Source of the DNA: Sthenelais limicola
Lineage: Eukaryota; Annelida; Polychaeta; Phyllodocida; Sigalionidae
Direction of reading: 5' to 3'
Length of the DNA stretch: 64,000 nucleotides
NCBI GenBank assembly: GCA_942159475.1
Contig: OW804097.1
Span: forward strand, 6,539,685 to 6,603,684
The notes under the pieces were generated by a model. That model did no database searches. It was given only the letters and a program-made list of their open reading frames with translations, and was not told where the DNA came from. A program made the position numbers and the translations under genes. This document shows, piece by piece, positions 1-64,000 of this stretch. Position 1 is the stretch's first letter. Every line of letters begins with the position of its first letter.

Positions 1-1479
1 CTGACATATTACAGGATTGTGAGAGTACATGGTGAAATAATACCTTTTATAACCTGGTTACACCCTTAGGTGCAATTCCTGGGAACCCTGCTGTGTTTCT
101 CTGTGAGCAATAGCTCCTACATGTTTCACAATATAAATCATTGCTTCAGCTTAGAACATCGCGTCAGCATAAATCATTGCACCAGACTACTCAAATACAA
201 TTTACACATCCAAATGATACATTTTACAGTAATACATATATTCATTAACAAATGCATGTTTTTAACATTAGGGTTGTAACACATTAATAACTCTGTAATT
301 AATCATACATTAAAAATTGATTAGGGTAATGAGATATGTTAAATCCATAATGGACATTAACAGTAGTGACAGTGAAACTGGACATTTCCAGCCAGAATCT
401 CTCTTTTGAAAGGAGAAGTGACCCATTTCATTTGTTGAGGGAGAAGACAAGCAGCAGTCAATTATTTTTTTCAGTATATTTATGTTACATGTTTTCAAAG
501 TATATCTGGATCGGGTATAAATGTTGAAGTTTTGTTTCTAGTAGTGTTATAAAAAAAAAACCCAGTGGAATCAATTGCTGAATATTTAAACAAGGGCAGA
601 ATGTTGGTTACATCAAGACGCCAATTATAAAACTAGACCCAAAGGGGTATCATTAGATTTTTTTGGATTTTTTGGATTTTTTTGGATTCCTTGGATTTGT
701 GTTTTTCGCGCTCTTCTCATACCAAAGCAACTACTCACAAGCCCACCTTTCGAAATGAAAATTGGTTCTTTTATTATATCAATCAATTCTTCTATGTCTG
801 TTCCAACCCGTCTCCAACTTTAAACAGTTTTGCGGTGTAAACTTTTTGCTGTTGAGTGCCTCGGCACCATAGAAATGATATGTGAAACACTGAATTCATA
901 GAGGAAAAAAAATTGCGGTAGCAGAAGCTATTTTGCGGAATTCTTGGTACTTTAGCCAGTAAAAGTTATTATAGATCTGCATGGTTTTTTAACCGATTCA
1001 TCACTTAAGATGGTGTGAGGATTGCCTCAGTAAACATTACTAAGACACAGTATTTTTTCAACCCTGATGTTGGTGTGTTTTTGTGACCCCCCCTATCAGA
1101 GGGTGCCATGTTTTTGTGACCCCCCCCATCAGAGGGTGCCATGTTTCTGTGACCCCCCCCCCCCATAATTCTTATACCCCCCCCATAATTCTTATACCCC
1201 CCCCATGAGGTAAATAATGATAGCCCCCTTATTCAGGCAACTAAAATCGTCAGGTTTAACAAGGACAAATTTGGCCAAAATATGCCCTTCTTGATGTGTT
1301 TCTGGAATCATATGTAGGCCCTATCAATTTTATTTCCTCATTTATCCTAGACAGCAAAATAATGCAGTAAGCAACGAAAGATCATAGATTTTTATCACAA
1401 TTCGATGGTCCTTTTAATTTTCCCTAAATTTAATAGACCAACGGCAACCAAGTCGCGCACTGCCAAATCTCCCAAACCA
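1..1479. other. Left flank without a recognisable gene
   Basis: No convincing coding exon is seen on either strand; the short open frames lack family features and splice logic. The stretch holds a short GGATTTTTT-type repeat near 655-700 and a C-rich tandem repeat at about 1067-1206 (listed separately). Confidence 0.6.
1067..1206. repeat. C-rich tandem repeat
   Basis: About three copies of a 40-45 bp unit built on GTGACCCCCCC followed by ATCAGAGGGTGCCATGTTT. They are followed by two shorter copies of CCCCCCCATAATTCTTATA. A local minisatellite. Confidence 0.8.
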
Positions 1480-1609
1480 AGTTGTGGTGCTTTCGTAGGG
1501 TACGCGAACACAACCGATATATTTTCCCCTTCACTTGTTTACCGAACGCACCAGTCCATTTCCGGCGCGCGGGTTCTGAAGTCAGCAGAGAGTTTCGGAT
1601 CGTTTACTG
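1480..1609 (+). promoter_or_regulatory. Probable non-coding first exon and promoter-proximal region of copy A
   Basis: This segment closely matches 26222-26352, upstream of the tandem paralogue. Shared blocks include GGGTACGCGAACACAACC, CATTTCCGGC, GTTCTGAAGTC and AGAGAGTTTCG. Both copies end at a good splice donor (GGTAAGATTT), and the match continues into GGGGCACTGTCATG. The next exon (3646) begins at a clear acceptor (ATATTCCAG) nine bases before the start codon, so a spliced 5' UTR is expected. The transcription start is not determined and no TATA box stands out. Conservation and splice sites are seen; the promoter role is inferred. Confidence 0.55.
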
Positions 1610-3654
1610 GTAAGATTTCAATAATTTACTTGATCCTGGGGCACTGTCATGTTACTCTTTTACATATACCCGGGTAGTTAAGTTGTAGGCGATGAATGAA
1701 CCTTCTTTATATCTTCTCTGATTAAGGATTGCTGTGTTTGTGAGGTAAACATGTTGCTACTCCAACCCCTGACCAGTGCGGTAGTCGGCCATGCTCGAGT
1801 CCCGTGTTCAAGTTTAATAGTTAATAAGTTATCAGTTACATCTACCTCTGTCTGTCTGGGTCTCTTTCCTCCCCCTTCTTCCCACCCTACCTCTCCTTGC
1901 AACTAGGCCCCGGAGCTAGGCGTACATATTAATTTTATAAACGGCTGAATGAGCCTATATGGTTCATTTTACGCGCGATCACGATGGCGCTCTTTACGAA
2001 TAGCTACGAATGTCTGAGACTTGGTCATAGGATTTGTATTTAGCCTACTAAATGGTTACCGTACTAGATTGCACCTATTCAGCGAATCTGCCTCATCATC
2101 TCTCGAGGCAGGTTTAGTGATTACATTGCACCATAATATTGGAGAAAAATCGATGAAATTAAGAATGGTATATGTCAGTGATTGGAGGCCTACTGCTCTA
2201 ATCGGTTTCCTGGCCGATTACTTGGCATCCTAATGGGATTATAATCACACTTTGCGGTCCTAATGGAATTATCTTGCGGTTTGGAGCGAGAGGGTTAGCT
2301 AGGGTTTCACTCAGTTTGAAGGGAATCTCTCATCCTGAACCTAGACTGAATTAAACATCCAAATTCTATCAACAATTATAATTTAATCTGCTGAATCCTT
2401 TCTTCCTAGAAACATGATAATTTGAAATATTGGTAAATCCTAGTAATTATATCTCAATGAATTAATCATCCCCCCCCCCGCATTCCAGTGTCGATTATTT
2501 TCTTAATAATGGGAGTATAGCCTTCCCAAATTTCCAGGATGTACCCACAGCTATCATACCTACATACCATATGAATTAAACCATTTAAAGAAGTTAGAAT
2601 TTTTAACCCCAGCAGTAGAATTGATCGTACATAATATATAATTTAATTAGCTATATGTAGGCCTACTAATTAAAGGCAAACGCTACTATTCACTGCCATG
2701 CCCCCCTTATATACCAAATATACAGGCATTTTACGTACTATTCCTTCAGCATTACATTCTATAACTTAGGAAACTGCCCATTTTTTCACATTTTATAGTA
2801 TAAAACAAACAATTAATGGCTACTCCTACTGTCCCAAAATGTTCTACACATACAGTTCAGTTTATATACTACAGATAAAAAGGGGGAAAAATATGTTGTT
2901 GAGTTAATTTTTTTAATAGCTGTCTGAAATAGACATGTTTGGGAAACAGACCTAGCTATGGGTACGGTACTCTCCGTTGTACCCACTTAACATGCAAGTC
3001 CATTGGGAAATGCTGCATTTTCCATTCACGGTTTTGGGAATAAAACCAAAATGGATACTCCAAATGTCCCAAAATTTCTACACCCATAGTGCAGGTAATA
3101 TTCTACACATATATAGGGGGGAAAATGTATGTCATCGCGTTAAAAAAATAATTGTAGCTGTCTGAAATAGACATGTTTAGGAAACATAGAACACTTGAAA
3201 GCAGCAGATTTTTGGGTTGTCAGCCATGTTTCGAAGCCCCGTAGTTCAGAAACTAGCACGGTAACCCATTAGAGAGGGAATCAGGTGTACTCCTGAGTCT
3301 TAATTCTCCCTTTATGAGGTAATATATTTAATAAAGTTTGGTAAATGTGATCAATGCATTCCAAAACCCACTTACGTTTACGCAGGGTTTTAGGCCTACC
3401 ATCCAATTTTTAAATAAAAAAATTCTCATTCTTTATGGGTGTAATTATGACCAGATAATTGTTTTATTTATTTATCTTTTCCGAAGCTGAAAAGTTTGCC
3501 ATTTTGTTGTTTGTCTATACTATAGGAAGTTGCACTAGAACTGTCAGTCTCAGCCGTCTTGATTAGACTTGGGTGTTGTATGTAGAATATTCTGGTTGTA
3601 CTTGCCATCACTGTACTAAACGATCCTGTTTCTCTGATATTCCAGATATTGAAT

Positions 3655-3668
3655 ATGGCAGAGGCTTG
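3655..3668 (+). CDS. Copy A coding exon 1 (start codon exon)
   Basis: Encodes MAEA plus two bases of a Cys codon. The acceptor ATATTCCAG ends at 3645, the ATG is at 3655, and the donor GTGAGT is at 3669. The same exon and flanks recur at 27577-27599 in copy B, which supports this start. Confidence 0.75.
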
Positions 3669-6600
3669 GTGAGTATGACTTTCATATCTTAACCATCAAC
3701 AAGTGTGCTTTACATGTACAGACCATACTGGGTAAGACCATAAAGGGCCTTTCTGTCTCTTTTCTCTGTCTCTCTCTCCCTTCTTCTCTAGCTCTATTTC
3801 CTGGGTATGATCATAAACTGCCTCCCTCTCAGCTCTCCCGCCCTTGATATAACACTTCAAAGTGTTGATAAGGGCGTAAAGCCATCAATCTCACTCACTC
3901 ACTCACTCACTCACTGTACAGACCATAAGTTCATAGAATTAGGCTGATGAAATATTTGGGTGCATGTCATTGTGCTGCTTTATTTATGAGGTGTTGTGCT
4001 TAATAGACCTATAAGCTGTGGTGTTAAGTACTTGTGATTTTATACATCTACAAGTTTTCTAAGCTACGTTGGTCCCTGTTACCCATGTAGTTCATGAAAT
4101 GCTTCACTTTGCAACCACCTTTGACCCATGTTAGAATGAATACCAATTAATTTCACCTTAAGTAATCATGTTTTGATAGGGTGCTGGAGTCAGGGAGCCA
4201 AGGTGTTGACAAACATCGATCAGACGAGTTTTGCTTCATACAGTTTGTTGATATGCAAGCAACATTGGGCATGTTCATAATATTATTTTATTTCCTTTAA
4301 TAATTTGCTTGTATAGTGGTACTTAGTAGTGAGAAAAGGCATAAGATTCATGACAAAATGTTATAATACAACTATTTTGGCAAGAAGAAACATGACCCGT
4401 TGAAGGTGTAGATTTTCATTGTCTGACTTACGATTTTATGTGTTTGTTCATTTGTTTAATAATAGTGATAATTAGAGTTCTGCATAAATTATATGTGTGC
4501 ATCAGAGATATATAAAGATTTTCCCCAAAACAAGATTGTAACAATAATCAGCCACTTTTATTCCAGTACTGACACCTGTGTAAAACTATGGGAGGAGACC
4601 CATGAGGAAGGACAGAAGATGGTGACTAAAGATAAGGCGCTACTCACCATGCTGATCAATAACATGGCACTCCTCACGTCTGAGATGGTCCTGTCTGATG
4701 TGTTCTGGGACATGCTGCTGCAGAAAAGGGTCGTTGATGACAAGCTGAAGTCTGCTATTCAGGTATGATCCTTGCAATATCTATTGATACTGTTGTAATA
4801 TGATATTTCTTGTAAATGGAAAGGCAAGTGAACACGGCGATGTCTATATTGTTACTGGTTTATTGTACTACAAGCGGTGGGCCTTGCCTATGTGACCTCA
4901 CATGCAGGTGATGAGAATAGCCCAGATAGTGGGGAGCCTACCCAAGTTAGATATGGGGGAATGTACTACCCAATAATAAAAATTAAAATAACTTACTTGG
5001 GTACCCATAAATAGCAATACTCATATAATAGTCAGTTCTTATACTAATATGAATTCAGAGAAAGAAAAAAATATTATTACACATTTCTCTGCAGCATTGA
5101 TGGCTCAGATTCATAAAGGAACAGACCTTTGGTGGAAATTATAAAATTGGGTGACTAGTATGCTTCTATTTTATGTTACTTCTTTTAAGGAATTGTGAAA
5201 TTGACAAATTTGCTGCAAGAATATTTGTGTTTATCCTTTATTTCTGATGAATTATAATTGGGTTGGTGTTTGATGATGCCAGCATGAAGACAAAATATTG
5301 TGAGTAATTTGTTGTAATCATTTACAATAAAACTACCAGGGCTGTCAGCTGTGCAGGTCACGGTCACACCTCATTTCTTAAACCACCGCTTCCCAGTTAT
5401 TTCTCATCAGATAAGTTTATCTGGTGAATAACTTGTGTAAAATCTTTATGCTGGGGAGCTGGGTGATTAACATTTACATTCAGGGATGCAAGTTCTCAGA
5501 TTATCAACTGAATTCAGATATATGGAAAAGTCGGCAGATGTCCCATACAATACACTAAACTGACTTATAAATTCCAAAATTTTCTCAAAGTCTCATTTGA
5601 CAATATTGTTGTTGGATCATCTTGTGTTACACCAACAAATGTAGGCAGTTTGAGTAGAGGTTGTACACAGCCATAGGGGAGTGATGTGTAGAGACCTCTA
5701 TCTAAGTGTTCTCACGGGCCCTGGAGCTAACGGAGCCGCCTATCCCTATCAGGGGAGAGGCGGCCTCAGATCCTAACTGAAGTGAGATTCCAGATATTTC
5801 CGTTAGTCTTTAGCACTGGGTCAATGGAGCTCACGGAAATCCCCGAGGTCCTTCGCTCAAGACCTCCGGGAATGAGAATCTTATACACCCCTTGGACTGA
5901 CCTAGATATCCACCCCAGTTAGGGCGCACTGCCCTACAAACACACATGGTCCTTTATGTGACATGTGCGCCTTTAACTACCTCCCCTTGGACCTTGGAAA
6001 ATGCTCAGATTATTTTACCTTACCCGACTTGCATCCCTGTACATTAATTACTTCTCGTCTGATTAGAATAGGGAGTTGAGTAATTATCTTACTGGGTCAA
6101 TATGGTAGGTGCAAGTATGGACCATAGTCAGAACGAGCAGTCTAAGTCAGTCTAGTCAGTAAACGTAAGTCCAGTCCATTCAGTCAGGTCAGAATAATGT
6201 CTCTCTAAGTCTTCATGTCGGCAGTTCTGTAGTCTTCAGTCAGTAAGGTAGTATAAGCATGTAGATAGGTTGTACGTAGAGATCTGAGTCTGACAGGACT
6301 TGGGGCCTTTTTATATTATAAGGACTAACATTTTTAATTCACTGCGGCTAGCTACAACCCCCACCATTCTGTTCGGCCAGTTATGTAATCACCACTACAT
6401 ATTTTTACACTTAAGCTCAACCTTTTGCCTTGTAAATCAATGCCTGATGAAGGGAGTGAATCCCGAAAGCTTGTGAGAATAAATAACGACTACAAAAACT
6501 CAGGGTTTATTTCCTAATCCTTAACGACCAACATCATTTACCACACCGGCCAACCCGATATACCACAATCACTTCCCACTCCACTTACATATTATAAGGA

Positions 6601-9600
6601 TTTCATCATCCTAACTGGGCCTTGCAGCAATGTTCTAGAACATTCTAGCAAGCCCCTGGTACCATTGCATTAGGATTACTTAGTATGGAAGGTTTGGAAG
6701 GATGACTTGCATCATTCCGGAAGTTCAGAGACAAGCTCGTGAGCGACTCATCTCTGATGCAATGTACCTTAAATCTATGGAGGGGTGGGTCTGGCGCAAT
6801 ACCCTGACTCATGTCATCATGAGGAGGCAATGCCTCAGGACCGCGTCCTATTGCGAAACAGATAACACACAGACTGACTATGGCCAAATACTATTAATAC
6901 AATCGAATACTTTTATTTATGCACCTTAATTACCTAAAACGGTAAAACAATTAATTAACTCAAAACACATGAAATAATCTTTAGACAATAACACTTGTTA
7001 TCTCAGGGAAAGGGAGGGGAGCCTAGTAGGGAGGAAGGGTCTATCAGTCAGACAAAATAGCCAGTCAGGATGTGTGCCCCTCACTCATTGGGCAGTGATC
7101 AATTAGTTAAGGTTAACTGCCTCATTTTCATTTTATCATGTATGTTTTACTGTTTCTGATTGGACCCCTGCTTGTCGACCAGTGGTCAAGTGGAGAGGGT
7201 CCAATCAGGGTCAATTAATTGTGGATCAGTTTGGATAACATTGATTGATTCTCTTTTGCTCGGAACAGAAAGAAAGTCACCTTGTTGTGTCGAATTTATT
7301 CTCGCCCAGCTGCCACATTAATTAACGTGACAATAGGCCCGATAATCTTCGATACTATTGTGATGGGCAAAATCATTAAATCAATTCCCAGCCCCCGGAT
7401 CCATATGTATTTGTCTGCTCAGAGCTGGCTATAATAAAGTAACATCAGAATGGTACTTTTAATAAACAATGGACATAATACTTTTTCCAGGCTTTCCATT
7501 CACCAGAACTTCAGATCCATGATTTGGTGGGGCACCTGATGAGAAGCAAGGTTCACCAAGTGCACGGCTTCTTCTGGGCTCTGGTGAACACAAAGCAGCA
7601 CAGACTGGTAGAAAGACTGGGCTTCCCTGCCAAACAGTATGTTGACATGCTGCTGATGCTAAAGTAAGTGACATTCCAAATTTGAATATTACACAGAATT
7701 CAATATTTTTTCTGACATATCAATTAATACTGTGAAGCTGAACATGCCCTCCTCTCAGCTCCCCCGCCCTTGATATAACCTTCAATGTGTTGATAAGGGC
7801 GTAAAGCAACCAATCTCACTCACTCACTCTCTATTTCCATCAACATCAATCTCACATTACTGACTCACATAACTTACACAATTTCGTTTTTGAGAAAAGT
7901 TCTTAAAGCCAGAGTGTGAAATTAGCACCTGCCCGCCGCCAAATGCGGGTACAAATTTGTGCGGGCGGGTAAAACCGCCAAGTTACCCGCCCTCCTTGGC
8001 GGGTGAATTAGAGCTTCAGATTATAGTGAAGATGAACATGATGATAGAGAGATGGAGGCAAAAATAACATGCCAAATTTAAGCGTTTCTGTAAAATTACA
8101 TATGAATAATTCTATGAGAAAAGATAAAGTTCATTGAATCTCTACAATCATCGCCGTACATATGGCAGGGAATATCAGAATAATGCAGGCAAAGTTTGGG
8201 AAGATTGTGGCAGATATTTCGATTCCTACACCTCACTTCAGATACCTTCCTTTTTGCCTATTATTTTGCCTTATGTCGGCCATATTTAACCCAATTCATC
8301 AATGATTTAATTCTCCTCAATCTTGATTTCTAATAATTATGGTGTAACGGCGACATTACAACAAATGCCCACCCCAATTTAACCACATATGTATGTATTC
8401 ATATTTTCGTATTTATATTTTTTACAAAATCCAGGCAGGCCTAAACAATTATCAAGAAGGGCAACATTACATGAAAATATTTTTTCTAAAAAAACATGGG
8501 AGATATTCTACATGTCGTAACACAACATAAAATATTCCCTCTGCTGCTCAATGAATTTTATGTGAGGTAATAAAAGATTTCAGAGATGTTGTGGGCTAAT
8601 ACTTTTCTTATTATCAAAATATAGATACATATATAACTTTCCTCTACCAAAAACTATTAATAATCCAATCTAATATTAAGTTACTCTTGGGGTATTTGAT
8701 TGTTTTAAAGCCAATATATTACTTGTGTGATTGAAATCACCTCTGAATTCTGTTATTAAAGTGTAATTTGTGGGCGGGTAAATTTATGTGTGGGCGGGTA
8801 AATATATGCATTTACCCGCCAAGTTGGCGGGTGGAGAAAAAAGTTAATTTCACACTCTGAAAACAAGTGAATATTTCAGCACCATAAGTCATAAGTCATC
8901 AAAACATTTACAACACGTCATCCTCCTACAGTCATGATTAATTATTGGTAGGTAAGTAAATACCTCATTTAATCTCAAAATAGAAAGAAAGAATAAAAAA
9001 AGTCTTGAAATATACCAAACAAGATGGTATTAATATTTCTTTTGCTAAGCACCAATTTGCAGGGTTCTATGATAAAGATTGCGAGGGCCTCCGCGGGGCC
9101 AGAAAAAGCAGGAAAAGCTTTGAATTTGGAAAAATGAATTCAAGGCCAGGAGAAGCCTGGAAAAATGGGCCTTCAAATATGCTGGAATCTGTTAAATAGC
9201 CTGGAAATTCTTGAAAATACTCTTGGGTTTTTGTTAAGTCGGCCTGAGCCGGCACGGCACGGCAACACATATCCACAGAGAATCAAATATTGGTCATCAT
9301 AGCCTCGCAGTAAATAACCAGAAGTCGCAAGATTCCTACTACACTACTGTGCCTTTGGAACAACAACCAGGAAGAGTGGCCATTGCTAGCGCAGCCATGG
9401 AGGCCTGTTTTTTTCCTTTAGTTGTATCGATAGCCCTAATTCTAAGATCGATGGGTAATTATCTGAAAACATTATATGTACATGTTAAAATAAGGAAGTA
9501 TATAGACTCTCAAACGGCACTCCAAATTGATAAGACTAAGATTCTCCCATACTTCGACTACTGCGATGTTATCTTGCACAACTCCAATCCCCAGTTAATG

Positions 9601-12600
9601 CAGAAACTCCAGAGGCTACAAAATAGGTCTCTGAAAATAGCCATGAACCTGCCCTTTGACACTCCCACCCTCCAACTGCATGCACAAGCCAGAGTCCCTC
9701 TTCTGGAAAACAGAAAGAAAACGCATCTACGAGCACTTGCCTATAGAAAATCAAAACTCCCAGAATTAGTAAACAACACAACAGGGCCCACAAGGGGAAA
9801 TGAGGGTGTTACCCTCAAATCCCCAAGATTCCTCACTAAATATGGTCGGAACTCAATCCAGATAAAATGTGCTCACTCGTGGAATGAGGTTTCAGCCAGA
9901 CAGGCGGAATAGGTACCATCGAAGCGTTCAAATCGAACCAGAGAATCTGGCTTCAATCATTGTTTTAACCTAATTTTATTTAACAACCATATTACTTTTA
10001 GTTTTTTTTTGTTTTTTTTTTTTTATTTAGGATGTTTATACAGCAAGTCAAACAATACAGTGAAACATAATTGTGACATAGGCTCACGGGTTTAATTCAT
10101 TTAAGAATTGCCATGGTTATTCTGCCCACTGCTGTGTCTAGCTATTCACTAATGCTACCGCTAGTATTTTTAATACTTACTCTTATGCTAATGAGTATAA
10201 GGGTATACATAAATGCGTTATATAAAATTTTGTGAGGGTAGGGATGTGGAGAAGGGGTGAGATGAGCGGTTATGATGGTTATGTTGGGTGGAATGTCTAT
10301 TTCTGTTTCATTGGTCAGGAAGAACTTACCGCATGGCCGGTGCGTTTTGTGGTTGTGTGTTGTTTTAGAGTGCATTTTAGTAGTGTAATTTAAGCATTCA
10401 CGGTCCAGCGGGAAGTTTCTGCATGGGCTGTGTTTGCTCTGTGTGACTGCAGGTGGTTGTGAGTGCAATTTTAGCAATCTTGGGTCAGCGGGAAGTTTCT
10501 GCATGGCCCACTATTATTCAATGTGTTTCTTGTTCTTGAGTGCAGTTTTGAAGGTTTCAAATGTTGGTATGTCTTTTTGTGACTGGGCAAGATTGTTCCA
10601 GTTTTTGGCTCCTAGGTAGCATGGGGCATTCTTTAGTGTTTCTGTTTTCGGTAGAGGCAGTGGGAGGTTGTATTTATGCTGTGATCGTGTGAGTCTGGTG
10701 TTGGTTTCTGGTAGGGTAGGTTGGGCTCTTGATCGTTTGTACATGAGGCATAGTAAGTGCCTGTCTCTTCGGTCTTTGAGTGTATCCAGACCTAGTGTAG
10801 TGAGTTTGTGTGAGGCTGGCTCGTGTTTTTTTGTGCGGGTAATGATTCTGATTGCTCTTGATTGGATGCGTTCTAGTTTGGCTATGTTGTTTTGTGTAGC
10901 GAAGTGGTAAATAATTGAGTTGTAGTCTAGTATTGGGAGCACCATTGCTTTGTATATTTTGAGTGCAGTTTGTTCTGAGATCATGTATCTAATGCGGGAT
11001 AATGTGTATAGCTTGTTATTTGTTGATTGCAATGCAGCATCCACCTGTTTCTGAGCATTCAGCTTTCTGTCTAATGTTGTGCCCAGATATTTGAAGCTTT
11101 CTACTAGTTCCAGTTCTGCGCCATGGAGTCGTAGGTTTGAGGTGGCTGCGTCTATGGCTCTTTTGGTTGTAAAGGATAGAACCTTCGTTTTGGTTGTGTT
11201 GATTGTTAGTTTATTTGTGGCACACCAGTTTTCTAGTGTGTGAAGTGCTGACTGGAGTGGAATGATGGTGTTTGTATGTGTTTTGTCAGCAAAGTAAATG
11301 ACTGTGTCGTCAGCGTACAGTTGTGTTTTGACTTCTGGTAGGCATGCGGGCAGGTCATTCATGTATATGATGAAAAGGAGGGGCCCAAGGATTGAACCTT
11401 GAGGGACTCCGGTTGTGAGGGGTAGGGTGCTTGAGGTTACTCCATTTGCAATAACAGTTTGGGATCTGTTCACGAGATAACTACTGAACCATTTGCAAGA
11501 GTTGTTGCCGAATTCAAGTGATCTTAGTTTTTGTATTATGAGAGCGTGGTCTAGGGTGTCAAACGCTTTTTTGAGGTCGATAAATATTGCAGTTGTTGTG
11601 TGTTTGCTGTTTATGGCAGTGGCTATGTCATCTATTAGGTTAGCTAGTGCTTGGTGGGTTGAGTGGTTTTGCCTGAATCCATATTGGTTTTCATTGAGAA
11701 GGTTGTGTTCTTCAAGGTACTCTGAGGTCTGGTCATGGACTATTGATTCAAGGATTTTTCCTGGTATGGGGAGAAGGGCGATTGGTCTCATTTCATTAGG
11801 GGTGCTAGCATTATTTGTTTTCGGGATTGGGACCACCGTAGCAGTCTTCCATGCTGTAGGGAAGTTACCCTCAGCAATGGATAGGTTATAGAGTGTGGTG
11901 AATTCAGTGAGAAGGTGTGTCATGGCATCTCTAAGGACACGGCTGCTTAGGTGTGGGATACCCGATGGCTTGGAAATGTTTATGTTCCTAATTTTTGACA
12001 GTACTACTTCTTCTGTTGCTGGTAATATTGAGAAAGGCTCATTATTATTTGTGGTTGTTGTTGGTTTGTATGGGATTTTTGTTGAGGGGCATTTAATCTT
12101 TTGTGCTAGCAAGGGGCCTATGTTTGCAAAGTAAGCATTTATGGTGTCTGCAACATGCTCCCTTGGCACAGGGGTTCCTTCCTCATTTATAAGTGAGAGA
12201 GTGTCATGTGGTGAGTTTTCTGGCATGATTTTGGCTATTGTTCTCCAAAACTTTTTTGGGTCTTTTTGGTTTATTTCTAATTCGTGCTTTATGTAAGTGG
12301 CTTTTGCTGTTCTGGTTGTTCTATTTGCTATGTGTCTAATGCGTCTTGCTAGGTCCCAATCATCTGGGTTTTTAGTTTTCTTTGCTTTCTTCAGGAAGTA
12401 ATCTCGGTCTCTTTGGAGGTTAAGTAGCTCTGGTGTAATCCAGGGTTGTGAATGTTCCCTTACCCTGTGTTCGGTGATGGGGCATAGCTTGTCTAGGTTT
12501 TGGATGATGGTTTCGTATAGTGATAACCAGTAGGTGTTAGGGTCAGAGATGTGGGTTAGGTGGGAAAGGTCAGTGTGGTCTAAGAGAGATTGGAATGTGT

Positions 12601-15600
12601 CTGGGTCGTAGCTTCTGTAAGATCTTCCTAATTTGGGTATCTTTTTCAGTTTTGAGCTTTCTTTCTTTTTTACTAGGTAGATTGGAGAGTGGTCACTTAT
12701 GTTGAGGGGAAAGGTGCCTGAAACAGAGATGTGTGGCATGTTTGTGTAGATGTGGTCAATTAGTGTGGAGGTGTCCTTAGTTTCTCGGGTTGGTGCTTGT
12801 ATGAGTTGTTCTAGTGAGTGAGACTTTGCCCAGTTATTTAGCTCCGTCTTGGCTGGGTTTCTTTTGGCTAGTATGTCAATGTTGAAATCACCTAAGATAA
12901 CAAGTTCATGCTTGTCTCTGTTTTTGATTTTTGATGTGGTGTTTTTTAGCGTGTCAATGAATAGTGAGTGGTTCCCTGCAGGGGGTCTGTATGTGTTTGC
13001 GATTATTATGGGCTTCCTATTGGGTGGTCTGATGATGGTCCAGTGGACTTCGATGTCAGTATTTGAGAGGTTGTGCTTTTTTAGTGAGTGTGGGTCAATT
13101 TGGATGTGGGATTTCGCATATAAGGCCAGGCCGCCGCCTCGCTTGGAACGAGTGTTGTATGCTTGGTTCCTGTCATGTCGTACAAGGTTATACCCTTGTA
13201 GTTGTATTGATTGGTTTGTGGTGGTTGTATTCAGCCAGGTTTCAGAGAAGGTGACAATGTCGACTCCAGAATTCTCAACTTCTGCCTGGATTTGGAGAAA
13301 GTTTCCACCTAGGCTGCGTGCATTTAGGTGCAGGATGGAAAGCCCTTTCCTTCGACCCAGATCCTTCATGCAGTTAATGGTGCATGATGAGGCATTGACT
13401 TGGGAAGTGGTGTCATAATTTTTAGTATTCTTTGTTTGGCTGTTGTTACTGCGTTTTTTTGTGCGGTTGCATTGTTTTTTTGCTTGTGGTTTTATATTTG
13501 TGTGGATCTTTGAGGTTGTGTTTGGGCAGCATTCTGCAGTGAGGAATGGTGTTGGAGCATGTGGATGATGATGGAGATGGGGAAATTGGATGATGTTGGG
13601 TAGCATGTGAACAATTGTGGGGCGAAACTAACTTAGTTTTCGACAGTATAGTAGTAGCTGTGCACAGGGTGGGCAGGCCACTATGGTGTGTCAACCATGT
13701 ATGTTGACTAGGCTCAGACAAATAGTGAATCAATGTATGCTCTCTTTGTACAATACAGAGGACAGTACCTTTTGACTAGGTGTCGTATGTGGACGGGCTG
13801 CTTAAATAACTGAGGCGTCACAGTGCAACCGGTGTGATAAAGTGTAGATTATAGGCCCAACAAAATCTAGTACAGTACAGCACAGTACTGTACTGTGTTA
13901 TGTAACAGTATGTTGCCTTTTGGACCCAGGGCAGTACAGCCTTGGATGTACAGCTAAGTACTTAGTATGGACCTATAGTTCGACACTTGTGGTGTGATGA
14001 TGACAGTTTGAGGAAGCAATACAATACAATACAATACAACAAAGTACAGTGTAGCACCAATGTAGCACCAAAATGAGTGTGGATGTTGAGTTATTGGTGG
14101 TTGACTGAGATCATGTATCCCAGGCACAGTACAGTGCCCTAGTTTTTGACACCAATAGAAGGGATTGACCCTTGTCAGGTTATGGTCTAGTGCTAATTTA
14201 CATAAGTGAAAACTATGGACAAGGATATATATAGATAATGACAGTGAGTGTAGGACAATATAATAACAGTGATAAAGACGGGTTAGGTAGTACAATAAAA
14301 TACAATGAACCTAGAACAATGTTCTGAGTAGCACCTACTATGGTGTGTCAGCGTTGTTTGTTGAGTAGGCCCAGACAGATGGTGACTCAGTGTATGCTCT
14401 GGTATGTTTATACAGTACAGAGAACAGTTTCTAATGGACTAGGTGTTACATGTTTAGGGGAAGCTTATACTTAGCTGTGATGTTACAGTGCAAACAGGTG
14501 TAATAGAGTATAGATTATAGGCCTAACAATTTCCAGTTAAGTACAGTACTGGGCTGAATTATGTTATGTAACTAGGCCGTAGGCCGTACAGTAGGAAGAC
14601 AGTTTGAGTAACAATATAATACAGTACAAAAATGGAGTAAAATGCAGTGTAGCACCAGTATGAGGGTGGACGTTCGGTTATTTGTGGTTGACTGTATTCC
14701 TAGGCACAATGCAGTGCCTATTAGATGACAATAGGAGGGGTCAACCCTTCCTAGGTTATCAGTCTGGTGACAATTTATATAAGCGGCAAGAATAATCAAT
14801 GGTATATATAGGTAAAGACAGTGAGCATAGGATAATACAATAACAGTGACAATTACAGTATTAAAACATAAATGACAATCTGAACAATTCAATGTCATGC
14901 AACACAATGCAGTAGATATGGTTATTCACCGTAATAATTAGTGTGATAAAACAGTATTCAGTAAGATAAAATAATTGTTACATACATAGAGCACTAACAC
15001 TCTGTGACAGTGGCAAAGTGACTCCTCTCCTATACTTTATCACAAAGAATTGTTTTTCCTTCCTTTACCTCACTTCCCCCAACGACGCTATTCCTATTCT
15101 GTGCCCTTATTATTATTACCGAGACAGATTATATCATATCATATTTATTAAGATGCTCACCGGATGTAATTGATTTAACTTAACATTGTCCATATTGTAA
15201 ATAAGTATTGAGAACCCAGAGAGCACTAACACTCTGAGTCAGTGGCAAAGTGTCATCTCAGCTGATCTTTTTCGCCTATATTTATTATGACTTTAAATGT
15301 TTCATCAAGGATGTTAACACTCCGAGACAGTGGCAAAGTGAACCTCTTCTAACCTTTTATATTGTAAATCGGTAAATCTTGCTTAATGGACTTTAATCAT
15401 TGTTTTGTGCAGGACGCTAACACTCCGAGACAGTGGCAAAGTGATTCCTCGACTAACCATATTATACTCTAAACCTGAAATCTTTTCTCCTTAAATATCT
15501 CATCATTGTAACATATCCTGTATATTGCCTGCTTAAATGTTTGTACACCTGGGGCCTGTGAAAAACCCGAATCTGGGATTTTGCTAACCAAGTATAAATA

Positions 15601-18600
15601 AAAGTTTTTAAAAAAAAAATGTTTCTCCTGCCTTTCCCATCACCACCAACCACGCCAACCCACCTCCCGTCCTGGTCGCATAGAATGACATAGCATCTAT
15701 GCGACCCTGAAATGAACTGCACGACCCAGGCGAGGCTAGAGCCGCCAACCTTTGGGTACAGAAGCAAGTATCCTACCACTGAGCCACGTCCCCTTGTGGT
15801 GAATGGATAGTCTGAAGAGCTCTTACAAACACAGACTAGCTGGCATGGCAGAGGAAGGAAAAACGTCCTTTATTCGTGCTACAATGACTAACTTTAATAC
15901 ATCAATCTAGAGGTGTTGAGGGGCCGTTCTGTGACAATAGAAATGACCAAATATATGAGGTGACTGTAAAAAGGTGATCGTGTGCTGTTTGGAGCATATA
16001 CCCTTTCTCAGAATAGAGGGCCTGGCGCGACGCCGTACGGTAATTGGTGTGTTTCTGCGGCACCTTTGGGCCACCTTAGTCGCATTCCATCTAGGATGGT
16101 TGTATTGTTGCTTTCCTTGTCTATTCTCCCACTAGTCACTATTAGCACACACATGTCTCTCTGCTTAGATGTTTGTCCACCTTGGCACCCAAAGAAATTT
16201 TCATCATTGCTTCTAACTTTGCCATGGAATTTTTGTTAGATCGGCCTTTTACTATGGCTTTGCTCCTGGTCCGTAGTCCCGGCAAGCCCCCGCTGGCTCA
16301 GATCCTGATTTACATGCCCATATTTGCTCACAGTATTGTCCTGTGTGATACACCCTAATCCCCATGACTGTAGTTGCTTCACTTGCTCCTCCTCAACCCT
16401 CTCCTCCTCCTCCTCCTCCGAATCTGTCAGGAACATCAACATATTAATAAATGAACAAATATGGTTGAAATCATGAGGAATTTGCTGATTTGGATTGGAG
16501 GTATGCTTTATTTCATTGGATATGTGACGTTCTTGCGATGGTTAATTCTAAGCCGTATACACATTTCTGACTCAGCACACCTAGATACCATATTATCGCC
16601 AATTCGGCAAAAACTTCGCTCTGATCATGGTGATATCTATTCAGTATTATAAACATAGGTCATCCTTATACATATGTACACATTAGCTTAGCTTAAACAT
16701 AAATTATGTGCAAGAACCAAGGGTTATTTCATCAGATAGAAAGATCTAGAGTTAACTGATGCAATGGGCCATCAGATTATAAACTAATAATATTAAGTTG
16801 TTTGAGGCAAGTTAAATAATTATAATCGAGACATTAACACAGATAGGCATTCCCTCTGGGGCTGTTTCACTATGAAACAGGTCACTGCTTGTTGTAACGG
16901 GTCCCATTATGGGTAGTTAAGTAGCTGGTACCACTGTGCCAGATCATGTTATTTAGTGTGGAGTTGGGCACTGACCGTGTAGGTTTTCACAATGACAATG
17001 AATATACTTCTTGTCTTTCAGATCGTCCTTTATCAAATGTCCCTCATGTAGTGAGGTGTATTCAACCAATGCCTACATCATGGTTCAATGTGGACATTAC
17101 GTCTGTCGGCCTTGCATCAAGGCTGCCAAGTTTACAGTGGAAGATGATAAGTCAGAGAGCATCCAATGCCCAGTACCTGAGTGTGGTGAGGTTACCATGA
17201 CGCTACCACCCATGTATGGAGATATCAGGCTGGAAAAAGACGAAGTTTTCATGGACATCATAGGAGATCTCCTGAAGGATTGCTCCAAAGGAGAAACATG
17301 TTACCTCTGTTCCTGCCAACTAAACTTATCTTACAGGAAGCATATCTGTTCTGGGTGTAAGTGGTTACTGTGCGGGGTCTGCTTCAAGAGGCATGAAGGT
17401 AAAGACCATCAGATCATCCACAACCATGCCGCAGATGTCTGTTGCCTTCATGGGAAGAAAACAGAAACGTTTTGTTTGAAATGTAACATCTTTAGATGTG
17501 AGTCAATAGGAACGAATGGATGTGAGACAAAAGGAAAGAAGCCTTGTGATCATAAGCCTCCAAATGAAGATGTCAAGAAGATAAATACAAGCGTTCAGAA
17601 TGTTGAAAAACAAATCCAAGAAATTGGTTCCCAAGCAAAAGTGGTTGAGAAGTTTGATTCAGCTCTGAAGAAGCGTAGGGATGAACTGGTGGATTTTGTA
17701 AAAAGCCAGCGTGATCATGTTAAAAAAGTAATGGACAATTGGTCAGATCATAATCTATCACACATTTCGAAGATGACAAGACTTGTAAGTATATTTTCAG
17801 AGATTTTGTTAAATAACGCACATGCTTGTGAAGCTTGATTATGTATATTTTGTTTGTACATTCTATTAACACAGTGTCACTGTATATACACACTGGGTGC
17901 CCCATGCACGTTGCACATACATCCTTTTTGAATAGGCCAATCAATGATGTTATTATGATGCTTTTTGGCAATACGCGTCCTTTGCCACGGAGTGCTTTAT
18001 CGCATTACGTATCCTGTGCATGGGAGTGCTTTTATGCACTACGCGTCCTACGCATGGAACTGCTTTAAGGCAATGCGTGGCCAAACCAGTGGGAGTGCTT
18101 TACGTGGCCTGAATGGGTTAATAATTAAAATTTTAGGTACATTAATATATTATGACACAATGAGTTATAACTGTGTGTTCTTCTTGTGTAGTTAAATGAA
18201 TGCTTTAATATAAAATCTGAATTGACAGATCTCTTGCAATGTTGTGTAGCATGTTTTGGTATGCATTATTAGGGCAAAAGACTTATTGTTGCTTCATGAT
18301 CTGTGCATAAACAAAACGGTAATTCAGTTTGGGTACCACTAATTCTAACAGACTTTCTGGCAAGTACTACTGTAATCCATCTAATTGTTCCAACCTTTAA
18401 TGTGGGGGGTTTCCTACTCTTCAAGCAATTGGTATTATCTAAAAAAACCCATCCCTTATAATAGAATAATATCTTTCAAGATTCAAATTACCGCCATCTC
18501 TTTTTCTAGGCCATCAGGTGCTACTACTCCGCTGTTCACGCAGCAGTGATTTGTTTGGGAGAATTTTAGAGCACAATATCTGGCATCATAGGCCATCAGC

Positions 18601-21600
18601 TGAGCCTCAAAATATGGCTAGAAAAGTATTTCCCTTCTGGCATCGAGGGCATCAGTGATTCTGTCAGTGCAAAGCCTATGAAGCCAATAGCCTGGATTCA
18701 CTTTTTGTTTAAATTAGTTTCATTGACTAAATTTAACTCTGTATTATTCCTAGTGCTTAAGATGTGTGTGTTCATGTTCATGTGTATATGGCCAATTCCA
18801 CCAATTTGACAACATCTGGCCCTTTTTTTTTTTTTTAATAAATTTTATTGGACAATATTCACATGCGTGATAGTTCTAATTGCCAATCAAAGCTATAGAT
18901 GAAAGCATTTTACATCGAAGTAAGTAAGGAAGGTTGAAATTTAACATTTAAATATATATGAAGACTTAGTATGAGTGATGACATCAGGTTTGTAGTGCGG
19001 GCCATAAGGGCCATAAGGATTTTAGTGGGACAGTTTCCCAGCTTTCCTGCATAATATTATCTACAAACGTGGTTATAACCAAGTTACTAATTTTATAGCA
19101 GTCGCGGAGTCATCTATACATCATATAATGAAGCAAGAGAAGTTTTTGGTCAACATTAATACTCGAATGCATTCTATCTTCGAGGCAACCAAAAAGCCAA
19201 TAGAAAAGTCAAAAGTTTTTTTTTGCATTTTTGTGAGTGTGGGCATACTAAAAAACATTATCAAAACAGCTCGCAGATAAAAACAAGTCGATAGCATAGG
19301 CACTGTGATTTAGACCCCCACTGGTTACCCACAAATAATTTTGTTACTTTTTGATACTTTTTGAATATCTTAAAGGAACAACATAATGTATAAAGTTATG
19401 AGATCTATGATGGTGATATTTTCCAGATGAGGATGAAGCACAAGCAGTCACTTCAATGGAAGGCCATATCTCCAGATCTTGTGGGTATTCAAACAGATCA
19501 CCCTTGGGTGGACCTGGACCTTGGCCTGGAAAAGCTTGACTTAACCTTGTCTCCTGATGTAGAATCATTTGTCTCTAAAGTGAAAGATGGTGAGCGTCCC
19601 TCTAAGATACTTTCTGCGGTTCCATATGTGCCATTACCTCCTCCGACAAAAGGTAAGTAAAATATTTGAAGTTTACAGCATTTTGCTCTGAATAGAATCA
19701 GAATCTCATCAATCAATAATGAGCCTACCCTTAGTTAGGTTATGCCATCTTAAAGGTGTAATCGCTCTGGTATGCTATGCTTCTTTCCTTGGGATATTAG
19801 CCTATGGTTTTTATTTTTGGAACAAACATGTTGGAACTTAACTGCTGTGCTAAAAAGGATTTTAGCTGATCAGTAGGACGGAGAAGTTAGTGAACCACCA
19901 TAAGCCCAAAAGGCAAGGCCACATCCAGGATTAGTTTAGTCAGGGGTGCAAACTTTGATCATCTCTCTCTCTCTCCCTCTATCTTTCCCTCTCTCCATTG
20001 CTGTCTTCTTCTCACTCAACCATCACTTCTCCCTCCTTCCATCCTGGTCAACATACATGGGGGCATGTGTTGACTGGTCAACCAAGACCACCTGCCTGTG
20101 TTAGAATAGAATAGAATAGAGAGTCTTTTATTTGCCGATAATTAATTACAAAGAAAGTGACAAATGGGTCGACATGCCTATGTGTCGAAGTTCATCAACA
20201 CATTTCTTCCTGCTGTTACCCTATTTGGAATATATTATGATTTGAGTACAATGATAATTCATATCTAACGACTAGGGTGAGGTTTTTATAGTAAAGTACA
20301 TTACTATAGGCTGCGATGGGCGATTATAGAGTTATTCGCTTCGAATGAATGACATGTTTGTTATAGTAGTAGTATTAGGACAAATAGTATCCAACGACTA
20401 GGGTTTGGTTCATATAGTTAAATACATTACTATATGTTACAGTGAGCGATTACTTAATTATTCGCCTCAAGAAATGACATGTTTATCAAAGTAGTATACA
20501 ACTGTTAAAAAGTCAAAATCTCCATATACTTTGGGATTTCAATAGTCAAGGTCGTGACCAGTGGTGCTAACATACAAGATTAGCATTGACACAAGAGAGT
20601 GGTGTTACAGGTTTTATACTTCAATATTGTAGTGTGGGTAGGGATAGAGGTTGAAGCATAGGTGGTACTTATGTGTAAATGGGGTTAACACGTTCAATAC
20701 TTGAGATAGGCCTGATCTTAAATACTAGCAATGTACCAGGGGGAAAATAGTGGTGTGGTGGGGTGGGGTGGGGCAGACCTCTTCCAGGACAGTCACTGCC
20801 TTATGTGTGACCCCCACACTTAATTTTGTGGTCTCATCATCAACAAACCATACTCCCCCATCCCCCAACCCATCTATAGGATAATTCACTTGGCCCATAA
20901 TGCCTATTGCACCGCCTGGTATAAGGTGTAGCAACGATTATCTTCTGTACTTTTGCCATTTTGTTCGACACATTGCACCCGCTCATATAAATACTCCCTC
21001 GGCATATGCTACAGCACTGTTATGACGAGCCCGGTGTCCTTTTGGGACGGCCGATGCCTTCTGGCGTCAGTAAATGACAAAAATTGAACTGAGTGAATTG
21101 TAGAAGAAATTGAGCTGTCCAGCTGTGTATAAGGCCTCCCTGGTGATAGTCATACCTACACTGCCTTCAATTCTTAAGGCACAGCTAAATTAAGAATCAG
21201 TCATTTTTCCTGATGAAAATTTTAGAATGACCAACAGAATAGGAACGTTTTTTAAGAATGACAAGTTAGAATACAATATTCAAGATGGTCATGGTTTCAT
21301 ACATCGGGAATACATGAGAAAATCAAAGTGCCTTTCTGTCTCTTGTTCTCTGTCACTCTCTCCCTTCTTCTCTATCACTATTTCAAGGGTAAGATCATAA
21401 ATTGCATGATATCATCATAGCCCTCCAGCCCTTGATATAACCTTCAAAAGGCCTCCCTTAGTGTCAGTTGGGATAGTAAAGCAAACAAGCATCAGTGACA
21501 GTTTACAGTTATGTTTTTTTATCTATTGTGCTATTGAATTAAACTGTTACATTTTATGATATTCTAACATTGCATTTTCAGCCAAGTATGTGTACAAGAC

Positions 21601-22393
21601 AGAGATGAAAATTCCATCTGGTGGATACATGCCTACAGTAGCGTGGACATCCAATGGTCAGCTGCTTGTTACAACACCTACAGGACTCAACCAGTTGCCT
21701 TACAATGTGGCATCATCCTCCCTTACAGCTCCACTCCTACATGCTGCAACAAACCCTTCACAGATCAGCACAGCTGAGGATGGATCCTGGGTTATGACTA
21801 TGAGGGATACAGGTGAACTGGTGATTAATGATGTTAACAAGGGTGGGGTCAAGGAGTGGACTTTTCCTGGTATAAAGGTTGACAGTGCAGCTATAGATAA
21901 CTCGGGTATCATAATCTATACCAGGGAGAAAGATTCCAAACTGTACTGGTACAGCAGGGACCTGGTGCAGCAAAAGGCATATCAAATAGGCCATCTGACG
22001 TCAAAAGACACAATGGGTATGATTAATGTAAGCCAAACTGGTTACTTGTTGCTTGGCTTATATAAGAGTAAATCTGTCCTTGTCTTCTACCCCAAAAGAG
22101 GAAGAAGCAGAGTGTTCCAGAACAAAGGTACCAAGGGTAAACTGGACCATCCAATCGCTGTGTGTACTGTGGGTGGCGGTGAGTACATCCTTGTGGCTGA
22201 GGCTAACAACCATTGTCTGTGTGTGTTCACACATCAGGGTAAATACCTGCATGACATACACCTTGAAGGTGAGGCTGGATATATATACAGTATGAGCGTA
22301 CTGGAGAGGCTGGGAGAGCCAACTCTGATTGCTCTCACTACATGTAACAGTGTAACTGATCAGTGGTATGTCACATTGTACAGCCTGTCATGA
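3655..22393 (+). CDS. CARD-RING-B-box-propeller protein (TRIM-like E3 ligase), copy A, whole locus
   Basis: Six coding exons (3655-3668, 4567-4762, 7491-7663, 17022-17784, 19427-19652, 21582-22393) join in frame at GT-AG sites to give 727 residues. Residues 10-127 look like a CARD-type six-helix death fold, ending in an FFWALVNTKQH segment. The RING spans 134-182 with ligands C134, C137, C151, H153, C156, C159, C177 and C182. Two B-boxes follow at about 221-263 and 268-310, then a coiled coil (about 315-382). The last exon (458-727) carries NHL-like beta-propeller blades. RBCC proteins of this type are cytosolic ubiquitin ligases, with the propeller binding substrate or RNA. The CARD in front is uncommon and suggests recruitment to death-fold signalling complexes (inferred). 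The start is ATG 3655 in GAATATGGCAG. Copy B lies downstream on the same strand. No frame break was found. Large introns 2-5 hold transposons. The CARD call is less certain than the RING and B-boxes. Confidence 0.82.
3728..3915 (+). repeat. Interspersed repeat with (ACTC)n tail, copy 1
   Basis: A roughly 190-bp unit running from CCTTTCTGTCTCTT through GCCCTTGATATAACACTTC and TTGATAAGGGCGTAAAGC to a (TCAC)n tail. Related copies lie near 7747, 21328, 41028 and, reversed, 60179. The inner GCCCTT...AAGGGC arms can form a stem. A SINE-like retroposon is likely. Confidence 0.75.
4567..4762 (+). CDS. Copy A exon 2: first half of the CARD-like domain
   Basis: The exon is 196 bases long, with acceptor TTTATTCCAG and donor GTATGA. 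It encodes acidic and amphipathic helices, including KALLTMLINNMALLTSEM. By eye, 14 of 65 codons differ in residue from the copy B exon at 41448-41643. Confidence 0.85.
5641..6312. other. Intronic stretch without coding features
   Basis: Part of copy A intron 2. I see no ORF or terminal repeats. At 6117-6240 the text is rich in short CAGTC/AGTCAG repeats. Confidence 0.5.
6325..6588 (+). mobile_element. Short retroposon (solo Penelope-like or retrozyme-like) with hammerhead-like core
   Basis: A 264-bp insertion is flanked by the identical 12-bp sequence ATATTATAAGGA at 6313-6324 and 6589-6600, a clear target-site duplication. Inside, CTGATGA (6444-6450) and GAAA (6465-6468) flank a possible GGGA/TCCC stem. 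This is the arrangement of a hammerhead ribozyme core, although one unpaired A precedes the stem. Penelope-like elements and retrozymes are known to carry hammerheads. No ORF is present, so this would be a non-autonomous or solo terminal copy. Confidence 0.6.
7491..7663 (+). CDS. Copy A exon 3: second half of the CARD-like domain
   Basis: The exon is 173 bases long, with acceptor CTTTTTCCAG and donor GTAAGTG. It encodes a segment centred on VHGFFWALVNTKQHRLVERL, typical of the last helices of a CARD. The homologous exon in copy B is 42635-42807, with the same length and phase. Confidence 0.85.
7747..7830 (+). repeat. Interspersed repeat with (ACTC)n tail, copy 2 (5'-truncated)
   Basis: Carries only the right part of the family: CTCAGCTCCCCCGCCCTTGA, TTGATAAGGGCGTAAAGC and the ACTC tail. 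It lies shortly after exon 3 of copy A. Confidence 0.7.
7910..8859. mobile_element. hAT-like MITE with CAGAGTGTGAAATTA terminal inverted repeats
   Basis: The left end CAGAGTGTGAAATTA (from 7910) is perfectly inverted at the right end (TAATTTCACACTCTG to 8859). Sub-terminal GGGCGGGTAAA / ACCCGCC blocks also occur at both ends in inverted form. The CAGNG start fits hAT elements. No transposase ORF is present, and I could not define an exact 8-bp target duplication. Confidence 0.7.
9480..10002 (+). pseudogene. 5'-truncated LINE fragment: C-terminal end of a reverse-transcriptase ORF
   Basis: The frame ending at 9912 encodes the post-RT C-terminal part of a CR1/Jockey-type ORF2, with DYCDVILHNSN, LQRLQNRSLKIAM and SIQIKCAHSWNEV. 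The reverse transcriptase core is absent. It runs opposite to the large LINE at 10003-14940 and belongs to a different, diverged family. The following 3'-UTR-like text stops at the large LINE's poly(T), as if cut by its insertion. Confidence 0.7.
10514..13606 (-). CDS. LINE ORF2: AP-type endonuclease plus reverse transcriptase
   Basis: A 1030-codon intact frame starting at ATG 13606. The N-terminal half is an exonuclease-endonuclease-phosphatase fold, with LHLNARSL, SETWL, TYRPP, LGDFNID and ISDHSP. The reverse transcriptase follows, with QYGFRQNHST, IFIDLKKAFDTLDH, GVPQGSILGPLLF and the catalytic YADD, and then a KYLGTTLD thumb-type motif. The gene product nicks target DNA and copies the element RNA. 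Motif spacing fits the CR1/L2/Jockey group, but I cannot place the clade. An uninterrupted frame suggests recent activity. The long open frames on the plus strand here are antisense shadows. Confidence 0.93.
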   Translation of the reverse strand: MLPNIIQFPHLHHHPHAPTPFLTAECCPNTTSKIHTNIKPQAKKQCNRTKKRSNNSQTKNTKNYDTTSQVNASSCTINCMKDLGRRKGLSILHLNARSLGGNFLQIQAEVENSGVDIVTFSETWLNTTTTNQSIQLQGYNLVRHDRNQAYNTRSKRGGGLALYAKSHIQIDPHSLKKHNLSNTDIEVHWTIIRPPNRKPIIIANTYRPPAGNHSLFIDTLKNTTSKIKNRDKHELVILGDFNIDILAKRNPAKTELNNWAKSHSLEQLIQAPTRETKDTSTLIDHIYTNMPHISVSGTFPLNISDHSPIYLVKKKESSKLKKIPKLGRSYRSYDPDTFQSLLDHTDLSHLTHISDPNTYWLSLYETIIQNLDKLCPITEHRVREHSQPWITPELLNLQRDRDYFLKKAKKTKNPDDWDLARRIRHIANRTTRTAKATYIKHELEINQKDPKKFWRTIAKIMPENSPHDTLSLINEEGTPVPREHVADTINAYFANIGPLLAQKIKCPSTKIPYKPTTTTNNNEPFSILPATEEVVLSKIRNINISKPSGIPHLSSRVLRDAMTHLLTEFTTLYNLSIAEGNFPTAWKTATVVPIPKTNNASTPNEMRPIALLPIPGKILESIVHDQTSEYLEEHNLLNENQYGFRQNHSTHQALANLIDDIATAINSKHTTTAIFIDLKKAFDTLDHALIIQKLRSLEFGNNSCKWFSSYLVNRSQTVIANGVTSSTLPLTTGVPQGSILGPLLFIIYMNDLPACLPEVKTQLYADDTVIYFADKTHTNTIIPLQSALHTLENWCATNKLTINTTKTKVLSFTTKRAIDAATSNLRLHGAELELVESFKYLGTTLDRKLNAQKQVDAALQSTNNKLYTLSRIRYMISEQTALKIYKAMVLPILDYNSIIYHFATQNNIAKLERIQSRAIRIITRTKKHEPASHKLTTLGLDTLKDRRDRHLLCLMYKRSRAQPTLPETNTRLTRSQHKYNLPLPLPKTETLKNAPCYLGAKNWNNLAQSQKDIPTFETFKTALKNKKHIE
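13681..14940 (-). repeat. Two tandem 5'-UTR monomers of the LINE (period about 657 bp)
   Basis: The block CTATGGTGTGTCA recurs at 13681 and 14338. It is followed in the same order by matching blocks such as ATTATAGGCC, ACAGTACAG, AGGTATATATAG-type and CAGTGAG text. The two copies are clearly diverged. Tandem promoter monomers upstream of a LINE ORF resemble the arrangement known in some mammalian L1 elements. Confidence 0.65.
14941..15619 (+). mobile_element. Retroposon 3' end with four copies of a 27-bp motif
   Basis: The motif CTAACACTCCGAGACAGTGG plus CAAAGTG occurs at about 14994-15020, 15226-15252, 15314-15340 and 15417-15443. The stretch ends in ATAAATAAAAGTTTTT and a run of A (15610-15619), consistent with a plus-strand retroposon tail. 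No ORF is present and its 5' limit is uncertain. Confidence 0.5.
15620..15793 (-). mobile_element. tRNA-derived SINE, minus strand
   Basis: On the minus strand it starts GGGGACGTGGCTCAGTGG and carries a box A (TGGCTCAGTGGTAGGA, 15771-15786). A box-B-like GGTTGGCGGCTCTAGCC lies at 15734-15750 with tRNA-like spacing. The rest is unrelated to a tRNA and contains an ATGCTATGTCATTCTATGCG repeat. A true tRNA is excluded because no acceptor stem closes. Confidence 0.7.
15794..17021. other. End of copy A intron 3, no recognisable gene
   Basis: Short open frames only. A CTCCTC microsatellite lies near 16386-16420. I see no element ends. Confidence 0.5.
17022..17784 (+). CDS. Copy A exon 4: RING, two B-boxes and start of coiled coil
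   Basis: The exon is 763 bases long, with acceptor TGTCTTTCAG and donor GTAAGTA. It encodes the C3HC4 RING (CPSC ... CGHYVCRPC ... CPVPEC) and the Cys/His-rich B-box pair with DHQIIHNHAADVCCLHGKK. A charged helical region follows. It is 27 bases longer than the copy B exon, apparently because of extra codons between B-box 2 cysteines (ESIGTNGCETKGKKPCDHK against ESKEVMPCDHK). Confidence 0.93.
17968..18117. repeat. Degenerate minisatellite (about 40-bp unit)
   Basis: Three to four diverged copies of a unit containing ACGCGTCCT...GCATGGGAGTGCTTTA lie shortly after exon 4 of copy A. Confidence 0.65.
18822..19090 (-). mobile_element. Minus-strand retroposon tail (poly-A family), copy 1
   Basis: Poly(T) followed by AATAAATTTTATTGGACAA, then TTCACATGCGTGATAGTTCTA. 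It resembles 27636-27850 in copy B intron 1. Read on the minus strand, this is an AATAAA signal followed by poly(A). The upstream limit is a guess. Confidence 0.45.
19427..19652 (+). CDS. Copy A exon 5: linker to the propeller
   Basis: The exon is 226 bases long, with acceptor ATTTTCCAG and donor GTAAGTAA. It encodes a conserved linker with KHKQSLQWK, WVDLDLGLEKLDLTLSP and a proline-rich end VPLPPPTK. The copy B equivalent at 45230-45449 is six bases shorter. Confidence 0.88.
20263..20505. repeat. Tandem duplication of about 125 bp
   Basis: Two diverged copies, each with AACGACTAGGG, TAGT(T)AA(A)TACATTACTATA, GCGATTA, TTATTCGC and AATGACATGTTTAT. A TAGAA microsatellite precedes at 20104-20120. 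Confidence 0.7.
20860..20940 (-). repeat. Dispersed repeat fragment shared with 40437-40530
   Basis: The minus strand contains ATACCAGGCGGTGCAATAGG and CATTATGGG...GAATTATCC, closely matching the plus strand at 40463-40520. In both copies one frame would read LIPGGA...G..NY, but the frames are short and not clearly coding. Confidence 0.45.
21328..21482 (+). repeat. Interspersed repeat family, copy 3 (degenerate)
   Basis: Contains TGCCTTTCTGTCTCTTGTTC, TCTCTCCCTTCTTCTCTATC, AAGATCATAAATTGC and CCCTTGATATAACCTTC. The ACTC tail is lost. It lies about 100 bp before exon 6 of copy A. Confidence 0.6.
21582..22393 (+). CDS. Copy A exon 6: NHL-like beta-propeller and stop
   Basis: The 812-base terminal exon follows acceptor GCATTTTCAG and ends with TGA at 22391-22393. 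It carries repeated blade-like motifs, including ISTAEDGSWVMTMRDTGEL and LDHPIAVCTVGGGEYILVAE followed by an NHCLCVFTHQG strand. The latter is typical of NHL blades. Confidence 0.9.
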
Positions 22394-24731
22394 GCTGCCC
22401 CTGAGTAACTTAAGACCAGCATCTTGGTTGATTTGTTCCTACAGGTTTGATTTTACTGGTTCCTGGATATTATAAAATGTTATGCTAAAAGTGCATCCTT
22501 ATAACATATCAACTTTGTGCTTATGCATACATTGGGTTCAAACGTCAGGACTAAAATGACTACATGGAGGATATGTTTATTATATGTAGTGTAACATTGT
22601 CACAAAGGGACGGTGTTTACCATCCATAGTTGATATGTAGTTTTACTTTTGATAGTAGCAGCTGTCTACTATTTAGATACTATTATTATAGCAGAGTGAC
22701 TATATTATGATAGCGTGAAATATATTAAATTGGGAAATTTTGTATTTCTGTCAGAGATGCCTGGTCTAGTTATATGATCACTTCACAGTGATTCTGTGGA
22801 GCCAACGTTTTTACCTTTTCTGGTACCATTGTTCGCTGACCAATTTTGATTATTTAAATAGATTGTTCAGGTAGATGTTAAGTTCCCCGAGGTGGGAAAA
22901 TAGTTTACTAATATAGTCATTATTTTGTCTGTTTATATGTCACGATTTATAGATGGTATATGCACAGTAGTGTCCATAACATCTGTACACATTCTGTTCG
23001 TCTCGAAAATACTGCTTATGTTAGCAAAATGTGTACGTTGAACAATACATTTGGAAAATATTACTTGTTGATTACAGATAATTGTCATGATAGAATACCT
23101 TAGATGTATTCTATGAATCATGACTGGTGTTTTGTGCTAGAACTGTCTGACAAACTTATTCAACAGCATTTGATTCCATATTCTTCAGCCATACATGTTG
23201 GTTTCCTAAAAGTGTCAATCGTTCTCAATGTCAATATACACACAGGTTGTTCCACACTGCCCACATTTCTGTGCTCTAATTAAGGTACAGTGAGAAACTC
23301 TTTCTTGCTTCCATCTAAGAATGTTTTTTTAATCTAGCTCTTGACGTGTGTATAGTATCATCAATATCACTTGTCTATATAAGGTTATACTTGTCTATAT
23401 GAGATGTAGGAGTCTCAATTATCTCCTCAAGGTGTTTGAATGTAGCTTGGCTCTGCATGCACCTCATTTATTACACTTTTCTTGTAAAATCGCTGGTTTC
23501 TCAGCTTGAATAAATTTTAAGTAAATACATTTAGGCAAATATATGACTCAACATGCAGAATCAATTATGTTCATGAAGGTAGAGTATATACATTGATGCA
23601 ATAGACATGCAAATGTTTATTTCTGAAATCGCGCTGGTTCACAGGATAAAAACAAATTAATAACTAGGGTGAATTATAACTAAAGTGGATGAACAGAATA
23701 GCGGTAGAGTAGATGTGTTAGTGACTAGGGTCATTAAGCTATATCTTGTAGAACTTTATCTAAAAATGCATGACAAAAGTAACTAATGTCTGTGTTAACT
23801 ATTTCTCCAGTTTACCCTTCTATGTACTCATCTATCCATAAATGATGGGGTCTTATACACGTCAAAATCATCTGTAAAGGTTTGTGAAGAAAGTATTACA
23901 AGTGCCTTGGAAAAATTCTATCAGTGGAGCAATAGAAAAATAAGTATTTAACCTAATTTTCGCGATTTTATTTTCGATCATTGTTTTATTTATCTCTGAC
24001 AGCACTCGTCCACTCACTACTGACCCCTGGCGTTAACCACACACAACTACACCTCTCATGTACTGTCTAATGCACTCATGTGAAGATATATCTGCTCTAT
24101 ATTAACACTTTAATAAAAGTTGTCTAATGAACAGAATAGTGGTAGAGTAGGTAGGATAGTGGCTATTAAGCATATATCTTTTATTTGCAAATGATGTAGA
24201 ACTTTTGTCTAAAACTAAAATGTCCAGTCCACTACCAGGAGGTAATGTCAGACAGGTCTCTAAAGCAAGAGGTTTAATTTAGAGGTCAAACTGTTGTTGA
24301 CTGTTTTGAATGTCTACCATGTTTGAATAAATGCATGAGAAAAATGACCAATATTAATGTCTGTGTTATCTATTTCTCCTTCTATATATTCATATATCCA
24401 TAAATTGGCAATTTGCCAACGATAGATCCTGTTGTAAATATTGGGTGTTGACACGGGGAGTATTCACAAGCTTCCTACGAGTAATAGAAGTCATTGAAAA
24501 TTAAAATAATTTCATAAGGCCCTTAAAAGTCATTAACCTGTTCATTTTATTTTGAGCCCCTAAAAATGAATCCCAGTGCTATCAGTATTGCTGCAGGCGG
24601 CAATTCCAGGAACTAATTCAAGAGAAAAGGGAAACGATTAGATACTAGGCGCCAGGCTAGTAATAGAGCTATATCACCATTATGCATTGGTTTGTTATAT
24701 CGTCCTGTGGGGTGGAATGGTCTACAGAAGT

Positions 24732-24743
24732 TGGCGCCCAACG
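24732..24743 (+). other. Possible LTR-retroelement primer-binding site remnant
   Basis: GAAGTTGGCGCCCAACG resembles the primer-binding motif that follows the 5' LTR in many Gypsy-like and retroviral elements. No LTR pair or gag-pol frame was found, so this is at best a remnant. Confidence 0.25.
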
Positions 24744-24924
24744 ATGCTAGGGCCCACTTTCGCTTTTTGTCAGGCGTTAAACCTTGGGCGCTAGGACCCT
24801 TGTGCATATTTCCAGATAAGGCCTACCCACAATAAGTTGAATGAAACTATCAAATAAGCCCAATTTCCAGGCGTTAGAGATCAATATAGTACCATTCGTA
24901 TTGTGATTTTTCAGGGTCAGAGAT

Positions 24925-25045
24925 TTTTTTTTTTTTAACTTTTTTACCAGGGCTAGTTGAGCGTTAGCTGTTCTTCCACTAGTGCCTGGGAGGACGAGTG
25001 CGATAGCGCGGCAGGGTTCGAACCCACGAAATTATTTCTTGAGAA
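24925..25045 (-). mobile_element. 5'-truncated tRNA-derived SINE, minus strand
   Basis: On the minus strand a box B (GGGTTCGAACCC, 25014-25025) is followed by a GC-rich body and ends in poly(A) (poly(T) at 24925-24937 on the plus strand). No box A is recognised, so it is probably truncated. Confidence 0.55.
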
Positions 25046-26221
25046 TAACAGCAAAGATTTTTGCCTACTATTATTTTTATAATATTATTCTATTATTTTT
25101 TTAAGCATGTCCCGATATGTGACGGCCTTCTAGGGCTTATTAACAAATATGGAATTATTTCAATTAAGTGGATTTGTAGGTCTATACGAAATACGAATAC
25201 GGTCATGACGAAATAGTTATGCACATTAATTCTGCCTCTATTCAATGTCACAATATAACAATTAACGCGGAACTTTTGGAAATCTTACGTATTGCGTTAA
25301 CGCCTGGTATTTAGTCGGTAGGCCTACCCTAAAAAAAGGAGTCACAATAAGACCATATGACACAAAGAAAAAAACCAAAATATTACTTCTTTTATTTTAG
25401 GGACCACTGAAGTTTACTAAGTTTCACTATGGTAGTTGATGGGGAAAGGATATATTATCTCAGTTTTTACAGGAAATCAGATAGATTAATGTTATTTGTT
25501 TTCTTGTAAATTACACATAAAGCTGACCTCACATACTTTAATGTGTCCTCACAAATTAAAATATGGTGTAAACTTAGGGCCTACTTTGAAAAATACAATT
25601 AGACAACACAAATACCCCCTTTTTAACTCATCAGGATACAAATTCAGCTGAATAAAAAATTGTCGGAATCTGACAATTTTTTTTTTATTTTTAGGCCTAC
25701 TGCAGGTAATTCGTTATGCCAGTCACGAGATTTTACATGAACATGCATGATTCAATTGTCTGATATGCTGAAGAAATAGAGAAAATATCCGATTCTACTA
25801 TATATGGGCCTACTCCTGTAGTGAATGGTAGTAAATTTGGGTGGTACCTGAAATAAAAACTAATCCGACAAAATGTGATTTTTATTGGTTCACCCAACGG
25901 AGCCTATAGAATATGCCTCACTCTTAGCTCGGGGAGTTTGGGGACGGATTCGCTGTCTGTACACCCAACCTATATTCTCGCTCAGATCCAAGTTTAAAAA
26001 CTTCAATGTTTCTTTTTTTTTTTTTTTTAAAATTTCATTTAAGACCATCGACATTTTAAATAATCATACGGATACAAATACAAAAAAAACCCCGCAATTT
26101 ATCCTACCCGGATATCTTCGTGTTTTCGACGCAATTACAGCAGCGATTCCACTCCATAATTCATTCTGTTAAGCCTAAAATAACCCCCCCCCCCCCTTTT
26201 TGAAAAAGGGAAGTTTTTCCA

Positions 26222-26352
26222 TGTTTGGTTAGGGTACACGAACACAACCAAATTTCTTTTATTTTTTATCGGCGGACATGGTTCCCGAACGCACGACCAC
26301 ATTTCCGGCCGCGAGTTCTGAAGTCCGCGGAGAGAGTTTCGAATTGTTGTCG
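26222..26352 (+). promoter_or_regulatory. Probable non-coding first exon and promoter-proximal region of copy B
   Basis: Matches 1480-1609 block by block (AGGGTACACGAACACAACC, CCCGAACGCAC, CATTTCCGGC, AGTTCTGAAGTC, AGAGAGTTTCGA). It ends at the donor GGTAAGATTT. The downstream GGGGCACTGTCATG is shared too. The role as a 5' UTR exon is inferred. Confidence 0.55.
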
Positions 26353-27585
26353 GTAAGATTTGCTTTAATACTAGAGAATGGGGCACTGTCATGACACTAT
26401 CTTACATCTACTCATTCCTTAAGTTGTTAGCGATGATTAGGCCGACTTTATTTCTTGTCTTATAAAGTATATTTCCAGTTATTTGTATGATGTTAACTAA
26501 TCATCGATCGTACTTCATTCAACCACCTACCGAAACTCATGGAAACTCACATGTCTCGGTCTGCCTGTGGCTGTGCGTCCGTTCAGGAGGCAACTCCCTC
26601 TCACCTGTCCTTTACCTGGGCTGGCTATTTTCATGTTTAACATACAACGATGAGACTTCTGTATGATAGTTGTACTAGTGTTGCGACTATAGCCGAGTGG
26701 TAACCAAATGGTTGCTTTATTCATCATTTCTTGTTTATTATCCGAAGGCGTGGAACTGTCAGTTGTAGTAGATAACACCAGATGGCGACAGCGTCTTGTA
26801 GGCCGAGCGGGCCGAGCTACATGTCGTGCATTTCCTACACTTATGTAGCTTGATGTGGGAGAGGAATAGATGTCCGGGCCTCACCCAAGGTTGTTACCTA
26901 ATTCAAAAGCCTTTATTTAATAAAATCGTCGGTAAATTGCCGGTAGCCTACCTCCTATATCTATTAAATGTACCGGTAGGTATGGAAAGTTGCCTATTTT
27001 TTTTATTAGGCCTACTCAAGTTTTTAAAAAGGAGAGGGAGTTTGAAAAGAGAGATACCCTGGTATTTAACTATTATATTTAATAGTTAAATAGTTTAACG
27101 TATATAGTTAAAATATATTAACTGTATTTTAACTGACAATGTACCGCATAGGCCTATGCCTACATGCATGCCTTATTGTAATATTTTTGTACCGTCTGAT
27201 AATGTTGTTTAAACATAGGCCTACTAGGCATGAATACTAAATTAAGATAAAATACGGTATAGACCTCTAACTGGCTCAAACTCGAGAAATTAGAAGTAGA
27301 AGTCAAGGAGTGAGGACCAGTGGGTCTGAACTAAAACATTGGCTTAACCTTTACTATAGTATCCATAGCTATCCATTACACCATTCACGTCATTCATTGA
27401 TTGATCATGATATTAGACACAGTATTCCGTCCCCCGGCTCCCCTGGGAATGAGGCAGATTACATTTATATCTTAATAGGCTAATATGGCATAATATGCCT
27501 TAATTTCTTTCAGATCACTTTTATCCTGTACTTCCATCCTTTATACTGAAAGATCCTGTTTCTCTGAAAATTCCAGATATTGAAT

Positions 27586-27599
27586 ATGGCAGAGGCTTG
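27586..27599 (+). CDS. Copy B coding exon 1 (start codon exon)
   Basis: Encodes MAEA plus two bases of a Cys codon. The acceptor AAATTCCAG ends at 27576 and the donor GTGAGT is at 27600. It is nearly identical, flanks included, to 3646-3680. It lies 13.8 kb before the next exon, with a Helentron between. Confidence 0.7.
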
Positions 27600-30500
27600 G
27601 TGAGTATGACTTTCATTTCTAACCATTTACATTTTTTTTAATACATTTTATTGAGCGAAGTTTCACAGTATGTGAGAAGTCTAATTAGTCAATTACAAGC
27701 ATATTGTCAAGATCGGACGTTTTTTTAATCGACCTAAGAAATAAAGACTACACAGGTGGTGCCATCTGACGGCTATTAACATATTTATACAGCTTACATC
27801 TCGCTAGGGGGCATGTCACTCAGTTGGTCATTTTCTACATTTTTTGCCCAAGTATAAGAACATTATTAACATTTACAGATATATAGTAAATTGTCCACAC
27901 GAGAGAATAGAAATACATGTACAGAGACCATCATAGAATTATATAGGCTGATGAACGTTAGGCATGTAGAATAAGATTATCAAAACACTGATGACTGGTG
28001 CTATATGTGTTGGTATTACGATTTATTTTTTAGACAGAATTTCCTGAGAAATACCTGAGAAAGGCCCACCAACTTCATCAATTTTGAGATGATTTATCTC
28101 CACTATCATTGTAATTGGCTCTTCCCTGTTTGTGTTATTTACTGACACCAGAGGGCGTCTGTAGTTGCCTCGGTCGGCAGGGCAGACGTTGTTTTGACCC
28201 GCTCTATAGCACAATGTTATAGCATACAACTACCCATTTTTTGTGGTCGGTGAAAAAATAAAAGTCATCCTCCCTGAAGCAGTTTTAATCAGTGAGAAAA
28301 CCATTCATATCAACTCAGTAAGTAGACACAAATATCTCAAAGATGGATTTTGAGTAGAATTTTTGTGAGCGAAGCTCACTTTACATCTGGGTTTACCTCC
28401 ATGTGACAGACATACAGACATATATACATAGATACATACATACATACATACAAAATATAACATAACCTATTGCGTAGGTTTGGTGACCTAGTACATGCCT
28501 TTCTTTTCAAGCTATTTCTTTCATGTTTGGTAAATGGCTCAGGAAAACCGATAGTAGTTGAATAGGATGATTTAAATTTTCAAATTGTTTTTCTGAAAAG
28601 AGTTATTTCCAAAAGCGGTAAACCACCTTCGTAGGCTTTGAAGTAAGATCTTTATCTCAACCTGACTTGGGTATTCTAGTAGCCGACTTGGGTGTGACTA
28701 GTGACTGGCCAGTGAGTGAGTGACTGGCCCAGTGAGTGAGTGACTGGCCCTGCTCCTGCCCCGTCATAACAACCCCGTCAAAACAACCACCCCCTCCTGC
28801 TCCTGCCCGTCAAAACAACCACCCCCTCCTGCTCCTGCTCCCAGACAGGAAGCGCTCCATTGCAGCATAAGTTTAGATAACGCCTAGACGTGCTGCTCCA
28901 AGCTCCAAAATACAACCCTTTCGCTGGCGAAATACAACCCTTTCGCCCAAACATATACCTTTCACAAACCAATCCATATACGTTGATATACATTTCTCAC
29001 GTTTCTTTTGCGAAATACAACCCTTTCGCTTAAACATATACGTTTCACAAACATTTCGCAAGAAAACAAAGTGAAACCTGACCTCTGACATACCACATAC
29101 CAAACATATAAAACCAACTGAACACAAACCCACATACTAAGATTGCTCAATCTCCCAAATAACAATTCTTTTCTACAATTGTAATTGTAAATCGAATAAC
29201 TATGTCAGCGTCCAAACGTATTCCTGAAGTCAAATCTCTTCGAGGTTCTTATAACCAGGGTGACAGGCGTTTCGGTAATAATGCAGGTAAACAATGTGTT
29301 ACCAATAGCATTGTGTTTCTTTGTACTACCACCCATCACACAGTCACTAACTTTTGTGTCTCGACAATTGACCGTATTCTTGAAAAAGGCAATGAACTTT
29401 ATTCTAAAGTGCGCCCACTTTTTGAACATGATTATCTCAACGTAGACGAAGTGCCAAGGAAATTGATTTTTAACAATTTCCAATACAATCTGAAAACATT
29501 CACCTCTTTAGGAGGTTATATAGAAGAAGTGGATAATTTGAAGATGCAGATTGTTTCGGCATTGTCCAAATCACGGACATTGTGCTTTTTGAGTAATGGC
29601 AAATGTATAGCTGTAAATCATGATGCCAAAAGTGGCCGGTATGCTATTTTTGATCCGCACTCATGCTCTGCCTATGGTATGCCCGCACTCGATGGTAGGG
29701 CATGTATGATGTTGTATGCTACATTTGAGAGAATGTTTCGGCACCTTCAAAGACTTTTCATTAGCACTGAACGTAGAGCCTATGAGATAGTCCCAATTGA
29801 GTTAAATAACAAAAGGGTTCATGGGTCGCACGCAAATGTACAATTCCTGAATACATCAATTCCTGCATATCGGGTTATGTCTGCTAGTTTAGATTCATCT
29901 ACGATAGTTGAGAAAAGTTCCACGCCCGTTGTAGTGCCTGATATGTCTGCTAGTTTAGATTCAACGTATACGCTAGTTGAGAAAAGTTCCACGCCCGTTG
30001 TAGTGCCTAATATTGAAGAGAGGTGTAGGCGTATAGCTGATGAGGCGGAAATAGCAGTGTATATGCCTACTTCTGATACATTAATTCCTGTAAGTCAAAA
30101 TGCAAAGGTTAAACTACCTCAGTCGGCTTGGTTTAAGGTGAGGATGCGAGAAAAAATTGATGAAAGAGCCAGGGTTATAAGTGGTTTATTGACACCAGCT
30201 GAATTAGCCGACCAGAAAGCAAAGAGAAAGGCTAGTCTACGTAAGAGGAAGGGGAAGATAGATTCAGTCCAGACTAAGAGAATGCCCAAAAGGGCGAGGG
30301 GGAAGATTGATTCAGTCCAGACTAAGATAATGCCCAAAAGGGCGAGGTCAGCCGCACAGGATAATGAATTCTCCCCTAATTCAGCCAATAAATTCTCCCC
30401 TAATTCAGCCCATTCTCAGACATCATCCACCCGCCCATCCAATAATAGACAACCACATGCCAACAAACCAGTGCAGAAATCTGGACGTGGGGCAAGCACC

Positions 30501-33500
30501 CGCCAATCAAAGAATAGACAACCACATGCCAACACACCAGTGCAGAAAGGGACATCATGTGGACGTGGGGCAAGCACCCGCCCATCAAAGAATAGACAAC
30601 CACAGGCACATGCCAACACACCAGTGCAGAAAAGGCCTGCTGACCCCAAGCGACCGATAAGTGTGATAACTGCCAGTGACCCCAAGTGGCCGATAACTGC
30701 CAGTGACCCCAAGCGGCCGATAACTGCCAGTCACCTTGTAAATCCCAGTCCGTCTTATCAATTGGTCCAAGACGCTCTTAGTGGCGGTGTTGCTTCACCA
30801 GAATCAAACATCTGTGTTGATAGTCGCCAAGTGGATGAGGGGTGGGAGGAGAATGAGTGGGAGGATGATGAGAATCTTAACTTTCCAGACATAATTCCAG
30901 ACACAATTCCAGACGCACCAATTAACCTTTCTGTTGAAGAGTATTATGCCCACTCAAACTGAACGATTTGAATGCTGGCCCTGTATATACTTGCTGTGTT
31001 TGCTATATAATTCTCTTTAAACGTCAAGTGAAACTGATATCTAAAGTTAAGCATGCCCTGTTTGCGAGATTCCTCCGTCCTGACTTTATCAATCACACCA
31101 ATCTATATGCATGTCATTCGTGTAATGTGAAAGTGACGAGAGGGGATGTTCCTGCTATGAGCTATCTCAATGGTATGAGATTTCCACCCAAGCTTTCAGT
31201 TTTAGACCTCACACCTGAAGAAGAAAAACTTATAGCATTGAGAATACCTTTTATGGACATTAAAATATTGCCTCGTGGCGGTCAACTTCAGTTATTTGGG
31301 AATGTTATTAATGTACCTACAAACATTGAGCCTACAGTTACATCTCTGCCACGCTTTATAAATGAGGAAGGGACAGTCTGTGTGCGCATCAAGCGTAAGC
31401 TGCAGTATAATTCAGTTTATAGGCGCATGAATGTACGGCCTCATGTTGTTTTACAGTGTCTTGAATATCTGCTACAGAATAGCCCTATTTATAAAAGTCA
31501 AGATGTTGAGGTTAATGAGGAATGGCTTGCCCGCACTGTCAGGGAATTATCTCAGCCTACCATAGAGGAAGGGACCGATGCATTTGAATGTGAAAGCAAT
31601 AACAATGAGACTGGCCCTGACAATTGTTCCAATGCTTATTTTAGGGATGAGGATAATCATTACAACGATAACTTTAGTGATGATAATGGTGATAGTTTTG
31701 ATGATAATCATTACGACGATGACTTTAGTGATCATAATGGTGATACATTTGGGCCTGTGCCAATGGATGTGGATGACGTTTTAGAAAACAATCATAGTTT
31801 AAGTCATGGGGAAATCGATGAACTTGACACTGTAGAAAACAATGAAAGTGAAGAAAGAAACCCCGCTTGCCCAGATGGGCCCGAAGTGGAGGAAGTAGAA
31901 ATAACAGACAATTTTTCGGAAGTTGGGATCGATACAAATGCAGCTTTCCAAAATACACTTTTGGAAAATCAATATTTAGATGTAGCGCCATCGGAAGGGC
32001 ACCAACCTCTGAACATTGTGTATGATGATGAGTGTGAAGCAATGAGCTTCCCCACGCTGTACTGCGGATTAGCTGTCAGCTCAATCTTCCCCAAGGAAGT
32101 CAATTTCTTAGATCGCACACGTTGGGAGTTGCGCTCTGATGATAGGCGCATTGCAAACAATCCTGAATCAATTTTTTTTAAATACAAGAGATATCAAACT
32201 AATTTTGTGTATGAAAGAGCTGGATTCGCAATGAGGCAGATTAGAAATAATCAATAGACTGTAGCTGATGTTATAAGTCCAGAAAGCCGAGATGCAATAA
32301 GCAGTATGGATAATGGGTTTACTTTATATCAACAGTTGCGCAATAGCCCAATGTACTTTAGATGGAAAAGGTCAGAGGTTGTTGCGACCATTAGGCAGAT
32401 TGGAGTTCCAACGTTCTTCATTTCACTTTCAGCAGCTGATAGCCGATGGCCTAATTTGCTGAAAGCTGTAGGCAGAACAGTGGACAAAAAAGATTACAGT
32501 GATGACGACATAGAGAACATGTCTTATGGCGAGAAGTGCAGGCTTCTAAATGCCGATCCTGTAACTTGCAGCCGCTATTTTGATAACAGGTTCAAGGCTT
32601 TTCTGAAAGACATTATTGGCTCTCCCTTGTGTCCAATTGGTAAAGTGTCAGATTCGTTCTTTAGGACGGAATTTCAACAGAGAGGGACGGGTCACATTCA
32701 CATGTTAGTCTGGTGTTCTGACGCTCCAAAATACGTCCCTGGGGGAGACAATGAATTGGTATGTGAATACATTGACAAATACATCTCATGCTCTTTGGAT
32801 GTGAGTGAGGAAACAAAGAAATATGTCAAATACCAAGTGCATAAGCACTCGCACACATGTAGAAAAGGTGGGCGTGCTGTTTGCCGATTTGGTTATCCCT
32901 TACCTCCATTTTCAAAAACGACAATACTGTCTCCTAAACCTGAAGCAACAGCGGAAGACATAGAGAATTACGTTGCTATACAAACATACCTAGATACTCT
33001 CGACTATGATATTACATTTGAGGAGATGCTTATAGAAATGGGGTTGTCCGACGAACAATACATAGACGCTGTACGTTCAAACTTGAAGAATAGACGTGTT
33101 TTTCTTAAGAGAAAGCCAAACGAGAATCGTGTCAATGCATACATGAAAAATTTACTTCAGATATGGGAGGCAAATATGGACTGCCAGTTCACACTTGACC
33201 CTTACTCAGTTGTTGGTTACATAGTCAATTATATAAATAAGGAGAGTAGGGGCTTAAGTTTATCACTTAGGGAAATGTCTGCCGAATGTAAAAGGAAAGG
33301 ATCAGGCATTAAGGAAACAGTGAAATCACTTGGTAGTGTATTCATTAAGTCGACTGAAGTGAGCATACAGGAATGTTCATACATGCTTTTGGGTCTTCCC
33401 TTAACAACTATGAGTCGAGATGTTATCTATGTCACTACGCGTCTTCCGTCAGATAGAAGCAAAGTTCTGAAACCAAAGCGAGTGTTGGAAGAAGCAGATC

Positions 33501-36500
33501 CGAATGACACAGACATTTATGTGGAGGATAAGTTTGACATTTATGCCAATAGACCAGAGTTTTATGAGCAATACTGCATGGCTGATTTCCTGTGTACGGT
33601 GAACAAGATTAAATTGACACGAAACCATTCAGCTAAATTTTGTTCAGAAAGCATTACACAAGGGGGTTACGCATATCGACCACGAGAAACATCAAAAGTA
33701 CTGTCCTACTATTGCCCTAAGTTTGATGACGATCCTGAGAATTTTTACAGAATTCAATTTCAATTATTTTGGCCATGGCGTCTGGAGGACGAAGTCCTAG
33801 ATGTGTATGAGAGTTATTCTTTGGCCTATGGCAACCTTACAATACAATCAAGGCAATCCATGCAAGAAAACCATTCGAAGTATAACTGTGAGTGCCTTCA
33901 CAATTTGGCTGATCTTTTTAATAGGGTTCCAGATGAGAATTTAGATGAGAATTTAGCACCTGGATGTGACGAGGCTAATGAACAAGCTATTGAAGAAGGA
34001 TCACGTAATATTGCAGACGATGGTTTCTTTGTCCCTCTGACATGTCAAGATTACATAAATAATGGAAATGATGTAGGGGCTACAGGCATATCCACAGCGA
34101 CTGTAAGCGTGGACGAGCTTTGGCCTCGCTCTCAATTGATTCAAGGAACTCAGGAATTGAACTCTAAACAAAGGCAGATATTTGACCATGTGATGAAGGC
34201 AATTTTGTTGGACACTGAACAACAAATTGTCTTTCTTAGTGGAGGGGCGGGGACGGGGAAAACCCGGATTTTACGCAATATTTACATAGGTCTATCACGG
34301 GCGTACAATCTTCTGCCTGGAGCTGACCCCTCGCATGATTCAGTAATTAAGCTTTGTTATACCGGTAAAGCGGCCTTTATGATCCGAGGGAAAACAATAC
34401 ACAGTGGCTTGCACATCCAAACGTATAACAACAGAATATCCTATATTCCACTCAGCGCTGACAAACTTAGCACTGTACAATTGGCCTTCAAACCAGTACG
34501 TGCAATACTAATTGACGAAATTTCGTTAATTGGCAGTAAGTTTTTGTCAGTTATTGATAAACGTTTAAGGGAAATAAAGCGTGTTGATATTCCCTTTGGT
34601 GGCATCCACCTCATCGGATTTGGAGATCTGTATCAACTCCCACCTGTTAATGACAGCTGGATTTTCCAGAGTTTACATGGTATTGAAGGTTTAGGCGTAA
34701 ACTTATGGAAGGAATGTTTCAAAATGTTTGAGTTAACTGAAATCATGAGGCAAAGGAATGACCTCGAATTTGCTGAAGTGCTGAACAGAGTACGGGAGGG
34801 AGGGCATACACAATCCGATATTGAAATTCTGGAATCTCGCAACGTCCAAACAATTGATGAAGCAATAATAAGAACCAATGGCCAATCACCTGCATTCTTA
34901 TTCTTGACCAATGAAAGGGTACGAAATATGAACAATTCTCTGTACGATATATCCCATGGTGAAAAATGCGTTGTTAACTGCTTTGACCGGCTGTTGGGTA
35001 AATTCAATGATACGATAAAAGAGACATTATTAGAAGAGGCATTCCTTGTACAACATAATGTATGCTGCCTTCAAGGTGAGTTAAGGCTGTGCACTGGCCT
35101 GTTATATGACGTGGTTACAAACATAAATGTAGAGGATGGCCTTGCCAATGGTAGCTGTGGTATATTGCGGTTTATTCAATTTAGGCCAGGTTATGAGAAA
35201 CCAACATGTATCTGGATTGAATTTGATGAACCAGAAATCGGGACTACACAACGACGTATTTACCGATCACAGATATGCCCAGGAATCAATCCTGCCTGGA
35301 CGCCAATCTTTCCAACCACAATTCAGTTCAGTATACGTAGAAAGTCAGTAAATATATACAGGAAGCAATTTCCATTACGTCAAGCTTCTGGGAAGACAAT
35401 ACACAAATCACAAGGCTCCACCGTCGATTCTGTTGTGGTTGATCTGCACACTTCAGGAAGGTGTGGTTCCCTTTTGAGACATGCTGCATATGTTTCAATG
35501 AGTCGTGTCACCACCTTATCTGGTCTTACGCTAGTTGATTTCGACCCATGTAAAATCAAGCTGGACAATAACGTCAAGCTAGAAATGTCCCGATTAAGAG
35601 AGACTGCGTATTTATCCTTGAACTTTAACACATTCAAAGATGATTCTTTGGTTATTTATTATCAAAATATTGAATATGCATTGAGGAATAAAGAATCCCT
35701 TCTGTGCGACCCACAAGCTAAAAGAGCAAACCTCATCCTACTGAACGAAACACACTTGACAGAGTTTTGTGATTTTGTGTACAAGCCAGACATGTATAGA
35801 ACATACAGGGTTGATGTCAGTTCAAACGATAATTTGAACATCCGATCGGGACTAATGATGATAGTGAACAAAGAAGTAATCATAACTAACAATTATTCCT
35901 ATGGGGCTCATGGTTGTGAGTACATGATTGGAGCGATTGAGTGTATACCACGTTTCACAGCATATGTAGGAGTTTTCTATTGTCACCCTACGGCAGGTAG
36001 ACGGCATAAGCTTCAGATGCTGCGAAGTGCATCGTCCATTTTGTCAGGGAAACGAGTATTAGCATTTGCTGGTGATCTAAATGTAAATGCTCTCGATTCA
36101 GTGAATAACTCTTTTTTAACAACTGTCTATAACCTTTTACCTCCGTCCCAAATGAATGGTGTGCCAACAACGCGGTGGAAAACTAAAATAGATTACTTAT
36201 TCTCTGGAGAAGTAGGAATATCATCATCTCATTATATCCCATGGTCCCACCATCTAGCGCTTAGCATGGAATACTGAAATGCAGTCTAGTCAAACAAATA
36301 TCAAATTCTATCAAATAAATTTCCAATATGTTTTTATAGTATAGTCTACAGTATATACCTATAGTATTTCTTAGTAACTTTATATATAGTAACTTTTTAC
36401 ATAGTGGATACTGGAAAAGTACTGGGGAGAGGGAGGGGGCACATATAGGCTTCATGTAAATGAGAAGGGGCGGGTCGTCAGCTTTTACCCGCCCTGGATG

Positions 36501-39500
36501 GAAAGCGTGGGTGGTTTGCCCAGTAACGAACAAATTAAGAAAGTGACCAATGGGGTCAAGATTATGCCTGCTTGCGTTGTGCCCTGGCTCGTGCCATGGT
36601 TTCGCGCGCACACACCGGACCAATGGGGTGACAATTCTCCCGGTTGCATGGCACGTGCCTTGCCTCGCACGCGCGCACCAGCGGATATAAATACCCGCAC
36701 ACTGGAGGAGTTGGTCACTTCTCATTCTGCCCTTGAACGGAGATTACTTGTTTTAGCCAACTTTTTACCAGGATATTGATATTACACGATGGCAGGTAGA
36801 GGAAACGCCACCCGTAGATTGCCAGGAGGGCACTCTACTTTATCCCCCAACTTTGCCGGCCGTGGAACACCAAGCCCGAGTTCTTCAACTCAGGCAACTC
36901 CACGCGCCTTCTACCAAAGCAGCCCGCGGACACCAACTGGGCGCGGGAGGGGAGCAGGGCGAGGACGGTATACGCCATACAACAATACACCAACCGTGGG
37001 AAATCAGTCGCAGGTAAGTTATTTCACTAGTTCCTGTATTATATATATGATTGTGTTTTACCTGTGTTGTTCACTTAGAAATGGTTTCCGATGTGGACAG
37101 TGCGCGCACATGGTCTAGGATGAGGCCTTATTGTCTAATAAGCATTACACCTTCACTATTAATTCAGTATCATACAACTCTTCAAGGATTATATTATGTT
37201 ATCAACAATTAGAAATACTGAATAATGAGTAGGAATTGAATTGTATGTATATGAGTGCCATTTCTGGTCATCGCTTTGACACTTGCTCACACAAGTTCAT
37301 GTAAATCATGTGAATAATAGCCGGTTTAGCGCATTATTCTGTTTAGCGCATTTAATATTACCGAACAGTTTAAATATTGTAACGTTTAAAAACAAGCAGT
37401 AACACAGTACTTCTATCTTTCAGGCTGCAGCTGCAGGAGCCACCAACGGCGCACCACCCGAGGAAGACATGTATGTCACTGTTTCCGACCTCGTGGACAT
37501 AACGACCACAATGCATGTGACAATGTGTGCCCGGGCCCAGGTAGTTTGTCTGCAGGAACCGTTTGAACCTGTGGAACAGGTCATCCGCACTCGGCGCAAA
37601 TTCGTCATTGCCGATGGTACAGGAGCGGCTGTGGGATACTTAAGGCGATCCAAGCCACTCTTGTTCGGTGAAGGGGACTCCATATCAGTAAAAACCTACA
37701 AGGTTGAGAACGGCATCATTTGGATAGATGACAGAAGCAAGATTACTCGGTAAGTATTTATTATTTTAGAATAGATACTTATACATACAACCTTTACAAC
37801 TTCATGTTTGAAATGACATTTCCAGACCCTGTATTCCAAGGTCATTTTATCGCACTGTAATGACTAATGTTGCTTGATGTCTTCTACATATTTAGTTACA
37901 CAGTATCAGTAAAGTTAATATTGTCTATATATCCTCGATTATTAAATGATCACCACCGCTATGTACTGACATCATATGTTAAAGTCTGTTTGTTATTTTC
38001 ATGACAGTCGCAAAACTGTTGCGCTGACACCAACACAAGTCGCTGACGCAGAGACAAAGATGACCACCCCAGTGGCACCCTTCTCACCTATACCCACTGC
38101 CCTGAACTTTCCCACAGGAACGCGGACTTCTGTAAATGGCCGTGTAGTTCAGGTAAGCACATTTATGATTAGGCATTCAACTGATTTATCTTAATAGATT
38201 GACTAAGGACACAAACTATTAGGTTTGAAATATTATGCGATCAGTATGGATCTAAATAGATATAACTGATTATATGCTTGCTACTTGTACATTTCTTTCC
38301 ATTCCCTTGGTTATTCCCATGTAAGCTTCAACTGTTAGCTACACTGAAATCAATCATTCCACGCGGAATTTGGATTAAAATATCCGGTAGAACAATCTCA
38401 ATCACATACACGTTTAAAATAAGCTTCAACTGTAATACTGATCTGTTTTGTTTATTATTCAGACGGACGAAGCCAAGTTAGTCGAGATCGGTAAGGGCAA
38501 AGATAGCAGGTGGAAACTGGTGAAGGAAATACACATCAGTGACGGAAGTGCCACCGGAGTGTGCACCCTATGGGACGCCGCTGCGGCGTATGTGGCCGTG
38601 CAAATAGGCCAAAACATAGAGCTACTGGACGTCACTGTTACGTTATCAAGGATCCACCGATGCCCAGTTTTGGCCATAAACTACCCAGACCAAGTCGTTG
38701 TAAGTACTATGTTATATATGTGGGGGATTTCAGTAGTTTGGCCGAAGGACTGTTGTGCTATTTAAAGTGGTCATTGCTCTTGAAGTCATAAAATGAGTAG
38801 TCATGGAATCGTGTGAAACTTTGGCAGAATTGCGTTTTCATTCAATGATTAGTGACTATGTGTAAGGAATGGGTCATAACATAAGCCAATTTTAAACATC
38901 ACTTTAACATAATTTAACAGAGTAATAAACAATTATAGCCATCGACTGTAATGTACAATTTCAACCTTCTTATTTCAACATCATCTTCACAATGTGATGG
39001 ACTCTAATTATCCCATTATTGTCATTCTTTCAAATTATTATTAAAGATTGTTATTTTGATTTTGTTCTTTCAGATCATGCCGGAGGAGGAAGTGGCTGAA
39101 ACGATTATGCACATCGTCGGCATTGACAGAGATGCCTACTCGGAGGACTTCGACATCACAGTGGAGGTTGCAAACAGGGTAGAATGCTACCAAGTAAATG
39201 TCAATATGTTGCTGAATGCACTACAGATGGCTCCAACCACTTCCATCGACGAACTGCTGGAAATTCTACCAAGGTCGATCATGGCGACACTCAGAGGGAC
39301 AGTCCTCGACGACGTCAGGGCATATACCCAAGATGATGATGATGAAGAGGACAACGAAGATCTCGGTCCCAATGGAAATGATCGGACCAGGGTCATCAAC
39401 GCCATTGACAATGATACCCCCAATATCGTCATAAACGACGAAGAGGAATTCGATGAAGAGGAATAATGACAATATTAACATTCAGTGACGATGCCTCATT

Positions 39501-42500
39501 CAGTGACTATGCCTCATTCAGTGACGATACCTCTCATTCATTAAGTATTGGAAAGGACATTTAATTATGATTATAAGAGACTGACAAATAAGGACATTTC
39601 TCAGAGGAGATTATTTTCGATTACAATAATTAAACAGAATAAGGTTATACAGATAAAGATCATCGGTTACATTTCAACTTTGGATTACAAACAATTAAAT
39701 CGGTATCATCGGTTATGATAGCCTCCATCATCGGTTATTAACCTATTTCTAAATGTCATTTATCTACGGTTGTCATTGTGAGCATTATTCTCTCAACAGT
39801 TTGTTAATAAAGCATCAAATAAAATTATGTGTCACTTTTAATCATGCCTTCTCACATATTAAACATTTCATTCGATATACGAAATATCAATTCCTTATCA
39901 ATATGCTAGAATCCCCAGGCCTATCAATATTCATAATCAATATGCTAGAATCCCCATGCCTATCAACGAACGATTTTATCCTGATTTATTTAGCTTCCCT
40001 GTCTTACTTCAAAGTCATAAGTTGACCTATTACATAAGACGATTTAAGAGATAACGTTACGCAAGACCACCTCTCTACAGAGATCACCCCTCTATTAATA
40101 TAATAACCAGGCTTCGCTTCGCGATATGTGGCTATATAAATAGCCACATGACCTCCTTGTTTAGATATCAAGCCTACGACTAGGCTATGCCGATTACTAA
40201 AGCACTATGTCTGTATGAGCCACTGATGCATCTCAGATTCCTCCTTGTTATGTTGTCTTAGGGGACTCTTAACATTTTTTACCCTTTCTCTTCTCAGTTG
40301 AATGGATCCCTCTGTTAGTATGAAATTTTCACATGTACCGGTAGTCCCTCAAACTTCCGAAATGTCTGCCTCCATTCACATAGCCCATCACCAAAAGTCA
40401 GGACGGAAGTATGCTTGTTCCGTGATGGTGCAAAACCCTCCCAAATTTTGCGAACTACCCCGGTGATACGCCTGATACCAGGTGGCGCCACCGTCATTCT
40501 GGGAAGAGCGAATTATCTTAGTACAGATTCTGGTACACATGTAAGACCAGGGAGTAGTGGCGGACAAGTATGTAATTTAGATATGTTTAGGCTGTTTTTT
40601 TTATTATTGTTGGCACATGTTAAAATATTATATGGATATTTTGTTTGTCAATATTGTCTGCCTTCCCACCCACCCTAAACAATGCAATCCCAACCACCCT
40701 GCCTGCTGCGTAGACACACACAGTGTCTATGTGGCCAAAATGAGTAGAGGATGAAAAAATGAGGTGGGGGAAAGTGACCAATCTTTTTTGTTGTAGCACT
40801 GTGAGGAGAATCCCTCTAAACTATTAGTATCCTTGTTCTCGCGGGGACAGAATCAGACAATGGATGTATGGGTTAAAGGAGGTTTTTGTGAGGTAATAGC
40901 AATAATGGCTGGATCCTGTATCTACCTTGCCTCAACCCTACTGTTAACCAGACAGTACTGACCTACTGGTGCAGTGCTACTTGCACAACCCTTAAGTGAG
41001 TTACCTCATTGGCAATTGGTCTTGGGTATGACCACAAAGTGCCTTTCTGTCTCTTTTCTCTTTCTCTCTCCCTTCTTATCTATCTCTTTTTCCTGGGTAT
41101 GATCATCAACTGCCTCCCTCTCAGCTCTCCCGCCCTTGATAAAACACTCTTAAATATGTTGATAAGGGCGTAAAGCAACCAATCTCACTCACTCACTCAC
41201 CTCATTGGCAACTACTGTGCCGACATCTGGTCGCTATAGGACCAGACAGCTTGATGCTAGCCTCAGTTTATTTCTTTTTATAATGTTTCGAATGGTCACT
41301 AGTTAGCCAGGCAGCTGAGGAAAATAGGCCAGTATTTTGACTTGAGTCCCAGCTACTAACATAAACATTTATTACAGTTCTACATAATCATATGCATCAG
41401 ATATTGCCTCCAAACTAAATTTCAATAATCAGCCCTTTTTATTTCAGTACTGACACCTGTGTAAAACCATGGGAGGAGACCCATGAGGATGGACAGAAGA
41501 TGGTCTCTAAAGATAAGGTGCTGCTCACCATGCTGATCAATAACATGGCACTTCTCACGTCTGAGATGGTCCTGTCTGATGGGTTCTTCGACTTGCTGCT
41601 GCAGAAGGGCGTCATTGATGAAAAGCTAATGGCTGATTTACAGGTATTGACACTGAGCCTAATGCCTGGGTTCCACTGGCCGGCTACTTCTCCCGCTACT
41701 CCTCCTGTTTCTTTGCTCCTGCTACTTTTATAAGCGGGAGCAAGTAGCGGGAGGTAGCTGCTTCAAATCAAACATGTTTGATCTGAAGCGGCTACCTCCC
41801 TTTACTTCCCGCTACTTCTAAACTAGCGGGAGCAAAGAAACGGGAGAAGTAGCCGGCCAGTGGAACCCAGCCTTTAATCACTTTAGGACCAGTGATTGCT
41901 GGCCAACCACTACTCAAAAGATATATTCCAAAGTTGGCATTTTTGCTCTGCCGATGTCTGTGATGGTTGATGCCAGATTTTGGTGATGTGACACAACACT
42001 CTCCTGTGCTCCACAGACTTTCAACTAAGCTTTCTAAATTTTGGCCTGTAAACGAATATAACTTAGACATAATCATAAAATGAGATAAAAAAAAATTGAG
42101 ACTTGGGCCTTGTCTTATGAATTCATAAAGTTTTTTTGTCCTAAAAGTGACCTTGAACCCTTTTAATAACACTTTAATGCTCAGATCATTATTTTTTAAC
42201 TTTATCAAAAAGCTGCAATAGTATTACTTTTGTTGAATACAGATAATAACCACTGGTGTTTGGCTTGTTGGAAACATCCATGATGTATTATACTTGTGAT
42301 TTTCAATGAATATTATATCTTTTGAAAAAATACAGATTTTTCTCACAATATTTCTACCTCAGATCTAATTTTATACATTTCTAGTTTTGATATGGGTAAT
42401 CTGGGCACACTAATGGCTTCCTAGACCCTGAAAACATAGGGTCGCCCAGCAGCCATTTTGTTATTGGCCCGTAACATTTTTCCCCCAAGAGTTCCAGAGT

Positions 42501-45500
42501 GGCACTTGGCGGAGTCCTGCTCAGGACATGTTGTATTACCGCTGGACTAATGACTGCATTTATCATCAATATGATAATGTGGTTAAATGTTTATCCAAGA
42601 ATTGGCATTCAATTTGTCAATACATTTTTTCCAGGCATTTGATACTCAGGAGGTGCAGGTGTGTAGTTTGGTGCAGCACCTGATCACAGGCAAGGTGCAC
42701 CAGGTGCATGGCTTCTTCTGGGTTCTGGTCAACACTAAACAGCACCAACTTGTAGAGATGCTGGGCTTCCCTGCCAGAAACTATGTTGATATCCAGCTGA
42801 TGCTGACGTAAGTATAATATGTTATATGGTATATTATATACAAACTTTATTTGCACTTGTTTTACATTATAAATGGTTTATATGTGGAAATGGGTCGCTT
42901 CTCATAGGAGCCTTCATATAATATTAAGAGTTAATAAGACAATATTTAGTGGGGCCATGTAGCCTTTCAGTTCGCATAAATGTTGAAACAATTGGAGTTA
43001 ATATTAAAGGTTTACATATTACAAGGTGTATAATTAAATGATTCTAATGAAGCAGTCAGAGGATGGACTCAGGCCATCTATTCCTCAATAATGTCTAATT
43101 TCCCACAAACCTGTACAAAATCAGATTGAAATCAGATTGAATATTAAACATAATCCAAGTGTTTTAATACTTGAAGCTGAGAAAAATGGGAGAGAATGCT
43201 ATGAATAACCAAAACTATACTCCTCTATTCCGAGATCAATACTTGCCTGGTCATCTGACGTTCCTAAGTTAGTGAATGGCATTTTAATTTTAGAGGGGAG
43301 GCCCATAAAAACAAAAATGTCCAACTTAAAAGGAGAGAAGAACGAAGTAATTGAATCTCAGAAGGGCATTGATAAAATGCAGGCCCCCACATATTGAACA
43401 ATAGAGAGGGACTTAAGTAGGCTAATCAGCATTTGTAGTTATATACATACAACATTTAAAGGTATAAGCTTCATGTTAAGGCCCCCTCCCAACCAACAGA
43501 TTTCATCGACCTCACCATATTAGATCCTTTGACTTGATGTTTACTTTGCTCTAATCCTCTGGAGCCATGTTTTATTCCATGATAACTTTTAGATAATCAA
43601 GGTTAATCAGGTAAGGTCTGGAGTTGCCTCTCGGTACCTTCAGCGAACAGGTGTTTAGGTGTCACCATTGCGCCCAATCCTGGTATTTGGTCTGGAGTCT
43701 CTAGGGGTACAGAACCTGTGAGTTATCACAATAATAATAACAACATCATCCTGCATCAATCATCCATCATGTAGTGCTATGATAAAAATACTTCTTTTCT
43801 TTCAGATCATCCTTTATCAAGTGTCCCTCATGTAGTGAGTTGTATTCAACCAATGCCTACATCATGGTCCACTGTGGACATTACATCTGTCGGCCATGCC
43901 TTAAGGCTGCCAAGTTTACAGTGGAAGATGACAAGACGGAAGGCATAACATGCCCAGTACCTGAGTGTGGTGAGGTTACCATGACACTACCAAACATGGA
44001 TGATGACATGGGGCTAGAAAAGGATGGAGTTTTCATGGATGTCATTGGAGATATAATGAAGAATTACTCCAAAGATGAAACATGTCACCTCTGTTCCTGT
44101 CAACTAAACATATCTTACAGGAAGCATATCTGTTCTGGATGTAAGAAGTTACTGTGCAGTTCCTGCATTAATAAGCATGAAGGTAAAGACCATCAGATCA
44201 TTCACCAGCATTCTGCAGATGTCTGTTGTCTCCATGGGAAGAAAACAGAAACATTTTGTTTGAAATGTAACATCTTCAGATGTGAATCAAAAGAAGTGAT
44301 GCCATGTGACCATAAGGCTCCAAGCAAAAAGACAAAGATGAATACCAGCCTTCAGAATATTGAAAGACAAGTCCTACAAATTGGTGCCCAAGCAGCAGAC
44401 GTTGAGAAGCTCAATGTTGTTCTGAAGAAGCGTAGGGATGAAATGGTGGATTATGTACATCACCAGCGTGATCATGTTAAAAGAGCAATGGACAAATGGT
44501 CTGATGATAATTTATCACACATTTCAAAGATGACACGACATGTAAGTATAATTTGGAGAACTTGTTAGTTAGTGCACATGGCTAATATTTAAGAGATTCT
44601 CCCATGTGGCAACTGCCTTCAACATTCAACAGATACTTGTGAAGATTTATGCTGTACCTTCTGTCTGTATCGAGACATCGTAATATTATCGCATTCTATT
44701 AAGTCATTATCATTTTCTGCCATTCTTTTCCAACCCATTTAAAAGTCATTTCTCATTGTTCTGTCACATTGTTTTTTGCGATGTTGTTTTTGCTACAAGG
44801 CTTCTAAAAGGTCCTTATTTGTATTTGGAGGCTCCACCCAAATCCTTTCCTATGAATTCAGACATCACTTATTACTCACTAGCAACTGTTTTTGCTTGAC
44901 TGATTCTATTTCAAATGCTTGTATAAATATATATCAGCCACAGAATATTGATGAGTTCAGGCTTATAAGTCATAATATGAGCAAATCTTGTATAAACATA
45001 TAACAGCAGCAGAATATAAGACATAATAATAGTAAAGTTGGTAAGATTGTGTTTGCGCTAATAGCTGAGAGAGAATGCAGCTTTAACATGAATGCAGAAG
45101 TCAACCCAGATTACCCTTACGTTTGAGCTAAGAACCTCAATCCATAATTCTATTTGGCGAATATCATATATCAACATAATGTATAGCGTTGTGTAGATTT
45201 TATAATTCACAGGGGGAAATATTTTGCAGGTGGGAGTTAAGCATAAGCAGTCACTTCAATGGAAGACCATATCTCCAGGGCTCATTGGTATTCAAGCAGA
45301 TCAGCCTTGGTTGGACCTTGGCCTGGACAAGCTGGACCTTACCTTGTCTCCTGAGGTGGAGGCTTTTGTTTCTAAAGTCAGAGATGGTGAGCCTCCCTCT
45401 AAGATACTCTCCAGAGTTCCATATGCACCTGTACCTCCTCCTACAAGAGGTAAGTAATATTCTTTTATGTTTACAGCACTTTGTTTATTTAAAACCAACT

Positions 45501-48201
45501 CATAAATCAATAATTTTTTTTGTGCCCAGTGTTCCCCCTCAAATGAAGAATCTGAGGACCTCAGGAACACTGTGGAGGCAAAATGGATACATCGCCTTAA
45601 GACTATGGCCCCACAAGGTCTCAACATCATGGACGCCATCACATGGCGCAATCGTCAACAATAACAGGAAGGGGCCTCGGTAACGGACTGTGGGGGAACT
45701 CCATCAGGCTGTCTAGCCACGTTCTAAATTTTTATCACCTATTGACACCCGATGGAAGAAATCCCCCACATGGAGACCCCAAACTGCGATCACTGACTAC
45801 AGTGATGTCCTGGTTATTGAGACACAATGCTCTTGTATTATTACACTAATGATCAGTAATTGAACATTAGTGACCTAAATAATATCACCACAAGTAGCAT
45901 ATGGCCCTGGCATTTCTATATAATGGATACCAGGACCGTATGGACTGAGACTAATATGTCACAGTCGGGATAAACATATGTCACACATGAGGATATATAA
46001 ATCCCAAGACCACTGTTACACTATTTAATAGGGAGATGTTGATATTATTATTATAATATTATAATATCACTCCCCCCAAGATCCCTGATCTGCCTGATGA
46101 GCCCATCAAAGGGGCGAAACCATGTTGTGCCAAACACCATCAGTGATGGTGGAAGGGACCCCCCAAATAACACAGGATGCCTAGTGATGTCACTAAGGTG
46201 TCAAAGTCAATAATAAACAAGACAATTTTTATTATTGTTCCATCAATTATTAATAGTTGGGAAAAAGGGTCCTACATCCATTATTTATTTATAAAAAATA
46301 ATGTGGGTGTAATTTCCAGGTGTGTTCTGACATCACACCTGGCAACAAGTGCACCAGCCTATGACGTCATAGGCCGTAGCGAGGTGAAAGAGACCGTCGC
46401 CAGGTGAGAGTTCCTTCTCTCATTACATGGTAGCAGTACCGAAGGGAGCGGAGGTGTATAGCTTCGTCGCATATATCATAAATCAATAATTAGCTCGCCC
46501 TAAGTGAGGTCAAACATTTCATTTCCTGTTGATGCAGAGCCCATGCCATTTCTAAGGCTGGGATTGCCTGGGCGTTCTAAGTCTATGCTTGTTTTTGAGG
46601 GAGATATGAACATCCCGGCTGCCAGCCATGTCTTCTGCTTTCAAAATCAAGGGTAGTTTAGGTGTACCAGTAGTGTACACAATATCTACGCTGAATGAGG
46701 CTGAACATAAGCTTTCAAGCATTTAAATATTTTTAACTGATCTGTTATTGTTAGTGAACCAGTCAACTTACACACTGAGCCCAAAAACTTAGAACCAAAG
46801 TTAAAACTATTTTTGTCTTATCAGGGGCAAAGCCGTATGCACTTCATTAGGAGTCTATCAGATTTAATGTAATCGGTGACACTGTTGTCAGAATCAAAGC
46901 AATTTGTTTTACCTCAGCTATTAAGTGAAAACAAAAATATAGAATCTTCTGTTCTGAAGATATTATATCTCATAGACTCCAATGCTGTCGGACTTGGACA
47001 CTGCTTTCTCCAAGGTGGGCACTATGATCAATATAGCTATTGGTGTCTAGCGCTTTCTAGGGAACCGCTCGGATTTCTGTGGCAAGAATACCGAATCTGG
47101 TGGATTATTCATATGATATCTCCTATCCAAAATATAACAAAAGCTTTCATGGTATTCTAAAATTGCATGTATTTTCAGCCAAGTACATGCACACAGTAGA
47201 AATGCAGATCCCGCCGGCCTACAGTACATAACTTACTATGTTTATAGATACATACTGTGTATTATTACATGCACAAGATATTGGTTACCACTAACCACTA
47301 ACCGTTATTGTGTAGAGTAGGTAGATCTGCTTAATGAGATGTTCACAACGTTTTTTGTCTAAGCTACCATCCTTGACAAAGAATTATCTCATCTTATGAA
47401 TTCCCTGTTTTTTCAGCAACCTACATGACCAAGTGGCAAATTCCATTTACTAATAGCTGGCCTACTGTAGCATTGACATCTGATTGTCGACTGCTTATTA
47501 CTACATCTACAGGCCTCCACCAGCTTTACTTCGATGTGGCATCCTCCCTTACATCTTCACTCATACATGCTGCAACAAACCCTACACAGATCAGCACAGC
47601 GGAGGATGGATCCTGCGTTATGACTATGGCGGATACAGGTAAACTAGTGATTGGTGATGTTAACAAGGAAGGGGTCAGGGAGTGGACTCCTCCTGGTATA
47701 AAGGCTTACAGTGCAGCTATAGATAACTCAGGTATCTATGTCCGAGCAGATGATTCAGTTTACTTGTTCAGCAGGGACCTGGTGAAACAAGGGCAGTATC
47801 AGATAGATCCCAAGTGGAAAGATGCTAAGGGTATGATATATTTCGGCCAGACTTGTGACTTGTTGCTTGGTTTATATGATAGTCAAGCTGTTCTTGTCAT
47901 GAATCCCCAAACCGGAGAATGCAGATCATTCCAGAACAAAGGTACCAAGGGTAAACTGGACCATCCAGTTAGTGTATGTACTGTGGGCACTGATGACTAC
48001 ATCCTTGTAGCTGAGTTTAACAAAAATTGTGTGAGTGTGTTCACTCACCACGGTGAATACCTGCATGACATACAGGTAGAAGGTAAGGCTAGATACCTAT
48101 ACAGTATGAGCGTATTGGAGAGGCAGGGAAAGCCAACTCTCATGGCGCTTACTACATTTATAAATGATAAATGGTGTTTGGAGTTGCACACACTGTCATG
48201 A
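27586..48201 (+). CDS. CARD-RING-B-box-propeller protein (TRIM-like E3 ligase), copy B, whole locus
   Basis: Six coding exons (27586-27599, 41448-41643, 42635-42807, 43806-44541, 45230-45449, 47417-48201) join in frame to 707 residues with exactly the phases of copy A. The domain order is the same: CARD-like (about 10-127), C3HC4 RING, two B-boxes, coiled coil, linker and NHL-like propeller. All RING and B-box Cys/His ligands seen in copy A are kept, so ligase activity is plausible. Exon 4 lacks nine codons present in copy A. Intron 1 is about 13.8 kb because a Helentron sits in it. Intron 5 holds a Penelope-like 3' end and a decayed extra copy of the start of exon 6 (47179). The start is ATG 27586, in the same context as copy A. 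Function is inferred from domains. The pair is a tandem duplication old enough that intron sequences no longer align except close to exons. Confidence 0.82.
27636..27850 (-). mobile_element. Minus-strand retroposon tail (poly-A family), copy 2
   Basis: Poly(T) then AATACATTTTATTGAGCGAA, then CACAGTATGTGAGAAGTCTAATTAG. This is a diverged match to 18822-18890. The extent is uncertain. Confidence 0.45.
28365..28379 (+). other. Small hairpin near the presumed Helentron 5' side
   Basis: GTGAGC-GAA-GCTCAC forms a perfect 6-bp stem. A CATA microsatellite follows at about 28412-28451. Proposed only as a candidate subterminal hairpin. Confidence 0.3.
28690..28835. repeat. Tandem repeats upstream of the Helentron genes
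   Basis: Three copies of AGTGAGTGAGTGACTGGCCC-type units are followed by three copies of a CCCCTCCTGCTCCTGCCCGT / CAAAACAACC unit. Confidence 0.7.
28905..29029 (+). repeat. Three copies of a 20-bp hairpin motif in the Helentron leader
   Basis: GCGAAATACAACCCTTTCGC occurs at 28927-28946 and 29010-29029, with a near copy at 28905-28924. Each full copy can fold as GCGAAA/TTTCGC around TACAACCC. A following block AAACATATAC.TTTCACAAAC is repeated with it. The placement, 170-300 bp before the first ORF, suggests a promoter or replication role (inferred). Confidence 0.7.
29202..30962 (+). CDS. Helentron ORF1: C76/OTU-like cysteine protease with repetitive basic tail
   Basis: A 586-residue frame from ATG 29202. 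The N-terminal 160 residues have Q19-G-D-x-R-F, then GKQC32 and FD151PH153S. This Gln, Cys and Asp-x-His layout is that of the peptidase family typified by herpesvirus large-tegument deubiquitinases. Related domains are known in animal Helitrons, where they are often called OTU-like. The rest is low-complexity: a 23-residue repeat (MSASLDS...EKSSTPVVVP, twice), GKIDSVQTKRMPKRAR (twice), and three NRQPHAN.PVQK units. Ubiquitin cleavage is a family-based guess. The frame ends just before the next ORF, which is in another frame. Confidence 0.75.
   Translation: MSASKRIPEVKSLRGSYNQGDRRFGNNAGKQCVTNSIVFLCTTTHHTVTNFCVSTIDRILEKGNELYSKVRPLFEHDYLNVDEVPRKLIFNNFQYNLKTFTSLGGYIEEVDNLKMQIVSALSKSRTLCFLSNGKCIAVNHDAKSGRYAIFDPHSCSAYGMPALDGRACMMLYATFERMFRHLQRLFISTERRAYEIVPIELNNKRVHGSHANVQFLNTSIPAYRVMSASLDSSTIVEKSSTPVVVPDMSASLDSTYTLVEKSSTPVVVPNIEERCRRIADEAEIAVYMPTSDTLIPVSQNAKVKLPQSAWFKVRMREKIDERARVISGLLTPAELADQKAKRKASLRKRKGKIDSVQTKRMPKRARGKIDSVQTKIMPKRARSAAQDNEFSPNSANKFSPNSAHSQTSSTRPSNNRQPHANKPVQKSGRGASTRQSKNRQPHANTPVQKGTSCGRGASTRPSKNRQPQAHANTPVQKRPADPKRPISVITASDPKWPITASDPKRPITASHLVNPSPSYQLVQDALSGGVASPESNICVDSRQVDEGWEENEWEDDENLNFPDIIPDTIPDAPINLSVEEYYAHSN
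30968..32257 (+). pseudogene. Helentron Rep-helicase ORF, N-terminal part cut off by a stop codon
   Basis: A 429-residue frame that is in the same frame as the ORF starting at 32306, from which it is separated only by TAG at 32255-32257 and 16 codons. It begins without ATG in a CxxC zinc-like region (YTCCVC ... CHSC). The conserved Helitron N-terminal domain follows (TPEEEKLIALRIPFMDIK, GGQLQLFGNVINVPTN), then an acidic Asn/Asp-rich repeat. The last part (SSIFPKEVNFLD...) starts the Helitron-like N domain that continues after the stop. The frame is open upstream to 30938, overlapping ORF1. Confidence 0.8.
32306..36277 (+). CDS. Helentron Rep (HUH) - PIF1-like helicase - AP endonuclease
   Basis: A 1323-residue frame. 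The Rep domain has the HUH motif GTGH130IH132ML and the two-tyrosine motif Y305IVNY309INK. The PIF1-type helicase has Walker A SGGAGTGKT (about 645-653), Walker B ILIDEIS (about 732), GDLYQLPPV, GKTIHKSQGSTVDS and YVSMSR. The last 220 residues are an exonuclease-endonuclease-phosphatase fold with LNETHL, AGDLNVN and TRWKTKIDYLF; the final SDH-like motif reads SHH. This is the replication and strand-transfer enzyme of rolling-circle transposition. The true N-terminus lies upstream of the TAG at 32255, so the intact protein would be about 1769 residues. As it stands the element is probably not autonomous. Confidence 0.93.
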   Translation: MDNGFTLYQQLRNSPMYFRWKRSEVVATIRQIGVPTFFISLSAADSRWPNLLKAVGRTVDKKDYSDDDIENMSYGEKCRLLNADPVTCSRYFDNRFKAFLKDIIGSPLCPIGKVSDSFFRTEFQQRGTGHIHMLVWCSDAPKYVPGGDNELVCEYIDKYISCSLDVSEETKKYVKYQVHKHSHTCRKGGRAVCRFGYPLPPFSKTTILSPKPEATAEDIENYVAIQTYLDTLDYDITFEEMLIEMGLSDEQYIDAVRSNLKNRRVFLKRKPNENRVNAYMKNLLQIWEANMDCQFTLDPYSVVGYIVNYINKESRGLSLSLREMSAECKRKGSGIKETVKSLGSVFIKSTEVSIQECSYMLLGLPLTTMSRDVIYVTTRLPSDRSKVLKPKRVLEEADPNDTDIYVEDKFDIYANRPEFYEQYCMADFLCTVNKIKLTRNHSAKFCSESITQGGYAYRPRETSKVLSYYCPKFDDDPENFYRIQFQLFWPWRLEDEVLDVYESYSLAYGNLTIQSRQSMQENHSKYNCECLHNLADLFNRVPDENLDENLAPGCDEANEQAIEEGSRNIADDGFFVPLTCQDYINNGNDVGATGISTATVSVDELWPRSQLIQGTQELNSKQRQIFDHVMKAILLDTEQQIVFLSGGAGTGKTRILRNIYIGLSRAYNLLPGADPSHDSVIKLCYTGKAAFMIRGKTIHSGLHIQTYNNRISYIPLSADKLSTVQLAFKPVRAILIDEISLIGSKFLSVIDKRLREIKRVDIPFGGIHLIGFGDLYQLPPVNDSWIFQSLHGIEGLGVNLWKECFKMFELTEIMRQRNDLEFAEVLNRVREGGHTQSDIEILESRNVQTIDEAIIRTNGQSPAFLFLTNERVRNMNNSLYDISHGEKCVVNCFDRLLGKFNDTIKETLLEEAFLVQHNVCCLQGELRLCTGLLYDVVTNINVEDGLANGSCGILRFIQFRPGYEKPTCIWIEFDEPEIGTTQRRIYRSQICPGINPAWTPIFPTTIQFSIRRKSVNIYRKQFPLRQASGKTIHKSQGSTVDSVVVDLHTSGRCGSLLRHAAYVSMSRVTTLSGLTLVDFDPCKIKLDNNVKLEMSRLRETAYLSLNFNTFKDDSLVIYYQNIEYALRNKESLLCDPQAKRANLILLNETHLTEFCDFVYKPDMYRTYRVDVSSNDNLNIRSGLMMIVNKEVIITNNYSYGAHGCEYMIGAIECIPRFTAYVGVFYCHPTAGRRHKLQMLRSASSILSGKRVLAFAGDLNVNALDSVNNSFLTTVYNLLPPSQMNGVPTTRWKTKIDYLFSGEVGISSSHYIPWSHHLALSMEY
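36685..36692 (+). promoter_or_regulatory. TATA box of the Helentron OB-fold gene
   Basis: TATAAATA in the context GCGGATATAAATACCCGC lies about 100 bp before the ATG at 36789 and just after the helicase ORF, so the last gene has its own promoter. Confidence 0.65.
36789..37013 (+). CDS. OB-fold gene exon 1
   Basis: 75 codons from ATG 36789 (ACACGATGGCAGG) to the donor GTAAGTT. Low-complexity RGRGAGRGR sequence typical of nucleic-acid-binding tails. Confidence 0.7.
36789..39466 (+). CDS. Helentron-borne OB-fold (RPA-like) single-strand DNA-binding protein, whole gene
   Basis: Five exons (36789-37013, 37424-37749, 38008-38152, 38463-38699, 39074-39466) join in frame to 441 residues with canonical splice sites. 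Residues 1-75 are a Gly/Arg/Ser-rich disordered tail. Two OB-fold-like segments follow in exons 2 and 4, with VTVSDLV and VRLIQTEDEAKLVE-like layout: RKFVIADGTGAAVGYLRRS and IHISDGSATGVCTLWD. The C-terminus is very acidic (DDDDEEDNED ... EEEFDEEE). This layout resembles RPA70-type proteins, and RPA-like genes are known cargo of plant Helitrons. Binding the displaced strand during rolling-circle transfer is the likely role. AATAAA signals follow near 39806 and 39818. Assignment to the transposon rests on position between the helicase and the 40126 hairpin; a captured host gene is the alternative. Confidence 0.7.
37424..37749 (+). CDS. OB-fold gene exon 2
   Basis: Acceptor CTATCTTTCAG, donor GTAAGTAT. 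Encodes the first OB-like segment with RARAQ-type strands (MHVTMCARAQVVCL), FVIADGTGAAVGYL and SISVKTYKVENGIIWI. Confidence 0.75.
38008..38152 (+). CDS. OB-fold gene exon 3
   Basis: Acceptor TTTTCATGACAG, donor GTAAGCAC. A short linker exon encoding a Pro/Thr-rich segment ending TSVNGRVVQ. Confidence 0.65.
38463..38699 (+). CDS. OB-fold gene exon 4
   Basis: Acceptor TTTATTATTCAG, donor GTAAGTAC. Encodes the second OB-like segment with KEIHISDGSATGVCTLWDA and VQIGQNIELLDVTV. Confidence 0.75.
39074..39466 (+). CDS. OB-fold gene exon 5
   Basis: Acceptor TGTTCTTTCAG, stop TAA at 39464-39466. Encodes a helical region (IMPEEEVAETIMHIVGID) and the acidic C-terminus. It is followed by three tandem copies of CATTCAGTGACGATGCCT at about 39480-39540. 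Confidence 0.72.
   Translation: MMPEEEVAETIMHIVGIDRDAYSEDFDITVEVANRVECYQVNVNMLLNALQMAPTTSIDELLEILPRSIMATLRGTVLDDVRAYTQDDDDEEDNEDLGPNGNDRTRVINAIDNDTPNIVINDEEEFDEEE
39798..39823 (+). terminator. Polyadenylation signals of the OB-fold gene
   Basis: Two AATAAA hexamers close together (TTAATAAAGC and CAAATAAAAT), about 340 bp after the stop codon. The cleavage site is not determined. Confidence 0.5.
40126..40149 (+). other. Perfect hairpin, candidate Helentron 3' end structure
   Basis: Two 10-bp arms (ATGTGGCTAT and ATAGCCACAT) around ATAA, preceded by GCTTCGCTTCGCG. Helitron-type elements end near a hairpin; none of the usual terminal bases can be fixed here. Confidence 0.5.
40161..41027. other. 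Remainder of copy B intron 1
   Basis: No gene. At 40437-40530 it holds the second copy of the dispersed repeat seen on the other strand at 20860-20940. Confidence 0.5.
41028..41205 (+). repeat. Interspersed repeat with (ACTC)n tail, copy 4
   Basis: Full-length copy running from CATAAAG-like CCACAAAGTGCCTTTCTG through GCCCTTGATAAAACACTC and GATAAGGGCGTAAAGCAACC to (CACT)n. Confidence 0.75.
41448..41643 (+). CDS. Copy B exon 2: first half of the CARD-like domain
   Basis: The exon is 196 bases long, with acceptor TTTATTTCAG and donor GTATTG. The same LLTMLINNMALLTSEM helix as copy A is kept, and the charged C-terminal helix differs (GVIDEKLMADLQ). A foldback MITE lies only 22 bp into the following intron. 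Confidence 0.85.
41665..41871. mobile_element. Foldback MITE of about 207 bp
   Basis: The ends CTGGGTTCCACTGGCCGGCT and the next ten bases are perfectly inverted at 41841-41870. Internal GCGGGAGCAA(G)TAGCGGGAG blocks also mirror around the centre near AAACATGTTT. Most of the element forms one long imperfect hairpin. No ORF is present, and the target duplication is unclear. Confidence 0.75.
42635..42807 (+). CDS. Copy B exon 3: second half of the CARD-like domain
   Basis: The exon is 173 bases long, with acceptor TTTTTTCCAG and donor GTAAGTA. It encodes the segment with VHQVHGFFWVLVNTKQHQLV, matching copy A exon 3 in length and phase. Confidence 0.85.
43806..44541 (+). CDS. Copy B exon 4: RING, two B-boxes and start of coiled coil
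   Basis: The exon is 736 bases long, with acceptor TTTCTTTCAG and donor GTAAGTATA. RING ligands (CPSC ... CGHYICRPC ... CPVPEC) and both B-boxes are intact. It is 27 bases shorter than the copy A exon. Confidence 0.93.
45230..45449 (+). CDS. Copy B exon 5: linker to the propeller
   Basis: The exon is 220 bases long, with acceptor ATTTTGCAG and donor GTAAGTAA. It encodes the conserved KHKQSLQWK and KLDLTLSPEVEAFVSKVRDG and ends VPPPTR. The Penelope-like fragment begins about 70 bp downstream. Confidence 0.88.
45521..46450 (+). pseudogene. Penelope-like element 3' fragment with ORF C-terminus
   Basis: The frame 45521-45664 ends NTVEAKWIHRLKTMAPQGLN...RQQ-stop. The E.kWI..L.t..P.GLN signature is the typical C-terminal end of Penelope-like ORFs, after the GIY-YIG endonuclease. 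The rest of the ORF is missing. A hammerhead core follows at 46094. The right boundary is uncertain. Confidence 0.6.
46094..46120 (+). ncRNA. Hammerhead ribozyme core motif
   Basis: CTGATGA, then a GCCC/GGGC stem closed by ATCAAAG, then GAAAC, exactly the conserved hammerhead core and stem II. A very short stem III and a GTT cleavage triplet can be drawn after it. Hammerheads are known in Penelope-like elements, and a Penelope C-terminus lies 430 bp upstream. Activity is not shown. Confidence 0.55.
47179..47231 (+). pseudogene. Decayed or alternative 5' piece of exon 6 (copy B)
   Basis: TATTTTCAG followed by CCAAGTACATGCACACAGTA matches the start of exon 6 of copy A (TTTTCAGCCAAGTATGTGTACA). 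In the exon 5 phase it reads AKYMHTVEMQIPPAYST and a stop. It lies 185 bp before the functional exon 6. It is either a remnant of a third copy or an alternative last exon giving a protein without the propeller. Confidence 0.6.
47417..48201 (+). CDS. Copy B exon 6: NHL-like beta-propeller and stop
   Basis: The 785-base terminal exon follows acceptor TTTTTTCAG and ends in TGA. Blade motifs match copy A, such as ISTAEDGSCVMTMADTGKL and LDHPVSVCTVGTDDYILVAE followed by a CVSVFTHHGEYLHD strand. Confidence 0.9.
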
Positions 48202-50232
48202 ACTGCTCTTGTGTATTGTGCTGGAGACCTGGGTTGATTTGTATCACTTTAGCTGATGACATGACAAGTGAATTGGCTTACATGGGTTGCAAATGTCAAG
48301 GATCATGTAAAATACTTACAAGGTGGATTCATCAACATGGATGAATATATAGGTTAAAGCTCCATTGCCAAAAAGATTACAAGTCTTTCCTTTTTCTCAT
48401 TCAGTACTTTAACTATAGCAGTGCATGGAGATGGAAATGTAAATGTTTTTTTCTAATTTCTATGCCCCTATTCCTAAAATTTCCATTATTTTTTGTTTCA
48501 TATACTGTCCATTGGAAGGCAATTAGGAGGTCTGAGGCTTTTAAGGGGAAAAAGGTGTTTTTCCCATTTATAGTAGCTAGTAGGTTGGGGGGATGATAAC
48601 TTCCATGGTAACTTCCATAATTTTAAGGAACTGAGACAATTTAAATTTCGTTTTCTGGTTAGGAGAACCTTTGCTCCTGCGTTAATTAGCTTTTTTCTTT
48701 TTTAAAAATCCATGAAATATTAGGCAATATCGAAATATTTGTAAGGTTTTTTTATTTTGCAGTTGTGCCAAATTCAGTTTTTAAGTCTTGAGAGGCTTCT
48801 ATTGTAAAATCATTTATTGTATTGTTAGCTTTGTCATTCAGTCTCCAAGGGTCCATTCTGCTTCGTCAAGGGTCCGATCTTGATCCGCTGTCTGTAATCT
48901 CCTCCCATTGGGGTTGAGAGAGGACTGTGCTGCTTGTGTTACTAAGGAAAGGAAGCAGTATGGTGCTAGCCTATGTGTGTAGCCAGGCTCTACTGCAATG
49001 TGTGCTAACAAGGGGATCAAAGTAGTCAAATTTCCCCCAAATTCCATCATTTTAAATCTAAAATTCTCAAAGGATGCTCAAATTTTCAAAAACATGTCCC
49101 CAGATTAAATTTACCAGAATTGAAATGTCAAATCATCAAACTCGGGAATGGGGGGTTGGTGGTACAGGTACTGAGGCCAATGGTAGTACTGCACAGTCCT
49201 CTAGGACTGACATTTGCAGAAGCTGATGCACCTATAATTTAACAACACAAGTGTGTCACAAGCGTGTCATCCCTGGGGAGGTAGGTCCCATAAATCGTAC
49301 AATGGCAGCAGTGGTTAGGCAATGCATCACCGATTCTCCCACCCACACTCTAACTTAGATGGACATTATACCAATACTGTTACACTATACCCCAGGTCTC
49401 GTAAATTGAGGGAATGACATCATTTGTTGCCTTTAGATGTATTGTATGATTTGTATCAACGTTTTGGTATCGTTATACCTTCAAGGGAACTTACAAAGTT
49501 AAGGTAAATTCCCTGAAATGTATTCGAGAATAATATATGACGTCTGTCACTATAGGCTTGATATATGTATCTTTTGCAAATTAGTAGCATTTGTTATATT
49601 TAGGTGTGTTTAACTAATGAAAAGAAATACATTTGTTGAGGTGTTTCTAAAAACAAAGTCCTCCATTGGTGTATGTGTCATCCATGCTTTACTTTAATTG
49701 TTTGTAGTAATGACATACAGTAAGCCTAAGCTGTAGGTGTATTAACTCCCACGTCCCAGTGGTTCCACGTGTTGTGTAGTAAGATGACAAAGGACATGTC
49801 TTTGTTTCGCATCTGTAGTTAACATACTGATGTTGTGTAACATTTGATAATCAACAGCTGTCTACCATTTACACACCAATATTATTGCTATTGCTGAAGT
49901 TCGGATTGACTTGTATTATGATAGGGTGAAATATATAACTTAAATTAGGGCATGAGATGCATGATCTAGTTATATGATCACTTCACAGTGATTCTGTGCA
50001 GCTGAAGTTTATTAATCTATTCTGATACCATTATTGGCTGACCAATTTTGATTAGTTTACATGATGTCATGTTCTCTGTGTCCCTGAGATGGAAAAGGAT
50101 TTACTAATGCATTATTTGTCCTTTGATGTGTCAGGTAATTTATAAATATATACACAGCAGTGTTTTCGCCTTGCAAATACTACTTAGGATAGCGAGATAT
50201 AGGGTCTAGAAAATCATCATGTGGGATTGAAT
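48202..50232. other. 3' flank of copy B
   Basis: No gene. Homology to the copy A 3' flank resumes only at about 49840-50160 (CAGCTGTCTACCATTTA, TCTAGTTATATGATCACTTC, GACCAATTTTGATTA). Some 1.4 kb has therefore been inserted or retained here relative to copy A. Confidence 0.6.
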
Positions 50233-50432
50233 NNNNNNNNNNNNNNNNNNNNNNNNNNNNNNNNNNNNNNNNNNNNNNNNNNNNNNNNNNNNNNNNNNNN
50301 NNNNNNNNNNNNNNNNNNNNNNNNNNNNNNNNNNNNNNNNNNNNNNNNNNNNNNNNNNNNNNNNNNNNNNNNNNNNNNNNNNNNNNNNNNNNNNNNNNNN
50401 NNNNNNNNNNNNNNNNNNNNNNNNNNNNNNNN
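50233..50432. other. Assembly gap of 200 N
   Basis: Exactly 200 N, the fixed size often used for gaps of unknown length. It interrupts the downstream flank of copy B, so further paralogues could be missing. Confidence 0.99.
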
Positions 50433-52520
50433 CTGATAAGACCTTGCTGCGTTAACCCTTCCTATGACATACTAAAGCAGTGTTTAAAGTTTTCCTGAAA
50501 TCCCAGGATTTCCTGAAATCGCATTTACCCCCTTTTAAATTATTTTTTCATAGGATTTCATAACTCATTTCATAACTCTCCTGTATTACTTTCAATGTAA
50601 TTTTCATGAATGATTTTTTTGTTGTTTTCCCGAACTCTTTGGTGACTAATAACACAAAGAGCTTTCTTTGAGTCTTAACCTGCCATAGCTCCAACCCCTT
50701 TAACGCCCCCTGTTTAAGTCTTACACTCACCCTGCACTCTCCCCAGTGTCCTGAGATTTCAGGAATCCACTACACACCCTTCTAGCCTGCAGCTTTCCTG
50801 TGCGTTCAGGAAAGCTGGGGAAAATGATTGGCACCAAAGGCTCACTCTATAGCGGTGCAAGGGGTGACCTAGATATGAGGGGGGTGGGGGTGGGGGTATA
50901 GGCTACCAAATAAGGAAGGCGTGACCTAGATCTTGGATTAGCTGGAGTTAGGGTGGAGGGGTTGGGGTGTATAGTGCAAGACCACCAGATAGACGAAAGA
51001 CCAAATTTCACCAATAATCAACAAACACTGAAAAGACAGGCAGTTAAAATTGCCCCCCATATTGTTGAGAAAAGGAAAAAAAACTTCACAGTAAATCAGA
51101 AAAGGGTAGGCTTTATATTTGCTCTAACATATCTTTGAATTTCAGATATATATAAATCATGGTTGTATGGAAATATATGGGCAAAAAGGGTTATTTACTG
51201 GGGGAATTTCGAAAATTTTCTTAGGGGTGGCCCCCAAAACCCCCCCAATGAGAGGGGTGGCCCCTCTCATACTCACCCCTATACTGGCATACCTGCCAAT
51301 ATAAATTTCCTGAAAAATATTCGTACCCTACTTTAAACACTGTAAAGTGAGCTTGGAATGTTGTGGGGAGTGGGCTAATGATAAACCAGGAGGAGCTGTC
51401 CCCCAAATCGGGCCTCAGCACTAGTCATGACCCAGCTGTTAATCAGGAAGTCAACGATAATTATTAATTTATTAATTGTGGGTTTCCGTAGATATTCGGC
51501 AAAGTTGAATAGAAATTTGCAAGTGATTCATGGCGTTCTTCCTTCCACACACCCCATCAAAGACATATCGCCGCACTGAAGTTACTATAAGAAAAATATA
51601 GAAATATAATGGGAATAGAATTACTAAATGGTCTGTCTTGGAAATGGACACATGCCCGGGTGTACGGTTCTTATGTTTATGTTTTTTCATTCTGTCCGGA
51701 TATTGTGAAAAAACGAAATGTATTCTTTCATACATGGGCCTAGGCCTACTATGAGTTTTGAGCTGTGTAGTCATATACCTAAGGCGAAATATTTGCTAAT
51801 ATTTTGCTATTTTTGCTATTTTTGCTATGAATATTAAATACAGCGCGTAATGAGAATTATTGTAAACAATTTGCAAAATGTCGTCGCTGGACTTTGCGCA
51901 ACCGACCCGACCCCTACAGGGCGGATTTAGACCACCTTCAAACTTCCTTACGTTGCTCCAATACCCCTGGTCTTCTCACTTATACAGAACTCGCAGCCAT
52001 GGCCCTGTTTTTTTATGTATTCCCATGTAAATGGGTACCAATACATCGTCTGTATTGTATTTAAGATTTTTATTCAGACAAAACATTATGTACAAGTACA
52101 GTATTCTCAGAATTCGCTGATTTCTAATAATTTCTATCTATTTTACAGCATCAAAAAGATTTTTAGTGGCAATATGTTCACATAAATTTACTAATAGTTT
52201 AAAACTAACATAAGATATGGGTATATCGATAATTAAAACATAGTCACCTATAATAGATGTATATAAAAACAAACGCCTGCGTGTTGTTCAAATCATGACA
52301 GTCAGTCACTGTAAGGCAAGTTGTGTTCCTCCTGATGCCTTTTTAGGGGACGACTTATGTATAATGTGGTACAGGAAAGTTGCATTTTTAAATATAAAAA
52401 TTGGTTTAGACTCCCTGCCCTGTCAGACCTCTCACACACACTGCACCTTCACTCACTCACATAGCTTCACACAACCCAGTACCACACACTGCCCCTCCCA
52501 CTGCCTGCCACTGCCTGCCA
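50433..52520. other. Intergenic stretch, no recognisable gene
   Basis: Open frames are short and unsupported. There are short self-repeats such as CCTGAAATCCCAGGATTTCC near 50490 and a G-rich GGGGTGGGGGT stretch at 50880. TTTTTATTCAG preceded by poly-T-like text at 52060 may be another minus-strand retroposon tail. Confidence 0.5.
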
Positions 52521-52563
52521 CTAGTGTGTGTGTAGCCTTGCCTCAAGGCTACACACACACTAG
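52521..52563. repeat. Perfect palindrome with 20-bp arms
   Basis: Arms of 20 bp (CTAGTGTGTGTGTAGCCTTG and its exact complement at 52544-52563) are separated by CCT. Flanking CTGCC / GGCAG repeats extend the symmetry imperfectly. Confidence 0.85.
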
Positions 52564-52917
52564 GCAGGTAGGCAGTCAGGTATCAAACACTACAACATGG
52601 ATTCTAATGTGGTAGGAGGAGTGAAGGATGGGTGGTTGGTGGGCATGCAGTATCATTCAAGGTGAGAAAAACGACAACTATAAGAACAAAAACAGACAAT
52701 AAAATAAGTACAGCAAGCAAATGTACTAGCGGGTAAAATTTCTGGATAAGAATCTTAAAAACAAAAGATAGCCTGCACCGTTCCCTATATTCAGTATACT
52801 ACTACTACCACCTCTAGTGCTGCCCCCTGTACTAAACAGCACTCAGCGCTGTGTGCTATCTTCTCTCTATTACCACCATGCGGCGCCACTGTTTGTCCAA
52901 GTCCCGCTGTAGACCAG

Positions 52918-53862
52918 GGGCCCGTTTCATAACTAGTAACGGAAATCCGCTATCCGCTATTAACGGATATTTTTTTAGTGGGGAAATAGCGGATATCCAT
53001 TATTGCGTTGCATAATCCAATCCGCTCAATGTCCCGTAAAAATGCTCCGCTATTGCCCGTTCCCTTCCGCTATCCTCCGCTCGTAGGCTCCGCTATTCCC
53101 GTTGTTAACGGACACTAGAAGTATTGCAATTACCAATTCCATTCCGTTACGTTCCGTTATTCCCCACTATAGATTCCGTTATTCCGTTGTTAACGGACCT
53201 CTCAACCAAGCCGAAAACTAAAACGTATGTAACTCTTATCCTATTCATAATATAATTATGTGTTATATATCAAACGAAAGGAAATTATATCGCCTACAAA
53301 TAATTTAATATACACGAAGCTGTAGGATTAGTATTTTGGCCGGTACTCTGTGAAATATGAAATTGAAATATATAATATATATCTAATATGTAGAGAAGAA
53401 ACGTTAAGCATGGGATGGATATTAATATATCATATGTGATGTGTTCCAGGAAAATGAGTCACAAGTCGCAGAATTGATATTTTTCAAAGTGTTTTAGTTA
53501 TAATATATCTTTGTTGGAATGTTCTGATTCTTGGAGGGTTTAGTACTAGGCCTACCCTGAATATGACAAGAATACCCTGGTCCAAAATTGTTTTTAAAAA
53601 AAATGCTCACTTAAAAACATATAATAATTAGCAATGAACAACTATAGAAAGGATAAAAAGTGTTTATTTGGTATTTATTTCAGGTAAAATTAGTAAAAAA
53701 AAAGTTGCGGAGGCCCTTTTGAATTCCGCAAAAAATGCGGAGACTTAGCGGAAAAATAGCGGAAATCCGTTCCGCTATTACTTATGAAACGTAATAGCGG
53801 AAATCCGCTAAATCCGCTATTTTTCTACTCCGCTCCGCTCCACTATTAGTTATGAAACGGCC
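52918..53862. mobile_element. MITE-like element with GGCCGTTTCATAACTA ends
   Basis: The left end GGGCCCGTTTCATAACTA is inverted at the right end (TAGTTATGAAACGGCC to about 53864). Sub-terminal repeats of TCCGCTAT and TTCCGTTATTCC are abundant inside both ends. No transposase frame is present. Confidence 0.65.
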
Positions 53863-56128
53863 TACAGATTGTAGCCGAGTGCGTGTGTACTGAGGTGCGG
53901 TACGTGCCTATGTAGTATATGGAAACAAGGATTTGTGGCTGGCAATATGGTCGGCCTGTCTAGTCATTCCCCAATATCGAATATAGGAGAGAAGATTTAA
54001 AGTATTTACTCTGTTGCTACTGTTGCTATTCCCTCTCACTGCCCCAGATTTACTCACCCTCTTCTTCTGCCGACCCTACCATTATTATTTTAAGGCCAGG
54101 TCCACCCTCATATGGAATGATGAATATTTTATTCACCACTGATACTGTCGTTACCTTATACACACACTGTAATTTTGAGTTAAAAAAGAGTCTTGCAAAA
54201 AGCAAAAACCATATTCAAAGCAACTGTATTATTGAATATTGAAAATAAGCCATAGCATAGTAGAGAGCCGACAGCCTTCATCGAACGCAGCGGTATTGTT
54301 CCCTACTACCCACACTGTAAAGCAGCACAAGGGTTAAGAGTACCTCCCGTCCGCTGGAGATTCTCCCTTGAAAGCAGTCATTGACTGGAATAAAATGTTT
54401 TTCTATCCTATTCTATTCTAATGACCGGAAGTTGGATCTCTTGATCATAAGATTAAATCATATAATAATGGTACATGGACATAGTCATAGTGTATCGAAT
54501 TAGTTTTCTATTGTACTTTCAAGTCTTTACTCATATTGCTTCCTTTTTGTCTTTTCACACTTATTTTTCTCTTTGTAATAATATTGTAATAATGTAATAT
54601 TTGTTGAATGTAACTTTCGATGTCGATTATGTTGGGCTGTTGGTATGCGACCCACTACTTCAGAGTGTTGTTCACGGGTTGTTCAATGTTGCTGAAGCTT
54701 TGATTCAGCTGGATCAACAAGCAAAGATAGAGCAAAACCAGGGGCGTCTAATGGCATCGGTTTTTCTGCTTTATATGCTTTTAAATTTTGATGTAGGCGC
54801 TTCTTCACGAACCCTCACAACGTCAAGAGCGCACGGAGAGCGAATGCATGGAATTATTATTGGTTTCGTAATAACAAAATCCAAACCAGTAGACTTGCTA
54901 CCCCGCTTGCTACGCTACGCTGTCACTGCGCTAAAAAAATATGAGGACATGAAGGGCGAAAACAAAGCACTCTATGTAGGAGTGAACCAATAGCGATCCA
55001 TACGCGCAGATACAAGCGATCCAGAGGAATCAAAGCTTTGGTACGTTAGTGGTGATAGCATCATGTTCCGGTCACCAAAATATCCACGTCCAATCTGCCC
55101 CTGTTCGTTCTTTAAATACACAATAATTGAACTATTTCTTAAATTAGGATTATTTTCAGTGGTAGTTATAAGCCTTTCTATTTGACTCCTTTAGAATGTT
55201 TTTAAAAAGTGATGATATTTAAAAAATACTGGTAAAGTAGATAAGTAGGGCCTACCATGGGTGATATATTTGATGTTTGGGCCGGTCAAGGTTATATTAT
55301 TAGAAAACAATGTAACACATGGCCAGATTTTGTTCAAGAAGAGACCTTTATTATATTCAAAATCTAAACCTATATATACATAATTTTCCTATGGGTATGT
55401 AGGCTCGTTTTAAACAAGTTCCATTATGTGTTGGTTTGTCACTCTTCATCAGCCTTCTTTCTTTTCTGATTCATGGAAAATGCGCAAATTTTAAAACAAG
55501 ATTTAATGTATTCAAGCACGATTACCATGCAGCAATTTTTGTTGCCGCTTGGGATCAGTCATGTTATTTCAGGAGTAGATACTTGAGCATAAATTACACA
55601 AATCTAAACCATCAACACATGAATACTGTCTGGTCCTATGTGTCCCTGCGAAGACTCTTTTAGATATTGTTCTTACAGAGTGAACCTCTTATTGCATAAA
55701 TACAATATTACAATAGCCTGGTTTTTCTAGCAATAGTAAGCCATGGACAACTTCATTTAATATAAACAATTTTATAGACGATCAGCTAAAATAAAGCACT
55801 GTGTTTGGCAGATCGGTTGGTTTATTAGTGAACCACTCAATCTATTTCCCCTAACGTCTAACATGTATACGCTTTTGTCTTACGATAAAAGAATAATCGT
55901 GATATGCAAAATTTATTATATAACCATGCATTTTCTTGCCAAGTGTAAGATACTCCTTTTAGGCATTGCGCCACACATCGCACATCAACCACATCATCTG
56001 AAGAAGGACATAAGTGATGGATCTGCCCCTAGATGGCACCGTTTTCTCAATTGTCATGAAGGGGTAATTTTAACTTTTTTATTCATCAGTCCTTAATTAA
56101 TTATAATGTGAATAGTCAATTGTTTGTG
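53863..56128. other. Intergenic stretch before the GTPase-Hint gene
   Basis: Apart from the open frame at 54601-54993 I see no gene. The sequence is AT-rich with no clear element ends. Confidence 0.5.
54601..54993 (+). other. Unrecognised 130-codon open frame
   Basis: The frame has a coding-like composition (LLYMLLNFDVGASSRTLTTS, LLPRLLRYAVTALKKYEDM), but I do not recognise the family. It starts at TTG or at a possible splice boundary. It could be an exon or a fragment of a decayed mobile element. No splice partners are evident. Confidence 0.25.
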
Positions 56129-56134
56129 TTTATT
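56129..56134 (-). terminator. Polyadenylation signal of the GTPase-Hint gene
   Basis: AATAAA on the minus strand, about 87 bases after the annotated stop and only 3 bases after the stop of the in-frame extension. Confidence 0.6.
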
Positions 56135-56136
56135 TT

Positions 56137-56220
56137 TCAGTCAGGAGTAAATCCCCATGCTTTAGCCACACCAACAAGCCAGCACCTGTACTTGTGGAGT
56201 AAGGCAGGAGAACCCTTCAC
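56137..56220 (-). other. In-frame duplicate of the last 28 codons, placed after the stop codon
   Basis: The final 84 bases of the ORF are repeated right after the TGA at 56221-56223, in the same frame. They would read VKGSPALLHKYRCWLVGV and AKAWGFTPD before a second TGA. Only a few bases differ from the first copy, so the frame is preserved. Either the first TGA is a later mutation or the tail is reached by readthrough. Confidence 0.8.
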
Positions 56221-57711
56221 TCATTGAGGAGTAAGTCCCCATGCTTTAGCCACACCAATGAGCCAGTGCCTGTACTTGTGGAGTAAGGCAGGAGAACCAG
56301 ATTCTTCATCATAAGCTGCCAGTCCCTGGTAGATGGAGGAGGGCAGCAGATGGTAGAGCAGCCTGACCGGTGACAGGAGGAGGTGAGCCACGGTGGGTGA
56401 GAGAGCCGTTGTGTAGCAGGAGGCAGCCACACCATCAACAATGATGTTACCAGTTGTGGTGTGGGGGCAGTACATGCCCTGCTTCCACTCCATGCTCACA
56501 CTCTTCACTCTGGTGGGCTTCAGTTCAGTCTCTGTGAAAGATGTAAACACAATGTCCCCAGGTCTGACATGCTTTGCTGGAACAAGGTTACCAAGTGTAC
56601 CAACATGGAGGAGATGACTTCCGGACAGGAATATCTCTCCTCCAGTCTCCAGTTGAACACCAACACAACACATGTTGATGTTGGCATTGCCATGACTGAA
56701 CATGATGACAGGGGAATACAGCAGGGAGCCAGAGTTATCACACACCAACACTTCATCACCAACACAGAGCTGGGACATTGTCTTCTCTCCAGTCTTGGTG
56801 ATCACCTTCCCTTCTCCACAGAAACATTCTCCTACTTCATTCACAATATACTGCATTTCTTCTACTTTGCCATCTATAAGACCTTCAATTCTTTCTTTGC
56901 TCAGTACATGTTTGTACTTACTCTCCTCTCTGAACTTCTTCTTCAGGTTCATTCCCTTGTCTGTTAGCTTTCTTTTTATTTTGTCAGCCGATCCAACAGC
57001 CTTTTGATTGAAAATCCAGTTTTGCAAGTTCTTGAATATTTCACTGCCAAGTTCTTCCTCTAAACACAACTTTTCGATTTCTTGTTGTTTAAGACCAGCT
57101 TTAACCGGGGATTTTCTCGGAGATGTTGTATTGTCTTCTAAAATTGTTTCCACCGTTTCATAAAGAAATCGGTTGTTGACAGTAAGAAATTCATAGAAAT
57201 TCCGGTCCACACCTACCACATATTCATCTTCAAGTTTTTTTGATAGACACTTCACTATCTTGGAGCATAGCTTGTCTATGTCTTCCTTACCACTCTCCTT
57301 GAAAGAATCAGCAATTTCTGTACCTTGAAGCGCTTTTCTCAATGTTACTCTTACCTTATCCATGAACTCAGGATTACGGTTAAATTTAAGCTTTAACTTA
57401 TCACGCTTTTCCTTTGCTTTCTGCAGTATATCGCTTGTATATGGTTTTGTTTGTTGCTTCAGATGGACCCCAATGATGGACAGGATGACACAACGACGCT
57501 GGATTTCTGCCTGGATTCTAGATTTAGTGTTATTGTCAACTACAAGAAAACGGCCCCCTGCTTTTTCCTTGACACACTTATCAAAGTAAGCAAATTTCTC
57601 AACCTCTGTGTCAGTGGTAAGGTACTCTGCTGTGGTGCCCTTTTGTAGAATAGCATCGCCGTAGGTCGCAAGGAAAACACAGTAGCTGAATGACTCTTCT
57701 CCCATGTCAGA
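56221..57711 (-). CDS. GTPase-Hint gene last exon: end of GTPase, helical linker and Hint domain
   Basis: The 1491-base terminal exon follows acceptor TTCCATTTAG. G4 and G5 of the AIG1 domain lie in its first 70 codons. A Lys/Glu-rich linker follows. The Hint domain begins at about 56826 (ECFCGEGKV) and runs to about 56320, followed by a hydrophobic tail. The stop is TGA at 56221-56223. Confidence 0.92.
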   Translation of the reverse strand, partial: SDMGEESFSYCVFLATYGDAILQKGTTAEYLTTDTEVEKFAYFDKCVKEKAGGRFLVVDNNTKSRIQAEIQRRCVILSIIGVHLKQQTKPYTSDILQKAKEKRDKLKLKFNRNPEFMDKVRVTLRKALQGTEIADSFKESGKEDIDKLCSKIVKCLSKKLEDEYVVGVDRNFYEFLTVNNRFLYETVETILEDNTTSPRKSPVKAGLKQQEIEKLCLEEELGSEIFKNLQNWIFNQKAVGSADKIKRKLTDKGMNLKKKFREESKYKHVLSKERIEGLIDGKVEEMQYIVNEVGECFCGEGKVITKTGEKTMSQLCVGDEVLVCDNSGSLLYSPVIMFSHGNANINMCCVGVQLETGGEIFLSGSHLLHVGTLGNLVPAKHVRPGDIVFTSFTETELKPTRVKSVSMEWKQGMYCPHTTTGNIIVDGVAASCYTTALSPTVAHLLLSPVRLLYHLLPSSIYQGLAAYDEESGSPALLHKYRHWLIGVAKAWGLTPQ

Positions 57712-60700
57712 CTAAATGGAAAACAGAATAGAAGACCAGTTCACAAGAGTTGATGATAGATATACAAAAAATAATAATAATTATGTGTATTGGGTGTATG
57801 ATATTATAGCATGCCAAAGTAAATACATAATGGTGATCTTACACTAGACCAAGTCTTTCCCTTCAACCCACCAGTCAATAGGGGATTTGCATGTGTCATT
57901 GCGCATGTCTATCCCAGTGCATTATGGGATGGATTCTTAAAAAATCGAACATACAAATATTTGCCAACATTTTTATCGAAAATTGCAAGAATGCTTTCAC
58001 CAATATCATTGCTTTTTTGAATGATATATCAAAACCAAATGCATTATGAGAAAGATGGAGACATGTGTTATGGAAAAATGTATACCACATGGATATTGGC
58101 GTTAGAGCATTAATGCTGAACATGGCATGTTTTCTATATAATTTATACTGTACCATTAGTCCCATGATTCCATGCGAATCAAGATTCAAAATGGCGGCTA
58201 TGCAAATCCCCTATACTGAGTGTAAAGAATGATGCGATTATTAATCTTTTAGTCTCACTCTTCCCCACGATTCCCTAGTGTAAACGTTAATATAAAGAGA
58301 TGACCTTTTAAAATCTCTTTATCCTAAATCATACAAAATTCCCTACTGCCAAGTATGGTTGTAACTTCTGGGCATTAAAAACGTAATGATATAGTCGTCC
58401 AGTGCATTATAGTTTTCCATGCAACCTCCAAATGGGGGAAGAGGGGACTTTAGAAATGGCTTTTACAAGCATCAATACATTTCCAAAACCATGAGTGCCA
58501 AAAACTGTTATAGCACCATTCCTGTTAGCAATTGTCATTTCTTTAAGCTGCGATGATTAATCAGGGAATGGAAAGCATCAAACGTTTTCCATTTCCTGCC
58601 ATGTCTTCCATGCATTACTTCCCTTCCCTAGCAGTTATGTGAACCAGCAATTCCAGTAACTATCTAGTGTCACTTCTCCATTATAAAATGACTGAATAAA
58701 TGTTACCAAAATATGTAAAAGGTCTTTTCAATAACACTTAAGCTTCTTACCTCAATCATTTTCATGGATTCTAACTCTTCCTGGGTGAATCTTGATGACC
58801 CAGACTGCACATGAACAAATACGTGTACCCCAGCTTGCATCTCTTGTAGAATCTAAAGCAGATCATTAAAATTTTGGTATGCTATCTTGGATGTTGACAC
58901 ACCTGGAACACAACACTTTACCATTCTCATCACACATTTGTCTTTATAGACCATTTGTACACTGTTTTCCCTCTCTCTATACAAACTGGTGTTATGATAA
59001 AAAGGTCTTTGGCTCATATTGAACACGTCTAATCACAAAATGTGCTCAGCAAAGGCTACACTTCCCCCACATTTTCTAACCCACGCACCTCTGGTGCAAA
59101 CCTCTAAATGAATTGTAGTTCTAACCTTTAAATTGTCTCTTGAGCAATGGTGGAAGTGGATAGCTGGACTGACGTGCCAGTAAAACCTCTTCTCCAAAAT
59201 GTGATTTTTAGTGGTATAACCAACCTGAGTTGTCCTATTTATATTCTACTGCAGTAGAATATAATACTTTTTAAAATAGGACTGAACCATTTTTAGGGCT
59301 GAACCATTCTGTATTATATACTGTTTAAATTCCCCTGAAAGATTTCAAAACTCACCCCAAATATGATACTTGACAAATGGTGCTCCTCCTTTTCCTCATC
59401 AGTGTCAAAAATCCCTGGAGTATCCATGATATTAATGGTTGTACCATGATATCGTAGCTGCCGAACTAGAGTGACCTTGGTCTGGGACTGCACGCCAATA
59501 GCAGAGTCAAACTCAAACTGCTCAAGGAGGGAGTTTCCTGTCGCACTTTTCCCCACGCCAGTTTTTCCCACCAGGACCACATTTATCACTTGGTCTTTTA
59601 GATCTAGTGTAGATGCCAGGGTGTTTACATCAAATGCCAACCGCTTCATGCACTGGACAGCCTGTAAACATGACCATAGTCGCAAATTAGTCTCAATGAC
59701 ACTCATTAACAGACTGTTATGAATCTAAATAGATAATTTACCATGGTTAAAGCAATTATTAGATATAGATAGTTACACTTTTCAATAAACATATGTGCCA
59801 ATTAAACATACTAACTGGTTTTTGCACCAGAGCATCCAATATTTTGTCATTTACTGGACTTTCATTGAACAAAGCCGACATTCTAGCTCTTGATCTCAGA
59901 GTTCCCTTTGCTATGTGCATCTCATACTCCTTCAGCTGGTCTGCGATTTGTGATTGTGTGTCTTCTAATTCAGGCCACTGCAGGGGATCTGAGTCATTGG
60001 GTCCAGTGTAGAGAGGCGATGCCTTGAAGCATTTGATCTCTTGGTCATATGCATATAACGTTAGGTAGTTCTTGGTGAAGTCAGTCAAACACGCTGTCTT
60101 TTCTGCAGTTTGTTCTGTTCTTGTTGCAATTGTCTTCTTTGGCGAGAGAAGGACCTAATGAAAATACAATTTCATTTGAGTGAGTGAGTGAGTGAGTGAG
60201 TGAGATTGGTTGCTTTTTGCCCTTATCAACACCTCTATCAAGGGCGGGAGAGCTGAGAGCGAGTGTGTGAGATTGGTTGCTTTACATTGAAGGTTATATC
60301 AAGGGCGGGAGAGCTGAGAGGGAGGCAGTTTATGATCTTACCCAGGAAATAAAGATAGAGAAGAAGGGAGAGAGAGGGATAGAGAAAAAGAAACAGAAAG
60401 GCACTTTATGGTCTTACCCAGGACCGGAAAAATGCAAGTATAAAATGGCGGTCATAGTTTGTGAACCGTATCTGTTCATTTTATGTTCCTAATTATACCG
60501 AAAAATGTTATTATTTCAAAATGTATCCCCTTTAGTTCCATTCTCACAACTCACCTGATTCATCTAATCAAAACAATAAAGACACCTTGCCACAAAAACA
60601 AAACTACACAATCCTTTCATATGGGAGATTTTGAATTCATATTCTAGCATTAAATAAAGAGACAGCGCACCTCTATCAAACGTTCTTGGGCATTTGCCGT

Positions 60701-63700
60701 GCGGTTCATCAGAAAGTCGCAAAGGTTTTCTGTTCTCAGCTTATCAGGATAGATTAACTTCCCTTCCTTCGGAAACTCAGAGCACTTCTTGAAACCTTCC
60801 CAAGATTCCTGGAAATAGTTTCCACAAGGACGTTTCCTACAACCATGACGTTTAATATTACTGGCATGTATATTCAGAGGAAATCGTTCAAAAAGGTTAT
60901 GAGTGTCATCTACCCGATATCTGATATCTATATCTATATTATGTCAACCAGTCAGGCTTGAAATCCTCCCACCAATGGGGAGCTTAGTTCCGTTGACGTT
61001 CATTCATTACTGTTTGGCAATAAAAGTTACAACAACAACAAATATCTTCAGTGACTTAAAACTTTGCAAATTAATTTATGGTACTCTTGGTATTCCTGAA
61101 AAATCTATGGATATTTCCAAATATGTCAGTAATTTGGCCAATTGTGTTGGCTGCTCATTTTAGTCAACAACTCTACCCAGTATTATTTTCCCAATTATTT
61201 CGACTTAATTAATCTGCCAATATGTTCACATACAATCTTTACATGAATCATATTAACAGAAATAAATAACATTAACAGCATGGCACAGACTAAAATGTCA
61301 ATTATTTTTATGAAGCCTCAAGGACAGTATAGTTCCATACAAATAAAGTGTGGGGAGTCAAGACTTTGTTTGATTTGGTTTGACAATGTTAATTTCAATT
61401 ATAATTTACGGCTGAAATGCGATATATTTTCGGGTCAGGCCCGTGTATACACATAGGGCTTTCCATAGAATGCCAAATTCGATAGTACATTGTAAATGCA
61501 CCACTGGGCACCACTGATACTCACACTTATAACCCGAAGTTCCCCATGGCTAAGAATTTCGAATGGTTGATTCATTGTTAACTCCTACTTACATGTTAGG
61601 AGGTGTTCGAGTGGTGTCCAATATAAAGTAAGCCTTCTTTCCAATATATTCAGCAACAATTGTATGTGTCGCGTTGCCATCCCCAGATGATGAGGCGGGA
61701 TTGATTTCCTGTGTGAGAAATGGTGCTTCTTTCGTAAAAATATGTTACCATCATTCATGATATTCAAATCCCATCTAAAAATCCCCAGCAAAAAAAACCC
61801 ACGTTATTTGTTTTGTCCCCAATCTGAAAGGATATAAACGTGAAATAGGCAAAATAAAAAATATCCAAGACTTTTCTTTTTGGAATATCCAATACCTTTT
61901 TGTCAACTTTCTTTTCCTTTTTGCCAATGTCCTTTTCCTTTTCGGATTATCCTTTTCCTTTTAGGAATATACTTTTCCTTTTTGGAATATCCTTTTCTTT
62001 TTGGAATATCCTTTTCCTTTTCGGAATATCCACTCCTTTTCCAAATATCCACTCCTTTTCACCCAAATGTACCATGATGTATTCCTACCCCAACATGACT
62101 GGGAGGGAGAAGGAGGGTGAGAGGGAGAGGGAGGGTGAGCGGGGGAGGGGGGGGGGTGAGCGGGAGGGGAGAGGGAGAGAGGGAGAAAGAGAAAGGAAGA
62201 GAAGATGTATTGGATGTGTTATGTAACACTGCTACACTACAAAGATAGCTGGTGGGCCCCCATTCAGGGGTAGTGGATAATGTTATGTAACACTGAGCCA
62301 CTGAGTCATGTGGGTTAGATATTCAGAAAATGTACAATTCATCTTCACCAATCCTCTCCAATAACCCAAATTTCAGACCAAAATAAAGTTCAAAATACAG
62401 TTCAACCTAACCAAACAGATTGCTAGAATCAATGCAATGCCAAATGTACAGGTATTTACATAATATTGACCAAATTGCAGCCTAATTTAGCAGAATATAC
62501 TAAATGTGTACAGCTGCCAATTGTACATTTTCTGAAAATCTGACCCATGTCTGCTTTTGTATGGGTAGAAAAGGAGTGTCCCAGGGAGGACACCAATGAG
62601 AAAAGATGGCCAAATCTAGACATAGGAGTCACAGCAGCCAGACATGGCTTTTCAAGTAGGGGAAATAGGAAAATGGTGCAGTGATATACTTTTCGGTGGT
62701 GAATATCTAAGGGAAATAGTGGAAAAGGAGGCTGACATGGGAAAATCGACACTGACATGGAACTTTTTGTTCTGGAAATAGTAAAATCTTCCCGGAAATA
62801 GGAAGAAAGCAGTTGGAAAAGAACTATAGTATGTGAAATAGCATGTACCACAGAGGAAAAGTCTGTACCGATTTCATCATTTGTACATATGTCTACTTTG
62901 GGACGCAACATTATTTACGCACTTTTTAAAATGTGTAAGATTCAGTAGAATTAAGGAGGTCCTGGTGGACAGAAGCATGATATTATTTCCGCATTTGATA
63001 TTTTGATTTTGAGGGAGAAGCAGTCATATTTTGCCTCTCATTGACCTTTTTAGAACATTCCAGGTGATACATAATATGGTGTACGGACAGTGCCTGGGTA
63101 AACCCCCCATATCAATGCCCCCCACCATGCCATTACCCCAAAGGTCAAATGCCATATATGCCATATGCCTTTATCCCGCCATTCAAGAACTACGCCAGCA
63201 TATTTATGTAGGGGCAAACATGTTTTCAATACACTATGGGATCCACCAAGGAATTCATATAATTTGTTGGCATCGAAGCCGGTAATATGGTCTATTTAAA
63301 TGTCATACATGTCAGGCATTAAAGTCTAGTTGAAACGATGCCATATGCATATTATAATTGTGCTACAATCATATGTCAGTCGAGCTTTAGAGATCATTAT
63401 GGGCGTCTTGACGTATTGGAGTTTATAATAATTGCAGAAGTACATTTTTATGTATAGTAGAATAGAAGTGTTTGTTGCATAGTCTTTCAATATACACTTA
63501 TACTTACTTTGATTTCTGAGAAAGAAACAAGAGTGTAATGCTTCCCTTTACGGAAGAGGCCAATATTCCTCAATATCTTTATCTCTTCCGTTTCATCTTC
63601 TTTCTTCATGAGTGCGTCCATGACCACCTCAATAGACAGTCCGAAGGCATGAAAGAGGTCAGACCATTCGTTGATTGGGTGGAATTCGATGTTAATACCT

Positions 63701-63773
63701 TTTTTTCTCATTAGGTTTTCTTTGCTGGGAACAACCAGGGCTCCTGAGGTTACACACTCATCTATCTGTGTAT
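56221..63773 (-). CDS. AIG1/GIMAP-type GTPase fused to a Hedgehog-type Hint (Hog) domain, 5' partial
   Basis: Seven exons on the minus strand (63773-63508, 61708-61593, 60836-60671, 60154-59816, 59661-59356, 58852-58751, 57711-56221) join in frame at canonical sites to 927 residues in this window. The first exon here opens at an acceptor, so the N-terminus lies beyond the window. Residues 1-295 are unrecognised. The AIG1 domain (about 318-500) has G1 GKTGVGKS (327-334) with ATGNSLL, G3 DTPG (375-378), the AIG1 signature G-H-x-F...RFTQEE, G4 TYGD and G5 DNNTKS. A charged helical region follows (about 530-720). The Hint domain starts at ECF (Cys about 727), with GDEVLV, SGSHLL (the TxxH His kept, Thr to Ser) and ASCYT. 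It ends in an AHLLLSPVRLLYHLLPSS segment like the Hedgehog C-terminus. GTPases of this family act on membranes; Hog domains self-cleave and can attach a sterol. A self-processed, lipid-linked GTPase is inferred, not shown. Confidence 0.85.
57881..58211. mobile_element. 331-bp MITE with GGGGATTTGCAT ends and TA target duplication
   Basis: TA-GGGGATTTGCAT at 57879-57892 is perfectly inverted at 58200-58213 (ATGCAAATCCCC-TA). The TA duplication fits Tc1/mariner-type mobilisation. It lies between exons 6 and 7 of the GTPase-Hint gene. Confidence 0.75.
58212..58750. other. Rest of the last intron of the GTPase-Hint gene
   Basis: Nothing recognisable beyond ordinary AT-rich intron sequence. Confidence 0.5.
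58751..58852 (-). CDS. GTPase-Hint gene exon 6: AIG1 signature exon
   Basis: 34 codons, with acceptor TCTGCTTTAG and donor GTAAGAAG. GVHVFVHVQSGSSRFTQEE matches the conserved GPHAFLLV...RFTxEE box that separates AIG1 GTPases from other P-loop GTPases. Confidence 0.88.
58853..59355. other. Intron of the GTPase-Hint gene, empty
   Basis: No ORF and no element ends. A small inverted repeat TTCTACTGCAGTAGAA lies at 59244-59259. Confidence 0.5.
59356..59661 (-). CDS. GTPase-Hint gene exon 5: G1 to G3 of the AIG1 domain
   Basis: 102 codons, with acceptor TGTTTACAG and donor GTGAGT. Contains the P-loop GKTGVGKSATGNSLL and the DTPGIFDTD switch II motif. Confidence 0.93.
59816..60154 (-). CDS. GTPase-Hint gene exon 4 (in window)
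   Basis: 113 codons, with acceptor TTTTCATTAG and donor GTTAGT. Encodes a mostly helical segment with LEDTQSQIADQLKEYEMHIA, likely a spacer before the GTPase. Confidence 0.78.
60179..60423 (-). repeat. Interspersed repeat with (ACTC)n tail, minus strand, tandem or nested copies
   Basis: GTGAGTGAGTGAG is followed by GATTGGTTGCTTT, GCCCTTATCAACACC and CAAGGGCGGGAGAGCTGAGAG. A second GATTGGTTGCTTTAC...GAGAGCTGAGAGGGAGGCAG then continues into AGAAACAGAAAGGCACTTTATGG. This is a full copy with a partial second copy at its tail, in an intron of the GTPase-Hint gene. Confidence 0.75.
60671..60836 (-). CDS. GTPase-Hint gene exon 3 (in window)
   Basis: The exon is 166 bases long, with acceptor CATGGTTGTAG and donor GTGCGC. 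Encodes FQESWEGFKKCSEFPKEGKL; no domain is recognised. Confidence 0.75.
60837..61592. other. Intron of the GTPase-Hint gene, no features recognised
   Basis: AT-rich; short open frames only. Confidence 0.5.
61593..61708 (-). CDS. GTPase-Hint gene exon 2 (in window)
   Basis: The exon is 116 bases long, with acceptor TCTCACACAG and donor GTAAGTAG. Encodes IVAEYIGKKAYFILDTTRTP; no domain is recognised. Confidence 0.75.
61879..62055. repeat. Minisatellite of CTTTTCCTTTTNGGAATATC units
   Basis: About eight copies of an 18-20 bp pyrimidine-rich unit such as CCTTTTCCTTTTCGGAATAT. The unit drifts along the array. Confidence 0.85.
62098..62206. repeat. GGGAGA-rich purine tract
   Basis: Almost pure G/A on the plus strand for about 105 bases (GAGGGAGAGGGAGGGTGAGC and similar). 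It is capable of triplex or quadruplex structure in principle. Confidence 0.85.
62207..63507. other. Intron of the GTPase-Hint gene, remainder
   Basis: No supported coding exon on either strand; short frames only. Confidence 0.5.
63508..63773 (-). CDS. GTPase-Hint gene, first exon in the window
   Basis: Acceptor TTTCTATAG, donor GTAAGTATA. Encodes an unrecognised globular segment with INEWSDLFHAFGLSIEVV and LRNIGLFRKGKHYTLVSF. An upstream exon must lie beyond position 64000 or in the last 220 bases. Confidence 0.75.
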
Positions 63774-64000
63774 CTATAGAAACAAACATATTATATTGGT
63801 TTAATGGTATTCCTTATAACTTGTGCTAGCAACATATACAGTAAAGCGCTCTGGCCACTGCCAACAAAATCGTTGGTGATGAGCTAGTCGATGAGAATTT
63901 TGTCAAATTTATTGCATTGTCTTTACACAGACTTGTCATCGCTATGTCTTCAGCAACAGCAAGCGATGAGTGGGCGATGTGAAAATTGCATCAACAAGGG
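63774..64000. other. Upstream intron of the GTPase-Hint gene (to window edge)
   Basis: No exon with acceptor and donor was recognised on the minus strand here, so the upstream exon is probably outside the window. Confidence 0.45.

Follow-up and report, generated by a model that had tools for sequence, protein, structure and literature searches.

Hedgehog is a known example of a protein that becomes ligated to a sterol; its processing takes place in the secretory path. GIMAP GTPases bind membranes in other modes, and other immune GTPases are held there via transmembrane helices or prenyl groups. The fusion of an AIG1 GTPase to a Hint domain is itself already known. It has been described in four Acropora proteins, for which protein splicing was inferred (PMC3723955), in Biomphalaria (PMC7053062), in CARD+AIG1+HINT proteins of lancelets and a few fungi (PMC12373286), and in GmGIN1 of Glomus mosseae, which places an AIG1/IAN-like GTPase ahead of a Hog domain and has no signal peptide (PMC2362128); these reports contradict an earlier note on this DNA, which knew of no GTPase-Hog fusion. 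For Hedgehog itself, an engineered D46H exchange keeps cholesterol activity and widens sterol use (PMC9163320). What appears new at the locus described here is a natural His at the general-base position, its contrast with the Asp of a Hedgehog-like locus elsewhere in this genome, and a cassette homogenised up to the predicted scissile bond. Neither a natural His at D303 nor gene conversion of a Hint was found described in the open-access papers searched.

The window, meaning the whole stretch of 64,000 nucleotides that was analysed, contains one predicted minus-strand gene that joins an AIG1 GTPase to a Hint domain, which confirms the central observation of the earlier note. The gene model is an exon prediction throughout, and the domain order depends on predicted splicing. 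Its parts up to the Hint domain are as follows.

63508..63773, minus strand: first exon of the gene inside the window, from frame and splice sites; it starts mid-codon past an acceptor and joins exons beyond the window
61593..61708, minus strand: exon, N-terminal region, no Pfam match
60671..60836, minus strand: exon, N-terminal region, no Pfam match
59816..60154, minus strand: exon preceding the GTPase domain
59356..59661, minus strand: exon with AIG1 G1 (GKTGVGKS) and G3 (DTPG); the Pfam AIG1 match begins at about 59583
58751..58852, minus strand: exon encoding the conserved AIG1 box (RFTQEE)
56221..57711, minus strand: last exon, a single 496-aa ORF with the AIG1 G4/G5 half, linker, Hint, SRR-like tail and stop
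57391..57702, minus strand: C-terminal half of AIG1 (TYGD, DNNTKS), Pfam profile positions 112-209

On reading the sequence, all seven exons are bounded by AG/GT and share one continuous frame; by eye, the donor GTGCGC at 60670 is a weak one. The 496-aa ORF of the last exon is far beyond chance, as the longest ORF among 60 simulated 64-kb sequences with the dinucleotide frequencies of the window reached 220 aa. This single ORF matches both the AIG1 and the Hint profiles, in agreement with the earlier claim that G4/G5 and Hint share one last exon.

By domain score and motifs, the predicted protein can be assigned to the AIG1/GIMAP GTPases. AIG1 matches chain positions 322-538 of 927 aa (9.1e-33, 113.8 bits, cut-off 27), and the closest PDB match is GIMAP7 (3zjc, 4.5e-17). 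The motifs GKTGVGKSATGNSLL, GKTGVGKS, DTPG, RFTQEE, TYGD and DNNTKS are present; TYGD is the G4 motif, unlike the usual [NT]KxD. Taken alone, the last exon matches AIG1 positions 112-209 at 3.4e-4 and 20.4 bits, which is under the cut-off by itself.

The gene does not start at 63773, as had been proposed. The exon at 63508..63773 opens mid-codon and is joined in frame by five further exons that lie beyond the window, in pieces of C4:6608717-6604673; these encode a predicted CARD, at a Pfam score (4.1e-5, 23.9 bits) that equals the cut-off exactly, over profile positions 3-83 of 85. The best PDB rows for this stretch are the caspase-9 CARD, at an E-value of only 0.056. No start codon was found in the exons read. 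Furthermore, no Hedge signalling domain was detected in the 927 aa or in the scanned 294-aa N-terminal stretch, a scan that stopped short of the extreme N-terminus.

The window also holds other features. Two similar RING-finger genes lie at 17002-17838 and 43786-44568 on the plus strand (Pfam RING 4.4e-7 and 1e-6; TRIM-like by eye), each followed by a repeat-like ORF with no Pfam match (21560-22393 and 47377-48201, plus strand). A Helitron ORF spans 32258-36277 on the plus strand (Helitron_like_N 2.3e-21, PIF1 2.1e-26, endonuclease-like end by eye), and a non-LTR retrotransposon occupies 10514-13627 on the minus strand, with a 1037-aa open frame encoding endonuclease and reverse transcriptase.

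The remainder of the last exon encodes the Hint domain and its tail.

56341..56838, minus strand: Hint domain (PF01079), 6.1e-35 from the last exon alone; fold match to 6tyy and 1at0
56824..56826, minus strand: catalytic Cys1 codon, by alignment to Drosophila Hh; the cut is predicted after the Glu at 56827-56829
56692..56694, minus strand: His at the general-base position (Asp303/D46 of Hedgehog), by alignment to Drosophila Hh
56614..56625, minus strand: SGSH, counterpart of TxxH
56416..56418, minus strand: Cys of ASCY, counterpart of C400
56224..56406, minus strand: SRR-like tail, predicted helix-loop-helix; model helices 156-172, 175-182, 192-196 and 198-207

In the 927-aa chain the Hint match covers residues 723-887 (1.6e-34, 119.8 bits, cut-off 29.7), so both profiles are significant on the spliced protein, the check that the earlier note had suggested. 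All the motifs it named, the AIG1 set and, behind the GTPase, CF, SGSH, ASCY and the hydrophobic tail, lie where it placed them. Wild-type Hedgehog (1at0) and the D46H mutant (6tyy) rank equally as top fold matches, and share with this Hint the fold, Cys1, the TxxH His and the SCY Cys. Pfam score, fold and these residues together agree with the Hog type. In contrast, the domain lacks the Asp46, Gly(-1) and HWY hinge of natural Hh, which also carries a secreted Hedge domain. The D46H mutant owes its His to engineering, whereas here the His is natural.

Block pLDDT for the predicted tail helices was 53-71 as far as residue 210, in the one good AlphaFold model among five (76.9 vs 37-47). A fold of the entire last exon reached pLDDT 42, and no reading was drawn from that model. 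Protein splicing by an intein was considered and rejected: read by eye, the translation runs from domain to tail to stop, with no C-extein. Directly past the TGA, at 56137-56220 on the minus strand, the last 27 codons recur in frame as an 84-base near-copy with its own TGA, so that readthrough of the first TGA would append a second tail helix. Similar repeats occur at L015 and L018, and a partial one at L019.

The 1.13-Gb genome, which is larger than that of a lancelet, was covered by a six-frame scan that takes no account of introns, such that intron-split Hints could escape it. It gave 13 Hint matches, all above the cut-off. One, L001 (208 bits), is Hedgehog-like by eye in its sequence and HWY-bearing tail. 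Eight copies, including the window gene, form a cluster at C4:6.59-7.38 Mb, four on each strand, and two further loci lie at C4:112.70-112.83 Mb. L013 (C6:106209499-106209984) is a divergent Hint in a 307-aa ORF; it has Gly at -1, a TPGH motif and His at 303. L020 (C1:111144742-111144948) is a fragment: of the Hint only the C-terminal third is present, followed by a Hedgehog-like tail, and it may belong to a second Hedgehog-like gene as one of its exons.

With 20 kb read at each of the ten other AIG1-Hint loci, an upstream tblastn match to the P-loop exon was present at nine and absent near L013. CARD exons were found at four of the ten (L010, L015, L019 and, second half only, L016). The second half of AIG1 is matched by Pfam at E <=0.005 in the last exon of all eight cluster copies and of L014, with no such match in L017 or L013; alone, it clears the cut-off only in L011 and L016. 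In every cluster copy the last exon is a single stop-to-stop ORF of 496-529 aa. By these matches, the cluster is made up of GTPase-Hint genes, of which five show CARD matches in the sequence read, and distant relatives lie elsewhere.

All 11 non-Hedgehog Hints that were read in this genome have His where Hedgehog has its general-base Asp; at this position, 303, L001 and Drosophila have Asp. Counterparts of Cys1, His329 and Cys400 are intact in all 11, including loci of saturated divergence. Eight of them have Glu at residue -1 and the other three have Ala, Lys and Gly; the Thr326 position is Ser in ten. The HWY hinge of Hh is absent from the tails of the cluster copies, the window gene included.

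Searches of protein collections require shared 5-residue words, and their match counts are no gauge of how rare relatives are. Residues 300-927 gave at least 50 matches from candidates capped at 7,988; among those listed, 49 carried AIG1 and one, P0050, a Hint only. P0050 is a metagenome protein of 1157 aa with His at 303 and the SCY Cys missing. Residues 700-927 matched none of 1,319 candidates, and a further search found P0051 and P0052 among 1,269; P0051 aligns to the GTPase-linker part, although Pfam detects no AIG1 in it. Scanning viruses and prokaryotes with alignment A1, whose patterns were His-biased, returned nothing, and no phage match was obtained.

The closest described proteins are those of lancelets, which show the same domain order and, as here, a lineage-specific expansion (PMC12373286). 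The lancelet section of that paper is silent on catalytic residues, a general-base His and cassette homogenisation, and calls its most recurrent architectures amphioxus-only among animals. The passages on the Acropora and Biomphalaria AIG1-Hint proteins give no residue analysis and state no CARD on the Hint-bearing proteins. GmGIN1 shares the AIG1-Hog order and differs in being fungal and, in its description, presented as a single gene. GIMAP GTPases have the AIG1 G domain in common with the window gene and differ in having neither CARD nor Hint.

Our preferred reading, for which we see equal grounds for belief and doubt, is that a CARD-AIG1 GTPase ending in Hint-SRR would cut itself at Glu-Cys, pass its new C-terminus to a sterol and become membrane-anchored. 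First, an N-to-S acyl shift would form a thioester at Cys1, as suggested by the conserved Cys1, [S/T]xxH and SCY. Second, the His would activate a sterol hydroxyl for attack on the thioester, as suggested by its replacement of Asp and by the helix-loop-helix predicted for the tail, with a sterol range likely broader than that of Hedgehog. Third, the freed CARD-GTPase may act at membranes, the adduct replacing transmembrane helices or prenyl groups. An immune role is likely by analogy, given the kinship with GIMAP and the CARD. Cleavage of some kind is quite probable on the sequence evidence, whereas a sterol adduct on the released GTPase could equally well prove right or wrong. Thus the self-cleavage and lipid adduct put forward in the earlier note fit the conserved residues, and sterol addition is a step that we infer. 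The mostly non-Gly -1 residue, the cluster tails without HWY hinge and the Thr326-to-Ser change count against the preferred reading, as do a dN/dS in the Hint no lower than upstream, the secretory setting of Hedgehog processing, the single good AlphaFold model of five and a CARD score right at its cut-off.

The strongest competitor, which we consider a real but rather doubtful possibility, is that the Hint cleaves without attaching a lipid: the thioester would be hydrolysed, or resolved by a small thiol or amine, and the cut would act as a switch that releases or activates the CARD-GTPase. The autoproteolysis of NLRP1/CARD8 follows a comparable logic. The predominance of Glu at -1, the hingeless cluster tails and the weak constraint on the tail all suit such a switch, as does the report that D303A, N, R and E boost DTT cleavage efficiency (PMC9163320), from which changes at this position can loosen thioester control. 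Against it, His is the replacement reported to retain sterol transfer (PMC9163320), and the tail is kept in all eight cluster copies, homogenised along with the Hint. A catalytically dead Hint with a structural or regulatory role is improbable. The Ser in place of the TxxH Thr and the mostly non-Gly -1 would agree with it, as would the large loss of Hh activity in T326A (PMC9163320) and a dN/dS no lower than upstream, but the counterparts of Cys1, His329 and Cys400 persist in 11 of 11 Hints, even at saturated loci elsewhere.

The eight cluster copies have one segment in common that sets the end of the last exon apart.

56221..56832, minus strand: homogenised cassette common to the 8 cluster copies; best edge placed 6 bases ahead of Cys1

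Across the 28 pairs among the eight copies, mean dS within the cassette was 0.120 for the Hint (140 codons) and 0.095 for the tail. For the AIG1 half and the linker, upstream in the same exon, it was 1.394 and 1.496 (computable for 22 and 20 of the 28 pairs, respectively), near saturation, unlike the cassette. Nucleotide identity in 60-column bins was 0.87-0.99 within the cassette and 0.37-0.74 before it; it was 0.71 in the bin spanning the stop and 0.19-0.47 past it. Third-position identity rose from 0.43-0.50 to 0.84-0.99 at Cys1, and the top single change point fell 6 bases, or two codons, ahead of the Cys1 codon. The P-loop exon had a mean identity of 0.68 in seven of the eight copies (L010 left out). 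Upstream divergence did not predict cassette divergence (rho 0.15, from non-independent pairs).

Gene conversion is the likely cause of this homogenisation. Purifying selection on the protein without conversion is very improbable. It would account for the Hint exceeding the upstream part in conservation against P0051 as well (0.52-0.54 vs 0.30-0.37), but synonymous sites are low too: among degenerate amino acids common to all eight copies, the same codon is used at 114 of 146 positions in the cassette and at 0 of 9 upstream. Nor is dN/dS lower in the Hint (0.33; tail 0.63, AIG1 half 0.28, linker 0.31), which means low divergence at all sites and no sign of special Hint constraint. The pair at C4:112.7-112.8 Mb also speaks against selection alone, being unhomogenised with a Hint dS of 2.9. 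Consistent with the dS contrast, the upstream tree places P0051 next to the window copy and L010 (support 87/97), and the Hint tree puts it outside the eight united cluster copies (91/96), although both forks lie below the star level of the tool and the P0051 branch is long. GC3 was 0.51-0.56 in the cassette against 0.34-0.40 upstream in all eight copies, a step that matches GC-biased conversion. L001 behaves alike (0.53 against 0.32 before its Hint, where its ORF is probably intron), which makes the step a weak sign of conversion and deprives it of proof value against selection. Taken together, the comparison shows that the predicted self-cutting module evolves apart from the putative sensor part of the same exon.

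Finally, a wrong merger of a neighbouring GTPase gene with a separate Hint gene, conceivable for a model made of predicted exons, is hardly credible and was rejected, because one ORF holds G4/G5 and Hint, all eight cluster copies keep that ORF despite saturated synonymous sites, and AIG1-Hint proteins are in print from other animals.

In its widest form, the sterol-transfer reading describes a self-lipidating CARD-GIMAP family with a His Hint, a broad sterol range and a cassette conserved by conversion up to the scissile bond, a possibility that we advance tentatively. If true, variable sensors would share one self-anchoring engine, and Asp at 303 would be a Hedgehog speciality, with His the state of intracellular GTPase-linked Hogs. 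The natural His Hint would provide a test of a base-swap mechanism so far seen as an engineered mutant, and is a candidate enzyme for coupling proteins to diverse sterols. Were it active, an immune GTPase would be anchored by autoprocessing, with neither prenylation nor transmembrane helices.
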